A DNA stretch of 64,000 nt from Candidatus Anaerobiospirillum merdipullorum (GTDB lineage Bacteria > Pseudomonadota > Gammaproteobacteria > Enterobacterales > Succinivibrionaceae). The notes under the pieces are model-generated. The model did no database searches, was not told the DNA's origin, and saw nothing but the letters and a program-made list of their open reading frames with translations. Below are positions 1 to 64,000 of this stretch, one piece after another. Every line of letters starts with the position of its first letter. Within the stretch, counting starts at the first letter, position 1. The stretch covers positions 1-64,000 of the forward strand of contig JAHLFG010000062.1 of the NCBI GenBank assembly GCA_018883895.1, given 5' to 3'. Both the position numbers and the translations under genes were made by a program.

Positions 1-134
1 CTAACAAACAATTAATAAAATTCTAGTTCAATAAATTAGGCCTACGTCACGTTTTTAACTTTTTAAAAATGACATTATATTGTCCAACTGATAACCTGTT
101 TAACAGGTCAACAACACCAGTTTGCGAGGACATT

Positions 135-1499
135 ATGACGACTCTAACAGCATCTTCTAATGGCATCATAAACAACGATAATGCCGCAACCGACGAAACC
201 ACCTATAAATCCGAACATGCCGATAAAGCCACTATGGTCAAAGCGGTTGTTGCTGGATCGGTAGGTACCGTCATTGAATGGTATGACTATGCTCTTTACG
301 GTACCGCCGCAGGTCTAGTTATTAACAATTTATTTTTCCCGTCGCTATCTTCTGCCGCAGCGCTGTTGGCAGCTTTTGCTACATTCGCGGTAGGTTATTT
401 TGCCAGACCCTTAGGTGGCATTATTATTTCCCATATTGGCGATCATTTCGGTCGTAAACCTGCCCTAATCTTCGCCATTGTGTTGATGGGAGCTACAACA
501 ACCCTGCTAGGTCTCTTACCTTCATATTTCACCATCGGTATTTGGGCACCAATTATATTAGTGCTCTTACGTTTATTCCAAGGCTTTGGTGCCGGCGCAG
601 AACTTGCAGGAGCACTAACCTTTGTCGCTGAATATGTACCTTATAGACGCCGTGCGCTCTGCACAGCCATCATCAATGCATCTACCGTGATTGGCATTAT
701 GTTTGCTACTGGTGCTTTCTTCATTGTGTCACAATTGCCGGAAGAAAGCTTCATGAGCTGGGGATGGCGTGTTCCTTTCCTTTGCTCAGCGATATTATTT
801 GCTATTGCGCTGTACATCCGTGAAAGATTAGATGAAACCCCGGTATATGCTGAAGCCATGGCTGAAGCTAAAGCCAAGGCTGAAAAGCAGAAAGTTCCGT
901 TGCTTGAGGTGTTAAAGCACAGCCCGAAGCAGGTTGTCTTCAATATGTTGGCCTTATGCGGTCACTCTGCTAACTCCTACATTTTGTCAGTGTTTATCAT
1001 CAGCTATATGGTCAATACTTTAGGCTATAGCAGATCAGACGCCTTATCCGCCTTAATGTGGGCTTCATTCTTTGCCATTATTGGCACTCCGTTGATGGGT
1101 ATGATTGCAGATAAGATTGGTAATGCCAAAGTCTATATCATCGGCAACTTATTCATCGCCGCCTTCTCTATTCCGATGTTTTTACTCGTCGATACTATGA
1201 GCTTACCTATGGCTGCCCTTGGTATGTCCATCATGTACTCGATTGGTTATGGTTGCACTTCCGGAGCACAAGGTGCTTTCCAGGTCAATCTGTTCCCGGT
1301 ACGTTACAGATATTCTGGTATTGCCCTGTCTCGTGAGCTCAATTCCGTATTAATTTCTGGCCCCACTCCCTTCATTGCCGCATGGTTAGTAGAACTTGGT
1401 GGCGGCACTTCGCACTATGTGATGGGCTACTACATCATCTGCTGTTTAGTCTCGGTAGTTGCCGTAGCTGCCATCGCTAAATATGCCAATCACCATTAA
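135..1499 (+). CDS. MFS transporter, metabolite:H+ symporter (MHS) family
   Basis: Probable proton-coupled importer of a small organic acid in the inner membrane. The early motif GTVIEWYDYALYG and the loop GDHFGRKPAL are typical of the MHS branch of the major facilitator superfamily (KgtP, ProP and ShiA relatives), and about twelve hydrophobic segments are visible over 454 residues. I chose the ATG at 135 because GCGAGGA lies just upstream; an in-frame ATG at 69 would add 22 residues but has no ribosome binding site. It precedes uxaC on the same strand, so a uronate or other sugar acid is a reasonable substrate guess. Family is clear; substrate is inferred from context only. Confidence 0.88.
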   Translation: MTTLTASSNGIINNDNAATDETTYKSEHADKATMVKAVVAGSVGTVIEWYDYALYGTAAGLVINNLFFPSLSSAAALLAAFATFAVGYFARPLGGIIISHIGDHFGRKPALIFAIVLMGATTTLLGLLPSYFTIGIWAPIILVLLRLFQGFGAGAELAGALTFVAEYVPYRRRALCTAIINASTVIGIMFATGAFFIVSQLPEESFMSWGWRVPFLCSAILFAIALYIRERLDETPVYAEAMAEAKAKAEKQKVPLLEVLKHSPKQVVFNMLALCGHSANSYILSVFIISYMVNTLGYSRSDALSALMWASFFAIIGTPLMGMIADKIGNAKVYIIGNLFIAAFSIPMFLLVDTMSLPMAALGMSIMYSIGYGCTSGAQGAFQVNLFPVRYRYSGIALSRELNSVLISGPTPFIAAWLVELGGGTSHYVMGYYIICCLVSVVAVAAIAKYANHH

Positions 1500-1546
1500 C
1501 CTTGTAACACCATTCAAGTAGCTGGACGTTACAAAAAATAAATCTT

Positions 1547-1577
1547 GGCCATACTTCAGTTGTTCTGAGGTATGGCC
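1547..1577. other. 13 bp inverted repeat between transporter and uxaC
   Basis: GGCCATACTTCAG at 1547-1559 pairs with CTGAGGTATGGCC at 1565-1577 around a 5 nt loop, with one G-T wobble. No clear T-run follows, so it may be a weak terminator, an mRNA stabiliser, or an attenuation point between the transporter and uxaC. Confidence 0.55.
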
Positions 1578-1622
1578 GCTTAAATCAAATCATTTAAGAT
1601 AATCAAAACCAAGGATAAAATC

Positions 1623-3032
1623 ATGTCGTTTATAAATGAAGATTTTCTGTTATACAGCAAAACCGCCAAAGTATTGTTTAATAATTTTGCTAAAGATGCG
1701 CCAATTTTCGATTGGCACTGCCATCTTCCGCCGGAACAAATTGCCAACGATCATCATTTCTCTAACATCACCGAGTTATGGCTAGGCGGAGATCACTACA
1801 AGTGGAGACTAATGCGTTTGGCAGGCGTTGATGAAAAATATATTACCCACGAGGGAAGTCCTAAAGACAAATTTTTAGCTTACTGCCAAGTCATGCCTCA
1901 ATGTTGTGGTAATCCGGTATATCATTGGAGTCATTTAGAATTAAAGCGCTTTTTTAATATCGACGAAGAGCTAAATGCCAAGAATGGTGAGCTTTTATGG
2001 GAAAAGTGCAACGCCCGTATTCAAGAAGCAGATTTCTCTGCTCGTCAATTAATGTTGCGCTCTAACGTCAGATACGTATGTACTAGTGACGACCCTGCCG
2101 ATAGTTTGGAGCATCATCAGAAACTTGCTTCTGATAGCGCCTTCCCCATCAAGGTATTCCCTGCCTTCAGACCGGACAAGTATCTAAATCTAACCTTAGC
2201 CGGATTTAAAGAGCAGTTAGAGCGTTTAGGCACAGCTGCTGGCGTTTGCATTGACAGCTACGAAAATCTAGTTAAAGCCCTAAAATTACGCATTGAGTAC
2301 TTCCATCAAAATGGTGCACGGCACAGCGATCATGGATGGGACGTAGTACGTTTTGTCACAGCATCTCCCGCCGAATTAAATATCATTTTAGAAAAAGCAA
2401 TTACCGGGCAAGCAATCAGTCTTGAAGAATGTGCCCAATGGCGTAGTAGCTTAATGCTAGAACTTGCCCGCGAGTACTGTAAACACCATTGGGTGATGCA
2501 GATTCATATCGGTGCGCTTCGCTCCATCAACACTCGCATGCTAGCCCTGCACGGCCGTGACTGTGGTTATGATTGCTCTGGAGATACACCCTATTTAAAT
2601 CAGCTAGCGATGTTCCTGGATACATTGGAAAGCGAGGGTAATTTAACTGACACCGTACTGTTTAGCTTGAGTCCTAACGACGATCTCGCACTTAACAACT
2701 TAGCTGGATGTTTCCCTGGAGACGCACATCGTGCCAAAGTACAATTAGGTCCGGCTTGGTGGCTTAACGATCATATTGATGGCATGCGCCGTCAATTGAC
2801 TTCATTTGCCAATTCTGGCGTTTTAGCAACCTTTATTGGCATGGTTACCGATTCACGAAGCTTCTTATCGTATCCGCGCTTTGAATACTTCAGGCGCATT
2901 CTGTGCAATTTTGTTGGTGAAATGATTGATCGTAGCGAATTTACCTCCGATCTGGATGCGGCAGGTGAAATAATACGCAATATTTGCTACAACAACGCCT
3001 ACGCCAAGTACTTTGGCAATATGCCACGTTAA
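1623..3032 (+). CDS. uxaC: Glucuronate (uronate) isomerase UxaC
   Basis: Converts D-glucuronate to D-fructuronate and D-galacturonate to D-tagaturonate, the first cytoplasmic step of hexuronate breakdown. The N-terminus reads like UxaC: EDFLL, then IFDWHCHLPP with the metal-binding HxH, then the GDHYKWR block and YHWSHLELKR. The length of 469 residues is normal for the family. The ATG at 1623 follows AAGGATAAAATC. No other hexuronate genes (uxaA, uxaB, uxuA, uxuB, kdgK) are next to it here, so the rest of the pathway must be elsewhere, or be supplied partly by the SDRs and dehydratases downstream. Confidence 0.95.
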   Translation: MSFINEDFLLYSKTAKVLFNNFAKDAPIFDWHCHLPPEQIANDHHFSNITELWLGGDHYKWRLMRLAGVDEKYITHEGSPKDKFLAYCQVMPQCCGNPVYHWSHLELKRFFNIDEELNAKNGELLWEKCNARIQEADFSARQLMLRSNVRYVCTSDDPADSLEHHQKLASDSAFPIKVFPAFRPDKYLNLTLAGFKEQLERLGTAAGVCIDSYENLVKALKLRIEYFHQNGARHSDHGWDVVRFVTASPAELNIILEKAITGQAISLEECAQWRSSLMLELAREYCKHHWVMQIHIGALRSINTRMLALHGRDCGYDCSGDTPYLNQLAMFLDTLESEGNLTDTVLFSLSPNDDLALNNLAGCFPGDAHRAKVQLGPAWWLNDHIDGMRRQLTSFANSGVLATFIGMVTDSRSFLSYPRFEYFRRILCNFVGEMIDRSEFTSDLDAAGEIIRNICYNNAYAKYFGNMPR

Positions 3033-3071
3033 AAGATCCTCTCTAAAACCAAACTACTGAAGAGCTATCAG

Positions 3072-3100
3072 AATGCGGTCATAAGACCGCATTTATTCAA
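3072..3100 (+). terminator. Rho-independent terminator after uxaC
   Basis: AATGCGGTC at 3072-3080 and GACCGCATT at 3085-3093 form a perfect 9 bp stem with an ATAA loop, followed by a T/A-rich tail. It lies 40 nt after the uxaC stop. Confidence 0.75.
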
Positions 3101-3278
3101 ATTTGCCTCATCACTCAAAGCAAATTTAGCCGCCGCAAACTGCGCAACCAAAGAAGCAACATCTACAGTAACTTAGCGCATCTTTCATCAGTTAAACTTT
3201 TACTACTGCCAAAACTGTTTTGTCGTTGGCACCTGAATACTCAGTAGATTAAAAACCTGACGAACTGACGTGATATAG

Positions 3279-3327
3279 GCTTGCCGTTGTTAGGCTGCGC
3301 ATAAATCCTGAAGCAACAACGACAAGC
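3279..3327. other. Inverted repeat in the uxaC/SDR intergenic space
   Basis: GCTTGCCGTTGTT at 3279-3291 is matched by AACAACGACAAGC at 3315-3327 with one mismatch and a 23 nt loop. It lies just downstream of the leftward SDR gene that ends at 3361, so it may terminate that operon, although no T-run is present. The rest of the 3033-3360 gap shows no gene. Confidence 0.4.
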
Positions 3328-3360
3328 GAAATTTCTTAATCGTTTGTTAGTTATCTATTT

Positions 3361-4158
3361 TTAATAGCCATGGGATCTTGCACCACCGTCTACTGAAATA
3401 TCCTGTCCGGTAATAGAGCGGGCGGCTGCGGAAAGTAAAAATTGCACCGCACATCCAATATCCTCAGGATGCACGAACTTACCGGTCATGCTCTTGGCCA
3501 AAGCCTGCTGTCTACGTTGCGGGTTTTGCTCAAACATATGGTGATTCATCTCAGTCTCGACCCAACCAGGTGACACGCTGTTAACGCGAATGCCTTCTGC
3601 ACTCCACTCTTCGGCCAAGGCTCGCGTCAGTCCCGAAAGACCTGATTTCATAGCACAATACGGCGCTACCCCCGAAAAGCCCATATAGGCTCCCATCGAG
3701 GTAATGTTTACCACCGCGCCACAGCTTTGCTTAAGGTAGGGATAACATAATTGACATAATCTAAATGGCGCTTCCAAATCGACCTTAGCAATACGTCTAT
3801 ACTGCTCGAGTGGAAAGTTTTCGGCACGCTCTTTATACGACACTCCAGCGTTATTGACCAGAAAATTTAACTTTCCGTGACTTTGCACAATCTGTTGTAA
3901 AACACGAGCAAACTGCTCCTCGTCACTTACATCACAAGATATACCATAGATGCCATTAGTTCCGTCATGATCGGCTACCACATGTCGCGATAGATCATAG
4001 ACCACAGCTCCAGCATCGCGTAATACCTGCGCAATGGCATAACCGATACCACGTGATGCTCCGGTAACGATGCCTACTTGACCTTCCAACGCAAAAAGGC
4101 GTTTTGAACTGTCAGTAGCATGTTGCTCCATACTTTGCGCTTCAAACTGTAATTGCAT
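3361..4158 (-). CDS. Short-chain dehydrogenase/reductase (sugar or sugar-acid dehydrogenase)
   Basis: Classical SDR of 265 residues. The cofactor motif TGASRGIG is near residue 34, NNAG near 103, the catalytic Tyr and Lys are in YCAMKSG, and the C-terminal DGG block closes the Rossmann fold. It resembles gluconate 5-dehydrogenase and KduD-like enzymes, which interconvert sugar acids and keto acids with NAD(P). The N-terminus has about 25 residues before the glycine motif; the ATG at Met10 is an alternative start. It is the last gene of a leftward operon with an enolase-superfamily dehydratase and a GntR regulator, which supports a sugar-acid substrate. The exact substrate cannot be read from the sequence. 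Confidence 0.85.
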   Translation of the reverse strand: MQLQFEAQSMEQHATDSSKRLFALEGQVGIVTGASRGIGYAIAQVLRDAGAVVYDLSRHVVADHDGTNGIYGISCDVSDEEQFARVLQQIVQSHGKLNFLVNNAGVSYKERAENFPLEQYRRIAKVDLEAPFRLCQLCYPYLKQSCGAVVNITSMGAYMGFSGVAPYCAMKSGLSGLTRALAEEWSAEGIRVNSVSPGWVETEMNHHMFEQNPQRRQQALAKSMTGKFVHPEDIGCAVQFLLSAAARSITGQDISVDGGARSHGY

Positions 4159-4200
4159 AAATTTATTCCTTGCTTAACATCAAATAATCTAATCTGAAAT

Positions 4201-5292
4201 TTAGTTCAGAGCGTTTAATGCGCTTTCCTTAAAGTAAAAACCCCAACCATTACCGGTACGCGGATAGGCAAAGCCATTTTCAATGCGTAACGGCGTATCG
4301 ATAATGCCATCAATCCAATCAAAGGACTCTGCGCCAAAGGGCTTTACAATGGTGCATAACAGCGCCACGTCATAATCGCGATAATAATGCGGTAATACCG
4401 GCAAGCCATAGCATTGCGCTAAGGCCGCCGAGTCTCGCCATCCTTCCACCCCGCCTAAGCGAATTAAATCCGGTTGCCACAGATCAAGAGCGTTTAACTC
4501 AAGCAAACGTTTTAAGGCCTCCACGTTATACTCGCGCTCCCCCATGGCCAGAGCCAAACCGCATTTATGGCGCAAGAGCGCATAGCCCTTAAAGTCCAAA
4601 TTGTGTACCGGCTCCTCAAACCAATAAATACCAATTTGCTTGGCGCGCTCAGCAAGCTCCATCGCCTCGCTAACGGACATGGCCTGATTGGCATCCATCA
4701 TGATCTTAACGTCAGTGCCTAAGGCTTGCCGACAAATCTGCAAGCGATGCAGATCGCGCTCAATGTCCCCGGAGCCTACCTTAATTTTGACGGCACCAAA
4801 GCCCCGGCGTTTATAATTGAGCACTTCATCTAAGAGCTCTTCATCAGAATAAGAAATCCAACCACCGCTACCGTATACCGGGATCTTGGTCTTACAAGTA
4901 CCCAAAAGACGCCAGATAGGCTGCCCACAGGTGCGCGCCCACGCATCCCACATGGCCACATTTAGTACCGCACCGGCATTGGCATTAATGCCGCTTTGCC
5001 CAAAGTACTCACTTTCTGCGTTCCACTCCTGCCGCAATCTTACGGTTTCATTGACGGCATAATCACGGCTTAAAATAAAATCTTTAATGTCCTTTAGAGC
5101 CCCTTCAATGGCATGGGGTGAGTAATGGAAAGCAAGCAAATAGCCCTGTCCCTTAATGCCATCGGCAGTGATGACTTCCGCGACATAAAAAGCAATTTTG
5201 CTTAACTGATGGGTGGAATCAGCAATAGGTTTTGACAGTGTAGATACGGCACTGTAAAGATTAACTTCCTTAATTTGCGGATGCATAGACAC
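4201..5292 (-). CDS. Enolase-superfamily (mandelate racemase type) sugar-acid dehydratase
   Basis: 363-residue member of the mandelate racemase/muconate lactonizing enzyme family. The expected catalytic residues are in order: KxK in VKIKVG (about 169-171), metal ligands Asp about 200 in MMDANQ, Glu about 226 in WFEEP and Glu about 252 in MGE, then Asp about 275 in WQPD paired with His about 302 in LPHYY. This Lys plus His-Asp arrangement is that of acid-sugar dehydratases such as galactonate, fuconate or rhamnonate dehydratase, which give 2-keto-3-deoxy acids. It lies between the GntR gene and the SDR in one operon. The substrate is undetermined; a racemase or epimerase role is less likely. 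Confidence 0.85.
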   Translation of the reverse strand: MSMHPQIKEVNLYSAVSTLSKPIADSTHQLSKIAFYVAEVITADGIKGQGYLLAFHYSPHAIEGALKDIKDFILSRDYAVNETVRLRQEWNAESEYFGQSGINANAGAVLNVAMWDAWARTCGQPIWRLLGTCKTKIPVYGSGGWISYSDEELLDEVLNYKRRGFGAVKIKVGSGDIERDLHRLQICRQALGTDVKIMMDANQAMSVSEAMELAERAKQIGIYWFEEPVHNLDFKGYALLRHKCGLALAMGEREYNVEALKRLLELNALDLWQPDLIRLGGVEGWRDSAALAQCYGLPVLPHYYRDYDVALLCTIVKPFGAESFDWIDGIIDTPLRIENGFAYPRTGNGWGFYFKESALNALN

Positions 5293-5333
5293 TCCTAAAA
5301 ATACTTCTGTTTTATCCTAAAAAACTTAAGGAT

Positions 5334-6005
5334 TTAAGCCTTTATCTGATAAGGTTTGCTAAAACTTAATTCCCCGCGTGCAAAAGCTTGCAATGTAAGT
5401 TCACGCGAGCCTTGTAAATGCGCTAAGGTCGCCTGCCGGATAGCGGTAGCATCCTTAGCTAAAAGCGCCTCAAGTAATGCCACATGCTCGGGGACAGACA
5501 CGGTATGACTGACAAAACAGCGTAAACGCCGATTATGGCGATAAACAATATCTAAGGCCTTGGTAATAAAACGATTGGGGCAGGCATGTAGCAAACCCTC
5601 ATGCAATGCAGTATCCAGCGCGTTGTAATAATCTCGTTGTGCGGCCCCTTCAAGTGTTTGCTCCGGGGATAAGAATTGCCGTTTTAAGAGCTTAAGCCAC
5701 TTTACATCAAGATGATGGCAAGCAAGCACATTCATCTCCGGCTCATTTAAAAAGCGCGCAGCATACATTTCATTTACTAAATCAAGACTGAGCTCACTTA
5801 CTAAGGTATTACGATTGGGATAGACATAAACAAAACCCATTTCCTTTAAGCGCAAGATAGCTTCACGGATGGGGGTGCGGCTGGTATGTAATTCCGCAAT
5901 TAATTGCGCCTCATCAATGATAGAAAGTGGTGGATATTCCCCACGGATAATCTTGGTCTCAATATAGTCATAGGCTACCGTAGCTTTATTAATATTGCTT
6001 GCCAC
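5334..6005 (-). CDS. GntR family transcriptional regulator (FadR/FCD subfamily)
   Basis: 223-residue repressor-type protein. An N-terminal winged helix (SRTPIREAILRLKEMGFV, about residues 42-60) is followed by an all-helical FCD effector domain. It uses a GTG start at 6005 behind AAAGGGGG. It is the first gene of the leftward operon with the dehydratase and SDR, and is transcribed away from the lactonase operon, so it probably controls both. A perfect palindrome at 6085-6100 is the obvious binding site. Members of this family usually respond to the sugar acid or keto-deoxy acid of the pathway they control. Confidence 0.88.
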   Translation of the reverse strand: MASNINKATVAYDYIETKIIRGEYPPLSIIDEAQLIAELHTSRTPIREAILRLKEMGFVYVYPNRNTLVSELSLDLVNEMYAARFLNEPEMNVLACHHLDVKWLKLLKRQFLSPEQTLEGAAQRDYYNALDTALHEGLLHACPNRFITKALDIVYRHNRRLRCFVSHTVSVPEHVALLEALLAKDATAIRQATLAHLQGSRELTLQAFARGELSFSKPYQIKA

Positions 6006-6084
6006 CTTACGCCCCCTTTGCCTTAATTAACTCCCTCCTCATGGAGGCCGGTTAGTGCAATCTTAGGTATAAGTTATTTTATAC

Positions 6085-6100
6085 AACCGATATATCGGTT
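6085..6100. promoter_or_regulatory. Perfect 16 bp palindrome, candidate GntR operator
   Basis: AACCGATATATCGGTT is an exact palindrome about 80 bp upstream of the GntR start and about 365 bp upstream of the lactonase gene. It lies in the 460 bp divergent intergenic region (6006-6465), which has no other gene. It is more likely to control the leftward gntR-dehydratase-SDR promoter, because it is nearer to it. Binding by the adjacent GntR protein is inferred. Confidence 0.6.
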
Positions 6101-6465
6101 TTATATTGGCACTATACCCTAGCCTTAATCGTCAGATCGCGCACCAATCCACAAAATGTGATCTGTATTCCAAAGCTCCTTACCAAAGTAAAGCGTAAGC
6201 GCTCCTCAGGCCAAGCTTTAAATCAACACGCTGTGCACTTTCACTAGGCTACCACTAGTTATAAAAAATTTACTTATCATAAAAATTTATTCTGTAGGGA
6301 CGCCATTTAGCCACAACCGCCCTCTTCTCTCAATTATTTGTTTTCCAGTCAATAAATACAGCAATTGCAAAAATTTGACTAAGCGCACATAAATAACTAA
6401 TGCTCATAGATTATAATTCTGGTCATACAAGATTAATGGCTTTGTAATTTAAGAAAAGTTATCAA

Positions 6466-7329
6466 ATGATCTCAAGTTCGTTAATCACTGCTCCCTTTAA
6501 AGCGGTGGCACAACTTAAAGCACTACTGGGTGAAACCCCAATTTATGATGAGATACAGGACGTATTTTACTGCGTGGATATTAAAGGCTCTGCGCTGTGG
6601 ATCTGCGATCCTTATACGCTCAATGCCCGTAGTCTTAAGGTGCCGACCTTAACGTCAGCTGCACTCCTAACTAACGATCCGCAACAATTGCTCCTCGTTT
6701 CCCAAAGCGGACTCTTCTTACTTAATCTCAAAGATGAAAGCCTGCGTTTATTTTATCCGTTTAGTTTTACGCAGGTGCGTCCAAATGAAGCACAGATTGC
6801 CCCCGATGGAGTCTTGTGGTTTTCTACCATGGGCTTGCAAGCCCAAGCGCACGCCGGCGCGATGTTTCGCTTTGATCCGCAGTTACATAATTTCAGCTTA
6901 GTACAAGCTGATATCACCATTCCCAATACGCTCATCTTTAATGAAGGGCAAACCACCTTCTTTGATACCGCCAGTGGTGATGTTTTTAACTGTGATCTTA
7001 ATGGTCAGGGGCTGGTAAAAATCCCTTCCTGCCTTAACGGAACTCCCGATGGCTCTTGCCTCACGGACGACGGTCTTATCTTAAATGCCAATTGGGGAGC
7101 TAGCGAATTACGACTTTTTGCCGTCCATAACGGCTATACCCTTAAGGCCAGCCTGCCGGTGCCGGCTCGGCAACCGAGTAGCTGCGCCTTAGGTGGTCGC
7201 GATCTGAACCTGCTCTTTGTTACTACTGCCATAGATGGCCTGGCAAAGCCGAACTTTCTCGACGGCCAAGCATTTGTCGCGCCAAGTAGCTTAAAGGGGC
7301 GCCTTAACTATCGTTTTACTTTAATTTAA
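6466..7329 (+). CDS. SMP-30/gluconolactonase family sugar lactonase
   Basis: Six-bladed beta-propeller lactonase of 287 residues that hydrolyses aldonolactones to aldonic acids using a divalent metal. Visible family motifs are GETPIYDE with the metal-ligand Glu near residue 24, NEAQIAPDGVLWF, the central Asn, and the signature TPDGSCLTDDGLI. The start has only a weak purine stretch (AAGAAAAG) before the ATG. It opens a rightward operon with a dehydratase 13 nt downstream. Such a pair normally completes sugar to lactone to acid to 2-keto-3-deoxy acid. Confidence 0.85.
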   Translation: MISSSLITAPFKAVAQLKALLGETPIYDEIQDVFYCVDIKGSALWICDPYTLNARSLKVPTLTSAALLTNDPQQLLLVSQSGLFLLNLKDESLRLFYPFSFTQVRPNEAQIAPDGVLWFSTMGLQAQAHAGAMFRFDPQLHNFSLVQADITIPNTLIFNEGQTTFFDTASGDVFNCDLNGQGLVKIPSCLNGTPDGSCLTDDGLILNANWGASELRLFAVHNGYTLKASLPVPARQPSSCALGGRDLNLLFVTTAIDGLAKPNFLDGQAFVAPSSLKGRLNYRFTLI

Positions 7330-7342
7330 AGGAGATTGATTC

Positions 7343-9037
7343 ATGGCATCGTGTGCTGAATGTGCCGGTTGCGCTGAGTATTTTAATACTATCTTGCGCG
7401 GCGATAACGGCGCTTTAAAGCGAGCCTTATACAAGTCGATGGGACATACGGATGAGCAATTACACCGTCCGGTGATCGCCGTGGTAAATACATACACCAA
7501 TGCCACCCCTGGCCACTATACCTTAAATGAACTTACAGAAAAGGTCTGCGCTGGCATTGAAGCTGCTGGCGGTCTGCCGATGGTTTTTGGAACCATTGCT
7601 CCTTGTGATGGTATTGCTGAAGGTCACCTGGGCATGCGCTATGTCTTAGCCTCGCGTGAACTGGTCTGCTCTTCTGTAGAAGCGATGTTACGCGCCCATC
7701 ATTTTGATGGTGTAGCGCTTTTAGGATCGTGCGACAAAATCGTACCGGGCCTCATCATGGCCGCCTGCCGCGTCAATGTGCCGGCTATTTTTGTCAATGG
7801 TGGCCCCATGATGCCGGCGCATTACCGCAATCGCGATTGGGACGGCAATATTATTACCGAGGCCATTGGTTGGAAACAGCAAGGCCAAATTAGCGAAGAA
7901 GAATTTAAGCATATTGAAAATATCGCCGAGCCCGGCCCCGGCTCTTGCGCCATGTACGGAACTGCCAATACCATGTGTTGCATTGCCGAAGCCTTAGGCT
8001 TAGCCCTCTCGGGCAGTGCGTGCTTACCGGCTATCAGCGCTCAACGCCGTGAATGTGCCTTTAGAAGCGGCGAGCAAATTGTGCATTTAGTCAAGCAAGG
8101 GATCAAACCCTCAGACATTGTCACCCGTGAAGCTATTGAAAATGCCATGGTGTATTTAATGGCCACCGGTGGTTCGACTAACGGTATTTTGCACTTGCAA
8201 GCTATTTGCCATGAGGCCGGCTTAGGCGAGCTGTCCTTGGATGAATTTGATGCTTTATCGCATCGTGTGCCTTTAATTGCCTCCATTTACCCTGCTTCCG
8301 CATACGACATGATCGACTATTACGAAGCTGGCGGTGTCCCGGCGGTGGAATATGAAGTGCGCTCACTGTTACATCTAAATTGCCTCACTGCCGATTTAAA
8401 GAGCAAGGGCGAACTTGTAACTGAAGGCGTTAAAACTACTCGTCCGGAAGTCATTAAGACCTTAGCGCACCCTCATCGCACGGACTCAGGGGTGGCGGTT
8501 CTCAAGGGCAATTTAGCCCCCTTAGGTTGCGTCGTAAAGCCGGCAGCCGTGCCGCTTGACTTGCAACAATTCCGTGGCAAAGCGATGGTATTTAACTCCG
8601 AACAGGAGGCTTTGGACAATATTTTAGCCGGCAAAGTACAGCCGCATACCGTATTAGTGCTGCGCTATGAAGGCCCTAAGGGCGGTCCCGGCATGCCGGA
8701 AATGTATCGTCCGATGAAATTCTTAGAAGGCATGGGCTTATCTGATTCTTGTGCCCTCATCACTGATGGCCGCTTCTCCGGCTCTAACCGTGGCTTATTT
8801 GTAGGTCACATTTCACCGGAGGCTTATGAAGGTGGCGTCATTGGTTTAATCGAAGACGGCGACGAAATTGCCATCGATATTCCCCAGCGCAAGTTAGAGC
8901 TGTTAGTCGATGAGTCGGTACTTGCTACTCGGCGCCAAAACTTCACCCCGATTCATAAAGATGTCCCCAGAGGATTTTTACGTCTCTACCGTCAGCTGGC
9001 CAAATCAGCGGCGCAAGGGGCCGTAATGTGCGATTAG
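7343..9037 (+). CDS. IlvD/Edd family dehydratase (probable sugar-acid dehydratase)
   Basis: 564-residue iron-sulfur dehydratase. Family Cys motifs appear as GSCDK and as [16 protein letters not shown], and the C-terminal block [10 protein letters not shown] followed by [14 protein letters not shown] is canonical. The early motif has Gly rather than Cys (ATPGHYTL), as in the E. coli IlvD type. The N-terminus carries an extra CxxCxxC (Cys 4, 7, 10) that I do not know from the family. The strong RBS AAGGAGATTGATTC fixes the ATG at 7343. Flanking lactonase, SDR, sugar symporter and aldolase genes argue for an aldonate substrate. A true dihydroxy-acid dehydratase (branched-chain amino acids) remains possible, since no ilv genes or sugar-specific residues decide it. 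Confidence 0.8.
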
Positions 9038-9045
9038 GAGAAAAC

Positions 9046-9810
9046 ATGACTAAAGTTGCAATAGTTACTGGTTCTAGTCAGGGCATCGGACTTGGGGTAG
9101 TCAAATGCTTTTTAGCAGCTGGCTATCAGGTCGCTTCTTGCTCTGAAAAGGACTTCAGCCAAATCCCTGCCTGTCAGGAGCTGTTAGCTAAATTTGGTGA
9201 CGCCCGCTATTTTTATCAAAAATGCGACGTGACTAAACTTGAGGATATCAAGAGCTTTATTGACAGCGCCTATCAGCATTTTGGCCGCATTGATGTGTTG
9301 GTATCTAATGCCGGTGCCAATGTGTTTAAAGGCGTGGATTGTAAGGTGGAGGATTTTGAGTTCAATTTTCATCTCAATCTGCGCTCGCATTGGTATGCCG
9401 CCAAATGCGCCAAACCCTATTTAGAGCAAAGCCATGGTTGCGTCCTCGTGACCTCCTCTAATCACGCTTTCTCCACCATTCCCGGTTGTGCCCCGTACAA
9501 CATGACTAAAAGAGCGCTGTTGTCCTTAGTGCAAAGCATCACCATCGAATGGGGTCCGCAAGTGCGTGCGGTCGCCATTGCCCCGGGCTTTATCGACACG
9601 GAAGGCAATCAGGCGTGGTTTAACTCCCATTCCGACCCCCAGGCGGTGCGCGAGCAAACGGTACAAAACCATCCGGTAAAAAGACTGGGCACCGTGGAAG
9701 ACATTGGTCATTTATGTGTGTTCTTGGCCTCTGAACAAGCCTCTTTTATTGCCGGAACCACCATTTTGATTGACGGCGGCAGAAGTTGCCTCATGCAGGA
9801 TTCACAGTAA
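9046..9810 (+). CDS. Short-chain dehydrogenase/reductase
   Basis: 254-residue SDR with TGSSQGIG at about residues 8-15, SNAG near 86, YNMTK as the catalytic Tyr/Lys pair and DGG at the C-terminus. The ATG at 9046 is preceded by TTAGGAGAAAAC and lies 8 nt after the dehydratase stop; an upstream in-frame GTG at 9028 overlaps that gene and has no RBS. In this operon it probably oxidises an aldose to its lactone, feeding the SMP-30 lactonase, although reduction of a downstream product is equally compatible. It is clearly different from the SDR at 3361-4158, so two dehydrogenases serve the divergent operons. Confidence 0.85.
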   Translation: MTKVAIVTGSSQGIGLGVVKCFLAAGYQVASCSEKDFSQIPACQELLAKFGDARYFYQKCDVTKLEDIKSFIDSAYQHFGRIDVLVSNAGANVFKGVDCKVEDFEFNFHLNLRSHWYAAKCAKPYLEQSHGCVLVTSSNHAFSTIPGCAPYNMTKRALLSLVQSITIEWGPQVRAVAIAPGFIDTEGNQAWFNSHSDPQAVREQTVQNHPVKRLGTVEDIGHLCVFLASEQASFIAGTTILIDGGRSCLMQDSQ

Positions 9811-9836
9811 CTTAATTTTAACTTTAGGAGCTTATT

Positions 9837-11462
9837 ATGGGCACTGAATTTACTTCAGGACTGAGCGCAATTGACTACGCGATCTTCGCTGTCTATGTGC
9901 TCATTATCGTTGCCGTAGGTCTCTTGGTCTCACGGCGCAACAAAGGTAGTAAGGAAGGCTACTTCCTTGCCGGTAAATCCATTCCGTGGTGGGCCGTTGG
10001 CGCCTCGCTGATTGCCGCCAACATTTCGGCAGAGCAATTCATCGGCATGTCAGGCTCCGGCTTCTCCATTGGTCTGGGCATTGCCACCTATGAGTGGATG
10101 TCGGCCATTACCTTGGTGTTAGTGGGCAAATTCTTCCTGCCCATCTTCATTCAAAAGGGAATTTACACCATCCCGGAATTCGTCGAAAAGCGCTATAACA
10201 AGAGCTTAAAGACCATTCTGGCGGTGTTCTGGATCTGCTTGTACATCTTCGTCAATCTGACCTCAGTGCTCTACTTAGGCGGTTTGGCCCTGCAGACCAT
10301 TTTAGGCATCCCGATGATGTATTCCATCTTAGGTTTAGCCGCCTTTGCCTTAATTTACTCTGTCTATGGCGGTCTGTCGGCTGTGGTGTGGACGGACGTG
10401 ATTCAGGTTGCAGTGCTGATTTTTGGCGGTTTTGCCACCACCTATATGGCAGTGAACTTCATTGGCCAAGGCGAGGGCTTCTTTGCCGGCTTTAGCAATA
10501 TGATGGCGCAGGCTCCGGATCATTTTGTGATGATCTTAGACAAGGACAATCCGCAGTTTATGAACCTACCGGGCATTGCGGTGCTCATCGGCGGTATGTG
10601 GGTTGCTTCCTTGTACTACTGGGGCTTCAATCAGTACATCATTCAGCGTACCTTTGCCTCTAAGTCCTTGGACGAGGCACAAAAGGGCCTGATTTTTGCC
10701 GGTTACCTCAAGTTCTTAATCCCGTTCATCGTCGTGATCCCTGGTATTGCCGCTTATATCATCATCAATGATCCCAACCTGTTCTCACAATTAGGTTCAG
10801 TTGCCGCCAATAACTTGCCGTCCGACGCGCACGCTGACCGCGCTTACCCGTGGTTAGCACAGTTCCTGCCGGTAGGTGTTAAGGGAGTGGTCTTTGCCGC
10901 TTTGGCTGCCGCAATTGTGTCTTCCTTAGCCTCGATGCTCAACTCGACCGCAACCATCTTTACGCTCGATATTTACAAAGAGTACATCGATAAGAAAGCC
11001 TCCGATACTAAGCTCGTTAACATTGGTCGTTTAACTGCCATTGTTGCCTTAGTAATCGCCTGCTTCGTTGCCCCGCTGCTTGGCACTATCGGTCAGGCCT
11101 TCCAGTACATTCAGGAATACACAGGATTAGTTTCCCCGGGTATCTTAGCGGTGTTCATGTTAGGTCTATTCTGGAAGAAGACCACCACTAACGCCGCCAT
11201 TATCGGTGTGCTGGCCTCCATCCCGATTGCCCTGTTGCTCAAGTTCCTGCCGCTGGAGATGCCGTTCCTCGATCAGATGATGTACACCTTCATCTTAACT
11301 TGCGCCACGATTATCTTCGTCAGCTTAGCTACCTCTGAAAACGATGATGATCCTAAGGGTATTGTGCTGACCGCTTCGATGTTTAAGACCAGCACCGGCT
11401 TTAAGGTTGGTACCTACTTCATCATGATAATTACCGTCGCGCTGTATGCCATCTTCTGGTAA
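9837..11462 (+). CDS. Sodium:solute symporter (SSS family), probable sugar importer
   Basis: 541-residue integral membrane protein with about 14 hydrophobic segments, close in length and motifs to SGLT-type sodium/galactose symporters: EGYFLAGKSIPWWAVG near the N-terminus, GMSGSGFSIGL, and the family signature around YGGLSAVVWTDVIQ. It should import a sugar or sugar acid with sodium. It is 26 nt downstream of the SDR, behind AGGAGCTTATT, and is followed by a hairpin terminator. It is the only transporter in this operon, so it probably brings in the pathway substrate. Confidence 0.9.
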   Translation: MGTEFTSGLSAIDYAIFAVYVLIIVAVGLLVSRRNKGSKEGYFLAGKSIPWWAVGASLIAANISAEQFIGMSGSGFSIGLGIATYEWMSAITLVLVGKFFLPIFIQKGIYTIPEFVEKRYNKSLKTILAVFWICLYIFVNLTSVLYLGGLALQTILGIPMMYSILGLAAFALIYSVYGGLSAVVWTDVIQVAVLIFGGFATTYMAVNFIGQGEGFFAGFSNMMAQAPDHFVMILDKDNPQFMNLPGIAVLIGGMWVASLYYWGFNQYIIQRTFASKSLDEAQKGLIFAGYLKFLIPFIVVIPGIAAYIIINDPNLFSQLGSVAANNLPSDAHADRAYPWLAQFLPVGVKGVVFAALAAAIVSSLASMLNSTATIFTLDIYKEYIDKKASDTKLVNIGRLTAIVALVIACFVAPLLGTIGQAFQYIQEYTGLVSPGILAVFMLGLFWKKTTTNAAIIGVLASIPIALLLKFLPLEMPFLDQMMYTFILTCATIIFVSLATSENDDDPKGIVLTASMFKTSTGFKVGTYFIMIITVALYAIFW

Positions 11463-11496
11463 AGGAGCCATACGGTTTAATTGACCATCCTTCTAG

Positions 11497-11520
11497 GGCC
11501 TGTACATTCAGGCCCTTTTA
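11497..11520 (+). terminator. Intercistronic terminator between symporter and aldolase
   Basis: GGGCCTG at 11497-11503 and CAGGCCC at 11510-11516 form a 7 bp stem (8 with the flanking A-T), followed by TTTT. Only 24 nt separate it from the aldolase start, so the aldolase is expressed by read-through or from its own promoter. Confidence 0.75.
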
Positions 11521-11544
11521 GTCTTACTACTTGAGGATAAGAAA

Positions 11545-12441
11545 GTGAAAGAAATTCAAGGCATCAATGCCGTCATTGCCGCCACCTTTGATGATCATGG
11601 CGCATACGATTTTGACAGTTTTAAAAACTTAATTAACCATCTGATTAAGATTGGTACGAATGGCATCACTACCTTTGGTATTGCCACCGAGTTTTATAAG
11701 TTAAGTGAAGAAGAAAAGCTGGAAATGGTGCGCATATTGACTGCCCTCACGAAATCCAGCCCCACCTACGCTGTTGCCTCCGTGACCGATCACAGCACAG
11801 AATTGGCCGTTAAACGCGCCAAACTCTATGCCAAGATGGGAGTTGATGCACTCATGCTCCTGCCACCTTTTTTCTTAAACCCGAGCATCGAGCAAATTAA
11901 AGCCCATATGAAAGCGGTTTTAGAGGCTGTAGATATCCCGGTATTGGTGCAATATGCCCCCGGAGAAACTAAAAAAATCATTCCGGCAGAAGAAATGGCC
12001 ACTATTGAGCATACTTACCCACATGCCATCTTCAAATTAGAGCCCAATCCACCGATGGACTATGTACGTCAGATGTTACAACTGGCCCCAAAGGCCAAAA
12101 TCATGATTGGATATGCCGGTCTGTATATGCTCGATGTAATGGCCGCAGGTGGCGTGGGCACGATGCCCGGGTGCTCTTTTGCCGAAATTTATTTAGCGAT
12201 TCAACAGCGCTGGCGCGCCGGCGATCATGAAGGCGCCTTGGCCTTACATAGCCAATTAATGAAATATGTGCGTATTTGGATGAGTCATCCTGAGTACATC
12301 ATTAATGCCGAAAAGGTCATTTTAAAGCAAAGAAGCATTATTAAGAGTGACTACTGCCGTGCCCCTTACTGGAAGCTTGATAAAGAAGACTATGCCCGTA
12401 TTGATGCCTTCTTAACTGAGTTTAAAGATTATCTATCTTAG
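11545..12441 (+). CDS. DapA-superfamily aldolase/dehydratase (probable 2-keto-3-deoxy acid aldolase)
   Basis: 298-residue class I enzyme of the dihydrodipicolinate synthase/N-acetylneuraminate lyase superfamily. The Tyr of VQYAP (about 137) and the Schiff-base Lys of FKLEP (about 163) are both present. It starts with GTG at 11545 behind GAGGATAAGAAA. Next to aldonate dehydratases, family members cleave 2-keto-3-deoxy acids to pyruvate and an aldehyde, or dehydrate 2-keto-3-deoxy pentonates. A true DapA role in lysine synthesis is unlikely given the setting. It ends the rightward operon before a strong terminator. Confidence 0.82.
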   Translation: MKEIQGINAVIAATFDDHGAYDFDSFKNLINHLIKIGTNGITTFGIATEFYKLSEEEKLEMVRILTALTKSSPTYAVASVTDHSTELAVKRAKLYAKMGVDALMLLPPFFLNPSIEQIKAHMKAVLEAVDIPVLVQYAPGETKKIIPAEEMATIEHTYPHAIFKLEPNPPMDYVRQMLQLAPKAKIMIGYAGLYMLDVMAAGGVGTMPGCSFAEIYLAIQQRWRAGDHEGALALHSQLMKYVRIWMSHPEYIINAEKVILKQRSIIKSDYCRAPYWKLDKEDYARIDAFLTEFKDYLS

Positions 12442-12468
12442 CCTGCACACAATTTGTATAGTCTGCCC

Positions 12469-12496
12469 AAAGGAGGCGCTAAAGCCTCCTTTTTTT
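12469..12496 (+). terminator. Strong rho-independent terminator after the aldolase
   Basis: AAAGGAGGC at 12469-12477 pairs with GCCTCCTTT at 12484-12492 around a 6 nt loop, followed by more T. Because A-runs flank the other side, it could also act on the convergent regulator gene ending at 12517. Confidence 0.9.
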
Positions 12497-12516
12497 AGCA
12501 CAATTTTATTAAAAGT

Positions 12517-13251
12517 TTACTTAATAAAATCCACGTAATCAGGTAACTTATCCGGGAAAATTTTATTGAGCGAATCAAGCAAAATGGTGCGCATCACCGT
12601 ACGTGCCTCATCAGGCCTTTTAAAGCGAATGGCGCTAAATAAAGCTAAATGCTTATCTAAGGAATGAGCAGACGACTCTAACGGCTTATCATCTAAGGTC
12701 GAGGAAATCGATAAAATGCTGGTGTTGATGATAAGGCTCTGCAAGCCCATAAAAAAAGGATTCTTCGTGCCAATAAAGATTGAGCGGTGGAACAGAATAT
12801 CTCCCTCTTCAAATTTGTGCGGCGCATTTTCCGCCACCCCTTCCTTCATTAAGGTACAACCGCGCTCTATTTCCACTAAATCGCCCATCTGACAATTAAG
12901 CGCACACAAAGCTGCGGCATTGGGCTCAAAACTCAAACGCAATGCGCCCACATGATGCAAGATCTGTTCATGCGGATAGCAACGATCCATTTGCGCGATC
13001 ACACGCGGATCAAACCAGTCCCAATTTTCTTTCGGGGCAATCGTTGTCTTTTTCTTCGGTTGCTTAATGATAATGCCCTGCGCTTGCAAGGTCTGTAAAG
13101 CAGCCCGTACCGTGGTGCGTGAACTATTCAGTTGCACACATAATTCACCCTCACTGGGTAAAACCGTCAGCTCCGAACTTAAAATAAGATCAAAAATTTT
13201 ACTAGTTACATCCTCAGCCGCACTAGCGGCCGCCTTAGATGTGCTATTCAT
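12517..13251 (-). CDS. GntR family regulator, DgoR-like
   Basis: Probable repressor of the galactonate-type genes that diverge from it. A winged helix-turn-helix (SSRTTVRAALQTLQAQGI) is followed by a linker APKENWDWFDPRV that matches the E. coli DgoR equivalent (APRNQWNYLD), then an FCD domain. About 244 residues from the ATG at 13251; an in-frame TTG at 13281 behind AGGA would add 10 residues, and the choice is uncertain. It lies head to head with dgoA-dgoK homologues, the same partners as DgoR in E. coli. The likely inducer is galactonate or a related acid. Confidence 0.8.
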   Translation of the reverse strand: MNSTSKAAASAAEDVTSKIFDLILSSELTVLPSEGELCVQLNSSRTTVRAALQTLQAQGIIIKQPKKKTTIAPKENWDWFDPRVIAQMDRCYPHEQILHHVGALRLSFEPNAAALCALNCQMGDLVEIERGCTLMKEGVAENAPHKFEEGDILFHRSIFIGTKNPFFMGLQSLIINTSILSISSTLDDKPLESSAHSLDKHLALFSAIRFKRPDEARTVMRTILLDSLNKIFPDKLPDYVDFIK

Positions 13252-13297
13252 TCCGCAATTCCGAAAAAGCTCTAAAAACAATCTGTCAATTCCTAAA

Positions 13298-13444
13298 TTG
13301 TAACATCATTTAATAGCAAACTGTCATTAACGGCATTTTTATCAGCAAATAGCCCGTTTTTACGCGCGCCTCAAACCGCCGAAATGAGCGCTAGATCTAA
13401 AATTTAATAATACATTATTATTCATCTTGTAATATCAGATTAAA
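13298..13444. promoter_or_regulatory. Paired direct repeats in the dgoR/dgoA divergent promoter region
   Basis: TTGTAACATCATTTAAT (13298-13314) and TTGTAATATCAGATTAA (13428-13444) share TTGTAA-ATCA and a TTAA element. One copy sits near each divergent gene, which suits operator sites for the DgoR-like protein. Assignment is inferred from position and similarity alone. Confidence 0.4.
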
Positions 13445-13498
13445 GGTCTTATATTCTCAGTTAATAAAACCCGCATTGCATTTTTTACTGAGGTTTAT

Positions 13499-14140
13499 AT
13501 GGATGCTGTCTCCTTCATTTTGCAAGAACGTCTAGTAGCAATCTCGCGTGGCGTGTATGGCGCGCCCCTTGTACAAGCGGTTGAGGAAATTTACGCCGGA
13601 GGTTTTAGATTATTAGAAATCACTTTTGATCAATCCTCTAAAAGCGCTCTGCAGAATACCGCTAAATCCATTACGCTAATTAAAGAAAAATTCCGTGCTA
13701 AGATGTGTGTCGGTGCCGGTACGGTCATGACCGTAGATCAAGCCAAAGCTGCTGCCGATGCCGGCGCAGACTTTGCTCTCGCCCCCAATACCGATCCCAA
13801 AGTAATTCACGCGATGAAAGACTTAGGTCTTACGGCGGTGCCGGGTGCCCTGACCCCTTCGGAAATAGCCATGGCCTATAACGAGGGAGCTGACATCGTC
13901 AAACTCTTCCCGGCTAGCACCTTAGGCTTAGATTACGTCAAAGCCATCCGCGCCCCGATAAGTCATGTTCCGTTAATGGCAGTGGGCGGCGTCAGTGTCG
14001 ATAATGTTAAATCCTTCCTCGATAACGGTTTTTGCTCAGCCGGCATCGGATCTAACATTATCAATGCCCGTAAGGTACAAGATGGCGACTTTGCCAAGAT
14101 AAGAGCTGCCGCTGAAGCTTTTATTAACGCGATTAAATAA
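13499..14140 (+). CDS. dgoA: 2-dehydro-3-deoxy-phosphogalactonate/gluconate aldolase
   Basis: 213-residue class I KDPG/KDPGal aldolase. The (beta/alpha)8 barrel shows ISRG near the N-terminus, the catalytic Glu in LLEITF, GAGTV, and the Schiff-base Lys in VKLFPAS (about 136). It cleaves the 6-phospho-2-keto-3-deoxy acid to pyruvate and glyceraldehyde 3-phosphate. The ATG follows ACTGAGGTTTAT. The kinase for its substrate is encoded 14 nt downstream, and the partner regulator is DgoR-like, which is why I use the dgoA symbol. The galacto versus gluco preference is not settled by the sequence. Confidence 0.85.
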   Translation: MDAVSFILQERLVAISRGVYGAPLVQAVEEIYAGGFRLLEITFDQSSKSALQNTAKSITLIKEKFRAKMCVGAGTVMTVDQAKAAADAGADFALAPNTDPKVIHAMKDLGLTAVPGALTPSEIAMAYNEGADIVKLFPASTLGLDYVKAIRAPISHVPLMAVGGVSVDNVKSFLDNGFCSAGIGSNIINARKVQDGDFAKIRAAAEAFINAIK

Positions 14141-14154
14141 AGGGAGCGCTTACG

Positions 14155-15057
14155 ATGTCTGAGAACAATTACATTGTTATTGATTGGGGTTCGACCAATA
14201 TCCGCGCCTTTTTGTGCTTAGAGGGTAAAGTCAAGGAAGTAAAAAAGTCCCCGCAAGGAGTAACCACGGTTCGAGGAGCGGCCTGTGAAGGTGTCTTTGA
14301 CAGTCTCTGTCAGCCCTGGTTTGATGAATACGGTCCGCTTAAGACCGTAATGGCCGGCATGGTCGGATCTGTCAATGGCTGGATCGATGCGCCCTATCTA
14401 AATTGCCCGGTTGATTTAAGTGAGCTTGCCACCAAATTGACCCCGGTTCCGCATAGCCGTGGCTTAAACGTCAATATTATCCCCGGTCTATGTGTGCAAG
14501 ATCCGCATAACTACAATGTAATCCGCGGTGAGGAAACACAACTTGCTGGCGCCTGCGCATCTACGCCCTGCCACATCTGCATTATGCCCGGCACACATTG
14601 CAAATGGGTGCTCCTTGACAGTAGCCGGGTGGAAAGCTTTAGAACTGCCATGACCGGAGAGTTACATCATCTATTAATGCAATACTCCTTAATTGGCCTC
14701 GGAACCCCTGAGCAAGAAAGTAGTGCCATCGCTTTTGAGCAAGGTCTACATAAGGGTTTTGAAGAAAATAATTTAGCCGCGCATCTGTTTGAAGTACGTG
14801 CGGCCAATATTTTGCATGGCATTAAGCCTTCACAGGTAAGCGAATTTCTCTCGGGCTTATTGATTGGCGCTGAAATTGCCTCCATGCAAAAAATCTTTAA
14901 ATTCACGCCACAAGATGGCGCAGCGGCGATTATTGCCAATCCATTTTTAACGCAACGCTATCAACAAGGCCTGGCCTTAGCCGGCATTGAAAGCGTGGCC
15001 TTAGATGGTGATAAGTGCTTCCTTAATGGCATTATGCCCATTGCCGCGGCAATTTAG
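14155..15057 (+). CDS. dgoK: 2-dehydro-3-deoxygalactonokinase DgoK
   Basis: 300-residue ATP-dependent kinase that phosphorylates 2-keto-3-deoxygalactonate for DgoA. It matches E. coli DgoK through most of its length: IDWGSTNIRAF (phosphate-binding motif), VMAGMVGS, IIPGLCV, RGEETQL, MPGTHCKWV, MTGELHHLL and SEFLSGLLIGAE. Length is normal. A good RBS, AAAGGGAGCG, precedes the ATG. The missing members of the E. coli dgo operon, DgoD dehydratase and DgoT transporter, may be replaced by the dehydratases and transporters upstream in this window. Confidence 0.92.
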   Translation: MSENNYIVIDWGSTNIRAFLCLEGKVKEVKKSPQGVTTVRGAACEGVFDSLCQPWFDEYGPLKTVMAGMVGSVNGWIDAPYLNCPVDLSELATKLTPVPHSRGLNVNIIPGLCVQDPHNYNVIRGEETQLAGACASTPCHICIMPGTHCKWVLLDSSRVESFRTAMTGELHHLLMQYSLIGLGTPEQESSAIAFEQGLHKGFEENNLAAHLFEVRAANILHGIKPSQVSEFLSGLLIGAEIASMQKIFKFTPQDGAAAIIANPFLTQRYQQGLALAGIESVALDGDKCFLNGIMPIAAAI

Positions 15058-15080
15058 CATTCCTTATAATCCTCACTAAA

Positions 15081-15128
15081 CAGGCGCTAGGACTAAAGCA
15101 AGAACTCTTAGATCGCCTGTTTTCTCTT
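15081..15128 (+). terminator. Possible terminator after dgoK
   Basis: CAGGCG at 15081-15086 pairs with CGCCTG at 15114-15119, and TTTTCTCTT follows directly. The loop is long, but short internal pairs could extend the stem. Confidence 0.4.
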
Positions 15129-15242
15129 AACTTGTAACAGGCTAATTTCTCCCCCAATCCTCGCTTAAAGGCACTACTTTGTCTTTAACTAAACCACCAG
15201 ACCTCAAGCATTTGCCCCACTTGTAAAGGTAAACGTGAACTA

Positions 15243-15264
15243 CCAATCAGCTAAAGCTGATGGG
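15243..15264 (-). repeat. IS200/IS605-type right-end hairpin
   Basis: ATCAGC (15246-15251) and GCTGAT (15256-15261) form a stem with a 4 nt loop, extended by a C-C/G-G pair beyond one mismatch. On the minus strand it reads GAAGCCCATCAGCTTTAGC and continues with GGTAGTTCAC, the usual shape of the subterminal right-end hairpin of IS605-group elements, with the tnpB stop codon in the loop. Confidence 0.55.
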
Positions 15265-15379
15265 CTTCTTCCTGCTTCAGCGACCTCTTGGAACTCTCCA
15301 CTGTCTTTAACTTCGGAGCGTCGCCACCCTCATGCCACAGCAGCATTCCTTCGTGAAGTATATTAAAGACGGTACGCCA
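15251..15379 (-). pseudogene. TnpB C-terminal remnant (IS200/IS605 family)
   Basis: A 42-codon open stretch on the minus strand ends with TAG inside the right-end hairpin. It contains FNILHEGM, like the NIL.EG segment that follows the zinc finger in TnpB, and finishes with LKQEEAHQL, a KQE-type tail common in TnpB. Nothing of the RuvC or zinc-finger region remains upstream; the frame runs straight into the end of the antitoxin gene. It is therefore a decayed right end of an insertion sequence, not a working nuclease. Homology is from memory of family features and not confirmed by alignment. Confidence 0.55.
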
Positions 15380-15380
15380 A

Positions 15381-15602
15381 TTACTTTAATCCCAAAATAT
15401 TTCCTGCCTCTGCATGCGATACTGTTTTGGGATCTTGCATATATTCTGCGTAAGCATTCTCTGCAATTCTTACTTCATACTCATCCTCAATTTTATCGAA
15501 CAAAGCACGCTTGAAAGCTTCCGAAAGCGAAATCGAGTGCATATCAGCATAAGCCTGCGCCAGTGATTTTTCCTCTGGGGTTAGGCGAATTGAGACAGAC
15601 AT
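15381..15602 (-). CDS. RelB/RHH-type antitoxin-like protein
   Basis: 73-residue protein with an N-terminal ribbon-helix-helix (MSVSIRLTPEEKSLAQAYAD) and an acidic helical tail containing KIEDEYEVRIAE, a pattern seen in RelB/DUF6290-type antitoxins. It has a strong RBS, AAGGAGAC, 8 nt before the ATG. In this family a RelE-like toxin normally begins at or just after the antitoxin stop; here that position is occupied by the TnpB remnant, so it looks like an orphan antitoxin. The upstream 15603-15839 stretch has no gene I can support. Confidence 0.7.
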   Translation of the reverse strand: MSVSIRLTPEEKSLAQAYADMHSISLSEAFKRALFDKIEDEYEVRIAENAYAEYMQDPKTVSHAEAGNILGLK

Positions 15603-15839
15603 TTAAAGTCTCCTTTAAGAATCTTTTGTAATAATATCTCAATTAGCATTCCGCATTATTTTCTATAGCCATGAATAAACTCTATCGATAGGACATGGCC
15701 ACATTATTAAAGAAAGCCCCAAGGCGGGTAAGACCGGTTATAGGGAAGACACCGACAAAATATTGCTAGCATTGACAACGCGCTAAAGGGCGTTTGACAA
15801 TACTTATCGCCCATAAAAGTTCACTATCCTGAGGATCAT

Positions 15840-16466
15840 ATGGAAACCAAATTCAATCATCTGGCCATGCACTGGCTCAACGCGCCGGCAAGCGCCACCA
15901 TCAGCGCACAAGAAATTAACTTTGACACCGTGCCCCATACTGATTTGTGGCAGCGCACCTACTATCATTTTCGCAACGACAATGCGCCGATGTTGCAGTT
16001 TGCCTGCAGCGAGCAATTCTTCTCCTTTAGTTTTAAGGTCATCTTTGCCGCGGCCCATCAGCGTTTTGATCAAGCAGGTTTAGTGCTCTATCTTGATAGC
16101 GACAACTGGCTTAAGGCTTCCGTTGAGTATGAAAATGGACAATTTTCCCATTTGGGGGCAGTGGTCACCAATGGTGGATTTTCCGATTGGTCGACGCAAG
16201 AGGTAAGTGCCATCAGCGAGATCTACCTGCGCTTAAGTCGCCGCGCGGATGATTTTAAAATCGAGTACTCCCTTGACGGTACGAACTACCATCAGATGCG
16301 CATTTGCCATTTGGCTAAGGCCAACGGGGAGATTAAATGTGGCATCTATGCCTGCTCACCGGAAGAAAGCTCATTTAAGGCCATCTTCCGTGAGTTTAAT
16401 TTAGGCCCGTGCATGTGGCAGGCCCATGACGGGCAACAGCCGGATGAGGATTACGCTCCGGCCTAG
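15840..16466 (+). CDS. DUF1349 family protein (concanavalin-like fold)
   Basis: 208-residue cytoplasmic protein with no signal peptide. It shows the DUF1349 pattern of a beta-sandwich: FDQAGLVLYLDSDNWLKASVEYENG, then LRLSRRADDFKIEYSLDG and GIYACSPE. Relatives such as YesU have a lectin- or glucanase-like fold of unknown biochemical role and often lie in carbohydrate gene sets. The start follows CTGAGGATCAT. Its last four bases overlap the stop of the convergent AraC gene. Confidence 0.82.
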   Translation: METKFNHLAMHWLNAPASATISAQEINFDTVPHTDLWQRTYYHFRNDNAPMLQFACSEQFFSFSFKVIFAAAHQRFDQAGLVLYLDSDNWLKASVEYENGQFSHLGAVVTNGGFSDWSTQEVSAISEIYLRLSRRADDFKIEYSLDGTNYHQMRICHLAKANGEIKCGIYACSPEESSFKAIFREFNLGPCMWQAHDGQQPDEDYAPA

Positions 16467-17353
16467 GCCAAAATAGCAGCGGGCATTTTGGCCTCCGCGC
16501 CCGGGGTATGACCAAAGCAGCGCCGATAGTCACGAATAAATTGCGAGGGGCTTTCATAGCCCACCGCATAGGCAATTTCATTGACGCCGCGCTGCTTGGT
16601 AGTCAGCAGAAGCTTGGCCTCATGTAATCTAATTTGCTTTTGGAATTGTAGTGGACTTACGCCGGTAACTTGCTTGAAGTGACGGTAGAAAGAGGAGACC
16701 GACATATTCACTTGCGTCGCGATGTTGGCAATTTCCATATTGGCGCTGTAATGCTTCTTCATGAAATTGATGGCATGCAAAATCGAATTGCACATCGCCC
16801 CCCGCGTCGCTAAGGTATAGAGATCACCTCCACAAGGAGAGAAAAACAAGCGATAGTAAATCTCGCGCACGATAAGCGGAGCGATATGCGCCTCTTCTTC
16901 GTCATTGCCCAAACACCCCACTAAGCGATCGCAAGCATCAATAATGCTCTCATCGGCATCAAATACCGCCACGCCCCCTTTAGTCTGACACAGTTGCATT
17001 TGCTGCGGCTTGAGCTGTAAACAGACTTCAGCCAATAACTCGGGCTCTAAGGTTAAAGACAGCGACAAAAAGGGATGCTGAGGCGAATTATCCAACGCAT
17101 GGAATAACGAAGGGGCTGCCGTACCACAAAAGAGGCACTGCCCCTGTTGATAAAAGAACTGCTGCTTACGCACCGTGATGGTCTTATGGCCTTGCACGAT
17201 AAGCGAGACCATAATTTGTCCCGCCTCAAAGTCAAGCACTTGCGGGCTATCACGCCGATAGAGCGTAAGTCCCGCAATTTCGGTCTTTAAGATCTGCGGC
17301 TTGCTTAAATTGGCTAGCAGTTTAAGTCTTAAATCGTCTAACTTTGCCGTCAT
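16463..17353 (-). CDS. AraC family transcriptional regulator
   Basis: About 296 residues. The N-terminal half resembles the AraC_N type cupin of YqhC-like regulators (MVSLIVQGHKTITV and FLSLSLTLEPELLAEV), and the C-terminal 100 residues hold two helix-turn-helix units (IANIATQVNMSVSSFYRHFK and VNEIAYAVGYESPSQFIRDY). The ATG at 17353 lies 2 nt after the stop of the upstream lipoprotein gene, so the two are probably co-transcribed; a longer reading frame back to 17410 would overlap that gene. The aldo/keto reductase at 19335 would fit as a target, since YqhC controls such enzymes, but that link is inferred. Confidence 0.88.
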   Translation of the reverse strand: MTAKLDDLRLKLLANLSKPQILKTEIAGLTLYRRDSPQVLDFEAGQIMVSLIVQGHKTITVRKQQFFYQQGQCLFCGTAAPSLFHALDNSPQHPFLSLSLTLEPELLAEVCLQLKPQQMQLCQTKGGVAVFDADESIIDACDRLVGCLGNDEEEAHIAPLIVREIYYRLFFSPCGGDLYTLATRGAMCNSILHAINFMKKHYSANMEIANIATQVNMSVSSFYRHFKQVTGVSPLQFQKQIRLHEAKLLLTTKQRGVNEIAYAVGYESPSQFIRDYRRCFGHTPGAEAKMPAAILA

Positions 17354-17355
17354 AT

Positions 17356-17802
17356 TTACTGTGCAGCTTGCGGGGCCTTGATCTGCATGGCAGGAGAGAG
17401 CGGATCGCAATCAATCAGCTCCAGCTCAGTCACCATGTCTAAAGTACCCTGCTTGTATTTTTGGAACCAAGGACTGGCGATATGAGACTTATATTGCTCC
17501 GGGCTGTCATAAATCTCAAGAATATAAAGTTTATGCGACTCGTCCTTCTCAAACATCGCAAATAAGGTGCGTACGCCCGGCTCTACAGCATAGGAAGTAT
17601 CGGCCTCTTCCTTTAAAATAGCCTTGTACTCGTCAATGCGCTTGGGGTCAATCTCGATACGCGAAATGCGGAAGATGTCATCGGCATACGGATCAACCGC
17701 CTGAGCCGTGGTATTTTCTGCAGTAGTGGTGGTGGTCTGGGCCTGGCAGGCAGTCAGTGACAGTACGGCAACGGCTAAACCGCTTAACAATAATTTGCGC
17801 AT
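17356..17802 (-). CDS. Lipoprotein with antibiotic biosynthesis monooxygenase (ABM) domain
   Basis: 148 residues. The N-terminus is a lipoprotein signal peptide with lipobox LTAC (Cys about 19), followed by a Thr-rich linker to about residue 36. The rest is a small ferredoxin-like ABM domain: FRISRIEIDPKRIDEYKAIL, EPGVRTLFAMFEKD and LEIYDSPEQYKSHIASPWF. Family members include quinol monooxygenases and heme-degrading enzymes. Attachment to the outer or inner membrane is unusual for these generally cytoplasmic proteins. The start has GGAG 6 nt upstream. It precedes the AraC gene in an operon. Confidence 0.8.
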   Translation of the reverse strand: MRKLLLSGLAVAVLSLTACQAQTTTTTAENTTAQAVDPYADDIFRISRIEIDPKRIDEYKAILKEEADTSYAVEPGVRTLFAMFEKDESHKLYILEIYDSPEQYKSHIASPWFQKYKQGTLDMVTELELIDCDPLSPAMQIKAPQAAQ

Positions 17803-17825
17803 AACTACTCCATATTAGATAAATC

Positions 17826-17844
17826 TATGCGCATTATCATTGCC
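17826..17844 (-). promoter_or_regulatory. Weak Fur-box-like sequence upstream of the ABM lipoprotein
   Basis: On the minus strand GGCAATGATAATGCGCATA matches the 19 bp Fur consensus at about 12 positions, including an intact central GATAAT hexamer. It lies about 25 bp before the lipoprotein start. If real, it would tie the ABM protein to iron supply. The rest of the 17803-18119 gap has no gene. Confidence 0.3.
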
Positions 17845-18119
17845 AAAAATCCCGGCCAAAGCATCATGTAATTTTTGCAGAAAATAAGCAATTTCTCTCA
17901 AAAGGCACGATGTATGACTGATATCACCTTGTTTAAAAGTATTTTCAAGCGCCCTTCTTTAAGCTATTTTACTGTTATACATAATAAAATTTACCAATAA
18001 CTACATTTGCCTTATTTCTATCGCCCCGATAGTTCATTTCTATCACTATCTTTGCCTATTTTTGTCAGCAAGCTTAAGGGTAATTAAGCCGCCCGCGCTT
18101 GACGCTCCCCCCACCGCGC

Positions 18120-19160
18120 TCAATTAAAGCGCACCTGCCCACAGATACATTGCACCTGATGATTGCACTTTACACAGGCCTCCAGTACATGCCCCGCTTG
18201 CAAATGCCCGCGTAGCATGCGCAAATACGGATGGTTAAAAATGCCATCAAAACTAAGCTCTGCACTTTGGGGCTGAAAGTCCCCACAACAAGGAAAGAGT
18301 TTGCCGGAGGATAACAGTGAGGCAAAATACCACGGCAGATGACAACTAAGATCCGTAGGCAGTGTGAGCCCATGGGCGGCAAACCACTGTTTAAAGCTTG
18401 GTTTACTTAACTGCCCATCAAAGTACACATTAAGCTTAAGTCGCTGTGCGCTTTCACAGATTTTATCTAGGCAGCGCAATAAATCCTCATCAGACGCGGC
18501 CGTAATGCCCTGCGCCCGCGCCCCCGGATGCTCGCGCAGACAGGCTAGGGACAATGTGCTAACCCCAATTTGCTCCGCCACCTCCGGAAGGCGCTCAGCT
18601 GCCTGCAGGTTTTGTGCCATCAACACGCTATGCAGGCACACCACGTCGCCAAAAGTTTGCACCGCGTCAGTGGCATTGCGCATAAAGCGTGTAAAACTCC
18701 CGCCACAATTAAAGCGCGCATAGCTTTCCTTATCAGAGCCGGCGAGGCTTAAGGTGATAAGAGAAAATGTATAGGCCGACAATTTACTCAACAGCGACTT
18801 ATTTAAGAGACTTGCGTTGGTGGACAGGGCCACACTGCGCGCATGTTGCGCCGCCAAGTCTACCGCTGCCAAAAAATGGGGATGGCATAAAGGCTCCCCT
18901 TCTAAGGCAAAGTTGACGCACTGCAAGGGCGGACAGGAATTTAAAACCTACTCCAATATCGCCAGGGGCAAATCTTGCGTAAGGGCGCTGCCTTGTGAGG
19001 CATGGTAATAGCAAAAAGGACAGGCATAATTACAGCGATTGGTAAGCCCCACACTTAACATAAACTTATAAGGCTCTGGACTGACGCTAAATTGCGTAGC
19101 CCACTGAGGCACATAAATATCTTTAAGGTCGTAGGGATAATCTTGCCGCTCACAGGCCAT
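18120..19160 (-). pseudogene. Radical SAM/SPASM protein interrupted by one in-frame TAG
   Basis: Read through codon 71, this is one 346-codon frame. The first part carries the radical SAM cluster motif CNYACPFC, the part after the stop continues with the FALEGEPLCHPHF block (the GGEP region), and the C-terminus has SPASM-type cysteines (FPCCGDF, then CVKCNHQVQCICG). The TAG at 18950-18948 separates the cluster from the rest; the frame on both sides is identical, so this is a point nonsense change, not a frameshift. The start has AAAGGAG before ATG. Relatives mature peptides or anaerobic sulfatases; no peptide or sulfatase gene is adjacent. Read-through or sequencing error is possible. Confidence 0.8.
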
Positions 19161-19334
19161 CGCTTGCTCCTTTGCATAGTTTTCTTGTGTTTCTCTATCT
19201 TAGCGCAAGCACCAACGATGCTTGATATGAAAAGCCACTGCCTGCCTATAAATTAAGAGAAATAGGCAATCCCCTCCGCACCGCCTCTTACTACAATACA
19301 AATTTAAAACAGGAAGTTAGTTTGGAGCATAAAT

Positions 19335-20315
19335 ATGGAATACCGTAAATTTGGCCGCAGTGGACTCTATGTCAGCGCTTTGTGCCTGGGCACCATGAAT
19401 TTTGGGGATGTCACCTCCAAGGAAGATAGTTTTAGCATCATGGATAAAGCCTGTGACTTGGGCTTTAACTTTTTTGATACCGCGGACGTCTATGGCGGCC
19501 CGCAACGGCCCGATATTCCGCTAGGCTACGGTATTTCAGAGGAAATCATCGGTCAGTGGCTTACACGTAGCGGCAAGCGCAATGAAATCGTCTTAGCCAC
19601 CAAACTCTATCAACCAATGATCCCCGGCCCCAACGGTCGACGTTTATCGGCTTATCATATCCGCAAGGCCTGTGAGGACAGTCTGCGGCGTTTAAAGACC
19701 GATCATATCGATCTCTATCAAATGCATCACTTTGACCGCGATACCCCTTTTGAGGAAATTTGGCAAGCAATGGATGTGCTGGTACAACAAGGCAAGGTGC
19801 TCTATGTCGGCAGTTGCAATTTCCCCGCCTGGGGCATCGCCACCGCGCAAGGTGAGGCCAAGGCGCGCCATAGCATGGGAATTGTAAGTGAGCAAAGCGT
19901 CTACAATCTGTGCAATCGTAGCTTGGAGCTGGAGATCTTCCCCTGTGCTCGCCATCACGGCATTGCCATCATGACCTACAGTCCTTTAGCCGGCGGTGCG
20001 TTGGCCGGCAAGTTAAGTCAGTCCGGCGTGAAGTCACGTCGTTTGCGCCAAACGCTGGCCCCACAATTGCAAGAGCGCATCTTACGCTACGAGGCCTTAT
20101 GCACCGAAGCCGGCCTAGCCCCTGCCACCGTAGCTCTTGCCTGGCAACTTGCCAATACCAACGTCACCACGCCCATCGTCGGTCCGCGTACGCTGGAGCA
20201 ACTTACAAGCTATCAAGCGGCTACAGAGCTTAAGCTTCCCCCTGATTTCCTTGCCAAGCTTGACGAGATTTTCCCCGGCCCCGGTGGTGAAGCCCCGGAA
20301 GCTTATGCCTGGTAA
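19335..20315 (+). CDS. Aldo/keto reductase
   Basis: 326-residue NADPH-dependent oxidoreductase of the AKR (YghZ/Kv-beta-like) group. The catalytic tetrad is visible: Asp and Tyr in FFDTADVYGG, Lys in VLATK and His in YQMHHFD. Cofactor-binding segments are GSCNFPAW and PIVGPRTLEQL near the C-terminus. GGAG lies 8 nt before the ATG. An inverted repeat TGCCTAT/ATAGGCA at 19243-19268 precedes the gene and could be an operator. It probably reduces aldehydes or keto sugars; the substrate is not evident. Confidence 0.9.
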   Translation: MEYRKFGRSGLYVSALCLGTMNFGDVTSKEDSFSIMDKACDLGFNFFDTADVYGGPQRPDIPLGYGISEEIIGQWLTRSGKRNEIVLATKLYQPMIPGPNGRRLSAYHIRKACEDSLRRLKTDHIDLYQMHHFDRDTPFEEIWQAMDVLVQQGKVLYVGSCNFPAWGIATAQGEAKARHSMGIVSEQSVYNLCNRSLELEIFPCARHHGIAIMTYSPLAGGALAGKLSQSGVKSRRLRQTLAPQLQERILRYEALCTEAGLAPATVALAWQLANTNVTTPIVGPRTLEQLTSYQAATELKLPPDFLAKLDEIFPGPGGEAPEAYAW

Positions 20316-20318
20316 GGC

Positions 20319-20942
20319 TTAAGGTAGCTCACCAGACAGCAGATCTAAACCCTCATGCACTAAGCGATAGCCCTGATGGTCAGCCTGCACGACCATCAGG
20401 CCGCAGTTGGGTAGCGGGCGGCGACGCCAGAACTCCCCGACACTTAAATTGGCGGCCAAATTGACAATGCTGCGCACAAAGGCGCCATGCGTGGCAATTA
20501 AGATCTTGTCATCGGCCGCATAGTCCTGGCGCATCATCAAGTTTAAAAAGCGCAGGCCGCGGCCCAATAAATCGTAGATACTCTCCGCCCCTGCCCCAGG
20601 CTGATAATCCCACGGCTCATAGAAAAACTGATGCAAAGGCTGACTTGCGTCTTCCTTAAAGTCATCCAGGCTTTGCCCCTCAAACTGTCCAAAGGCAATT
20701 TCTTTAAGTAAGGGCTCGACTACAAGTGGGATCTGTCTGCCGGCAAGCACGATTTCGGCCGTACGATGCGCCCTAATTAAGGGACTTGCGTAACAGGCGC
20801 GAAAATTTACTGCACGCAAACGCTCGGAAGCCTGTCTTGCCTGCTCCAGTCCCACTTCATTTAAAGGGATATCGGTTTGCCCCTGCATTTTGTGCTCATG
20901 ATTCCACGCGGTCTGACCATGGCGCATAAAATAAAGATACAT
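20319..20942 (-). CDS. Histidine phosphatase family protein (phosphoglycerate mutase-like)
   Basis: 207-residue branch 1 histidine phosphatase. The catalytic RHG motif is in YFMRHGQTAW near the N-terminus, the second Arg is in YASPLIRAHRTAEI, Glu in LKEIAFGQFEG, and the second His in ATHGAFVRSI. These proteins dephosphorylate small metabolites such as alpha-ribazole or sugar phosphates; no cobalamin genes are near. The ATG at 20942 has AAGGAAG upstream and begins the family exactly; the frame extends 11 codons further up without an RBS. It converges with the aldo/keto reductase, ending 3 nt away. Confidence 0.88.
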   Translation of the reverse strand: MYLYFMRHGQTAWNHEHKMQGQTDIPLNEVGLEQARQASERLRAVNFRACYASPLIRAHRTAEIVLAGRQIPLVVEPLLKEIAFGQFEGQSLDDFKEDASQPLHQFFYEPWDYQPGAGAESIYDLLGRGLRFLNLMMRQDYAADDKILIATHGAFVRSIVNLAANLSVGEFWRRRPLPNCGLMVVQADHQGYRLVHEGLDLLSGELP

Positions 20943-21741
20943 CTTATCTTCCTTATGACATTTGATAGGTAGCAAAAAAGCATTGTGCCAAATCCATTGT
21001 AAGGGAAAGTGTGGCCGCTAGCACAGCTTACCCTTATCAAAGCATGCTTTGGCTAAACCTTGGCACTTACCAAGCCCATCGCCTCAATGGCAAGCTGTAA
21101 ACTTGACGCTTGCGTGCGCAAGATATGATGGGCAAAACTCAGCTTAGCAAAACTTAACTGCCCAAAGTGCACGGCCGTGCTCCGGCCCATCAATTTGCCC
21201 ATGGAAAGCATCTTCTAGTTGACGAGCTAAATCTACTATCTTGAAGCCCCCTGTTTTCGTCTGCAGGATTCATTAATTTTGGATTTTGGATGAGGCGAGA
21301 GATCAAATATTGCAGGCAATTGGTTTGATGTAGACTATGACTGCGGTGCCATATTTTTAACCCAAGCACCGCAGGAAAATCTGACATGCTTATTGTACAT
21401 AATCGCTTTGTAGCCGTAGCACCACGTGGCAAAAAATAATCAACTACTTATAACTCTACTTTCAGCAATTTTTGCGCCCAATAAAACTTATAAGATAGAT
21501 TGCTAGGTAAAAAATTGCTACAGGCGCTTCATCATTTGCCCTTTATGCGGCTGGGGTTAAGGTTTGATTCAAGATAGAAGAAAAGGCTCAACAAGGTAAG
21601 AGAATAGGCAAGTCATGATAGGGGATTTTACAGCCCCAGCGCCAAGCGTGCCCATTACTCCGCGATATGCAGATCAAGTCCCTGTTGCAAAGCCACTTGT
21701 TGCCACAAATAGTCAAAAACGAAACTTACCTCTTAGTGTCA

Positions 21742-21777
21742 TGCAAGCGTTTGCACAGAGCGTATTTTATCTAATAT
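21742..21777 (+). promoter_or_regulatory. LacI-type operator overlapping a putative promoter
   Basis: TGCAAGCGTTTGCA (21742-21755) is a near-perfect palindrome with the central CG of LacI/GalR/PurR-family operators. Its right half overlaps a plausible -35 (TTTGCA), and TAATAT at 21772-21777 could be the -10 with 16 nt spacing. It would repress the sucrose permease and hydrolase genes, leaving a long leader of about 280 nt. Confidence 0.5.
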
Positions 21778-21823
21778 GCAGTTTTATCTATATATTTTGC
21801 ATAAAACACTCCCTGCCGTCATG

Positions 21824-21836
21824 TGCGAGCGTTTGC
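21824..21836. promoter_or_regulatory. Second LacI-type operator half-match downstream of the promoter
   Basis: TGCGAGCGTTTGC repeats the AGCGTTTGC core of the first site about 80 bp further on. Two such sites could allow looping or road-block repression. Confidence 0.4.
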
Positions 21837-22062
21837 CCCTAGATAAAGCTGACAGCCCTAGCCACGACCTAGTTTTACCGCCAAAAGCGAATAAACAGAC
21901 AGTAAAAACTAAGTTAAAGCTTGATCCATTATGTAAATCTTTTATGCAAATCTTTTATGCAAATTTTTGTATTTGACGCAAAAGATTGCAGCACTATGCA
22001 AAAGGTGCAAATAGCATCATGGGCTGAGGCCCAAATGCAATCTTTTATCAAGGGGAATTATT

Positions 22063-23358
22063 ATGGCAGAAAATACCAGCTTACTTGGCAGGCTCAAGAC
22101 CATGCCTCGGGAATATTGGATCTTGTCATGCGCCATGTACTTATTCTTTGTGTCATGGGCAGGATGCTACTCACTGCTGGCCATTTGGCTACAGCGCTTT
22201 TTTGACCTCTCTGGATCGCAGATCGGCTTTACCTATGCCGTCTTCTCGGTAACCGCCTTCCTGTTACAACCGGTTTACGGTCTTATTCAGGATAAGTTAG
22301 TCTTACGCCGTAACTTAATTTTCTACATCGGTATCTTAATGGCCTGCTGCGGTCCGTACTTCATCTTCGTTTGCGAGCCGCTCCTTAAAATGAGCACCAT
22401 CTTAGGTGGTATCTCGGTGGGCGTGTATATGGGCTTTGCCTATCAGGCAGGTGTGGGTGCCTTAGAGTCCTATTCCGAAAGATTCTCCCGTCGCGCCGGC
22501 TTTGAGTTTGGCCACGTCAGAATGTGGGGCTCGATGGGCTGGGCTTCTACCGTCGCCATCACCGGTATTTTAATTAACATCGATCCGCACTATAACTTCT
22601 ATGTTTCCACCGTCGCCGGCCTGTTATTCTTAGTCTGCGTGTGGACTTTAAGAAGCGGTCGCTTTAGCTTATCGGCCGTTGACGTCGATACCACCTCCGG
22701 CAAGGCCGATAAGGTTACCATCTCCACCGCTTTATCCATTACCAAATTACCGGCTTTCTGGGCCTTGGTGGTCTATGTGGTAGGTTGCTCGACCTACTTA
22801 GTCTACGATCAGCAATTCATGGTGCGCTTTGTCGAGCTCTTTGAAGATAAGGAACGTGGTACCGAGCTTTATGGCTACTTAAATTCCACGCAGGTATTCT
22901 TAGAGTTTGCCTGCACCTTCTTAGCCCCGTTTGTGGTCAATAAGATTGGTGCCAAGAACGGCATGCTGCTGGCCAGCACCATCATGTTTGCCCGTATTCT
23001 CTTATCAGGCTTAGTCGATACTCCGTTGGCTATTTCCGCCGTCAAGCTCTTACACGCCCCGGAAATGCCGCTTGTGATTATTTCGCTCTTTAAGTACATC
23101 CCCACCCGCTTCAACCCGGCCTTATCGGCTACGCTGTACTTAGTTGGCTATCAGATGATTACGCAGGTCATGGGTGCGGCGATGGCTCCGGTGGCAGGTT
23201 ATGGCTATGACACCATTGGCTTTGCCCATACTTATGTCATCATGTCCATCTTAGTCTTTGTCACCACCATCCTTTCGTTCTTCCTCTTAAAGAGCATGAC
23301 GGTGGCCGAAGAGCATCGTATCAATCAGGCCATGGCTGCTGCCAATGCCAAAGAATAA
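22063..23358 (+). CDS. cscB: Oligosaccharide:H+ symporter, sucrose permease-like (LacY/CscB family)
   Basis: 431-residue, twelve-segment MFS protein. It shows the oligosaccharide:H+ symporter pattern: LFFVSWAGCYSLLAIWLQ at the N-terminus, GFEFGHVRMWGSMGWA in the loop with the conserved Arg, and LFKYIPTRFNPALSATLYLVGYQ near the C-terminus, as in CscB. It imports sucrose or a related oligosaccharide with protons. AAGGGGA lies 8 nt before the ATG. A GH32 hydrolase follows 31 nt downstream, which supports sucrose or a fructoside as substrate and a non-PTS route. No fructokinase or cscR repressor is adjacent. Confidence 0.85.
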   Translation: MAENTSLLGRLKTMPREYWILSCAMYLFFVSWAGCYSLLAIWLQRFFDLSGSQIGFTYAVFSVTAFLLQPVYGLIQDKLVLRRNLIFYIGILMACCGPYFIFVCEPLLKMSTILGGISVGVYMGFAYQAGVGALESYSERFSRRAGFEFGHVRMWGSMGWASTVAITGILINIDPHYNFYVSTVAGLLFLVCVWTLRSGRFSLSAVDVDTTSGKADKVTISTALSITKLPAFWALVVYVVGCSTYLVYDQQFMVRFVELFEDKERGTELYGYLNSTQVFLEFACTFLAPFVVNKIGAKNGMLLASTIMFARILLSGLVDTPLAISAVKLLHAPEMPLVIISLFKYIPTRFNPALSATLYLVGYQMITQVMGAAMAPVAGYGYDTIGFAHTYVIMSILVFVTTILSFFLLKSMTVAEEHRINQAMAAANAKE

Positions 23359-23389
23359 ATTGCAAGTTGTGCACAGTTAGGAGCAAAAA

Positions 23390-24841
23390 ATGGATTTTCA
23401 GAACCAAATCAAAAAAGCCAATGACTTTATCTTAAATCATCAGGCTCAGGTCAAGAAGGATAACTATCCGTCATACCACTTAGCCGCACCGTATGGCTGG
23501 GTTAATGATCCCAATGGCTTTTGCTATGCCTTAGGTCATTATCATCTTTTCTATCAGCACTATCCCTACGAGGCCAAATGGGGCCCGATGCACTGGGGAC
23601 ACGCGATAAGTGACGATCTGATTCATTGGCAGCATCAACCGGTGGCCTTAGCCCCCTCCGAGCCCTTTGATAAGGATGGTTGCTTCTCCGGCTCGGCCAT
23701 TGAGCATGACGGTAAACTGTATCTAATCTATACCGGTCATGTGTGGCTCAAGGAGCCGGGCAATGACAATTTCATTCGTGAAGTACAGTGCTTGGCAGTC
23801 TCGGAAGACGGGGTGCACTTTGAAAAATTAGGCGTCATCATTGAGCCGCCCGAGGGCGTAATGCACTTTAGAGATCCTAAAGTCTTTAAAGAAGACGATC
23901 ACTTTGCCTTAGTGGTCGGGGCCCGCTACCCTGGCGATGAGGCCCGGGTGCTCAAGTATGTATCGCCCGATCTTAAAACGTGGAGCTTAAAGACCTCGAT
24001 TTTAACGGCCCCGCAACAGGAGGCCTTTATGTACGAGTGCCCGGATACCTTCCCCTTAGATGGGCAATATGTGGTCGCCGTTTCTCCGATGGGTTTAAAG
24101 CCTGAGGGCATTGCCCGCAATAACCCGAGCATCAGCTCCTATGCCGTATCTACAGATCCCGAGCATTTTGACCCGCGTTCGCTGTGTGAAATTGATCACG
24201 GACAGGATTACTATGCCCCGCAGAGCATGCAAGCTCCCGATGGGCGTCGCATTATGATTGCCTGGCAGACCATGTGGAAATTGCCCTTTGCCTCCTATGA
24301 GGACAATTGGTGTGGCATGTTCACGCTGCCGCGCGAGGTGACGCTCCAAGATGGCCGTTTAATTCAAAAGCCGGTGCGTGAAGTAGCTTCTTTGTATAAA
24401 AAGATGCAGGAAATTGGCACCGTCAACTTAGAAAACGACACCTATCGCCTGAAAAAGCAATGCAAGCCCTGCTACTTACATCTGTGCATCAAAGGCGGGC
24501 AAAGCTTTGAAACGGCCGGGGTGAACTTTGGTGATTTTGCCACCCTCTACCTTGACCGACAGCATCAAGAGCTTACCTTGTTGCGCAAGGAAAAGGGCTT
24601 CTTCTCCCCCCGTTCGATGAAGCTTGATCTGCAACGCGATTTGACCTTGGATATCTATGTGGACTATTCGAGCCTGGAGATCTTTGTCAATGACGGTGAG
24701 GATACCTTCAGCTGCACCTTCTATAACGGTAAGCGCAAAGATCTGCATCTCTTTGCCCACAATGGCAAGGTCGAATTTACCGCAGTAAAGCTCTGTGGCC
24801 TCAAGGACGTCTTACGTCAGCAGAAGATGCCGCAGATGTAA
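23390..24841 (+). CDS. cscA: Glycoside hydrolase family 32 sucrose hydrolase (invertase)
   Basis: 483-residue cytoplasmic GH32 enzyme. The nucleophile Asp is in WVNDPNGF (about 38-45), the transition-state stabiliser in HFRDPK, and the acid/base Glu in YECPD. A C-terminal beta-sandwich module follows from about residue 340. It hydrolyses beta-fructosidic bonds; paired with a permease instead of a PTS it should act on free sucrose, as CscA does, rather than on sucrose 6-phosphate. There is no signal peptide. The start has TTAGGAGC upstream. Confidence 0.9.
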   Translation: MDFQNQIKKANDFILNHQAQVKKDNYPSYHLAAPYGWVNDPNGFCYALGHYHLFYQHYPYEAKWGPMHWGHAISDDLIHWQHQPVALAPSEPFDKDGCFSGSAIEHDGKLYLIYTGHVWLKEPGNDNFIREVQCLAVSEDGVHFEKLGVIIEPPEGVMHFRDPKVFKEDDHFALVVGARYPGDEARVLKYVSPDLKTWSLKTSILTAPQQEAFMYECPDTFPLDGQYVVAVSPMGLKPEGIARNNPSISSYAVSTDPEHFDPRSLCEIDHGQDYYAPQSMQAPDGRRIMIAWQTMWKLPFASYEDNWCGMFTLPREVTLQDGRLIQKPVREVASLYKKMQEIGTVNLENDTYRLKKQCKPCYLHLCIKGGQSFETAGVNFGDFATLYLDRQHQELTLLRKEKGFFSPRSMKLDLQRDLTLDIYVDYSSLEIFVNDGEDTFSCTFYNGKRKDLHLFAHNGKVEFTAVKLCGLKDVLRQQKMPQM

Positions 24842-24850
24842 AGCCCTTAC

Positions 24851-24885
24851 GGGCAAACTACCTTTGGTAAGGTTTGCCCATTTTT
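24851..24885 (+). terminator. Terminator after the GH32 gene
   Basis: GGGCAAAC (24851-24858) pairs with GTTTGCCC (24872-24879), with inner TACC/GGTA pairs, then ATTTTT. It starts 10 nt after the stop codon. Confidence 0.85.
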
Positions 24886-24888
24886 ATC

Positions 24889-24919
24889 GCCCCCCAAGGC
24901 CTGAGCGCTGGGGGGCTTT
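24889..24919. terminator. Second hairpin in the convergent space
   Basis: GCCCCCCA (24889-24896) and TGGGGGGC (24909-24916) form an 8 bp G/C stem followed by TTTA on the plus strand. It backs up the first terminator and may also end the convergent MFS gene. Confidence 0.6.
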
Positions 24920-24947
24920 AAAGTCCCACCTATTTAAAGCCTACGGA

Positions 24948-26078
24948 TCAATCTCTGCCCTTATCGAGTTTTAAAATGATAAAAGGTAAGATCTGCGTCA
25001 GGCCGCAAATAGTAAACATCAGCGCATAACCGGTAAACTCACTTACCGCGCCAAACAGCACTGCCCCGATGCCCAAGCCTAGGTCAAAGCACGAACTGTA
25101 AGTTGCATTAGCCGCCCCAATTCTATCTTGCGGCGCCCGCAGGATGGCCAAAGTCTGCGTCCCGGCCATTACCGTACCCTGCGCAAGGCCATAGAGCGCC
25201 CCACAGCCTAAAAAGGTCAGTGTATTAAAGCATAAGGACAGTAGCACTAAAGAGAGGAGCAAAAGTACTATTCCCGGAGCAATGACGGTCTTACACCCCC
25301 ATCTATCGGCCAGCTTACCAACATAGGGACGACTTACCATCAAGGCGATGGCATAGCAGGCAAAAAAGTAACCTACATGCTCCGCCCCGCGCTCATACCC
25401 CAGCAGCGCGGCAAAGGTTACTACCGCGCCGTAGGAGGCATTGGAAAAGGCGACAATAATAGCCGGCATTAATGAAGCCCGCTCTATCAAGGTGCGTGGA
25501 CCGCGAGGGCCTTTAGCTATCTTCTTATAACGCACTATTAAGGAAAGTAAGGCCGCCGCCCCTAAAAACCATACCCCCAGGCGAAACATCCACGTATAGG
25601 GCAGACTTAAGGCAAGTGCCGGGGCAATGGCCATCGCCACGGCACAAGATAAGGAAAAAATCCCCATCCCCTCACCTAAGCGCGAGCGTGGGATGAGATC
25701 GGTGACAGCAGTAACCGCGCCGGTGGCCGCAGCTCCCCAGGCGATACCATGCAAGCCGCGTAGTAGCAAAATCATGCCCACTGTACCTGCCAAACCTAAA
25801 AAGTAGGCGACCACAGTCATCAGGATAAGGCCACAAAAGAGCACCCCAAAGCGGCCATAGGCATCTAAAAAGTAGCCGGCTAAAAGACGTGAGGCTATAG
25901 CCGGAATGGCAATTAAAAAGGTGGCCAAGCCTAAAATCACATCTGATGCTCCCAGCTCTTTTAAATAAGGCGGCAGTCCCGAAGGATAGAGCTGAAAGCC
26001 CATAAATAAGAGAAAGTTCATCAAGATAAGGAGCACATAGTCCCGCGAAAACAGGGACGGTAAACTTTGAGATGGCAT
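24948..26078 (-). CDS. MFS transporter, efflux type
   Basis: About 376 residues with twelve hydrophobic segments and the MFS loop motif AGYFLDAYGRFGVLF between segments 2 and 3. The pattern RGLHGIAWGAAATGAVTAVTDLIP resembles the drug and sugar efflux MFS group with arabinose exporters. The ATG at 26078 has AAGGATC upstream; the frame could be extended nine codons to 26105 without support. It stands alone, converging on the GH32 gene. The substrate cannot be told. The upstream gap 26079-26439 has no gene I would defend. Confidence 0.8.
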   Translation of the reverse strand: MPSQSLPSLFSRDYVLLILMNFLLFMGFQLYPSGLPPYLKELGASDVILGLATFLIAIPAIASRLLAGYFLDAYGRFGVLFCGLILMTVVAYFLGLAGTVGMILLLRGLHGIAWGAAATGAVTAVTDLIPRSRLGEGMGIFSLSCAVAMAIAPALALSLPYTWMFRLGVWFLGAAALLSLIVRYKKIAKGPRGPRTLIERASLMPAIIVAFSNASYGAVVTFAALLGYERGAEHVGYFFACYAIALMVSRPYVGKLADRWGCKTVIAPGIVLLLLSLVLLSLCFNTLTFLGCGALYGLAQGTVMAGTQTLAILRAPQDRIGAANATYSSCFDLGLGIGAVLFGAVSEFTGYALMFTICGLTQILPFIILKLDKGRD

Positions 26079-26384
26079 CTTGATCCTTAAGTGACCCCAG
26101 GTCATCCATACTTGGCAAAAGGTAAATTTTACTTAAAGCTTAATTCCCCGCGACCTTCCAAGCAAGCCTTTGAGGCCCCAGCGTATTTAACCTATCCACA
26201 GCTTAATTTTAACTATTTACTTAATATTAGGAGAGATTTACTTTCTGTGACACCATACGAAAAGCTACTATCATACCGCCGTCACCGAAGGACTATGCAG
26301 AAATTCTTCAGTGACAAATCCTATCCCGGGGATGGGTGGAAAAATGCTTAATATACCCGCTTGAATTTGAGGCTGCTATTAAGA

Positions 26385-26418
26385 GCAAAAAACCAACCGG
26401 TTAAAGATCCCGGTTGGT
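26385..26418 (-). terminator. Terminator of the sugar porter operon
   Basis: On the minus strand ACCAACCGG (26418-26410) pairs with CCGGTTGGT (26400-26392) across a 9 nt loop and is followed by TTTTTTGC. It lies just past the sugar porter stop. Confidence 0.88.
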
Positions 26419-26439
26419 AAGGTGAGGATTTAAGGTAAA

Positions 26440-27825
26440 TTATGCCTTGACTAAAATTTTCTCTAATTGCTCTAAGGAGACGCCCTTAGTTTCCGGCACT
26501 TTCTTGTAGATGAAGATGAAGCTTACCGCGCAAATGATGCAGTACAGGCCAAAGGAGCCCGAGGCGCCTAAGGCGGCATTGATCATCGGGAAAGTGTAGG
26601 TTAAAAGGAAGCAACCGACCCATAAGGACAAGGTCGCCAGCGACATCGCCATACCTCTGATGCGATTGGGGAAGATCTCCGAGAGTAAAACCCAAGTCAC
26701 CGGCGCCAAGGTAATGGCATAAATGAAGATGGTAGCTAAGACTAAGGCCAGTACCGGCAGACCTAAGATGCCTAAGGCATAGGCAGTAGCCATCAGGATA
26801 TAGATGATGGTAAGGCCACCTGCGCCTAAGAGCATTAAGCGCCGACGCCCAATCTTATCGACTAAGGGGAGCGCCACCACGGTGGCAATAAGGTTGATTA
26901 AACCGGTGGCTACAATGGACTTTAAGGTGCTGTTGATATCAAAGCCGGCCGAGGCAAAAATTTCCTGGGCATAGTTAAAGATCACATTGGTGCCCGACCA
27001 CTGTTGATAGAAGGCCAAGTAACAACCAATGATTAAGACCGGCAGATACTTCTTATCTAAAGTCTCCTTTAAGGAAGCTGAGGCCTTCTCATCGCCACGT
27101 AAAGTTACCTTAATTTCATTTAAGGTAGCCTTAGCATAGTCGCTGCCGCCCAAACGAGTCAGCACTGCCACGGCCTCAGCATCACGCCCTTTCTTAACTA
27201 AAAAGCGCGGGGACTCCGGAACAAAGAACATCAGTACAAAGAAGGCCACCGCCGGTACCAATTCTGCCCAGAACATATAGCGCCAGCCCATTTGCCCGTT
27301 CCAGCTTGCTGCAATGTCAGCTAAAGTTGCATTAGCACTTACCGACTCAGCAATCATAAGATTTACAATCTGCGCGGCCAAAATACCTATAACAATGGTC
27401 AACTGATTGACCGCCACCATCTTGCCGCGGCGATCCGCCGGGCTCATCTCGGCGATATAGACCGGAGAAATACCGGAGGCAATACCGATACCAACACCAC
27501 CGACAATACGGTAGAACACAAACCACGAGAAGTCGTCATAGTAACCGGTACCCCAAGCAGATACGGTAAAGAAGATGGCGGCAATAATCAAAGTCTTCTT
27601 ACGGCCGATATTATCGGACATGTAGCCCGACACCATCGCACCTGCAATACAACCCACCAGCGCCGAGCTCATCGCCCAGCCGGAGGTAAACGGATCGGTA
27701 ATGTTAAAGAAGGCTTCATAAAATGGCTTAGCGCCACCAATTACCACCCAATCGTAGCCAAAAAGCAGACCACCACAGGCAGCCACCAGGCATACTAACC
27801 AAATAAACGCGGTATTAAGTTGCAT
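26440..27825 (-). CDS. MFS sugar porter family transporter (XylE/AraE-like)
   Basis: 461-residue, twelve-segment sugar:H+ symporter. Family signatures are present: DNIGRKKTL after segment 2, PESPRFLVKKGR before the central loop, QQWSGTNVI in segment 7, DKIGRRRLML after segment 8 and PETKG at the C-terminus. Likely substrates are xylose, arabinose, galactose or glucose. It lies 15 nt downstream of the DUF5107/TPR gene in one operon, so the two products probably serve the same sugar. GCGAGG precedes the ATG with long spacing. Confidence 0.92.
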   Translation of the reverse strand: MQLNTAFIWLVCLVAACGGLLFGYDWVVIGGAKPFYEAFFNITDPFTSGWAMSSALVGCIAGAMVSGYMSDNIGRKKTLIIAAIFFTVSAWGTGYYDDFSWFVFYRIVGGVGIGIASGISPVYIAEMSPADRRGKMVAVNQLTIVIGILAAQIVNLMIAESVSANATLADIAASWNGQMGWRYMFWAELVPAVAFFVLMFFVPESPRFLVKKGRDAEAVAVLTRLGGSDYAKATLNEIKVTLRGDEKASASLKETLDKKYLPVLIIGCYLAFYQQWSGTNVIFNYAQEIFASAGFDINSTLKSIVATGLINLIATVVALPLVDKIGRRRLMLLGAGGLTIIYILMATAYALGILGLPVLALVLATIFIYAITLAPVTWVLLSEIFPNRIRGMAMSLATLSLWVGCFLLTYTFPMINAALGASGSFGLYCIICAVSFIFIYKKVPETKGVSLEQLEKILVKA

Positions 27826-27840
27826 AAATATTAACCTCGC

Positions 27841-30800
27841 TTAAGCAATGAAGGAAAGGATGATGTCGTGAATCGAGGCGTAGAGAGCTGCCTTGTAGCT
27901 CGACGGATTAATGGTTTTCATCTGTTGCAAACAAGCTCGATAGGTAGCCTCATCGTGAAAGCCCAAGGCTGCCAGCATTTGCAATAAATAGGCGTTTTCA
28001 TCGCGCTCGGCCGCTTCATCTTTGTTAAGTACAATGAGATCAGGTAAGGAGACGGCAAAGAAATCACTTGCAATCGGCGCGCCAACTGCCTGCTTACCAT
28101 AGCGTTGCATCGCCTGTAAGATGCGCTCAGCGCCCGCTTTATCCCCACGCTTGGCTAAAGCTAAGGCATTGAAGAACACATAGTCAGCTTTTTGATCGTT
28201 GTAGTAGCGCTGCTCATGCACCTGACTGTCACCGCGGCAGGCCATAGCATAGGAAGCGGCCGCCTCATCCATAAGGCCCATGCGCTCTTCGACCGCACCT
28301 TTTAAGAAGTAGAGGTCGTTGTCCGTTTGCACCACCAACTTGCCCTCACCCAAATTGTGCGGGAAGGTTAAAGCGCAAGTTAAAATGTCACGGGCTGTAG
28401 ACCAATCTTGCTTGGCGATAGCCTGCGCTGCTCTTAAGATGCCATTTATCACATACTGCTCGGAAACACGCCCTTCACCACCTTCCCAGACATGGAAGTT
28501 AGACTTTTGGATAAAGGTATGAGCATCCTCCACCCTGCCGACTAAATTTAATAAGGTGAGATATTCCGCCTTAAGATCGTCGCGCTTAAAGCTGTACGGC
28601 TTGGCCTGCTCTAAACGGTCCAAACGCTCCTGTGCCGGGACTTTGGCCAGCTTTTCCACCAATGAAAGCTCAAAGAGTAAGCGCTCATCGTTAGGGGCAA
28701 TGGCCACCGCTTGACGATACAGCGCCAAAGCCTTATTGATGTCCTGATGCTGATTGCATGCATCGATGGCGATACCGCGCAAGGCATCAACATAGTTTTT
28801 ATCCAGCGTTAAAACCTGTTGCCACAGCTCCACGGCCTTGGCATATAAGCGATGGCTATAGTCAAAGCAGGCACACAGATGCAGGGCAAAGGCACTATCG
28901 GTTAAGGTACCTAACATCACGCGCTCAAAGACACTATTGGGGAAGCGGACAAAGGCAGCAAAGTTTTGCTGTGCTTGTGCATACAGAGCCTCACGCTTTG
29001 TAGGAGCACTTAAAGCGGCCATCACCAGGGCAATTAAGGCGCCTTTAGTGTGGGCATTTACTTTATTTAAAAGCTCTAGGGCCTCGGTTTGAGCGCCCAC
29101 AGCGGTTAAAAACTCCGCCACGGACAAATAATTAATCTCGCGGCCGTTTAACACTTGCTCTAAATGTGCCAAAGCATCAGCACTGCTATCTTGAGCATAA
29201 TTTAAATAGGCATATAGCGGCTCCAGCGGTGCTTGTGCCTGCAAAGTAGCAATCAAGCTTGTAGCCTGACTATCCCCGCTCTTTAACAGACCATAGGCCT
29301 TTAAGGCCAGAGCTTTGACATCTTGGGCATCGGTAAGCAAAGCCTCTGCGGCAAATTGCGCACAAGCAGCAAAATTACCACGCCGCGCACTGATAGTGGC
29401 CAAACCATTAAAGCCTTGCGTCTTGCAATTGGTCGACCACACCGCGCGGAAATACTCATCATAGGCCGCATCCAACTTACCCTGTTGCAAAAGCACATCG
29501 GCCTTTAACACCAGCGCCTGCCCGCACTCACAATTGCGATTTAACATTAAGGCTCTGTGCAAAGCCTGATTGGCATACTCTAAGGCCGCGGTAAAATTGG
29601 CACGCTCATATTCATACTGCCCTAAGGCGGTATTGCAACGATAATCTAGCGGATCAATTTGCAAAGCACGGGCATAATAATCCTCCGGCCGCCGTGAGGC
29701 ATGATGATATTGCTCTAAGTGCTTGGCAATAAAATAAGCCTCATCGGTAGAGTTAATCTCCTGCGGCAAGCGCGGGGTCGGGGCAATTTCCGGTAGCGGC
29801 AATGCTTGCTTGATATGCTCGCCATAAGAGAGCACTATCGTGCCATCTGCGGCCATCAGGCGCATCTGACAACGCGCTGCGGGGGCTGCTACTTCCCACA
29901 ATTGCGCCTGACACGGGCTTAAATTCAGCTCCTTTTCATCAATAACTTGCCCGTCAGCTAAGATTTGCGCCTTAACTTGCTTTAAATAGCCCACGGCATA
30001 GACGCCCACCTTAAACTTGCCCTCCTCACGCTCTAACTTTAAGGCGGCAGTAGTATTGGCATTGTGCACGCGTCCTAACTTGGTATAGGGCATGAAGTTT
30101 TGGGTAAATTCCTTGCTTTCATGGGCGCCAATCCAGGTAAAGTCCGGCTGATTGTCGGTATAGACACCGGTCATCAGCTCAATATAGGGGCCGTCTTCAT
30201 CGGTTAAATTGCGATCCCAGGCCTGACCAAAATCGCCATTGCCCCAGGTCCACTGCTTCTTGCCCGGCGCGATATGATGATCAGCGACATGTAACAGGCC
30301 GCCTTCTTCATTAAAACTATAGGCCCCGACGAAATCGTAATTGGAGCGCCAAGCCATATAGGAGGTCGGCACCGGCAGATTCTTATAGCGCGAAATATCT
30401 ACGCCGTCGTATTTGACCTTGTAGTACTCGCCATGAGCTATCGGGAAATCGATCACCGCGCGCTTACCATGGTCAAAGACCGCGGTCACATCCGGCGGGA
30501 AAATGCTTTGATGATCGTCCCCACCCTTGACGGCCGGATTGGACCACCACAGGAAGGAGCGGGCGGTCTCATTGCCGTTGTAAATCTTGCTGTGAATTTG
30601 TAACAGGGCCTTATCGGCAGGTAAGGTAAAGGTGGTGGTAATGGTCAACCCGTGCATCGGCTCTTTTTCGGACACTACCACGCTAGCCGAGCCATCTTCA
30701 TGGTTTTGTACCATGCCATCGACGGGCATAAAGGTGGTCGGACGATGATGTTGCGGCCAATTAAACTCAATACCACCGGAAATCCACGGACCTAACAGGC

Positions 30801-31113
30801 CCACCATGGCAGGTTTGACCACCTGATTGAAGTAGACGAAATCGCGGTGATTGACCTTATCGTAGGCGCGTTGGACGCGACCGCCCAATTGTGGCAGGAT
30901 CATCACCTTAAGAAAATCATTTTCTAAAATTAAAGCCTGATAAGGACGCTTTTCGGCCTTATCTTGTAAGGTATCAGTGACCCCATAGGGATAAACCTTG
31001 CCCGAAGAGCCCTGATAAACGCGATGCTCTAAAAACATCGGGTGCTTATCTTGTGGTCCTAAGAGGTAGGTTTTAAACCATACTGTTTCTGACCATGCCT
31101 TAGCAGCGACCAT
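27841..31113 (-). CDS. DUF5107 domain protein with C-terminal TPR repeats
   Basis: 1090-residue soluble protein with no signal peptide. Residues about 1-450 form a beta-rich region with the DUF5107 pattern: LILENDFLKVMILPQLGGRV, GGIEFNWPQHHRPTTFMPVDG, and FVGAYSFNEEGGLLHVADHH. It reads like a mutarotase-type beta-sandwich (compare LPQLGGRV with aldose epimerases), which would suit carbohydrate binding or catalysis; that is inference. Residues about 480-1090 are TPR helices (YYARALQIDPLDYRCNTALG, LALYRQAVAIAPNDERLLFE). It leads an operon with a sugar porter, opposite a ROK regulator and aldose epimerase. No biochemical function is established to my knowledge. Confidence 0.85.
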   Translation of the reverse strand: MVAAKAWSETVWFKTYLLGPQDKHPMFLEHRVYQGSSGKVYPYGVTDTLQDKAEKRPYQALILENDFLKVMILPQLGGRVQRAYDKVNHRDFVYFNQVVKPAMVGLLGPWISGGIEFNWPQHHRPTTFMPVDGMVQNHEDGSASVVVSEKEPMHGLTITTTFTLPADKALLQIHSKIYNGNETARSFLWWSNPAVKGGDDHQSIFPPDVTAVFDHGKRAVIDFPIAHGEYYKVKYDGVDISRYKNLPVPTSYMAWRSNYDFVGAYSFNEEGGLLHVADHHIAPGKKQWTWGNGDFGQAWDRNLTDEDGPYIELMTGVYTDNQPDFTWIGAHESKEFTQNFMPYTKLGRVHNANTTAALKLEREEGKFKVGVYAVGYLKQVKAQILADGQVIDEKELNLSPCQAQLWEVAAPAARCQMRLMAADGTIVLSYGEHIKQALPLPEIAPTPRLPQEINSTDEAYFIAKHLEQYHHASRRPEDYYARALQIDPLDYRCNTALGQYEYERANFTAALEYANQALHRALMLNRNCECGQALVLKADVLLQQGKLDAAYDEYFRAVWSTNCKTQGFNGLATISARRGNFAACAQFAAEALLTDAQDVKALALKAYGLLKSGDSQATSLIATLQAQAPLEPLYAYLNYAQDSSADALAHLEQVLNGREINYLSVAEFLTAVGAQTEALELLNKVNAHTKGALIALVMAALSAPTKREALYAQAQQNFAAFVRFPNSVFERVMLGTLTDSAFALHLCACFDYSHRLYAKAVELWQQVLTLDKNYVDALRGIAIDACNQHQDINKALALYRQAVAIAPNDERLLFELSLVEKLAKVPAQERLDRLEQAKPYSFKRDDLKAEYLTLLNLVGRVEDAHTFIQKSNFHVWEGGEGRVSEQYVINGILRAAQAIAKQDWSTARDILTCALTFPHNLGEGKLVVQTDNDLYFLKGAVEERMGLMDEAAASYAMACRGDSQVHEQRYYNDQKADYVFFNALALAKRGDKAGAERILQAMQRYGKQAVGAPIASDFFAVSLPDLIVLNKDEAAERDENAYLLQMLAALGFHDEATYRACLQQMKTINPSSYKAALYASIHDIILSFIA

Positions 31114-31332
31114 TTATTAATCTCCTATGAATAATCTCTTGGCAAAAATTACAGTCTGGAGTATATAAAGGGGCAAATAAGCTTTCTGTACCCAGTAATC
31201 ACAGTATTTATTAAGGCTTGGTTAATAATAAGTAAAATAAATTCCTTGAAGATAATCTGTTGTTATTAAAAGAATAATTTTCTTTAAACCCGGAGTCCCA
31301 CGCGCTTAATGGCGTAGCTCCGCGCAACTTAC

Positions 31333-31345
31333 GCAAGCGTTTGCA
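31333..31345. promoter_or_regulatory. LacI/PurR-type operator upstream of the DUF5107 operon
   Basis: GCAAGCGTTTGCA, in the context ACGCAAGCGTTTGCAT, nearly equals the PurR box and matches the core before the sucrose permease. It lies in the 464 bp divergent region (31114-31577) between the DUF5107 operon and the ROK gene, which holds no other gene. Confidence 0.5.
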
Positions 31346-31577
31346 TTTATTGCACCGCAAGCTATTTCTTAACGCATAAATCCCCCGCTAACGCGCCCTT
31401 TGCCCGAGTTTAAGCCGAATTTGAAGGGTATTTAGCGGCCTATTTAATGCTTTATTTAAATACTATTAATAATTACACTGCAAAAAGCCGTAATAAGGCC
31501 CAAAGAAAACGCACAATAAGGTATTTTTTTGCTAGAATCACAGAATAAATTAAGATGATATTAATAGAGAGTGTCAG

Positions 31578-32777
31578 ATGTTACAGGGTCTTAACAATCA
31601 AAAAGTTCTAAGCTTTAACCAAAGCCTGCTCCTGCATAACCTTTACATTCATCAAAAGCAATCTGCAGCGGCATTGGCCAAAACCATGGGACTGTCGGTG
31701 ACGGCCGTCTGTCGCTTAGCTGAAACCTTAATTGCCGAGGATAAAGTGGAATACGTTAAAGGAGATAAACCCACCCGCGGGCGCAGTAGTGGTTTATTAA
31801 CCTTAAAGCACCATCAGGGCTTTATCGCTTGCCTTAACGTGCGTCCGACGGCCATTGATTACCTGATGACCACTGAATATGGTGAGATTGTAGAGGACAT
31901 AAAGTTCCTGCCCATCACCCTGACCACCAAGGAAGATTTGGTGGCCACCCTCAAAGAGCTCATTGCCACGTTACACTCAAACTACCCCAAAGCGCCTTTT
32001 AAAGTGGCCATTGCCATGCACGGACAGGTGGATTACCAAACCGGCGTCTCCTTGTTTATGCCTCAGGCGCCCTGGCACTCAAGTTTGCACTTAAAGTATC
32101 TGCTACAAAAGGATTTGGGTATTGAAGTCCTGGTGGACAACGACTGTGTGATGCGCGCCTTGGCGCAAAAATGGGCCCTACTGCGCAGCGACAGTGAACT
32201 GCCTGATTTGTGCGTTATCAATATCGACTATGGCGTGGGCTCGGCCTTTTTAGTCAATGGATCCATTTTCCGCGGTCCCTTGTATTCCAGCGGCCAAATC
32301 GGCCACACCATTGTCGATCCCAATGGCCGCATTTGTTCATGTGGGCGCGTGGGTTGCCTGGAGACCATTGCTTCGGCCAAATCCCTGCAAGAAAACATCA
32401 ATCGTCAGCGCCGTTTACTGCATATGGAGACGGCCTTGAGCTTTGAGGAGCTACTGTCAGCTTATCAACAAGGCGATCTGATGGTGATGCAGGCCGTGGA
32501 TTTTGCCGCCTTAAACCTGGGCCGGGCCATTTATAATTTTTTAAATGTCATTAACATCAATCACATTTATTTATATGGGCGCATGTGTGAATTTGGCGCG
32601 CCCTTTTTAAGTCGCATCCGTGAGCAGGCTTTGTTAAATCCCTTTGATGACGGCTCGCTAATTAAAAGTGTCGCCACCTCCATTGAGCTTGGCACCCTCA
32701 GTGAGGCTGAGCAATTGGCCGGCATCGGCTTTTTATATGCTGAAAACACCTTACTTGACCTGGGACTTAATGGGTAA
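31578..32777 (+). CDS. ROK family transcriptional regulator
   Basis: 399 residues. An N-terminal winged helix (LAKTMGLSVTAVCRLAETLIAEDKV, about 34-58) marks the NagC/Mlc/XylR regulator branch of the ROK family. The kinase-like domain follows, with VDNDCVMRALA, the IDYGVGSAFLVNG phosphate-type loop, HTIVDPNGRICSCGRVGCLE as the ROK zinc signature (CxCGxxGCxE), and C-terminal helices. It is divergent from the DUF5107-sugar porter operon and followed by an aldose epimerase, so it probably senses the sugar those genes handle. Confidence 0.9.
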   Translation: MLQGLNNQKVLSFNQSLLLHNLYIHQKQSAAALAKTMGLSVTAVCRLAETLIAEDKVEYVKGDKPTRGRSSGLLTLKHHQGFIACLNVRPTAIDYLMTTEYGEIVEDIKFLPITLTTKEDLVATLKELIATLHSNYPKAPFKVAIAMHGQVDYQTGVSLFMPQAPWHSSLHLKYLLQKDLGIEVLVDNDCVMRALAQKWALLRSDSELPDLCVINIDYGVGSAFLVNGSIFRGPLYSSGQIGHTIVDPNGRICSCGRVGCLETIASAKSLQENINRQRRLLHMETALSFEELLSAYQQGDLMVMQAVDFAALNLGRAIYNFLNVININHIYLYGRMCEFGAPFLSRIREQALLNPFDDGSLIKSVATSIELGTLSEAEQLAGIGFLYAENTLLDLGLNG

Positions 32778-32781
32778 CACC

Positions 32782-33624
32782 ATGAAACTTCTTACATTAA
32801 ATAACAAATACTTAACTTTAGGCTTAGACCCCTGCGGGGCACAAATTTGCTTTTTTGCCACTAAAGACGGTTTTGATATTTTACAAAGACGCCCCCACCT
32901 AGGGGAGGCCAATGACGAAAGTGCGCTTTTTCCCTTGCTACCCATAGCCAATCGCGTAAGTCACGATAGCTATCACTTAAACGGCGAGCACATCAACCTA
33001 CCGCTTAACTTAAAAGCCGGCCAATATTTGCACGGCGACGGCTGGGTCAATACGTGGCAGGTAAAGGAAAAGTCAGAGAGCAGTGCCACACTCACCCTTA
33101 ACATCAACCATGACAATGGCTATGTCTATACCGCTTGCTTTGCACTTAAGTTACAGGCTTTAAGCTTGAAGCTTACGCTGACGGTCTGTCATCAAGGCAG
33201 CAAGCCGCGCCTGTATGGTTTGGGGCTACATCCCTATTTTGCCTTAGATGACAGCGCCACCTTACACTTTGCCAGTGACGGCTATTTCCCTGAAGGCGCC
33301 GGGCATATGAGTCTGCCCTTTACGACCTCCATCCCCACAAGCGAGGACTTTAATCGCCCGCGCGCCATTCCACCTTACTTTGTAAATCAGCTCTATCATA
33401 GTAGTAGCCCGCTTTACTATACGCGCCAAGGTAGAAGGATGTGCCTTAGCTCTAACTGCCCGTATCTGATGCTCTATCATCTGCCGCAGGGCTCCTTTGT
33501 AGCCTTAGAGCCCCTGATGCATGAAATTGATGCGGTCAATAAGCCGCAACACCCGGGGATGGTGCTCCTGCAAAAAGGCCAAACGACAAGCTTACACGTC
33601 AGCATTGAGCTCTTAGCAAGCTAA
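32782..33624 (+). CDS. Aldose 1-epimerase family protein
   Basis: About 280 residues with the galactose-mutarotase fold pattern: LPIANRVSHDSYHLNGEHINLPLNL, the HGDGWVN segment, GLGLHPYF with a candidate catalytic His, and VALEPLMHEIDA with the candidate catalytic Glu. It interconverts sugar anomers. The start is uncertain: ATG at 32782 is 4 nt after the ROK stop, while ATG at 32770 overlaps that gene by 8 nt and has GGGA in front. Either way the two genes are translationally close and probably co-regulated. Confidence 0.8.
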   Translation: MKLLTLNNKYLTLGLDPCGAQICFFATKDGFDILQRRPHLGEANDESALFPLLPIANRVSHDSYHLNGEHINLPLNLKAGQYLHGDGWVNTWQVKEKSESSATLTLNINHDNGYVYTACFALKLQALSLKLTLTVCHQGSKPRLYGLGLHPYFALDDSATLHFASDGYFPEGAGHMSLPFTTSIPTSEDFNRPRAIPPYFVNQLYHSSSPLYYTRQGRRMCLSSNCPYLMLYHLPQGSFVALEPLMHEIDAVNKPQHPGMVLLQKGQTTSLHVSIELLAS

Positions 33625-33696
33625 CAAAATTTTTAATTGTGACAATAATTTGCTATCATAACCCTCCTTTTTTCTCAGGTATTGATGAGGTAAGTT

Positions 33697-34098
33697 ATGA
33701 CGGCGCCATTGTCTTCTGCCATGCATGATTTCTTGTCCATCAGCGTACAAGAAATCTCCGCCACCCACTTAGTGGCCACCATGCCGGTCACGGAGCGTAC
33801 CTGTCAGCCCTGTGGTTTGTTATGTGGCGGCGCATCCCTGGCCTTAGCTGAGATCTGCGCGGGCATGTATTCACAGCATTTATTGCAAGGTAGCGATGAG
33901 ATGGCCTTAGGGATACAGGTAAATGGCCATCATTTACACGTGGCGCATTTAGGGGAGATAGTCTCTTGTGAAATCACCCCGCTTAGCTGTGGCAAAACGC
34001 TACATGTTCTGCAGGCCAAAATTTCCAATGCCAGCGGCACCTTAGTGTGTGAAGCGACCATTACTAATTTAATCCGCCCCCAGCCCCACGACAGCTAA
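33697..34098 (+). CDS. menI: Hotdog-fold thioesterase (MenI/YdiI-like)
   Basis: 133-residue PaaI/YdiI-type hotdog protein heading the menaquinone cluster; the expected role is hydrolysis of 1,4-dihydroxy-2-naphthoyl-CoA. The core QPCGLLCGGASLALAE aligns with the YdiI core QPFGLLHGGASVVLAE. The catalytic Gln and Glu are kept, but the conserved His is replaced by Cys, and the Ser four residues after the Glu is Gly. Activity may thus be altered or follow a different mechanism. GATGAGG precedes the ATG. The gene is 13 nt upstream of menF. The symbol rests on context and family. Confidence 0.72.
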   Translation: MTAPLSSAMHDFLSISVQEISATHLVATMPVTERTCQPCGLLCGGASLALAEICAGMYSQHLLQGSDEMALGIQVNGHHLHVAHLGEIVSCEITPLSCGKTLHVLQAKISNASGTLVCEATITNLIRPQPHDS

Positions 34099-34111
34099 TT
34101 AATTTATACCG

Positions 34112-35227
34112 ATGATAGACTTAACCCCCGTGCCGGACGATTTTTGTCGGGCTTTACAGGCATTAATGTCCCGCAAGGAGCGCTTTGCCTTGTTGCGTTT
34201 GCCCACGCAAAGCATGCTCCATATCATGGTGGACGACCATAAATTACATCAAAAGGCTGAACCTGACTTAAGTTTAGTCCCCTTTATTCCCACGCAGACG
34301 CCTTTAAATATCACGGCCCGGGCGCGTTTGACTTGCCTGCCCCATGCCCTAGCGACAAGTTTAGTTAACCTCGGGCTGTTAACGGCAAGCGAGCTTGCTG
34401 CCACGGCCTTAGAGCAAGTAGCCCCGTCACCGTCCATTAAAGCTCAGTGCCGCAAGCTAAATGCTGCGGCCCAAGAGCGCTATGAGAAAGCTTTTTCTCA
34501 TTTCACCCGCGCTTTAAGTTCAGGACGCCTGCAAAAATTGGTGCTCGCCCGTCCTTATTACTGTCAACTGCGCCGACCAGTGGCGCAAACGCTGTGGCAC
34601 TTACTACAGCACTATCCCCAAGCTTGCGTGTATTTTATCTATGTGGGCAATGGAAAGTTCTACCTTGCCGCCACCCCGGAAACCTTGGCGGTAATTGAAG
34701 GTAAGCGGCTTAAGACCATGTCACTTGCCGGCACCATGGCAAAAGATCCCGGGGCTAATTATCTCTGGTCAAAGAAAAATAAGCATGAACAACAATTAGT
34801 TACCGACTATATCGTGCAAGTCTTAAAGCCCTATAGTCAAGACATCGCCCTGCATGGACCGCACACGCATGACGCAGGACCGGTGGTGCATCTGTGCACT
34901 CAGATTGAGGCCACGCTTAAAGATAAGGTCAATCCTGCCGCGGTTATTGCCGCTTTACATCCCACCCCGGCAGTGTGCGGTATTCCCACCGTCGCCGCCA
35001 TGGACTTTATTTGCAAGCATGAAGGGCTGTTACGCGACTATTACGCAGGATATATCGCCTTTAAAGATGAGTCTGCCTGGCGCGTGTATGTCAATCTGCG
35101 CTGTTTGTATTTTGATGGCACCATGGCCTGTCTCTATGCCGGCGGAGGGATTGTACCTGGCTCTGTACTCAATGCCGAATGGCAAGAGACGGTCAATAAA
35201 CTTAAGGCCCTACAGGAATTGCTGTAA
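34112..35227 (+). CDS. menF: Isochorismate synthase MenF
   Basis: 371-residue chorismate-utilising enzyme that isomerises chorismate to isochorismate with magnesium, the first committed step of menaquinone synthesis. Visible motifs: LQKLVLARPY with the catalytic base Lys, AATPETLAVIEG, SLAGTM, KNKHEQQLVTDYI, LHPTPAVCGIP, DYYAGYIAFKD and YAGGGIVPGS with the terminal EWQET. It is about 60 residues shorter than E. coli MenF at the N-terminus, similar to Bacteroidetes enzymes. There is no clear RBS. The stop codon abuts the menD ATG. Confidence 0.92.
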   Translation: MIDLTPVPDDFCRALQALMSRKERFALLRLPTQSMLHIMVDDHKLHQKAEPDLSLVPFIPTQTPLNITARARLTCLPHALATSLVNLGLLTASELAATALEQVAPSPSIKAQCRKLNAAAQERYEKAFSHFTRALSSGRLQKLVLARPYYCQLRRPVAQTLWHLLQHYPQACVYFIYVGNGKFYLAATPETLAVIEGKRLKTMSLAGTMAKDPGANYLWSKKNKHEQQLVTDYIVQVLKPYSQDIALHGPHTHDAGPVVHLCTQIEATLKDKVNPAAVIAALHPTPAVCGIPTVAAMDFICKHEGLLRDYYAGYIAFKDESAWRVYVNLRCLYFDGTMACLYAGGGIVPGSVLNAEWQETVNKLKALQELL

Positions 35228-36880
35228 ATGTTCAGTAGCAAAGAAAATGTGCTCCTTACCTTAGCCTTGTTGCGTGCCTATGGCATCAAGCAGGCCGTTT
35301 TATGTCCCGGCTCACGCGATATTCCGCTGGTGCAGGGTTTGGCGCAATGCCATGAGATTAGCTGTCACTCCTTTACCGATGAGCGCGCGGCAGGTTTTGC
35401 CGCCATTGGTTTGATCCTGCAAACTAAAGCGCCCTGTGCGGTGGTGGTAACCTCAGGATCTGCGCTGTTAAATCTGCATCCGGCCGTCTGTGAGGCCTAT
35501 TATCGCCATCTGCCTTTATTAATCATTTCAGCCGATCGCGCCGCAGCCTGGATTGGACAAAATGACGGGCAAACTCTGCCACAAATAAATGTCTTTAATT
35601 CCTTGGTCAAATACTGTGGCCAGGCTTGCGAGGTAAAGGATAAGCTGGATGCCTGGCACTGTGAGCGGACGATTAAAGAGGCCCTCTTGGCCCTCACCAC
35701 CCCGCCTTTTGCCCCGGTACAGCTCAATGTCCCCATTGGCGATCCTTTCTTTGACTTTAGCGTAGCAACCCTACCGGTGCTACAGCCGCTTGAGGCCGCA
35801 AGTTTGGCTGATTTACCCACCATCTGCGCGCGCTATCGGCGTATTGCCCTTATTTTAAGTGCCAGTGATTTGGACACGCCACCCACTGGTGCCCAACAAG
35901 AGGCGCTCGCTGCGCGCTTTGTGATCATCGCCGAGCAATTGTCCAATGCCCAGCAGGCCTGCTTTTTAAATTACCCCGAGCTGTGGGCCGGGCAGCTTTT
36001 AAAGCAAGATGCCACCGCGCAAGCGCAAATGGCGCCTGATTTGGTGATTACCTTGGGCGGGCAAATTTTATCTAAGGCTCTAAAGCGTTATCTGCGCCTT
36101 TGTGATTGCGATCATTTAGATTTAAGCGCCGATGGCACGGTGGCCGATGTTTTTATGCATGAGCGTTATATCATCAAGGCTTCATATAGTGACGCCCTTC
36201 ATGCCCTGTGTGCGCTGCCCCAGGAGAAGTTAGCGCCGCCGTATTTGGCGCCGCAAGATTATGCACTCAAGACCTCCCCCAACCGCGTAGTTTTACCCTA
36301 CAGCCATATTGGGATGTTGCAACGACTGCTCAATGCCTTGCCCCCTCACAGCGTGCTGCATTTGGCCAATAGCTCCACCGTGCGCTATGCCGCCTATTTT
36401 GCCCTCCCGCCACAGGTGCGCGTCTATGCCAATCGCGGGGTCAATGGCATTGAAGGCTCGCTGTCCACCGCCGTGGGCGCGGCCCTGGCCGATCCGGAGC
36501 ACTTACACTTTGTCTGCATCGGCGATCTGTCCTTTTTCTATGATTTAAATGCGCTGTGGACGCGCGGGATGGTGAAAAACTTACGCGTCATCTTATTTAA
36601 TAACTCCGGCGGGGAAATTTTTGCCGCATTGCCGGGGCTGAAGCTCGATGCGCGCGCAGCTAACTTTGTCACCGCCCCTCATCAGACCTCGGCTCTGCCA
36701 TGGGCGCAATCCTGTGGCTTTAAGGTAGCCACGGTAACAAGCGCTGCACAAATGGATGCCTTGTTGCCAAAGCTACAACAAACAAGCGCCGCCCCCTATC
36801 TAGTGGAGGTAATGACAAAGGTAGATGACGACTTGGCGGCAGTAAAACAATTAACCACCGCGCTCATTACGACTAATTAG
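35228..36880 (+). CDS. menD: 2-succinyl-5-enolpyruvyl-6-hydroxy-3-cyclohexene-1-carboxylate synthase MenD
   Basis: 550-residue thiamine-diphosphate enzyme that joins isochorismate and 2-oxoglutarate. The N-terminal PYR domain has [11 protein letters not shown] and the cofactor-activating Glu in [12 protein letters not shown], and the PP domain has [13 protein letters not shown], the GD(x)nN metal motif. [17 protein letters not shown] and [17 protein letters not shown] are typical MenD segments. The ATG directly follows the menF stop, implying translational coupling. Length is normal. Confidence 0.95.
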
Positions 36881-36909
36881 TGCTTAATTTTTACTTTGTG
36901 AGGAAAGAT

Positions 36910-37764
36910 ATGGCTCAAGATACTGGCATGCACCGCCCGCACAGCAGTGGGCGTCAATGGCAAAGCATTGTAGAGTACAACGATATTTTATTTGATTATT
37001 GGCAAGGCATCGCGCGCATTACCATTAACCGCCCGCGCTATCGTAATGCCTTTACCCCGACCACGGTCAAGGAATTAAGTGACGCCTTTTTACGCTGTCG
37101 CGAGATGGGGGAAGTACGCGTAGTCTTTTTAACCGGCAGTGGCGATAAGGCCTTTTGCTCCGGGGGCGATATGCATGTCAAAGGCCGTGGCGGCTATGTT
37201 GATGAAAATGGGGTGCCGCGCCTTAATATCCTTGATGTGCAAAAGCAAATTCGCACCCTACCCAAGCCCGTGGTGGCCTTGGTTAACGGCTATGCCATTG
37301 GTGGCGGACAGGTCTTACAGGTAGTGTGCGATCTCTCCATTGCCGCCGACAATGCCATTTTTGGTCAGACCGGTCCTAAAGTAGGCTCTTTTGATGCCGG
37401 CTTTGGCTCTTCGTATTTGGCACGCGTGGTCGGACAGAAAAAGGCCCGCGAAATATGGTTCTTATGCCGCCAATACAGTGCACAAGAGGCTTTACAGATA
37501 GGTCTTGTCAATACAGTGGTGCCTTTTGTCAAGCTTGAAGACGAGGGCGTGGCGTGGGCGCAACGGATGATGGAATTAAGCCCGCTGGCCTTGCGCATGA
37601 TTAAGGCCGGACTTAACGCTGAGCTTGACGGACAGACCGGCATTCAAGAATTGGCCGGCGATGCCACCATGCTCTATTACATGACCGATGAAGCGCAGGA
37701 AGGGGGCCGTGCCTTTTTAGAAAAACGTCAGCCGCAATTTAACTTAAAGCCGCGTTGCCCTTAA
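36910..37764 (+). CDS. menB: 1,4-dihydroxy-2-naphthoyl-CoA synthase MenB
   Basis: 284-residue crotonase-fold enzyme that closes the naphthoquinol ring from o-succinylbenzoyl-CoA. Motifs: [39 protein letters not shown] (oxyanion hole), [19 protein letters not shown] and [16 protein letters not shown]. The C-terminal part ([19 protein letters not shown]) is as I remember it from Bacteroides MenB. The ATG at 36910 is preceded by GTGAGGAAAGAT; an in-frame GTG at 36880 overlaps the menD stop and is not needed. Confidence 0.95.
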
Positions 37765-37773
37765 GGAGAAGTC

Positions 37774-38910
37774 ATGCCTGCCACCTTAAAATTGCAGCTT
37801 GTCAAAAAAAGACTGCACTTTAAATTTAAAGCCGGCACCTCACGGGGATGGTATGAGACGCGCGATGTGGCCTATGTCTGCCTAATACAGGAGGAAGGTA
37901 AGATCCGTACCCTCTTAGGTGTCGGTGAAGCAGCTCCCTTGCCAAAGCTTTCTCCTGAGTGGCCTCAAGGCAAAAGCTTTGATGACTATGTGGCAACCCT
38001 TACTCCCCTAATAGCGCAGGCTGAAGCCTATCTGCCAGCGTGGCTTGATGATCCTGCCCCCATCCCGCCATTGACGGAGCTTGAGCATGCTCTGCGCGGG
38101 CACAGTGCCTTGCGTTTTGCCTTAGAAACTGCCATCTTACAGGCCAAGGCCGGCTCGTTTGCGCTTTTTGACAGCCCCTTTGCCCGCGGACAGAGCGCCA
38201 TTACCATCAATGGCCTGATTTGGATGGGCGATTTTGCGCTGATGCGGCAACGTATTGAGGAAAAGCTCAGTCAGGGTTTTAACTGCCTCAAGCTTAAAAT
38301 CGGTGCCATTAACTTTAAGCAAGAATTAGAGCTCTTAGCTCTAATACGCCAGGAATTTGATGCTACTAAGCTTACCTTACGCGTCGATGCCAATGGGGCC
38401 TTCAGTCCCCACGAGGCCATGGATAAATTAGAGCAATTAGCACGTTTTGATCTGCACTCCATTGAGCAGCCCATCAAGGCAGGACAATGGCAGACCCTGG
38501 CGCATTTATGTAAGCAAAGTCCCATCCCCATTGCCCTGGATGAAGAGCTAATTGCCCAGGAAGGTACACAGCGCGTGCGCCTGCTTGAGAGCGTTAAGCC
38601 GCAGTTTTTAGTCCTCAAGCCCTCCTTACATGGCGGACTTTCGGGCGCCATGCACTATCTTCAATTGGCAGCTGACTTTAAGCTCGGCGCGTGGATGACC
38701 TCAGCCTTGGAATCGTCCATTGGCCTTAACGCCATTGCCCAATTTATCGGTTACCGCCAATTAAGTGGTTTTCAGGGTTTGGGCACCGGGCAATTATTTA
38801 CCGACAATCTGCCCTTTCCGGTCTTGTGCTTAGACGGGCAAAACATGCGCTTTGATAGAAGCAAGATAAATGCCATCGACCCGAAGTCTTATCTAAACTA
38901 TGTACCTTAA
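37774..38910 (+). CDS. menC: o-Succinylbenzoate synthase MenC
   Basis: 378-residue enolase-superfamily dehydratase forming o-succinylbenzoate from SHCHC. Catalytic features in order: KxK in NCLKLKIGA, Asp in RVDANGAFS, Glu in SIEQPI, Asp in ALDEEL, and Lys in VLKPSLHGG. The N-terminus (KAGTSRGWYETRDVAYVCL, then GVGEAAPLPKLS) and the C-terminal GLGTGQLFTDN correspond to the Bacteroidetes-type OSBS and not to the shorter 320-residue enterobacterial enzyme. AAGGAGAAGTC precedes the ATG. Its end overlaps the menE start by 11 nt. Confidence 0.93.
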   Translation: MPATLKLQLVKKRLHFKFKAGTSRGWYETRDVAYVCLIQEEGKIRTLLGVGEAAPLPKLSPEWPQGKSFDDYVATLTPLIAQAEAYLPAWLDDPAPIPPLTELEHALRGHSALRFALETAILQAKAGSFALFDSPFARGQSAITINGLIWMGDFALMRQRIEEKLSQGFNCLKLKIGAINFKQELELLALIRQEFDATKLTLRVDANGAFSPHEAMDKLEQLARFDLHSIEQPIKAGQWQTLAHLCKQSPIPIALDEELIAQEGTQRVRLLESVKPQFLVLKPSLHGGLSGAMHYLQLAADFKLGAWMTSALESSIGLNAIAQFIGYRQLSGFQGLGTGQLFTDNLPFPVLCLDGQNMRFDRSKINAIDPKSYLNYVP

Positions 38911-39961
38911 CGATTGTTTTATCGATGAAAAGGCGCTCAATAGCGCCAATGTGGAGCGCTGGGTGCAAGAAAAGATGCCCACGGCCGACGCCTTTTGCCG
39001 CCAATGCCTGCACTTTATGGCCCACTTTTTAAGCCCGGCGCCTACCATAACCGTGCAAACCTCCGGCTCAACCGGCACCCCCAAAGCCCTAGAGGTGGAA
39101 AAAGCCCGTATGCGCGCCAGCGCCCGCATGACCGGCGCGTACTTAGGGCTTAAACCCGGCGCGCGGGCCTTATTGTGCATGCCTCTTGAGCATATTGCCG
39201 GCATGATGGTGGTGGTGCGCGCCTTGGAGCTAGGTCTATCCCTTTATACCGTTACCCCCTGTGCCGATCCTTTTGCCCATGCGCCTTCTAAGCTTGATTT
39301 TGCCGCCATTACCCCGATGCAGGCCCATTGTGTGCTCCAACAAGAGCGCAGTAGAGCAGTTTTGGCTACTTGTCGGCAGATTATCGTCGGCGGCGGCTTT
39401 ATTAGTGCTGATCTCAATGCTACCTTGGGAAAATTACCCACGCAGATTTATCACAGCTATGGCATGACCGAGACCCTATCGCATATTGCGCTGCACCGGA
39501 TTGATGCCCTTAAGCCGCAAGCGCCCTTCTATCCTTTGCCGCACGTGCGCCTAAGTTTAGATAAAGACGGCGCTTTGTGCATTGACGCACCTGCCGTCGC
39601 CGCCACCGCGGTGCAGACCAATGACTTGGCCACCATCAATGCAGATGGCAGTTTTGTCATCTTGGGCAGGCGCGATAATGTGATTAATTCCGGAGGCATT
39701 AAGCTTATCCCGGAATTAATTGAAGAAAAATTAAGCGCCGTCATTAAAAGCCCCGTGGCCATAAGCGCTAGGCCTAGTGCACGCTATGGGGAGGAAGTGG
39801 TCTTAGTAAGTGAAGTCCCGCTTGATGCGGGGGTGCTGCAACAGGCCTATGCCACCCTTGGCCGCTATGAAAAGCCCAAGGCCCTTATCATCGCGCCTAT
39901 TCCGCGCACGGCCACGCAAAAAATCGATCGCCTGCGCCTAAAACAATCCTTAAGTGGCTAA
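38900..39961 (+). CDS. menE: o-Succinylbenzoate--CoA ligase MenE (short form)
   Basis: 353-residue acyl-CoA synthetase that activates o-succinylbenzoate. The ATP loop TSGSTGTPK is followed by LLCMPLEHIAGMMVVVRAL, HSYGMTETLSH, LGRRDNVINSGGIKLIP, and the C-terminal lysine region TATQKIDRLRLKQSL. E. coli MenE is about 450 residues; the compact N-terminus here, with the phosphate loop near residue 56, is the Bacteroidetes form. It overlaps menC at the start and the convergent kdpE gene by 12 nt at the end. No menH, menA or ubiE lies in the cluster. Confidence 0.9.
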   Translation: MYLNDCFIDEKALNSANVERWVQEKMPTADAFCRQCLHFMAHFLSPAPTITVQTSGSTGTPKALEVEKARMRASARMTGAYLGLKPGARALLCMPLEHIAGMMVVVRALELGLSLYTVTPCADPFAHAPSKLDFAAITPMQAHCVLQQERSRAVLATCRQIIVGGGFISADLNATLGKLPTQIYHSYGMTETLSHIALHRIDALKPQAPFYPLPHVRLSLDKDGALCIDAPAVAATAVQTNDLATINADGSFVILGRRDNVINSGGIKLIPELIEEKLSAVIKSPVAISARPSARYGEEVVLVSEVPLDAGVLQQAYATLGRYEKPKALIIAPIPRTATQKIDRLRLKQSLSG

Positions 39962-40636
39962 ACGATAGCCAATGCCATTTTCAGTTAACAGAAATTTGGG
40001 ATTGGCCGGCTCGTCCTCAAGCTTAGTGCGCAAACGCGCCATATAGATGCGCAGATAATGGGGGTGCTCGACATAGTTGGGCCCCCAAACCTGCTGTAAC
40101 AAATAACGCTGCGTTAAAATCTTGCCCCGCTCTTGCAAGAGACATTGTAAGAGCCGTAGTTCAATTTTAGTCAAATGCACCGGCTCGTCGTGCTTGGTGA
40201 TAAGTTGGCTTGGTACATCAATTTTGACGTTGCCAAGCACTATCGCGCTGCTATCTTGTTTATCCGGCAAAATGGCACGGCGGCATAATTGCGCCCGCAC
40301 GCGGGCCAATAGTTCATTGGAGCCAAAGGGTTTGACTAAATAATCATCGGCACCAGCATCTAAAGCTACCACCTTGCTATCTTCACTGTCGCGAGCCGAT
40401 AAGACGATAATCGGCACCGTAGAGTACTGTCTGACATTATGAAGCAAAATAATGCCATCACCGTCGGGCAGACCCAAATCAACTATCAGGAGATCAGGCT
40501 TACGCGTGGAAGCCTCAATCTCATCTTGTTTGAGCGTCGTAGCAATAAAGACTTGATAGCTTGCATCCGTTAAGATGCTCTTTAAGGCCTTACAAATTTG
40601 CTCTTCATCCTCAACGATTAATATGCTAGCTGTCAT
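39950..40636 (-). CDS. kdpE: Response regulator KdpE-like (OmpR family)
   Basis: 228-residue response regulator. The receiver domain has the phospho-acceptor Asp about 53 in LLIVDLGLPDGDG and Lys in DDYLVKPFG. The OmpR-type winged helix has VHLTKIELRLLQCLL and VWGPNYVEHPHYLRIYMARLR, the last being highly typical of KdpE. KdpE with sensor KdpD turns on the high-affinity potassium ATPase. Neither kdpD nor kdpFABC is in this window, so it is an orphan here. It may answer to a sensor encoded elsewhere. Confidence 0.88.
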   Translation of the reverse strand: MTASILIVEDEEQICKALKSILTDASYQVFIATTLKQDEIEASTRKPDLLIVDLGLPDGDGIILLHNVRQYSTVPIIVLSARDSEDSKVVALDAGADDYLVKPFGSNELLARVRAQLCRRAILPDKQDSSAIVLGNVKIDVPSQLITKHDEPVHLTKIELRLLQCLLQERGKILTQRYLLQQVWGPNYVEHPHYLRIYMARLRTKLEDEPANPKFLLTENGIGYRLAT

Positions 40637-41099
40637 GCCATGTCCTTAGTGAGGGATATAAATAAAATATATAAATTTCCAAACTGACAGTAAACGGTTA
40701 CGAAGCGCGCTGTAAAGCCATTGGTAAATATAAGACTTGGCTGTAAGATCTAAAAATGAGGTCTTAAAATAGGCCGCCCCAAGCTGCCCTATTTAGATGT
40801 AAAGGCAAAATTTAAGCCATCCCCAGCCGCAAATTACCCTAAGCCGCCCCAAGATGATAATAATCGCGAAAATTCCCTTCCTTTTTCTGGAGTCGCTAGT
40901 AATTATTACTAAGTTCTATATCTAAATTACATCCTAATTATCTTGTTGATACTGCGTTAAATTAGTATAAAAAATTGATTTTAGGAAAATACGTGCAATT
41001 TAACTCTGATAAGAGCATGTTTTGCATCTAAGACTCGTTGATGTGATTTTTTGAGGAGCGCAGCCCTGTATTTTAAAGGGTCAAGGCTGCGTAATAGAA

Positions 41100-41450
41100 G
41101 TGACAATCAGTATATCACAGGCATTTTGTGTGCCTCATCGCCGCAGGCGGCTATTTTATTGCGGATCTAGCACCAGCTGTAATTTAACACTACTGGTTGC
41201 CAAATCTTTAAGCCAATCCCTTGATTTTATTGTAAAAGTTATTCACTACGGCTGGCGTGACAAGCGATGGCGCTTACCTAATGGCGTTTGGCGCAAGATG
41301 ATGTTGCAACGCGTGCTGTTTATTTTTGCAAATAGATCTCATCAAGTGCCTCTGCTTATGCCCGACATCTTACTGCCTTACCTTTCCTCTCTGACCCAAG
41401 ATGCTGGGACGGCACTTAAAATGCAGCACGCTGTGATCTTAGGGAAATAA
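41100..41450 (+). pseudogene. Possible decayed transposase-associated zinc-ribbon protein
   Basis: A 116-codon open frame without an RBS. Its second half (YGWRDKRWRLPNGVW, then RSHQVPLLMPDILLPY) resembles the pattern G.R.R....DG.. followed by C..C...H..LPD.L.PY of DUF6431-type, transposase-linked proteins, but the zinc-binding cysteines are missing where expected. If the likeness is real, this is a degenerate remnant. It could also be a chance frame. Confidence is low. Confidence 0.3.
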
Positions 41451-42927
41451 ACTTGCGTGACATGATGCTATAAGCGTACAAGGTTAAACATAATTTTCCA
41501 GGTAAGATTATCAAACTTTTGCCCATTTAAAATATCCGTTTGATTAAGCTTACCTTAAGGCTAAGTGGCAATTATTGGCCATAAAAAAAGTCCCGACCGA
41601 ATCTAGTTATTAACTTATAGCTTTCAGATTTAATATTAATAAAAGATACTTAAAAGTATTAAATAATATTATCTAATACTAGATTAAAATAGATCTGGCT
41701 AAGTATATCCAAGATAATAAATATTATTAATGTCATATACAATTTTATTAATTATCACAATACTTAGATAGTAAATAATAAAACTTAACGATAAGCAATA
41801 TCTTACTTAAAGTAAGATTGCAACTATAATTTACAAAAGTGTTTAACTTAGATTATAAATATCGCTCAAGGAGAATAAACAAAATCAAACCCACCTTACA
41901 TAAAAAGATGGTTGTTTGTGATCATATTCAATTAGACTCGCTAAAACTAATTTTTAATTTTATTTATATATAATATTACAGCATAAAAGATTACACACGG
42001 TAAACAATATAATAATGACTTAAATAAATTAATGACATTAAATGCAGATAATATTATTTTATGTAGTTATAGCATTGGCAATTTATATGGCGATGGTAGT
42101 TAATAATATTATGAATAAAGTTAAATACATTGGCTTTGGCTATAAACACAATTGTATCAGAGACTAGTTTTAAAATTTTGAAATTAAAGATAATATTATC
42201 TATCAAAGCAAAGGACGGACACGAGCGCTATCTTCATTGCCAAAGAGATCAGCTCTCTTACAAAGTAAACTTTCAAATCGAAGCTAATTTTGAAAGTCTA
42301 GCTTTCAGAAAATTACTTTCATAAATTTCAAAATATGAAAATCTAAGCTAAAATTTTTCAAAAGCTAAATACCAAGCTATTTATAGAGCTTTATATAAGA
42401 TTAAGTTGGCAGCATTTTAGCAAGCTAAATTTAGCTATTTATTCTTTATTTTCAAGATATAATATTTATTTTTATAAATATTATTGACCTTTATATATCA
42501 TATAAGGGATAACTTTGGTTTTTACCGCGCTTTAGTTTCATATTTTCAAAATATCCAACAACTTGGCACTAAGGTATGAGCCTTACTTTCAGTGTATGAA
42601 AAAAGTAGCCCCCTTTTGACTAAGTAAAGGCCACGGTTTTGTACACCTATAATTGTCGCAAAAGCCCTTATCTAGGCAGTTCTTGCCCACAAGAATCTCG
42701 CTTAGACTTATTTTGCCGCGCGTTTTACCGACAAGTTTTATTATTTATGCCTTGCGTAAACTGCAAGGCTTGCTTGTCCTGTGCCAGGTTACGGTTACAA
42801 GTAAGATTATGCGTTGGTGTCCTTGCCTTGCACGCTTAGCTCCCACCGTAGCGCGCCGCGCGCGGTTCAAGCCTTAGTAATATTAGTGGGCATTAGTTGT
42901 GCCTGAGGTGGCAATGAAGACTGCCGT

Positions 42928-42965
42928 GGAAAAAAAATCCCCTCAAGGATGGAGCTACCTGAGGG
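42928..42965 (-). terminator. Terminator downstream of zapC
   Basis: On the minus strand CCCCTCA (42965-42959) pairs with TGAGGGG (42944-42938) and is followed by ATTTTTTTT. It lies about 60 nt past the zapC stop. Confidence 0.88.
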
Positions 42966-43021
42966 GTAAATCTCTTAACAAATGTTAAGAACTACAGCAA
43001 CTTAGGAGAGAAAGAAAAACT

Positions 43022-43591
43022 CTATGCGTAGCGTGCGGTACGCTGTAAACTAATTGAGCGATAGGCACATAGGCAACTTCCCGGCACCCGGATCATGGCG
43101 CCAGATTTAAGCACAATATGCGCTAAATCCCACTCTTGATTAAGTAACATCACGCGATACACATCACTGTCCGGCTCATCGTCAAGGACCATAAAGTCAC
43201 CCACACCACCGTCCTTGGAGTACAGTGAAACCACTTGGCCCCGATGCGGTACCATATTGCCGGCAAAGGGCAAGAATAAACGCCCACACGGCCGCGGAAG
43301 CTTAACAAAGCGGGCACAGGCCAAAGCATTTAAAGCCAAGGGTAAACAAATCTCATCTTGTACGATATTAATCGCGTACAATCCTTCCTGAAAGTCAGTT
43401 AACAGCGCCGCATCTTCAATACAAAATGCCTGTTGGGGTTGCGGAAATTCACGCAGATCAGCGGTCGTATAATGCGTCGTAAAGATATAACGCATACCTG
43501 CATCATCGCAGATATGAAGAATTAAAGCTCTCACGCCTGCGCGCTCGTCGCTAAAACCCCATGACCACTCATTACCTGGTGTAAATTTCAC
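43022..43591 (-). CDS. zapC: Cell division protein ZapC-like
   Basis: 189 residues, cytoplasmic. ZapC binds FtsZ and promotes bundling of Z-ring filaments. The N-terminus (KFTPGNEWSWGFSDE, against RIKPDDNWRWYYDEE in E. coli) and the block AFCIEDAALLTDFQEG (against GFCVDDAALYFSFEEK), then LALNALACARFVKLP, align well with E. coli ZapC. GTG start behind AAGGACAAGGCA. In enterobacteria zapC directly follows pyrD; here pyrD is about 2 kb upstream on the same strand with creD inserted between, which supports the call. The upstream 43592-44227 is AT-rich with no gene. Confidence 0.75.
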   Translation of the reverse strand: MKFTPGNEWSWGFSDERAGVRALILHICDDAGMRYIFTTHYTTADLREFPQPQQAFCIEDAALLTDFQEGLYAINIVQDEICLPLALNALACARFVKLPRPCGRLFLPFAGNMVPHRGQVVSLYSKDGGVGDFMVLDDEPDSDVYRVMLLNQEWDLAHIVLKSGAMIRVPGSCLCAYRSISLQRTARYA

Positions 43592-44190
43592 TGCCTTGTC
43601 CTTACTGCACTGAAAAATGATTTCATTAAAGCTATTGTATATAAATCATTTTTGAAAGTAAAAGTGCTAACCTGCAAACTTGTGATGTGATCCATAAAAA
43701 AGCATCTGGCTAAAAGTAATGATTAGTTTTTGGCAAGTTTTTGCCTATGCCCTACCCTCTATACCTGTTAAGACAATAAGGCCAAATCTCCCCTTGGCAT
43801 ATATTTACCATGTCAGTACTGCAAGGCTATCCCGCCACCTTCACTTCTGCCTTAATATTTCTTTAATTTAACTAAGGCAAGTTTAGCCCCTGCCCTACTG
43901 CCCTACTCTATTTATATTTTTGCCTTAAAAGTAATCTTACTTTTAAGTTCAATCGCACTAAGGCCAGCGGCCCCACCTAGATCTTAGACCTGTCCTAGCG
44001 GCACTTTAATACCCCTCTAATGTGCACTGCCTTAATTACTTTAAAGCCCCGGTCTGATACTTTAGCTGATTACTTTGTTTGTACATAAGATCTTGGCAAA
44101 GAGCTGCTTTAGCGTCAGACTAATATTAGTATAAAGCGCCCCCAGGCATTAAAGCGACCTAAAGTCGTCAGTTAATTTTAGTGTCCAGAG

Positions 44191-44216
44191 CCTGCCGCCT
44201 GTTGGGGGACGGCAGG
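44191..44216. other. Hairpin downstream of creD
   Basis: CCTGCCG (44191-44197) and CGGCAGG (44210-44216) form a 7 bp stem right after the creD stop. No T-run follows, so it is at best a weak terminator. The remainder of 43592-44227 holds nothing I recognise. Confidence 0.45.
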
Positions 44217-44227
44217 TGCGCCGGGAC

Positions 44228-45565
44228 TTAGCCTTGACGTTTTTGATTGAGGTTGCGGGTAATAAACATTACTACGCCCAGCATGATGACAAGCAGTGCG
44301 GTGCCAATTAGGAGTGCATAGTTTTCGGCATTGACGATGGCATAGAGCACCACATACAGGGCCATTAAGATAAGGAAAATAACACTACCCTGCCGCCAGC
44401 TTTTAAATACCGCCTTCATATAAAGACCTATCATCATGCTCATTAAAAGAGCGCTGATGCTATAGGCCAAAAGAAAACTTACATGCTCACTTAAACTTAA
44501 GAGCACCATATAGAACAATATGAGGGCACTTCCCACCACCACATATTGCACCAAGGACACCATGGTGCCGGAAATAAGCTCAAAGGCAAGCACAGTAACA
44601 AAGGTCAACGCAATAAAGAAGAGCGCATATTTGGACAAGCGCTCAACAAAGGCATAATGTTGTCTGCCTTGCTGAATATCCAAGATAAGATCGCTTTTAT
44701 CCGGAAGCGCATCTAAATATAAGCCAGTATAACCGGTGGCCAAATTGCTTAAAGTATAAGTGGCATTAAAGGCATTTGCCTCCACCTGATGAGAGCTTGG
44801 TAAAAAGCGCCCGTTAAAGCTTGGACTTAAGTTATCGCCACTGACATTTAAATTTACCTGCCCACCTAAAGCCTGCAAAGCCAAACTCAAGGAGCCGCGC
44901 ATTTTAAAGCTACAACTAAAGGGCACCTTAGCGGTGGCATCATTTAAGTCTAAGGCTGCCATAAAGCTATCGTACAATTGAGCGCCCTGATAGTTCTGCC
45001 CCGGCCGCGGCGTGAGATCGTGTCCATTGACGCGCAACGTCGTCACCTCATCAATGCCGGCGGCATCACGCAAGAGTACGGTAAAATAAGGCGCAAGCGT
45101 GGACAGCTCTACTTGCATAAAGGCCGGATCTTGCAACTGCATCTGTAATTCTTGCATATCAAAATAGCCGTCCATCTGCACTTGCGCCTGATAGAGGGTG
45201 GCCTGATAAATGCCCCGTTGCCGCTCTTGCCCGATAAGTTTTATCTGCATGTGAGTCTCGTGGGGTAAGAGCAGTAGCCGATGCTGCTCTACTTCATAGC
45301 GTGCGCTCCCATCATCGTTCTTGGTGGCAAGTTGGGTGCTTTGCGCGGCAAAGACCAAGATAGGCGGCGTGATCACCTGCTCTTGCGACCAGGCTGTGGT
45401 AATCGAGCGCACCGCGGTATCTTGGGTTATCAAGCGATCGGCAAGCACCAGATCAAAAAAGATTTTCGGTACCAGCAAGAGTAAGGAGATGATGAAGATA
45501 AAGAGCAAATGTAAAGAAAGCTCTTTATTGAGGTTAGATTTAGGTGGCAGTAAAGGGCTATCCAC
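44228..45565 (-). CDS. creD: Inner membrane protein CreD family
   Basis: 445 residues. One N-terminal transmembrane segment (LLFIFIISLLLLVPKIFF, about 19-36), a large periplasmic beta-rich region, and about six C-terminal segments starting in LSKYALFFIALTFVTVLAFE, followed by QYVVVGSALILFYMVLLSLSEH, which is the CreD/COG4452 signature. CreD belongs to the CreBC regulon and is linked to envelope stress and colicin E2 tolerance in E. coli; its biochemical function is unknown. GTG start behind GGAGGTG. creBC is not in the window. It lies between pyrD and zapC, an unusual insertion. Confidence 0.9.
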   Translation of the reverse strand: MDSPLLPPKSNLNKELSLHLLFIFIISLLLLVPKIFFDLVLADRLITQDTAVRSITTAWSQEQVITPPILVFAAQSTQLATKNDDGSARYEVEQHRLLLLPHETHMQIKLIGQERQRGIYQATLYQAQVQMDGYFDMQELQMQLQDPAFMQVELSTLAPYFTVLLRDAAGIDEVTTLRVNGHDLTPRPGQNYQGAQLYDSFMAALDLNDATAKVPFSCSFKMRGSLSLALQALGGQVNLNVSGDNLSPSFNGRFLPSSHQVEANAFNATYTLSNLATGYTGLYLDALPDKSDLILDIQQGRQHYAFVERLSKYALFFIALTFVTVLAFELISGTMVSLVQYVVVGSALILFYMVLLSLSEHVSFLLAYSISALLMSMMIGLYMKAVFKSWRQGSVIFLILMALYVVLYAIVNAENYALLIGTALLVIMLGVVMFITRNLNQKRQG

Positions 45566-45638
45566 GACACACCTCCAGTTTAAGTTAAGTATGCTTCTTT
45601 ATAGTAGCTTACTTAAGGTCGTGGATGCCGTCCTTTAC

Positions 45639-46664
45639 TTAAATATTCTCCACAATATCCTGAATAATTTGCGGCCCTTGATAGACAAAGGCACTGTAAA
45701 GTTGCAGTAATTGCGCTCCGGCGTTGAGCTTTTCGCGCGCGGCAATCGGGCCGTCAATGCCACCGATGCCGATAAGCGGGATCTTATCGCCCACCTGCGC
45801 CTTAACTGCGGCTAAGACCTTAGTGCTTTGCGTGCGCAAAGGCTCACCGGACAGCCCGCCCCATTCGCCGGCATGCGGCATGCCGGTAATCAGATCACGC
45901 TTGGTGGTTGTATTGGTGCAGCTAATACCATCAATCTGATGCTTAAGGCAAATAGCGCATAAAGCCTGCAATTGCGTATCCGTTAAATCCGGCGCAATCT
46001 TGACCACCAAGGGCACATAGCGGCGCGTGCTGGCAGCAAGCTTATCGCGCTCGGCCTTAATGCCGGAGATTAAATGCTCCATCGGCTCAGCTTCCTGCAA
46101 GGCGGTAAGCCCCGGGGTATTGGGGCAGGAAATATTGACCGCAACATAATCACAGCAGTTATAGACCTTACTTAAGCAAATTAAGTAATCATCTAAAGCC
46201 TGCTCCAAAGGAGTGGTTTCATTCTTACCAATCGACACGCCCACCACGCCTTGATAGCGACGAGCAAGCAAATTGCGTACCAGATAATCCAAGCCCTTAT
46301 TGTTAAAGCCCATGCGATTGATAAGCCCACGTGCCGGCTTAATGCGAAACATACGTGGCTTAGGATTACCCGCCTGCGCGCGCGGGGTCACAGTGCCTAA
46401 CTCTAAATGGCCAAAACCCAAGGCCCCTAAAAAATCAATGGCCTCACCATTTTTATCCATGCCGGCGGCAAGACCGAGCGGATTTTTAAACTTCAGCCCC
46501 ATGAGCTCCAGCGGACGGGCCTCTACCTGTTGGGCAAAGAGCGTAGTCAACATCGGCTTTGATAACAGATGACCTAGCTTAATTGTCAGGCTATGTGCCG
46601 TTTCAGCATCTAAAGCAAAGATGCAGGGCCGAATAAAGGTCGGATAAAGGGCATATATAGACAT
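45639..46664 (-). CDS. pyrD: Dihydroorotate dehydrogenase (quinone), class 2
   Basis: 341-residue FMN enzyme of pyrimidine synthesis that passes electrons to membrane quinone. The N-terminal helix expected in class 2 enzymes is present, then KNPLGLAAGMDKNGEAID, GFGHLELGTVTP, RMGFNNKG, NISCPNTPGL with the catalytic Ser, and IGIGGIDG. TGAGG precedes the ATG. Class 2 activity needs respiratory quinone, so the menaquinone operon in this window is metabolically relevant to it. Confidence 0.96.
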   Translation of the reverse strand: MSIYALYPTFIRPCIFALDAETAHSLTIKLGHLLSKPMLTTLFAQQVEARPLELMGLKFKNPLGLAAGMDKNGEAIDFLGALGFGHLELGTVTPRAQAGNPKPRMFRIKPARGLINRMGFNNKGLDYLVRNLLARRYQGVVGVSIGKNETTPLEQALDDYLICLSKVYNCCDYVAVNISCPNTPGLTALQEAEPMEHLISGIKAERDKLAASTRRYVPLVVKIAPDLTDTQLQALCAICLKHQIDGISCTNTTTKRDLITGMPHAGEWGGLSGEPLRTQSTKVLAAVKAQVGDKIPLIGIGGIDGPIAAREKLNAGAQLLQLYSAFVYQGPQIIQDIVENI

Positions 46665-46757
46665 AGATAACCTCAGGAGAGCAGTTTAAGGGCTGTAAGA
46701 TTATGGGCAGAATTGGCACTGAGCGTCAAGTTTGGCGCTAAGCTCTGCCCGTAAAGT

Positions 46758-46776
46758 AAGGGGCTTATAGCCCCTT
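46758..46776. terminator. Short hairpin between pepN and pyrD
   Basis: AAGGGGC and GCCCCTT form a 7 bp stem with a TTATA loop about 25 nt past the pepN stop. A weak terminator is likely. Confidence 0.5.
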
Positions 46777-46799
46777 TGGTATAGGTATGGTCGAGCATA

Positions 46800-49430
46800 T
46801 CAGGCGCCTAAGGCCGCCTCAACCTTTTCATAGACCGAGCGCGAGAGATTGGGCAAGGCCCGAATCTTTTGCAAGGTCTCAGCGGCCAACTGCCGACGCT
46901 TGGCATCTAAGCGCTTGAAATTAAGTAGCGGCGTTAAGAGCTTGGCGGCCATTTGTTCATTGATGGCATTAAGCTCCTGCACCATGTCGCACAGCAGAAC
47001 ATATCCGGTGCCATCATCCTTATGGAAGGCCTGCGGATTGCTTTGCACTAAAGCGCCCACCAAGGCACGCACGCGATTGGGGTTGGTCTTATCAAAGTGC
47101 GGATCACGCATTAACTTGCGCACGCAGTAAACCGTACCCTCAAGCGGCGCCGTAGCCACCGTGCGGAAGAAATTGTCATACAGCAGCGCATCATGATCTG
47201 CCATGTCTCTAAAGTCATCGCAAATCTTGGTGGCCGACGGCAATTCTTCATGCACCGCCACCGTCATTGCCGCTAAGCGATCGGTTAAATTATTGGCCTT
47301 GTCATAGTGCTCAAAGACTAAATCATCTGCCTCTTCAAGCTTACCGCTTACCTTCAAGTAAATGGCCTGCATCTTTAAGGCCAAATTGCAAATAGCGCGG
47401 CGCCCGGCTTCCTCTAAGCTGTAGCGATACGGTGCGGTGCTGTAATGGGTGCGATAAATTTCAGCAAAGCGCTCATGCAATATGGTCGCCACCTCAGTGC
47501 GCAGATGGTTACGAAGCTTACTTAAAGCATCGAGATCAATTGCGGTAAAGAACTCCATCATGGTGGCCAAAGTCGGGATGTCGACCATCATGGCAGTTAA
47601 AATCGGATCGACGCTCTTATCATTTAAAACCTGTGCAAAGGCGCTACAAATAGCTTCAGGCTTAGGTAAGGGCAAATCTTCCTTAGCCCGTTGCATATTT
47701 TCAGCACAATAGCGCTTGATAAGCTGTGTGGCGCTGTCCATCTTAATAAAAGGATCGTCACAGAAAGCAAGCATATGCTGCAATTGTGCGGTGGTATAGT
47801 CCGCCTGTAACTTCACCGGCGCGGAAAAATCACGTAATAAGACCGGCAAGGTATCCGCATCCGGGACGGTAAAAACAAAGCTTTGTTTATTTTCGGTAAG
47901 TAAAATCATCCCCTGCATGCCAAGCTCGGCCGGTAGCACGGTTTGACCGACCTGATTTAAAAACGACATGCGAATCGGGATTTCAAAGGGCTCTTTGACC
48001 GCCTGATTCTTAGTAGGACGCGTGTGCTGACTTAAGTCCAAAATAAGCTGCGACTTTTCAGGCTCAAAATGCCACTGTGCCGTTACCTCAGGAGTGCCAT
48101 CTTGCGTATACCAGCGCATAAATTGGCTAAAATCACGTCCTGAAACTTCATGCATGCAGTTAACAAAATCATCAATGGTCGCCGCCGTACCGTCAAAACG
48201 CTCTAAATACAACGCCAGGCCCTGCTTAAAGAGGCGCTCGCCTAAGAGGGTGTGAATCATGCGTATGACTTCAGCCCCCTTGTCATAAATGGTTACCGAG
48301 TAGAAATTGTTCATTTCCATGACCTGCTCGGGACGTACCGGATGGGACATGGGACCTGCATCTTCGGCAAATTGCACCGAGCGGATGACATTGATAGCCT
48401 GTAGACGGGTAAGCGCGCGTGAGGAGACATCTGAGGAGAACTCCTGATCGCGGAAGGTGGTCAAGCTTTCTTTTAAGGATAATTGGAACCAATCGCGTAA
48501 GGTCACCCGATCGCCGGTCCAATTATGGAAATACTCATGACCAATCACGCCTTGCACATTGTAATAATTACTATCTGTACCGGTGGTTGGATCGGTCAGC
48601 ACATAGATGGAGTTGAAAATGTTAAGCGACTTATTTTCCATGGCGCCTTGATTGAAGAAATCAACGGCCACCACCTTGAAGTTATCAAGGTCGTACTCCA
48701 AATTAAAGCGCTTTTCATCCCAAGCCATGGCCTGCTTAATGCATTCCATCGCCCACAAGCCACGCTCATAGGTGCCTCTATCAACATAGAGCTCCAACGA
48801 AATGTTACGCCCGGATTTGGTCTTAAAGGTATCTTTAATAATGTCAAAGGTGCCGGCCACTAAGGCAAAGAGATAGGAAGGCTTGGGGAACGGATCTTCC
48901 CAGGTACAATAGCGCCGCCCATTCTTGATGCCCTCATCGACTAAGTTACCGTTAGACAGCAAGACGCCACAACCATACTCGGGGGCAATGATGGTCACGC
49001 GATATTTGGCCGACACATCAGGGCGATCAAGAAAATAGGTAATGCGTCGAAAGCCCTGCGGCTCACATTGCGTGCAATAGGTGGTCCCGGATTTATACAG
49101 GCCCATTAAAGTACTGTTTAATGCCGGCGCGATGATATTTTCAATCGTCAGTTCAAATTCATCGGGCACATCATCGATAACCAATTGCCCGTCTTCCACG
49201 CGCGACTTGCAATTCATGCCATTGAGCAATACCTCGTTAAGCTCCAGATCTGCACCATCAAGGCGCAGCGGCGCTTTACGATCGGAGGTTAGACGTTTGT
49301 AATGCGCGACATTGCGCACTTGAGTGTATTCATCGGCAAGGGTAAAGGTCAGCTCAATATCGAGCGCGGTAAAGTCAGGAGCCTTATAGTCAGAACGCTT
49401 CTGCACGTTAAAGGAGGGTACTGAAGACAT
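46800..49430 (-). CDS. pepN: Aminopeptidase N
   Basis: 876-residue M1 zinc metallopeptidase removing N-terminal amino acids from peptides in the cytoplasm. GAMEN (about 262-266) binds the substrate N-terminus; the zinc site is HEYFH (about 298-302) with Glu about 321 in LKESLT. The catalytic Tyr region is SVTIYDKGAEVIRM. The C-terminal helical domain is intact, and the length is as expected (E. coli 870). AAGGAC precedes the ATG. It is a single gene between pyrD and prc. Confidence 0.97.
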   Translation of the reverse strand: MSSVPSFNVQKRSDYKAPDFTALDIELTFTLADEYTQVRNVAHYKRLTSDRKAPLRLDGADLELNEVLLNGMNCKSRVEDGQLVIDDVPDEFELTIENIIAPALNSTLMGLYKSGTTYCTQCEPQGFRRITYFLDRPDVSAKYRVTIIAPEYGCGVLLSNGNLVDEGIKNGRRYCTWEDPFPKPSYLFALVAGTFDIIKDTFKTKSGRNISLELYVDRGTYERGLWAMECIKQAMAWDEKRFNLEYDLDNFKVVAVDFFNQGAMENKSLNIFNSIYVLTDPTTGTDSNYYNVQGVIGHEYFHNWTGDRVTLRDWFQLSLKESLTTFRDQEFSSDVSSRALTRLQAINVIRSVQFAEDAGPMSHPVRPEQVMEMNNFYSVTIYDKGAEVIRMIHTLLGERLFKQGLALYLERFDGTAATIDDFVNCMHEVSGRDFSQFMRWYTQDGTPEVTAQWHFEPEKSQLILDLSQHTRPTKNQAVKEPFEIPIRMSFLNQVGQTVLPAELGMQGMILLTENKQSFVFTVPDADTLPVLLRDFSAPVKLQADYTTAQLQHMLAFCDDPFIKMDSATQLIKRYCAENMQRAKEDLPLPKPEAICSAFAQVLNDKSVDPILTAMMVDIPTLATMMEFFTAIDLDALSKLRNHLRTEVATILHERFAEIYRTHYSTAPYRYSLEEAGRRAICNLALKMQAIYLKVSGKLEEADDLVFEHYDKANNLTDRLAAMTVAVHEELPSATKICDDFRDMADHDALLYDNFFRTVATAPLEGTVYCVRKLMRDPHFDKTNPNRVRALVGALVQSNPQAFHKDDGTGYVLLCDMVQELNAINEQMAAKLLTPLLNFKRLDAKRRQLAAETLQKIRALPNLSRSVYEKVEAALGA

Positions 49431-49518
49431 AGCAAGTCCTTAAACTAGCACATAGAAACAAATCAAAGAGATAATCTCTTGCCGCAGGCTAAACCTGCGG
49501 CAAGTAGCGTAATCGCGC

Positions 49519-51651
49519 TTAGTTGGCACCAATCTGCACCGGAGATTGGTCTTTAAGCTTATCTACTTGTAGATTGGTGTTAGCCACCGAGAAGCGGGTA
49601 AAAATCGGCGTATCTTCCGCCTTATAGAGCTTCTGGGAAATGGCATCAGCAAAATCGCTGGCAATGGCAATGGTCTCATCTAAGAGCGCATCGGGAAACT
49701 CAAAGTCATCGGGTAAATCATCCACATTTTTAAGCGGTGCTTTCCCCATTGCCTCAAGGCGCAAATTGATGTTCTTTAATCTAAAGGCATCATCTTCTGC
49801 CTTCATCTGCTGGCGCTCGACCAAATTAACCGTCACCCGCTTTTTGGCCTTTTTCTCCAAATAGCGCGCCATATCCTCGCGCAAGATCTTAAAGGCCACA
49901 TCATGTTGCGCGCGTGCCTCATGTTTTACCTGTAATTCCGGTACATAGGCATCAATATTGAGATACCCGCTATAGGCCGTAGGCTTAATCTTATCCCACG
50001 GCAAGGCAAAAGGCTCCGCGGCCTCGCCAATTTCACTATCATCTACCTGTGACGGGAAGGCGATATCCGGGCTTACGCCTTTAAGTTGGGTCGAGCCGCC
50101 GGTAATACGATAGAACTTGGCAATGGTGTAATGAATCGAACCCAATTCATTGTTGGAAAAATCATAGACGCGTGCCAGCGGGCGATTTTGCTGTACCGTG
50201 CCCTTACCAAAAGAATTATCCCCCACGATAAGAGCGCGCCCATAGTCGCGTAAAGCCGCCGCCATAATCTCGGAGGAGGAAGCTGACAGACGGTTAATCA
50301 AAACCACCAAGGGCCCCTGATAAGCCACAGACTCATCCTCATCATCCTGCGCCACCACATTGCCAATGGCATCACGTACCTGCACCACCGGACCTTTATC
50401 GATAAAAAGACCCGTGGACATAATGGCCTCAGGCAATAAGCCACCTCCATTAGAGCGCAAATCAATGATTAAGGCTTTAATCCCCTTAGCAAGGAGCTTA
50501 TCTATCTCACGCTTAATATCTTTGTGCAGATCAGTGTAGAAACTCTTAATTTCAATCACACCAATCTTATTGCCTGCATATTCTTTAATCTCGCCCTTGG
50601 CCTCTCTATCTTGCAGGCGGATCTTATCGCGCGTCAGCTCCACGGCAAAATTCTTAGTCGAGCCATTGTCATCGCGCTCTATTTCTAAAGTAACCTTGGT
50701 ACCCTTGGGACCTTTAATCTTTTTTACCACATCGGTAAGGCGCCAGCCGATGATATCGTCATATGTGCCATCGGCCTGCCGTACGCCGACAATCTTGTCC
50801 TTGGCCTTAAGTTTTTTAGATAACTCCGCCGGCGAGCCGGGCATTAATTCATTGATGACGGTATATTCATCTTCCGAGGTTAAAACCGCACCAATACCCT
50901 CTAAGGACAGATTGATATCTTCATTAAAGCTTTCACTGTCTACCGGGCTTAAATAGGAAGTGTGCGGATCAATAGCGCTGGCAAATGCATTTTCAAAGGT
51001 GGAAAACACATCTTCAGAATTTGTCTGCGCCAATTTTGACAAAGCGGCCTCATAACGCCGGGTCAGACGTTTGCGTGCCTCGGCATCGGTCTTGTCGTTT
51101 AGTATCTGATTTACATATTCGTTTTTGATTTCCGCCACCCACTGCGCCCGCAACTCTGCGGCGGTTTTAAAGTAAGGGCTATCTTCGCGCGTGTACTCTA
51201 AAGTCTCATGTGTGGTGACATCTATAGGCTTTTTCACAAAGTCCACAAAGAAAGAGTATTTGGCAAAGCGACGGCGTAAAGCGTCGTTATAGACCTCGTA
51301 GGGATAGCTTAAATCACAGACATTCAAAGCACGCAGGATGCGCTGACGATTCTGATGAATCTTGTCAGCTTCTTCCTGCGTATAGAGGCTTTTGTTATAG
51401 TCTAAAAAGCTTAAATAACGATCAATGACGTTATCGGCAAACTTATCGTTGATATCAACAGTCTTGTAGTGTGCCCGAATAAAGTAGTTGGCGGTGCGTG
51501 AGCAAGCTAACTGATGCTGGGGTTCTTGTTTTAAAACCGGCAACTCTTCAAGTGTCGGAACGGTAAGTTTAGCCTCAGCGAGCGAAGCAGTACATAAAAG
51601 CACCGCTCCTAAAATAAGTTTGGTGTTAACGCGCAACACGAGCGACCTCAA
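49519..51651 (-). CDS. prc: Carboxy-terminal (tail-specific) protease Prc
   Basis: 710-residue periplasmic S41 protease. A signal peptide ends near AEA (about 27); then a long N-terminal helical region, a PDZ domain (about 240-330: SLEGIGAVLTSED, MPGSPAE), and the catalytic core with Ser in INRLSASSSEI and Lys in GDNSFGKGTVQQ. It degrades proteins with nonpolar C-termini and trims penicillin-binding and lipoprotein-regulated wall hydrolases. It lies 37 nt downstream of proQ on the same strand, the enterobacterial arrangement. Confidence 0.96.
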   Translation of the reverse strand: MRSLVLRVNTKLILGAVLLCTASLAEAKLTVPTLEELPVLKQEPQHQLACSRTANYFIRAHYKTVDINDKFADNVIDRYLSFLDYNKSLYTQEEADKIHQNRQRILRALNVCDLSYPYEVYNDALRRRFAKYSFFVDFVKKPIDVTTHETLEYTREDSPYFKTAAELRAQWVAEIKNEYVNQILNDKTDAEARKRLTRRYEAALSKLAQTNSEDVFSTFENAFASAIDPHTSYLSPVDSESFNEDINLSLEGIGAVLTSEDEYTVINELMPGSPAELSKKLKAKDKIVGVRQADGTYDDIIGWRLTDVVKKIKGPKGTKVTLEIERDDNGSTKNFAVELTRDKIRLQDREAKGEIKEYAGNKIGVIEIKSFYTDLHKDIKREIDKLLAKGIKALIIDLRSNGGGLLPEAIMSTGLFIDKGPVVQVRDAIGNVVAQDDEDESVAYQGPLVVLINRLSASSSEIMAAALRDYGRALIVGDNSFGKGTVQQNRPLARVYDFSNNELGSIHYTIAKFYRITGGSTQLKGVSPDIAFPSQVDDSEIGEAAEPFALPWDKIKPTAYSGYLNIDAYVPELQVKHEARAQHDVAFKILREDMARYLEKKAKKRVTVNLVERQQMKAEDDAFRLKNINLRLEAMGKAPLKNVDDLPDDFEFPDALLDETIAIASDFADAISQKLYKAEDTPIFTRFSVANTNLQVDKLKDQSPVQIGAN

Positions 51652-51688
51652 TTGATAGTATTCAAGCTTTTATTATTATGGGTAATTA

Positions 51689-52627
51689 TTACTCTTTGCT
51701 CGGCGTCTTGCCCGGTAACAGCACACGGTCAAGCGGCAAGGCCATAATCAAGCCGGTTGACAACTGTACGCGCACATTACCATCCTTAGGCGTAGCTACC
51801 ACTGAACCCTTCATATAGTGATTATTGTTCAGTACTAATACCGCAGTACCGGCATGCAAATCGGCCTCAGTAGCCGGCACACCAAAGCTACGGGTGCTAA
51901 GCCCACGCCGCACGCTCGAGGCACTGACACGCACCATCGGCTTACGTACCGGACGGCTCGTGCTAGCGTCACTGCTCTCGCCTTCAGCACGGGTAAAGCC
52001 AGGCTTTTTGAATTTGTTAAATCTTTGATTGTTAGCGCCAAATTTATTATTAGGATGCTTGTTAAACGGACGCTTGGCATTTTTGTTAAACGGGCGTTTT
52101 TGTGCGCCGTCAGCCTTAAGCGGTTTACCTTCTTTCTGCGCTTTAGCCTCTTCGGCGCGTTGAGTCTGGCGCTTCTTGCGCTCTTCATTGACTTGCTCAA
52201 AACGCTCCTTGGCATACTTGGCATGCTCAGCCGACACGGTCTCGACTTCATTGCCCTGTAAATCGATACGGGCAGCACCTTCGCGCATGCTGTACAAATA
52301 GCGCAGACGCGTGCAGTATAAACGTACGGCCGAACGCAATTTGGACAAGGTCATGCCAGGTAAATTAGGAACTTCTTTTCTCAGATCTTCGATAATACCG
52401 ATCTTAAGCGGCTTGGCATCACCCTCGCGGATAAAAGCCTGGGGGAAGTGCTCGTAAAGCAGGGCAAGAGCTTCGCGCACGTGCTCGGCACGCGTACCGG
52501 CAGGAACAGCTGTTTGGGCAGCGTCAGTTGCAGGCTGTTCATTAGAGGTAGCAGGAGCGACCGGATCTGTAGCGACACTCTCTGCACTTGCTGTAGTATT
52601 ATTTTGTTTAATTTCCTGAGTTTCCAT
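51689..52627 (-). CDS. proQ: RNA chaperone ProQ
   Basis: 312-residue global RNA-binding protein. The FinO/ProQ domain spans about residues 48-160 (ALALLYEHFPQAFI, KIGIIEDL, LRSAVRLYCTRLRYLYSM); a basic Asn/Lys-rich linker has two KRPFNK units; the C-terminal Tudor-like domain ends with LPLDRVLLPGKTP. It is 80 residues longer than E. coli ProQ, mainly in an acidic/Thr-rich N-terminal tail and the linker. The ATG at 52627 has TAGGAG with good spacing; an upstream TTG at 52630 is unnecessary. The 52628-53015 intergenic stretch presumably holds divergent promoters. Confidence 0.95.
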   Translation of the reverse strand: METQEIKQNNTTASAESVATDPVAPATSNEQPATDAAQTAVPAGTRAEHVREALALLYEHFPQAFIREGDAKPLKIGIIEDLRKEVPNLPGMTLSKLRSAVRLYCTRLRYLYSMREGAARIDLQGNEVETVSAEHAKYAKERFEQVNEERKKRQTQRAEEAKAQKEGKPLKADGAQKRPFNKNAKRPFNKHPNNKFGANNQRFNKFKKPGFTRAEGESSDASTSRPVRKPMVRVSASSVRRGLSTRSFGVPATEADLHAGTAVLVLNNNHYMKGSVVATPKDGNVRVQLSTGLIMALPLDRVLLPGKTPSKE

Positions 52628-53015
52628 CAAGAAGCTCCTAAGTTTATTTTAAATCTGCACAAAAGCCTAAAAACGCAGATTGCCAAAGACCACTTTGGCT
52701 GCGTCATCGCGTCATTGTACAACAGACCTCTGTGAAAAACATATGATTTCCCATACGATGAGCCAAAAAATAGCGCCAGCCTGATTGCAGATTTAAAGCG
52801 CAGCTTACTTTACCTCGCTTTAAGAGTGCAGCCACTGTTTATTTGTTGCTTTTTTCTGCCAAAAATTCGCATTTTTATCGCCACAAGCTGACAAGTGCGT
52901 GTCAGCCCTTTATAGTAACAGCTCAGACTTTTTCCGCTTTACCAATAAAACCTCAGGCAAAGCAGGTTTAAAGCGTATGCACTTAATAAATTTCATTTAA
53001 TAATCAAACAGAAAT

Positions 53016-54191
53016 ATGAAGGGTATCAGTTTAATCTATATTATTATTGTGCTGTTCTCTGCCGGTAGCGCCTTTTATGGCCTGTTACATATTTTGCGCC
53101 AATTACGCGTCAGCTGGCGCCTAACCTTGAGCTTGGCTTTGCTCTTGGCCCTCTTGTCAGGTGGGCATCAATTCTTACTTTCCTATGGCAACTATCATGA
53201 TTTAAGTGTCATTCACCCGCTACTTTATCTCACCGCCTTTGCCGCCAATTTTGGTATTTTTGCCCTGCCCTTGGCCTTGGTGATAGATATTATGTTAAGT
53301 ATCTTACGCCTTGCCAAAGGGCCCATCTTAACGCGCCCACCGCTTATTTATCTACGTAAAATCTATGGTGCCTGTGCCCTGATATTTATCAGCATTTGCT
53401 CCGTAGTGGCGCTGATCTTTGCGCAGGCGCTACCGCAATTTGACCGGCAAGATATTTATATTGCCAATTTGCATCCTGATTTAGAGGGGCTGACCATTGC
53501 GCAGGTAAGTGATGTCCATACCTCACCCTTCTTTACCGCCGCACGCTCTGAGAGCATTGTCCAGGAATTAATGCAGGCTAAGCCTGATTTAATTGTGTTC
53601 ACCGGCGATCAGGTAGACGGCAATCCAAGCCAAAGAGGCAAGGACATGTTGCCCTTTACAAAATTGCAGGCTCCCTTAGGCGTTTATTACATTGCCGGCA
53701 ATCATGAATACATCACCGGGATGGGGGAGTGGCAACGCTGGTATCAAGCCCACGGACTTAACTTACTGATAAATGCCCATGCAAGGGCGCAAGTCGGGAG
53801 CGCACAGCTTTCCATCGTCGGCCTGGATGATGCGCAAGCTTTGCGGGCAGGTGAGCGTGGCTTTAACGGTCCTAATATTGAACAGGCTCTCACCGGTCTT
53901 GCGGACGATGATTTTCGTCTGCTACTTGCACATCAGCCGCGCGGGACCCAACAATATGCCGATCCGCGTTTTGGCATTGATTTAATGCTCAGCGGTCATA
54001 CGCATGGTGGACAAGTGCCGCTTTTGAATGTTTTAACCGGGGCGGCCAATCAGGGCCTGCTTGCAGGCTTATATCACTTAGGTAAGATGCAACTTTATGT
54101 CAGTGAAGGTGCCGGTTTGTGGCAAGGCTTTTGTGCCCGCTTAGGCACGCAGTCACAAATAAATCTCTTTACCTTAAAGCGCGCCCATTGA
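53016..54191 (+). CDS. Membrane-anchored metallophosphoesterase
   Basis: 391 residues. Three or four N-terminal transmembrane segments (to about residue 145) are followed by a calcineurin-like phosphoesterase domain with the metal motifs VSDVHTS, GDQVDG, GNHEY, LAHQP and SGHTHGGQ. It resembles YkuE/YaeI-type enzymes, some of which act on lipid phosphates. The catalytic domain orientation relative to the membrane is unclear. Its RBS is poor. An uncharacterised gene and dapE follow on the same strand. Confidence 0.88.
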   Translation: MKGISLIYIIIVLFSAGSAFYGLLHILRQLRVSWRLTLSLALLLALLSGGHQFLLSYGNYHDLSVIHPLLYLTAFAANFGIFALPLALVIDIMLSILRLAKGPILTRPPLIYLRKIYGACALIFISICSVVALIFAQALPQFDRQDIYIANLHPDLEGLTIAQVSDVHTSPFFTAARSESIVQELMQAKPDLIVFTGDQVDGNPSQRGKDMLPFTKLQAPLGVYYIAGNHEYITGMGEWQRWYQAHGLNLLINAHARAQVGSAQLSIVGLDDAQALRAGERGFNGPNIEQALTGLADDDFRLLLAHQPRGTQQYADPRFGIDLMLSGHTHGGQVPLLNVLTGAANQGLLAGLYHLGKMQLYVSEGAGLWQGFCARLGTQSQINLFTLKRAH

Positions 54192-54255
54192 TCGTTGTCC
54201 GTGACATGGTGATTTTTGTTAATATGTTGCACAACAATTTAACCGGAGATTTACC

Positions 54256-54894
54256 ATGTCACAAATTACTCGGCTGACACCGGATTGCCCACCGGATGCG
54301 CATAAGGTTATGCGTGAGCCGGAAAATAAGTTAAATGCGCTACTTGCGGTGAAGGTGGAAGATAGTGAGCTTGAGCGTTATGGCGCCACTGATTTGTGTG
54401 AAGTGCTTGCTTTAATGAGCTCAGCTCCCAATATCATCTGCTCAGACAAGTGCCAAGCGGCCATTCAAGAACAGGCTACAGCTGCTGAAATTAAGCCCAA
54501 TTTTGTGAAGATTATCGCGTCTGAGGGCTGTTTAATCTACCCCGACGGGGCCCAAAGCTCGATGCTTAAGTTCTATGACTTCGCCGGCGATTACCAAAAC
54601 TTTAAGGACTTTTTAACTTATTTAAACGAGCAATGCTTAATTAGCGTCGATACCCTATCCATGCTCGTGCTACGCTCCATTTCCACCGTCTATCCGTGGG
54701 ATAAATTATTAGCCGGTGACTTTGTGCGTCAATATTTAAAGGCCATGGCCGCCTTAACAGCAGAAGATCGTCTATTGCTTACCGATATTCGCTATGGGCG
54801 TGCCTCAAGCGAAATCAAGCAAAGCAAGCCTGAGGCTTATCAATTCTTACGTTTAGAGCGTAAGCTCTTTTTACAGTACCCCTCTGAGGATTAA
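54256..54894 (+). CDS. Conserved-looking protein of unknown function
   Basis: 212 residues, soluble and mildly acidic, no signal peptide. I do not recognise it. Notable pieces are VLALMSSAPNIICSDKCQAA, FVKIIASEGCLIYPDG, FYDFAGDYQNFKDFLTYLNEQ and LLLTDIRYGRASSEIKQ. The N-terminal 100 residues look alpha/beta, the rest helical. It has a good RBS (CCGGAG) and its stop is only 7 nt before dapE, so it is almost certainly expressed with dapE. Codon use matches the neighbours. A link to lysine or peptidoglycan precursor synthesis is only suggested by position. Confidence 0.75.
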   Translation: MSQITRLTPDCPPDAHKVMREPENKLNALLAVKVEDSELERYGATDLCEVLALMSSAPNIICSDKCQAAIQEQATAAEIKPNFVKIIASEGCLIYPDGAQSSMLKFYDFAGDYQNFKDFLTYLNEQCLISVDTLSMLVLRSISTVYPWDKLLAGDFVRQYLKAMAALTAEDRLLLTDIRYGRASSEIKQSKPEAYQFLRLERKLFLQYPSED

Positions 54895-54901
54895 GCATAA
54901 T

Positions 54902-56056
54902 ATGAGCGCGCCGCTTTCTGCCACCGTTACCTTAGCGCAACGCTTGATTAAACGCCAAAGCCTGACTCCGCAAGATGAGGGCTGTCAAGATCTGCTCTTT
55001 TCATATTTAAAACCTTTGCGTTTTCGCACTGAGGTCTTTTATGAAGCCGGAACCGTCAATCTGTTGGCGCTTCATGGCAGCGGTGCTCCTTTCACCTTAT
55101 TTCTAGGCCATAGTGATGTGGTGCCCCCTGGCGAGGCCGCTAATTGGACCCATCCGCCCTTTGAGGGCATCATTGCGCCGGATGAGAGCAATATACCGAT
55201 GCTGTGGGGACGCGGAGCTGCCGATATGAAAGGCTCCGATGCCGCGATGACCATTGCCCTGCGCGACTTTGTCACCGCCCATCCAGATCATGCCGGCACG
55301 GTCGGTTTACTTATCACTTCCAATGAAGAAGGCGATGGCATAGGTGGAGTGAAATATGTTGCCTCCAAGCTACGTGCGCTGAACTTAGTGCCCGATTTTT
55401 GCTTGGTCGGTGAACCTTCCTGCGGGGCGCAATTTGGCGATACGATTAAAGTTGGGCGGCGCGGCTCACTTACTGCCAATATCACCGTGCACGGGGTGCA
55501 AGGGCATGTAGCTTATCCCGAGCGCCTTATAAATCCGATTCATCAGATGGCAAGCTTAATTGCCGCCTTACAAGAGCCCTTAGATAATGGCAATGAGGTC
55601 TTCCCGCCCACTTCCTTTGAGTGTACCAATCTGCATGCCGGCACCGGCGCGGAAAACGTGGTACCCGGCACTTGCACTTTAATGTGTAATTGGCGCTTTA
55701 ATAATCTGCAAACCAAGGACAGTATTGATGCGCAGGTGAAACAGATCTTGCAACGCCTTAATTTAAAGGCCGAGGTCAAGTACACCTTAAATGGTGAGCC
55801 TTTTCTCTGTCCGCAAGGGGAGCTGTGCACCAAGCTACAAGAGGCCATCTTGGAGGTATGCGGTAGCAATGCTACGCTCTCTACGGCAGGCGGTACCTCA
55901 GACGGGCGCTTTATCGCCCCCTTGGGCACGCAGGTCTTGGAGTTTGGACCGCGCTCGGCGACCATTCATCAGGTCAATGAACGCGTGGCGGTGGATGATT
56001 TAGATAAGCTCATGCAGATTTATCTCTTGTTGCTAGAAAAACTCCAGCTCAATTAG
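54902..56056 (+). CDS. dapE: Succinyl-diaminopimelate desuccinylase
   Basis: 384-residue di-zinc M20 peptidase-like enzyme that releases L,L-diaminopimelate for lysine and peptidoglycan. Motifs: LGHSDVVPPG (first His), WGRGAADMKGS (bridging Asp), SNEEGDGIGG (catalytic Glu pair), GRRGSLTANITVHGVQGHVAYP (dimerisation domain), and GGTSDGRFI. Length normal. The ATG at 54902 is preceded by GAGGATTAAGC from the end of the upstream gene, indicating coupling. Confidence 0.95.
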   Translation: MSAPLSATVTLAQRLIKRQSLTPQDEGCQDLLFSYLKPLRFRTEVFYEAGTVNLLALHGSGAPFTLFLGHSDVVPPGEAANWTHPPFEGIIAPDESNIPMLWGRGAADMKGSDAAMTIALRDFVTAHPDHAGTVGLLITSNEEGDGIGGVKYVASKLRALNLVPDFCLVGEPSCGAQFGDTIKVGRRGSLTANITVHGVQGHVAYPERLINPIHQMASLIAALQEPLDNGNEVFPPTSFECTNLHAGTGAENVVPGTCTLMCNWRFNNLQTKDSIDAQVKQILQRLNLKAEVKYTLNGEPFLCPQGELCTKLQEAILEVCGSNATLSTAGGTSDGRFIAPLGTQVLEFGPRSATIHQVNERVAVDDLDKLMQIYLLLLEKLQLN

Positions 56057-56070
56057 TAAGCACCACTACA

Positions 56071-56086
56071 GGGGGCACCTGCCCCC
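56071..56086. terminator. Compact G/C hairpin between dapE and the EEP gene
   Basis: GGGGGC-ACCT-GCCCCC at 56071-56086 lies between two convergent stops and probably serves as a bidirectional terminator, although T-runs are absent. Confidence 0.5.
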
Positions 56087-56125
56087 CGTACTCAATGCTC
56101 TTCATGTTGCGGTTAAATTTAAAGT

Positions 56126-57028
56126 CTATTGCTCGATTAATTTTAAGGTGGCAATCACCGGCACATGATCGGAGGTATCCGCCCACTTAATATTCAGATC
56201 ATCACCTTGGTAGACCGTAACGTCCTGAATCTCCCATTGCTGACCGCGATTGGTAAATATATGGTCCAAATCGGCGCTTGGATTAGATGCCGGCCACGAT
56301 CTCATATCATACGGATTATCTGTCGCCACCAGATCCCAATAGCGATATAACTCCGCTAAAGTTTGGGCATTATAGGTATCATTAAAATCTCCCGCTAAGA
56401 TCTTAACCTTAGTAGTGAAATGATTAATGGTTTGCGGTGAGTTGTTGGCTACGGCCAAATCGTTAATGGCTCTAATTTGCTTAAATTGCAGTTGATGATT
56501 CTCATTAAAATCTAAATGGGTATTCATGTAGATTAATGATGACTCCATCTGAGGAACATCAATTTCCGCAAGGAGCACAATACGTGGCTCTTGATCGTCA
56601 GAGGGTAATTTAACGACCTCTTGATTGACGATGGGATACTTCGAGAGGATGGCAATGCCGTACTGCCCACCCTCAAAATCCATGGTCGGACCATAAGCGT
56701 AATACATGCCGGTCCTTTGCGCAATTTCATATGCTTGATCGACCTTGCCAGAACGCGCCGTCTTATTGTCAACCTCATTTAAAGAGAGGACATCCACATC
56801 TAAAGCCATAATCGCTTTAGCAATGTCATCGACATTGCTAATACGTGCAGAGCCGATATTGTAGGTGCCGACCTTTAGAGTGGGTCCATCCACTATTTTA
56901 TTATCAATGCCCCGCCCTTCAGGACCATAGCGATATGCCGCATCCGTAATGGCGGCCATGCTCGTAGATGCAAGCACAAAACAGCCCAAGGCTACAGCAA
57001 AAGTTGATAGTGACTTTAAATTTTTCAT
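56126..57028 (-). CDS. Exported endonuclease/exonuclease/phosphatase (EEP) family protein
   Basis: 300 residues. A clear signal peptide (hydrophobic FAVALGCFVLAST, cleavage near SMA, about residue 25) sends it to the periplasm. The EEP fold motifs are present: KVGTYNIGS, LSLNEVDNK with the metal Glu, NTHLDF, ILAGDFND, DLDHIFTN, and the terminal TSDHVPVIA with the catalytic His. Substrates in this superfamily range from nucleic acids to phospholipids and inositol phosphates; none can be singled out. It stands alone. The upstream 57029-57437 has inverted repeats but no gene. Confidence 0.88.
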   Translation of the reverse strand: MKNLKSLSTFAVALGCFVLASTSMAAITDAAYRYGPEGRGIDNKIVDGPTLKVGTYNIGSARISNVDDIAKAIMALDVDVLSLNEVDNKTARSGKVDQAYEIAQRTGMYYAYGPTMDFEGGQYGIAILSKYPIVNQEVVKLPSDDQEPRIVLLAEIDVPQMESSLIYMNTHLDFNENHQLQFKQIRAINDLAVANNSPQTINHFTTKVKILAGDFNDTYNAQTLAELYRYWDLVATDNPYDMRSWPASNPSADLDHIFTNRGQQWEIQDVTVYQGDDLNIKWADTSDHVPVIATLKLIEQ

Positions 57029-57299
57029 AGATCACCATTTAAAACAAAGCAAAACACTTTTAGTCAGTAAATTCTTGGAAATTAAGATAAACAAATAGAT
57101 TATTTAAAAACCAAGTGCTGTCATTTTGCCACGTCCAAAATAGTGCGTCTTTTAGTCACCTCACATTTTAAGCTTGTTATATCAAGTAAAAGTTATACCT
57201 AAGTTACTATACAAAAATTTAGCTACAATCTTTGGCTTGGTGCAAAAGCAGTGCTACCAAAAGTTGATAGACAAGCTCATAGCTTAAGTTTTTAAGGAG

Positions 57300-57333
57300 T
57301 GTAGCCTTGCCGCTATCATCATCCAAGGCTACA
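57300..57333. other. 10 bp inverted repeat
   Basis: TGTAGCCTTG (57300-57309) and CAAGGCTACA (57324-57333) form a perfect stem with a 14 nt loop in the space between trxB and the EEP gene. It could be a terminator or a small structured RNA element. Confidence 0.45.
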
Positions 57334-57404
57334 TAAAACCTTTTGCTTGACATACGGCCATATAACGTAGCTTTGATTTATACCCCTACAAGGCTTGATT
57401 GATT

Positions 57405-57428
57405 GGGGGGCACAGGATGTTGGCCCCC
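57405..57428 (-). terminator. Hairpin directly after trxB
   Basis: On the minus strand GGGGGC (57428-57423) pairs with GCCCCC about 11 nt further on, 10 nt past the trxB stop. No strong T-run follows. Confidence 0.5.
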
Positions 57429-57437
57429 TCGAGAAAC

Positions 57438-58373
57438 TTAGGCCAGTAAGAAATGCTCGGCATCCAACGCGGCCTTACAGCCGGCACCGGCGGAGGTAAT
57501 GGCCTGACGATAGATCTTATCGGCACAATCGCCAGCGGCAAAAACGCCTGGCTCAGAGCAAGCAGTCTCACTGCCCTGACCGATGACTAAATAGCCCGCA
57601 TCATCGCAACGTAGTTCATCCTTAAACAGCATAGTTTGCGGCATATGCCCAATGGCAGCAAACATGCCGGATACTGGCAGTTCAAAGCTCTTATCTTGCT
57701 GCTTGACCGTAATACCGGTCACGCGTTGTCCATCACCGTTGACGGCGGTAACGACGGCATTTAAGACAAATTCCGCCTTGCCGGCTTTAATTTGCTCTTT
57801 AAATTTATCCACCAAGACCGCCTCGGCGCGAAAGCCTTCACGGCGATGGATTAAATAAACCTTAGCGCACATTTGTGTCAGGAACAGAGCCTCGACAAAG
57901 GCCGCGGAGCCACCACCGACAATCGCCACTTCCTTACCGCGGAAGAAAAAGCCGTCACAAGTAGCGCAATAGGATACGCCCTTACCGCGGTATTCATCCT
58001 CGCCTGGCACCTGTAAAGCGCGTGGCGACGCACCGGTGGCAATAATGACGCTCTTAGTGTGCAAAACCTTACCCGAGCCTAAGGTTAAATGTTTGACCGG
58101 GCCCTTGAGCTCGGCCTTGACCACCTTGTCGGAGATAAAGACCGTGCCCAATGATTTGGCATGCTCTTGCAATTTGGCCATAAGATCAAAACCTGACGGC
58201 GAACCCATCGCCCCCGGCCAATTTTCAATTTCCGGGGTGGTAATCAATTGCCCGCCGGGCTCATCACCGGTAATCAATACCGGTTGCAAATTGGCACGGC
58301 TGGTATAGATGCCGGCGGCACAGCCGGCAGGTCCGGAGCCGATGATTACGACATTATGCAGTTCTTCCGTCAT
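57438..58373 (-). CDS. trxB: Thioredoxin reductase
   Basis: 311-residue FAD/NADPH flavoenzyme reducing thioredoxin. GSGPAG (about 12-17) binds FAD, the redox pair is Cys136-Ala-Thr-Cys139, GGGSAA binds NADPH, and the C-terminal GVFAAGDCAD completes the FAD site. Slightly shorter than the E. coli enzyme but complete. It is 33 nt downstream of the His/Tyr-rich exported protein and may be co-transcribed with it. Confidence 0.96.
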   Translation of the reverse strand: MTEELHNVVIIGSGPAGCAAGIYTSRANLQPVLITGDEPGGQLITTPEIENWPGAMGSPSGFDLMAKLQEHAKSLGTVFISDKVVKAELKGPVKHLTLGSGKVLHTKSVIIATGASPRALQVPGEDEYRGKGVSYCATCDGFFFRGKEVAIVGGGSAAFVEALFLTQMCAKVYLIHRREGFRAEAVLVDKFKEQIKAGKAEFVLNAVVTAVNGDGQRVTGITVKQQDKSFELPVSGMFAAIGHMPQTMLFKDELRCDDAGYLVIGQGSETACSEPGVFAAGDCADKIYRQAITSAGAGCKAALDAEHFLLA

Positions 58374-58406
58374 TTTTCTCTCTCTTAGGCTACAAACAGC
58401 CTTAAC

Positions 58407-59075
58407 TTAGTAGTGATGCCAATTGCGATGATGACGCATGAAGTGATGCGGTCTACGGCCATCGTAATAGCCTGGCAGTGCATCATCACCATTATCATCG
58501 ATATATTTTTGCATAAGCGCATCATATTTGGCATCTAAACGATTTTTTAAATCAACTACCGTCTTAGCCTGCGCTCTTAATTGCGCCGTGGTCACGTCCG
58601 GATTGTTCTGCAGGGCGCGTAAGACCTTACGCTCGATAAAGAGCAGATCTTCAATATTCTCAATTTCATCTACTTCTGCACTATAGCGCTCATCGGTCAT
58701 CATGTCCTGCATTCCACGATGATAGCCACGCGGGCAATAGAAGCGATCGCCTCTGTGATGAGGTCTATCAAAACCACGCGGGCAATAGCCATCGCGATAG
58801 TAGTAACCACGTTCACCATCATAACCACGGCCATAGCCAGCACCCGGGCGTGGACCATAAGCGTCGGCCACCTGCGGGGCACTATTGTCAAAGCCCTGCG
58901 GGCGACCTTGCTCTGCTGCCGGAGGTAGCGGTTGTGCCGGAGCCGGGGCAGCAACTCTTTCCGGAGCGGGCGCTGCCAATTGAGCGATATTTAAGTCCGC
59001 AGCTTGCGCACTTAAAGCCATGCCCCCAAGGAGCGATGCTAAACCTACAGCTAGCCAAGTTTTGTTCGTAAACAT
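58407..59075 (-). CDS. Exported His/Tyr/Gly-rich protein, unknown function
   Basis: 222 residues. A signal peptide ends at AQA (about 25). Then a Pro/Ala-rich stretch, a Gly/Tyr/Arg-rich stretch, two YCPRG units (about 97-101 and 113-117) with the only cysteines of the mature part, a helical region (VDEIENIEDLLFIERKVLRAL and TTAQLRAQAKTVVDLKNRLDAKYDAL) that recalls Spy/CpxP/ZraP periplasmic chaperones, and a His-rich tail (HHFMRHHRNWHHY). Metal binding is plausible. RBS GAGGATTG precedes the ATG. I cannot name a family with confidence. Confidence 0.75.
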   Translation of the reverse strand: MFTNKTWLAVGLASLLGGMALSAQAADLNIAQLAAPAPERVAAPAPAQPLPPAAEQGRPQGFDNSAPQVADAYGPRPGAGYGRGYDGERGYYYRDGYCPRGFDRPHHRGDRFYCPRGYHRGMQDMMTDERYSAEVDEIENIEDLLFIERKVLRALQNNPDVTTAQLRAQAKTVVDLKNRLDAKYDALMQKYIDDNGDDALPGYYDGRRPHHFMRHHRNWHHY

Positions 59076-59127
59076 AATACAATCCTCATTTGTGGTTATA
59101 TGTTAAATACAGTTTAAGGCACCCTAC

Positions 59128-59817
59128 TTAGCTTATACATAGCAAATCACGATAATGTGTGCGCGCATAAGCAACTAAGGGAGCTACTAATTCATCATCA
59201 AATAATTGATAAAACTCCAACAAAGTCTCAAGTTTAAAGCCTTTTAAGAGCGCATCGGCGCGCGCCTGATAAGACAAATGCCACGGCTCACGCCCACCTT
59301 TCCAAGAAGGAGAGCAAAAAGGCTGGATAAAACCACAGCTTGCACTATGCGCCTTGAGAAATTGCCCTAAGGGATAGAAATAAGAGCCGGGGGCATATTC
59401 GCGACAGGTAAGCTCTAAGCGCTGCCCAGGCGGTAGCAGGTTTAGCGCATAAACATCAAAATCGGTGCCTAAATGATGACGCGATAAACCCGGCAAGGCC
59501 GAAAAATAAGTAATAGCCTGAATTTTCTCCTGCGCACTCATGCCCTTAAGGTTAAGTGGCCTTTCATCTTTATCCAAAACTGGACGCAACCCATGATATT
59601 TGGCACTGAAGATTTCATATTGACGCGCCACACTGCGATAGGCCGAGCAGACACGCAAAGTAAGATGCTCTCGCTCAGCCTGCGTCTGTAATTGCATTAG
59701 AGCCTGGGCACTTTGCTTATCTGCCTGAAAGCTAAAACCATCTTGCGTCAGGGTAATTAAGTCCCGTCCGGGAAAAAGCGTAGCCTCGACTTCCGTGCAT
59801 TTTGCACTATTTAACAT
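59128..59817 (-). CDS. D-alanyl-D-alanine carboxypeptidase, VanY/LAS family
   Basis: 229 residues. A zinc LAS-type peptidase that trims the terminal D-Ala of peptidoglycan stems. Motifs: SAYRSVARQ, SRHHLGTDFDV (zinc His and Asp), and EPWHLSY (catalytic Glu and zinc His). No classical signal peptide is seen from the chosen ATG at 59817, which overlaps the end of the fimV-like gene by 11 nt behind GGAG; a longer frame to 59901 overlaps more and is unsupported. Cytoplasmic action on recycled peptides is therefore possible. Confidence 0.82.
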   Translation of the reverse strand: MLNSAKCTEVEATLFPGRDLITLTQDGFSFQADKQSAQALMQLQTQAEREHLTLRVCSAYRSVARQYEIFSAKYHGLRPVLDKDERPLNLKGMSAQEKIQAITYFSALPGLSRHHLGTDFDVYALNLLPPGQRLELTCREYAPGSYFYPLGQFLKAHSASCGFIQPFCSPSWKGGREPWHLSYQARADALLKGFKLETLLEFYQLFDDELVAPLVAYARTHYRDLLCIS

Positions 59818-61282
59818 AGCGTTGCTCCAACTCCTGCGCTCTCCTGGCAAAACGCGCATCGCCGCTTGCTTTAAGCGCCTGAAGTAAGGCCTGCGCTTCA
59901 TTTAGCTTGCCTGCCTTAAAATTAAGCTCAGCTAAATTTAAGTTAGCCTGCAAGGTACGTTGCGTTCGCCGGCGATTGCCCAAAGAACTTAACTGCGATA
60001 GAGAAGCGGTGCTTGGCAGTTGATGCTTTCTGGCAGGGGCTTGTGCAAGCGGCGTCTTACTTAGTACCGGCACAAAATCATCTTCAGGCGGCACCGTCCA
60101 ATTTACTACCTCCATAAGCTCCACCGTGCGCTTTGACCTTGGCTTAGAGCTAGGCGTAAGCTGAGGCTTTCCTTGGTAGTCCGCCGTTGCAGGCGTGACC
60201 ACAGACGGCCCTGACGTCTCTACCGCCGCAGATGGTGCTGGCGTTACCGGAGGCTTGGTTTGCCCTGCCGCTTCCTGTGTTGTAGACGCGTTAAGGCTTA
60301 CGTTGGTGGCAGGGTGAGCTACCTCATCCTTCGCTGTCTGCTGCACCGACGTCATCGAAGATAGCTCTTTACTTGGCGGCAGCTTGCGTAACTTGCGCTT
60401 GCATAGTTTGACGCTAAACAGGAGCACCACCAAAATAAGCGTTGTCAGGCTGATGCTAAGTAAAATCCACAGTAAGGCCCCCGATGGTACAAGTGGCGGG
60501 CGCTGCGTTTGTAGCTTTGTAAGTTGTTGCTCAAGGGCCTTTAATTGCTCCTCCTGAGCTTGGCTTTGCTGTTGCATCCGCGCCATTTTTGCCTGCAGGG
60601 CGTTAACTTCATCCTGCAATTGCGCCTTAGCTTGTTGTAACTTGAAAATCTCATCGGCCAAACGCTGTTTGAGCGTTTTGACTTCATCTGCCAGCAACTC
60701 TTGCGCCTGTGGCTTTGCGTGCAAAAGCGGTGCTACTGCTACAGCTTCATCGACCCTTGCCCCTACCACAGGAGGCGTCAAAGTTTGGGCTTGTGCCTTT
60801 TCTTGGAGCGCAGTTAAACGCTTCGGCGCGGGCGCACGGCGTGACTCTAAAGACGGGAGCGCGCGTATTTTACCGCGTAGCAGATCAATGCCCGTTTGCT
60901 GCTTTTCTTGCGCCATGACCTCAAGTGGCGGAATGGTAAGCCTTACTTGTTGCAGTAAATTGACATCACCGTGCAAAAAAGCCTGTGGGTTGGCGCGATA
61001 AATTGCCGCAATTACCTGATATTCATCCACCGTAGGCACCGCAGGTAAAAAACGCTTGGCTATCGACCAAATGGTGTCATTACGTTGCACTTGATAATAG
61101 TAAGCCCCGGCAGGGCTTACTGAAACATTAGGGGGCAAAGAGGCAGTATTGGTAGGTAACAATGTTGATGCTACCGCCGTAGGAGTAGCGGCTGAGCCAG
61201 AGGTGGATGTTACCGGCGTGCCGTGCGCGCTCAGGACGGCCACTGCGCCTAAAGCAAGTAATGCCCAACTTAATTTACGCAT
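59807..61282 (-). CDS. fimV: FimV-like LysM protein with coiled coil and transmembrane helix
   Basis: 491 residues. A signal sequence or anchor at the N-terminus; LysM-like peptidoglycan-binding region about 62-118 (YYQVQRNDTIWSIAKRFLP, then IYRANPQAFLHGDVNLL); coiled coil about 195-262; one transmembrane helix about 268-294; a Pro/Ser/Thr-rich cytoplasmic part; and a C-terminal helical FimV-type segment (ANLNLAELNFKAGKLNEAQ). FimV is a polar landmark protein for type IV pili and cell polarity. Its position next to usg matches gammaproteobacterial gene order. AAGGGGGGC precedes the ATG. Confidence 0.82.
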   Translation of the reverse strand: MRKLSWALLALGAVAVLSAHGTPVTSTSGSAATPTAVASTLLPTNTASLPPNVSVSPAGAYYYQVQRNDTIWSIAKRFLPAVPTVDEYQVIAAIYRANPQAFLHGDVNLLQQVRLTIPPLEVMAQEKQQTGIDLLRGKIRALPSLESRRAPAPKRLTALQEKAQAQTLTPPVVGARVDEAVAVAPLLHAKPQAQELLADEVKTLKQRLADEIFKLQQAKAQLQDEVNALQAKMARMQQQSQAQEEQLKALEQQLTKLQTQRPPLVPSGALLWILLSISLTTLILVVLLFSVKLCKRKLRKLPPSKELSSMTSVQQTAKDEVAHPATNVSLNASTTQEAAGQTKPPVTPAPSAAVETSGPSVVTPATADYQGKPQLTPSSKPRSKRTVELMEVVNWTVPPEDDFVPVLSKTPLAQAPARKHQLPSTASLSQLSSLGNRRRTQRTLQANLNLAELNFKAGKLNEAQALLQALKASGDARFARRAQELEQRYVK

Positions 61283-61340
61283 AGCCCCCCTTCATCAACC
61301 TTGGTGCTACCGGTGCAAGTCTACGCCGTCCATCAGCATA

Positions 61341-62348
61341 CTAATTTTTTTGTGCTTGTGCATTGATGAGCTCAGCAATTTGCACACAATTAAGAGCCTC
61401 GCCCCGCCGCGTATTGTCCATAATGCAGACAAAATCAAAGCTCCGCTTACCACTTTGCCGTAACCTAGTAATATAGATCTTATTGTCGCGCACCCCATGG
61501 GTCACCGGCGTTAAGAGCTCTTGCGGCTCACTTAAGCTTAAATACTCCTGTTGCTTGAAGCACTCTTGCACCTCATCTAAGCTGACATCCTCTTCAAGCT
61601 CGCAGTGGATGCTAGCCGTATGGCCATAAAAGACCGGCACTTGCAGACAGGTAAGTGACATGCCACGCTTTAAGTCACCAAGCAAAGCAGTTAATTCTTG
61701 AAGCGCCGTCGCCTCATGCACCGAGCTCCCATTTTCCTGCAAATCGCCGATGCGGGTATGCAGATTAAAGGCCAGCTGTGCCGGGAAGGAAGAATCCTCG
61801 GTGGGCATGCCATTTAATAATAAAGCCGTCTCACGGGCTAAGGTCTCGGCACCGGCACGGCCATGCTCAGACACCGACTCGAGCACCACGGCATTAAAAC
61901 CCTGCAAGCCAAATTCATCATGTAAGGCAGCAAGCGGTAAAGCCAATTCGGTGGTCACACTTGATACCGGCACCACTGCCTTGGCGGTGATGGCATCTTT
62001 AATTAAGTACGGATTGAGCTCAGGTAAAATAGCAGGGATCTCTTTTGACCCCGCATAAGTACGACTATTGTCAATCACCACACAACCAGCTGCCCGGGCT
62101 TTGGGCGCCAAACGTAGGGTTTCATCGCTGGTGGTAATAAAGAAGGCGATATCGGCACGGGCAAAATCAAACTCATCGACCGGACTTATCATGAAATTGC
62201 GCCCTTGCACCGTTACGGCGTCAAATTCACCGGCAAGCGGCGATAAGGGGAAGAAATCAGCTATGGGGAAATTGCGCTCATTGAGCACCTCAATAATAAG
62301 CTTACCGATATCCGTGTCATAACCGTAAATTGCAATGCGTAAAGCCAT
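61341..62348 (-). CDS. usg: USG-1, aspartate-semialdehyde dehydrogenase-like protein
   Basis: 335 residues with the ASD fold: IAIYGYDTDIGKLIIEVL as the NADP-binding start and VVIDNSRTYAG in the middle. The active-site cysteine of true ASD (SNPNCTT) is replaced: the segment reads VPVSSVTTEL. The C-terminal HTASIHCELEED part is kept. Lack of the nucleophile is the mark of USG-1 proteins, which lie beside truA and fimV in many gammaproteobacteria and whose role is unknown. AAAGGATG precedes the ATG. Confidence 0.85.
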   Translation of the reverse strand: MALRIAIYGYDTDIGKLIIEVLNERNFPIADFFPLSPLAGEFDAVTVQGRNFMISPVDEFDFARADIAFFITTSDETLRLAPKARAAGCVVIDNSRTYAGSKEIPAILPELNPYLIKDAITAKAVVPVSSVTTELALPLAALHDEFGLQGFNAVVLESVSEHGRAGAETLARETALLLNGMPTEDSSFPAQLAFNLHTRIGDLQENGSSVHEATALQELTALLGDLKRGMSLTCLQVPVFYGHTASIHCELEEDVSLDEVQECFKQQEYLSLSEPQELLTPVTHGVRDNKIYITRLRQSGKRSFDFVCIMDNTRRGEALNCVQIAELINAQAQKN

Positions 62349-62432
62349 GAATATTTCATCCTTTTAAATTAAATCGTTGTTATTTTATCCCAAAATTAAA
62401 TCTTTAGGGGGCACCGGGCGGTGGTGAGAGCT

Positions 62433-62460
62433 CCACCTGATAAGGCCTATTATCAGGTGG
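62433..62460. other. 10 bp inverted repeat between MFS gene and usg
   Basis: CCACCTGATA (62433-62442) and TATCAGGTGG (62451-62460) form a perfect stem with an 8 nt loop just past the stop of the MFS gene. It may be a terminator, but lacks a T-run. Confidence 0.5.
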
Positions 62461-62475
62461 GCTGGGAGGTGTGCT

Positions 62476-63630
62476 TTAACGGCGCACTTTAAGTAAGAAA
62501 AAGCAGATACCCCCTACCAAGAACACTAGGCAGGAGATGACCATAAAGGTCTGGGGCAGACCGATGGCATGAGCCATAAAACCAATTAAGGCCGGACCAC
62601 ATAAAATGCCGGTAAAACCAATTGAATTTACCAAGGTTACGGCCGCATTAATCGAGACTTGTTCGATGGTCACCGTATAGGAAATTAATTGTGGCACCAC
62701 ATTGGCAGCTCCCACGCCAATAAAGAAAAAGCCCAAAAGCGAGGTGAGCGGATGCGGTACCATCACCGCTAGGCAATAGCCACAGAAAATCACCAAGGTG
62801 CCAAAGCACAGCGTGCGCCGTCTGCCCAAAAATTGCACTAAGCGATCGCCACTTAGGCGGAAAATAGTCATCGCTATGGCAAAGGCCGCATAACCATAAC
62901 CTGCCTGCTCGATGGGCACATTACGCTCTTGGCGTAAAAACACGCCGGTCCAATCGAGCATTGAGCCTTCGGTCATAAACATGATAAAGCACAGTCCACC
63001 TACCAAGATAACCAGCGGATGGAAAATGCGCTGGTTACCGGAAGATGCCTCATCTTGTGCCGCCGTTTGGCCGGAGTTGAGCAAATGCCGACAGCCCATC
63101 ACAGTTATGGCCAACAAGAGCACTACCGTAAGGAGCGCCGTAGTGGTTAAGTCGATGCCCTCACTGAGAATAAAGGTCACACATAAAGAGCCGATAAAAC
63201 CCCCGACGCTATACAATCCGTGCAAACCGGACATAATCGGCCGCTTAAGCATCAGCTCCACGCGTGCGGCATTAATATTAGACGTGACATCAATGAGCAC
63301 CGAACCTACGCCAAAGCAAAACAGCACTGCGCCCATCAGATATATATTTTGCACCATACTGATGGCCAGCAGACATAAAGACAGTAAGCACGTTCCCAGA
63401 TAAACTAAGGTACGACAGCCCCAGCGTGCGGCCAAAAAACCACTTAAGGGCATCGAACATATTGAACCAATGCCCACGCATAAGAGCAACATACCAAGTT
63501 GCTGTTCTTGGAGGGAAAAACGCTCCTGTACAAAAGGGATCAACGGAGCCCAAGCCGCCACCGCACAGCCGGCTACCAAAAAAGAAGCCCGATTGGCCCA
63601 AATTAGTTGACGCTCTCGTTTAAGTTCCAT
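62476..63630 (-). CDS. MFS transporter, YbjJ-like
   Basis: 384 residues and twelve hydrophobic segments. The start (WANRASFLVAGCAVAAWAPLIPFVQERFSLQEQQLGMLLL) and SGFLAARWGCRTLVYLG resemble the YbjJ group of uncharacterised MFS proteins related to fucose-type sugar transporters. GAGAAG precedes the ATG. It follows the partial oxidoreductase gene on the same strand with a gap of about 160 nt. The substrate is unknown; a sugar or polyol would fit the neighbour. Confidence 0.82.
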   Translation of the reverse strand: MELKRERQLIWANRASFLVAGCAVAAWAPLIPFVQERFSLQEQQLGMLLLCVGIGSICSMPLSGFLAARWGCRTLVYLGTCLLSLCLLAISMVQNIYLMGAVLFCFGVGSVLIDVTSNINAARVELMLKRPIMSGLHGLYSVGGFIGSLCVTFILSEGIDLTTTALLTVVLLLAITVMGCRHLLNSGQTAAQDEASSGNQRIFHPLVILVGGLCFIMFMTEGSMLDWTGVFLRQERNVPIEQAGYGYAAFAIAMTIFRLSGDRLVQFLGRRRTLCFGTLVIFCGYCLAVMVPHPLTSLLGFFFIGVGAANVVPQLISYTVTIEQVSINAAVTLVNSIGFTGILCGPALIGFMAHAIGLPQTFMVISCLVFLVGGICFFLLKVRR

Positions 63631-63793
63631 TAGATCTTCTCACCCGTAAAGCTTGTTTTTTATGCTTTTATCACATAGCAAGCCTGCTTTTTAAAGCTAG
63701 TTGTACCCGCCTGAGGACAAAACCTTGGGGCATATCTTAGCCAAAAAATCCCCCGGTGCAAGCCTTACGCTTAAGAAAATAATCCGCGAAAAC

Positions 63794-64000
63794 TTAAAGC
63801 GAGATCGTAAGACTGGGCGTGGTGGCCAAACTTACTTTTTTCTCATGGAAATGCGGCATTAAGGGTACCCGCGTCTCATGGTGACAAAAAGGATCGTCAC
63901 TTGCCAAAGGCAAGCTCACCACACTCTGCGTCACCGCCGCTTTATAGAGGGCGGCAATAAGCTCGATAGCGGCCATTCCCTCATTGCCGGTACCACAGGG
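63794..64000 (-). CDS. C-terminal end of a probable Gfo/Idh/MocA oxidoreductase (partial)
   Basis: Open on the minus strand from the window edge to a stop at 63794. The readable 68 residues begin with CGTGNEGMAAIELIAALYKAA, matching the ND/EG-x-x-A-x-E-x-I-x-A-x-Y helix near the end of Gfo/Idh/MocA dehydrogenases, followed by a loop and a His-rich tail. The N-terminal Rossmann part lies outside the window, so the call is tentative. Confidence 0.6.
   Translation of the reverse strand, partial: PCGTGNEGMAAIELIAALYKAAVTQSVVSLPLASDDPFCHHETRVPLMPHFHEKKVSLATTPSLTISL

Follow-up and report, generated by a model that had tools for sequence, protein, structure and literature searches.

What does a very large cytosolic-looking protein do when its gene lies beside a sugar porter and opposite a regulator and an aldose epimerase? 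A preliminary description of the window (the whole stretch of 64,000 nucleotides analysed) had proposed an uncharacterised intracellular carbohydrate-active enzyme or a scaffold. Here the family, conservation, predicted structure and gene neighbourhoods of this protein were investigated.

Gene Order and Domain Architecture

The 1090 open codons at 27841–31113 lie on the minus strand, and the plus strand there is full of stops. The ORF scan, Pfam and the coordinates bore out the reading frame, its DUF5107 and TPR content and the porter, ROK and epimerase context described earlier. DUF5107 (PF17128) matched residues 39–326 (E 3.2e-56; 191 bits, cutoff 24.4), and TPR_11 was also above its cutoff (28.7 vs. 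26.8). The features of the locus are the following:

26440..27825, minus: sugar porter (MFS), 461 aa, XylE-like (Sugar_tr 1.5e-107)
27841..31113, minus: YphG-type protein, 1090 aa, DUF5107 and TPR (ORF and Pfam)
31122..31126, minus: Shine-Dalgarno-like AGGAG, 8 nt upstream of the YphG-type ATG
30070..31113, minus: predicted galactose-mutarotase-fold domain (DUF5107), residues 1–348 (AlphaFold model, structure search and conservation)
30733..30780, minus: motif SGGIEFNWPQHHRPTT, residues 112–127 (conservation in 66 sequences)
29818..30069, minus: second all-beta segment, residues 349–432 (strands predicted at 356–431)
27844..29766, minus: predicted TPR superhelix, residues 450–1090 (Pfam and AlphaFold model)
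28468..28497, minus: TPR loop of FHPWEGGEGK type, residues 873–882 (conservation in 66 sequences)
28336..28362, minus: TPR loop PxNLGEGKL, residues 918–926 (conservation)
28192..28203, minus: TPR loop YNDQ, residues 971–974 (conservation)
28039..28059, minus: TPR loop FAVSLPD, residues 1019–1025 (conservation)
31578..32777, plus: ROK-family regulator, YphH counterpart, 40.6% identical to Escherichia coli YphH
32770..33624, plus: aldose 1-epimerase, YphB counterpart, 29.9% identical to YphB

Because the porter starts 15 bp downstream of the YphG-type gene on the same strand, the two are likely to form an operon, from which the ROK and epimerase genes diverge. The epimerase frame opens at 32668 (32668–33624) with a probable start at 32770 or 32782; its best solved relative is 3nre (E 6.9e-29), and its H122, H188 and E281 are invariant across 12 YphB-type proteins. 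The divergent intergenic region contains short AT-rich inverted repeats and gave no match to a NagC/Mlc-like operator. Over 26100–33800, promoter-like matches (12 vs. 10.5) and terminator-like matches (8 vs. 9.7) were no commoner than in shuffles.

A Member of the YphG Family

The protein is not the isolated one that it had been taken for, and an orphan was ruled out: at least 595 of the genome contig stretches searched encode relatives, and the best 80 of these aligned over nearly the whole length, with 39–50% identity in the best segment. YphG of E. coli K-12 (b2549, 1093 residues) is 48% identical over 1094 columns. The E. coli yphBCDEFG-yphH locus shares with the window the divergent ROK gene and the YphB-type epimerase, but in the window a sugar porter stands where E. 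coli has the YphDEF ABC transporter, and the adjoining genes include no YphC dehydrogenase. The same porter is present in 14 of 19 gammaproteobacterial YphG loci, and the window protein groups with gammaproteobacterial YphG proteins in the tree. Full-length similarity, the PQHHR and WEGGEG motifs and the gene order with YphH-type ROK and YphB-type epimerase identify the protein as the E. coli YphG counterpart.

YphG relatives span eight phyla (66 sequences, taxa as recorded). Among the 41 genomes closest to the window's own in the search, a single one had a DUF5107 match, and a further 273 from the class, sampled around an Edwardsiella genome, had none. Sporadic gain or loss of the gene is therefore likely, and the counts speak against YphG being an old property of the lineage. 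E. coli YphG is annotated by domain only, and in the open literature searched DUF5107 appeared as a table entry of "unknown function". Among titles and abstract openings of the openly accessible literature, no functional study of YphG was found; judged by the titles listed there, PF17128, b2549 and 5CD6 likewise returned no relevant paper, and no open-literature paper named two or more of six yph genes together.

Conservation

We found that invariant residues cluster in a small number of C-terminal loops and in the first domain, where they make up 103 of 348 positions. The second all-beta segment was weakly conserved (1 invariant of 84) and the TPR array mostly variable (17 of 411 over residues 450–860). 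Within motif SGGIEFNWPQHHRPTT, S112, G113, G114, E116, F117, N118, P120–R124 and T127 are invariant in the 66 YphG sequences. The segment EFNWPQHHRPTT (residues 116–127), singled out earlier as conserved and rich in His, Asp and Glu, thus keeps E116, H122, H123 and R124 throughout. Two of these reach beyond YphG, since E116 and H123, along with W190, K286 and E312, are common to all 83 DUF5107 proteins compared (66 YphG-type and 17 other).

The C-terminal loops are also invariant at certain positions: F873, W876, E877, G878, E880 and G881 in the FHPWEGGEGK-type loop, which is found in the YphG branch; P918, L921, E923 and L926 in PxNLGEGKL; Y971 and D973 in YNDQ; and F1019–S1022 and P1024 in FAVSLPD. 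A crude hydrophobicity test detected no signal-like N-terminus in 78 of 81 YphG proteins, whereas the glycoside hydrolase (GH) neighbours of YphG in Bacteroidota have signal-like N-termini by the same test. Between the two possibilities of the preliminary description, this pattern of conservation fits an enzyme better than a scaffold.

Predicted Structure

The AlphaFold model was confident (pLDDT 89.2, pTM 0.89) and gave the first domain a mutarotase fold. In this predicted model residues 3–346 matched Bacillus subtilis GalM (VIA Z 23.1, 2.9 Å over 261 residues), which agrees with the mutarotase-like beta region suggested previously, and the fold is that of GalM structures such as 4bze and 1l7k. 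The long TPR array was recovered as well: residues 640–1090 folded alone gave a superhelix like those of OGT and SPY, among other TPR proteins (Z 15.4), and this superhelix is an addition of the YphG-type protein relative to GalM. Among the matches listed (50 per structure search), no fold family other than mutarotase-fold and TPR/helical-repeat chains was convincing. The pLDDT of the FAVSLPD loop was 51 in the C-terminal part folded alone and 70 in the block, a drop that hints at contact with the first domain but is too weak to be relied on.

The best structural match was BDI_1685 of Parabacteroides distasonis (PDB 5cd6; Z 34.1, 3.8 Å over 540 residues; phmmer E 3.6e-20), a short DUF5107 form with a 580-residue chain compared with 1090 aa here. 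The P. distasonis protein of 600 aa whose letters agree with 5cd6 is without the HHR motif, WEGGEG or the NLGEGK loop.

The catalytic residues of GalM are two His and one Glu. By eye, from sequence patterns, E312 stands at the catalytic-Glu position of GalM and YphB, in the corresponding C-terminal strand, while the His pair of these enzymes is not seen and its places are taken by S112 and N192. The catalytic residues of the first domain thus appear to differ from those of GalM despite the mutarotase fold. The domain does contain the invariant acidic pair E116/E312, which is only suggestive as a sign of a glycoside hydrolase.

Sugar Genes Are Linked to YphG in Several Phyla

The neighbours of YphG were counted in the 80 best loci of at least 595, taking up to 6 genes before and 7 after it. 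A porter was found in 39 of the 80, GH2/35/36/95/97 in 32 and GalM or YphB in 30, and at least one of these in 57; the other 23, some on short contigs, have none of the three. The homologues are therefore tied to sugar genes, as had been anticipated. ROK regulators occur in 20 of these loci and AraC regulators in 32, and the porter and a YphDEF-type ABC transporter replace each other at the locus. Among seven YphG loci drawn from Bacteroidota, five have a porter, four GH2, two GH36 and two GalM. As a control, 40 stretches were taken from six genomes that have YphG, and none carried a homologue of the porter, of these GHs or of GalM.

Several neighbours point to galactose. Cluster representatives resembled the models for exo-beta-1,4-galactosidase (1232 bits, below the cutoff of 1500) and retaining alpha-galactosidase (643 bits, below 800), and a spirochaete locus (L021) has a galactonate dehydratase above cutoff (574 vs. 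311) together with an SGL lactonase and an SDR. Elsewhere (L008) a dehydratase comes near the L-arabinonate dehydratase model (819 bits, cutoff 882). Four of the eight curated-model comparisons for GHs and dehydratases fall under the model cutoff. GH53 accounts for 2 of 67 further neighbours, and GH5, PL8 and unrelated housekeeping genes also adjoin YphG in some loci. Taken across phyla, the gene neighbours suggest an enzyme for a galactose-like sugar with its own special transporter.

A Distinct Porter Pocket Accompanies YphG

The best solved relative of the window porter is the D-xylose symporter XylE (E about 1.5e-84). The linked porter retains Q168, Q288, Q289, N294, N325 and W392 of XylE but replaces Y298 by N, F383 by Y and Q415 by L, giving N298/Y383/A388/L415 in XylE numbering. 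It thus departs at two positions from the XylE/GalP/AraE pocket, defined by Y298 and Q or N415, and it shares Y383/A388 with AraE, not with GalP. Among the linked porters, the window's included, Y383 and L415 occur in 38 of 38 and N298 in 36 of 38. According to earlier work as cited in PMC7427733, alanine variants of XylE residues near xylose, including Y298 and Q415, lose xylose transport.

In 198 Bacteroidota genomes, this pocket was present in all 8 that have YphG and in 2 of the 190 others (p 8.9e-13). In one of these two, the neighbours of the porter are a GDSL lipase and two sulfatases; in the other they are citramalate/isopropylmalate genes. No replacement enzyme for YphG was seen beside the porter in either. 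In genome G229, a pocket-bearing porter stands at a locus (L253) away from that genome's YphG, beside a YphB homologue, a GH31, a GH97-like ORF (30% identity) and a galactonate-dehydratase-like protein (230 bits, below the cutoff of 311).

What YphG May Act On

If YphG were a mutarotase, or a sugar isomerase or epimerase acting on a free monosaccharide, it could keep the GalM base as E312 and use other residues as acid. The predicted fold and the position of E312 speak for this, as does the exchange of transporters at one locus, since sugar porters and YphDEF-type ABC transporters are mainly monosaccharide carriers. But a second ordinary mutarotase would be redundant in the 30 loci with a separate GalM or YphB, both catalytic His appear from sequence patterns to be replaced, Pfam gave no hit to Aldose_epim even with E allowed up to 1, and hhalign of YphG against 12 YphB-type and 10 GalM-type proteins was not significant (probability 0.3 and 0.1 percent; small alignments). 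We regard this reading as rather unlikely, and an ordinary mutarotase was rejected as first choice because a mutarotase gene often lies alongside and the profiles do not match. It is still less probable that YphG is an intracellular sensor or scaffold, holding a galacto-sugar on its first domain and partner proteins on its TPRs. TPR superhelices usually bind proteins and a regulator gene is often nearby, but regulators of the ROK and AraC types usually do their own ligand sensing, and conservation peaks in the first domain and the few C-terminal loops, not in the TPR array.

On the best reading YphG is something other than an ordinary mutarotase and probably more than a scaffold; we infer an enzyme with a galacto-configured substrate. 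We consider it mildly probable that the locus is a YphG-type catabolic module, in which galactose or a small galactoside is imported by the dedicated porter and processed by YphG in the cytosol. YphG would act on the sugar ahead of ordinary galactose metabolism, the anomer would be left to a YphB/GalM-type mutarotase, and expression would be under a ROK or AraC regulator. The first-domain pocket (E116, H123, K286 and E312) may form the active site, and the distal end of the TPR superhelix may cover it with its four conserved loops. The reaction is the least certain part: acid-base cleavage of a small galactoside is our tentative preference over isomerisation or epimerisation of a free sugar, which seems somewhat less likely again.

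The linked porter does not resemble GalP, as one carrying plain galactose should, and its sugar may therefore be a different one. L-arabinose pyranose, D-fucose or a substituted galactose would suit the AraE-like Y383/A388 with L415, and also the L008 dehydratase; the galactosidase-family neighbours and the one galactonate dehydratase above cutoff stand against such a sugar, which we hold to be possible but doubtful. In an engineered E. coli, YphF protein rose 3.0-fold and 4.6-fold on levoglucosan relative to fructose (PMC8753852). This increase, the only expression datum seen, is not galactose-specific.

A bolder proposal, which we think unlikely to hold in full, is that DUF5107 is an unrecognised carbohydrate-active enzyme family, with a mutarotase-fold cup and a new catalytic set (E116/H123/K286/E312) completed in the YphG branch by the invariant loops of the far TPR superhelix. 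The task of YphG would then be to split a small galactoside brought in by a dedicated class of porters with an enlarged pocket; galactosylglycerol, derived from plant galactolipids, is one conceivable substrate. If true, this would assign a new family of carbohydrate-active enzymes and, at the same time, a specificity class of sugar porters. With the signature of the porter and neighbours of galactose type, the question narrows to a few sugars that can be tested and to named residues for mutation. The window's own genome also carries a galactokinase (PF10509 over cutoff) on another contig, beside a putative galT ORF, so the YphG module is probably not its sole galactose route.

Kinship with YphG and Genomic Context

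The large protein of the window is encoded just upstream of a sugar porter:

27841-31113, minus strand: YphG-type ORF of 1090 codons that starts with ATG, eight bases after an AGGAG
26440-27825, minus strand: sugar porter of 461 residues, starting fifteen bases 3' of the large ORF (Sugar_tr, E 1.5e-107)

A ROK regulator gene is divergent from the large ORF across a gap of 464 bp, followed by an aldose 1-epimerase gene. Pfam placed DUF5107 at residues 39-326 (E 3.2e-56) with TPR repeats downstream, and no NCBIfam model passed its cutoff for this protein. It was 48% identical to YphG of Escherichia coli K-12 (b2549) over 1094 columns; identity was 40.6% between the ROK protein and YphH and 29.9% between the epimerase and YphB. 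The six E. coli genes yphB to yphG share one strand, and yphH diverges from them; the window has a porter where that locus has an ABC transporter. In a quick tree of 66 proteins, the window protein fell with the nine Pseudomonadota sequences (support 100), but its branch was long and its position is therefore not certain. Among 41 genomes around the window's own, that genome alone had a DUF5107 match. In the openly accessible part of the literature, no functional study of yphG was found among the papers listed, and a single paper names DUF5107.

Gene Neighbours of YphG Relatives

Neighbours, up to six genes before YphG and seven after, were compared at the best-scoring 80 of at least 595 loci, a sample hence biased to close relatives. 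A sugar porter was present at 39 of the 80 (14/19 gammaproteobacterial, 25/61 others; 24/26 of those read as Bacteroidota from record titles). GH2, GH35, GH36, GH95, or GH97 enzymes occurred at 32 loci and GalM or YphB at 30; 57 loci had at least one of these three classes, and 23 had none. Cluster representatives included a GH2 near exo-beta-1,4-galactosidase, a GH97 near retaining alpha-galactosidase, GH35, GH36, GH95, and GalM, identities that rest on one scanned protein per cluster plus two more scanned later. The GalM and GH neighbours scored under NCBIfam equivalog cutoffs, except one GalM (PRK11055 in locus L045, 241 vs. 240). The remaining neighbours were mixed (103 Pfam families in 67 proteins, mostly single occurrences, carbamoyl-phosphate synthase and DNA methylase among them), which counts against this pattern.

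A spirochaete locus (L021) carried an SDR, an SGL lactonase, a LacI-like regulator, and a galactonate dehydratase over its cutoff (574 vs. 311 bits), a gene set that suggests an oxidative galactose route. Dehydratases of the galactonate-dehydratase superfamily in a Chloroflexota locus (L073) scored under every cutoff, and an Atlantibacter locus (L008) had as a neighbour an IlvD/EDD dehydratase near L-arabinonate dehydratase (819 bits, cutoff 882).

DUF5107 was matched in 23 of 198 Bacteroidota genomes drawn around the seed genome G041. With the seed itself left out, this draw gave seven YphG-type loci (L137-L143), with AraC in six, porter in five, GH2 in four, SusC in three, and GH36 and GalM in two each. 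Forty control windows of 19 kb elsewhere in six of the same genomes (14, 14, 6, 4, 1, and 1) contained no porter, GH2, GH35, GH36, GH95, GH97, GalM, or AraC of these clusters; SusC occurred in three and an ABC ATPase in one. Three Bacillota loci (L147-L149) fitted more poorly: GH2 with GH35 in one, AraC in two, GH5 in one, and a sugar porter in none.

In a crude hydrophobicity test of GHs within three genes of YphG, signal-like N-termini were seen in the Bacteroidota enzymes but not in the Bacillota and bifidobacterial ones or the two enterobacterial GH36, nor in 78 of 81 YphG proteins. Thus, YphG probably resides in the cytosol, and the sugar is likely set free either outside the cell or, following uptake, in the cytosol.

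Two further neighbourhoods were observed. A polysaccharide lyase family 8 gene, odd for a galactose module, lies two genes from YphG in a Bacteroidota locus (L138:3996-6008), and in a genome drawn around a Paenibacillus (L148:12552-14755), YphG is followed by genes for a DUF4432 protein and a Gfo/Idh/MocA oxidoreductase.

The Porter Pocket

The 38 linked porters that exceed 400 residues (the window's own and those of 37 loci) were all closest to XylE among XylE, GalP, and AraE. In XylE numbering, they keep Q168, Q288, Q289, N294, N325, and W392 and share a pocket of Y383 (38/38), L415 (38/38), N298 (36/38), and A388 (35/38), whereas positions 383, 415, 298, and 388 are F, Q, Y, and G in XylE and F, N, Y, and G in GalP. 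Y298 and Q415 of XylE contact xylose (PMC3853582); therefore, judging from these residues, the substrate of the YphG-type porter is probably not xylose. GalP-like galactose handling is not implied either.

A search of ten genomes for strong matches to sugar porters returned 22 porters from nine of them, and the pocket was found in 8/8 linked and 1/14 unlinked porters; the genome of that lone unlinked one has YphG without an adjacent porter. Across the 198 Bacteroidota genomes (E 1e-130 cut, at most 8 candidates scored per genome), the pocket was present in 8/8 YphG-positive genomes (7/7 without the seed) and 2/190 others (Fisher 8.9e-13 with the seed included, which overstates independence as the genomes are related). 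Thirty of the 32 matches from this search were read, the other two being from a YphG-positive genome. Because this porter class accompanies YphG even when unlinked, the pattern argues for a shared substrate. The two genomes with the pocket and without YphG are represented by L249 and L250; in one, the porter adjoins two sulfatases and a GDSL lipase.

Predicted Fold and Conserved Residues

The AlphaFold model of the large protein (66-row alignment) had a pLDDT of 89.2 and a pTM of 0.89. Its top solved-structure match was the short DUF5107 protein 5cd6 (Z 34.1, 3.8 A, 540 residues), and next came galactose mutarotases, which matched residues 3-346 (Z 23.1, 2.9 and 2.7 A, 261 residues). After this mutarotase-fold domain, a second all-beta segment (about 349-432) and then a TPR superhelix are predicted. 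Residues 640-1090, modelled separately (pLDDT 92.0), resembled TPR superhelices, OGT and SPY among them, with Z up to 15.4, values up to about 13-14 being common for helical repeats according to the structure-search tool.

The catalytic residues of YphB and GalM (His, His, and Glu) appear to fall at S112, N192, and E312 when sequence patterns are matched by eye; the adjoining epimerase keeps all three. Profile comparison of the large protein with YphB and GalM types gave no alignment worth trusting. On the best reading, the large protein is probably not an ordinary mutarotase.

Among 66 YphG proteins, invariant residues numbered 103/348 in the first domain, 1/84 in the second all-beta segment, 17/411 in 450-860, and 18/170 in 861-1030. 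Non-helical residues held 14 of the last 18 (14/69), against 4/91 in 450-860 (Fisher p 0.002). These counts therefore define two separate conserved parts: one is the cup of the mutarotase fold, the other a group of four loops (WEGGEG, NLGEGKL, YNDQ, and FAVSLP) close to where the superhelix ends. E116, H123, W190, K286, and E312 were identical in 83/83 proteins (the 66 YphG and 17 other DUF5107 proteins). The HHR motif (residues 122-124) occurs in YphG proteins and in L144 alone of those 17; in a comparison set, WEGG occurred in all seven Bacteroidota YphG proteins and L144 and was absent from all ten other DUF5107 proteins. This distribution is weak evidence for contact of the TPR loops with the first domain, because a subfamily difference represents one or few evolutionary events.

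A Possible Route for the Sugar

We propose that a galacto-configured sugar or small galactoside would be imported by the porter, or by YphDEF or another ABC transporter, and converted in the cytosol by YphG. E116 and E312 might form the acid-base pair, with H123 and K286 as putative sugar-binding or charge-stabilising residues. The adjoining mutarotase could then supply GalK or a galactose dehydrogenase with the right anomer. LacZ and GalM act as such a pair, an enzyme releasing one anomer and a mutarotase, and the frequent mutarotase neighbour would fit YphG as an enzyme of this kind.

Other DUF5107 Branches and Other Loci

In some genomes, a second large Bacteroidota DUF5107 branch, of the 'SGGIEFNFGIIGHTP' type (L128-L135), has GH123-type, FG-GAP/ASPIC, or arylsulfotransferase-like neighbours; therefore, other DUF5107 branches may act on different substrates. 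Two further loci were noted in the window:

22063-24841, plus strand: LacY-type permease and GH32 enzyme (NCBIfam matches)
34112-39961, plus strand: menaquinone-biosynthesis-like ORF run

The permease scored 464 bits against galactoside permease (cutoff 429), and the adjacent GH32 enzyme scored 396 bits against the sucrose-6-phosphate hydrolase family (cutoff 356); together they look like a separate uptake pair for sucrose or fructo-oligosaccharides. The ORF run, read from translations only, resembles genes of the isochorismate synthase, MenD, MenB, MenC, and MenE types.
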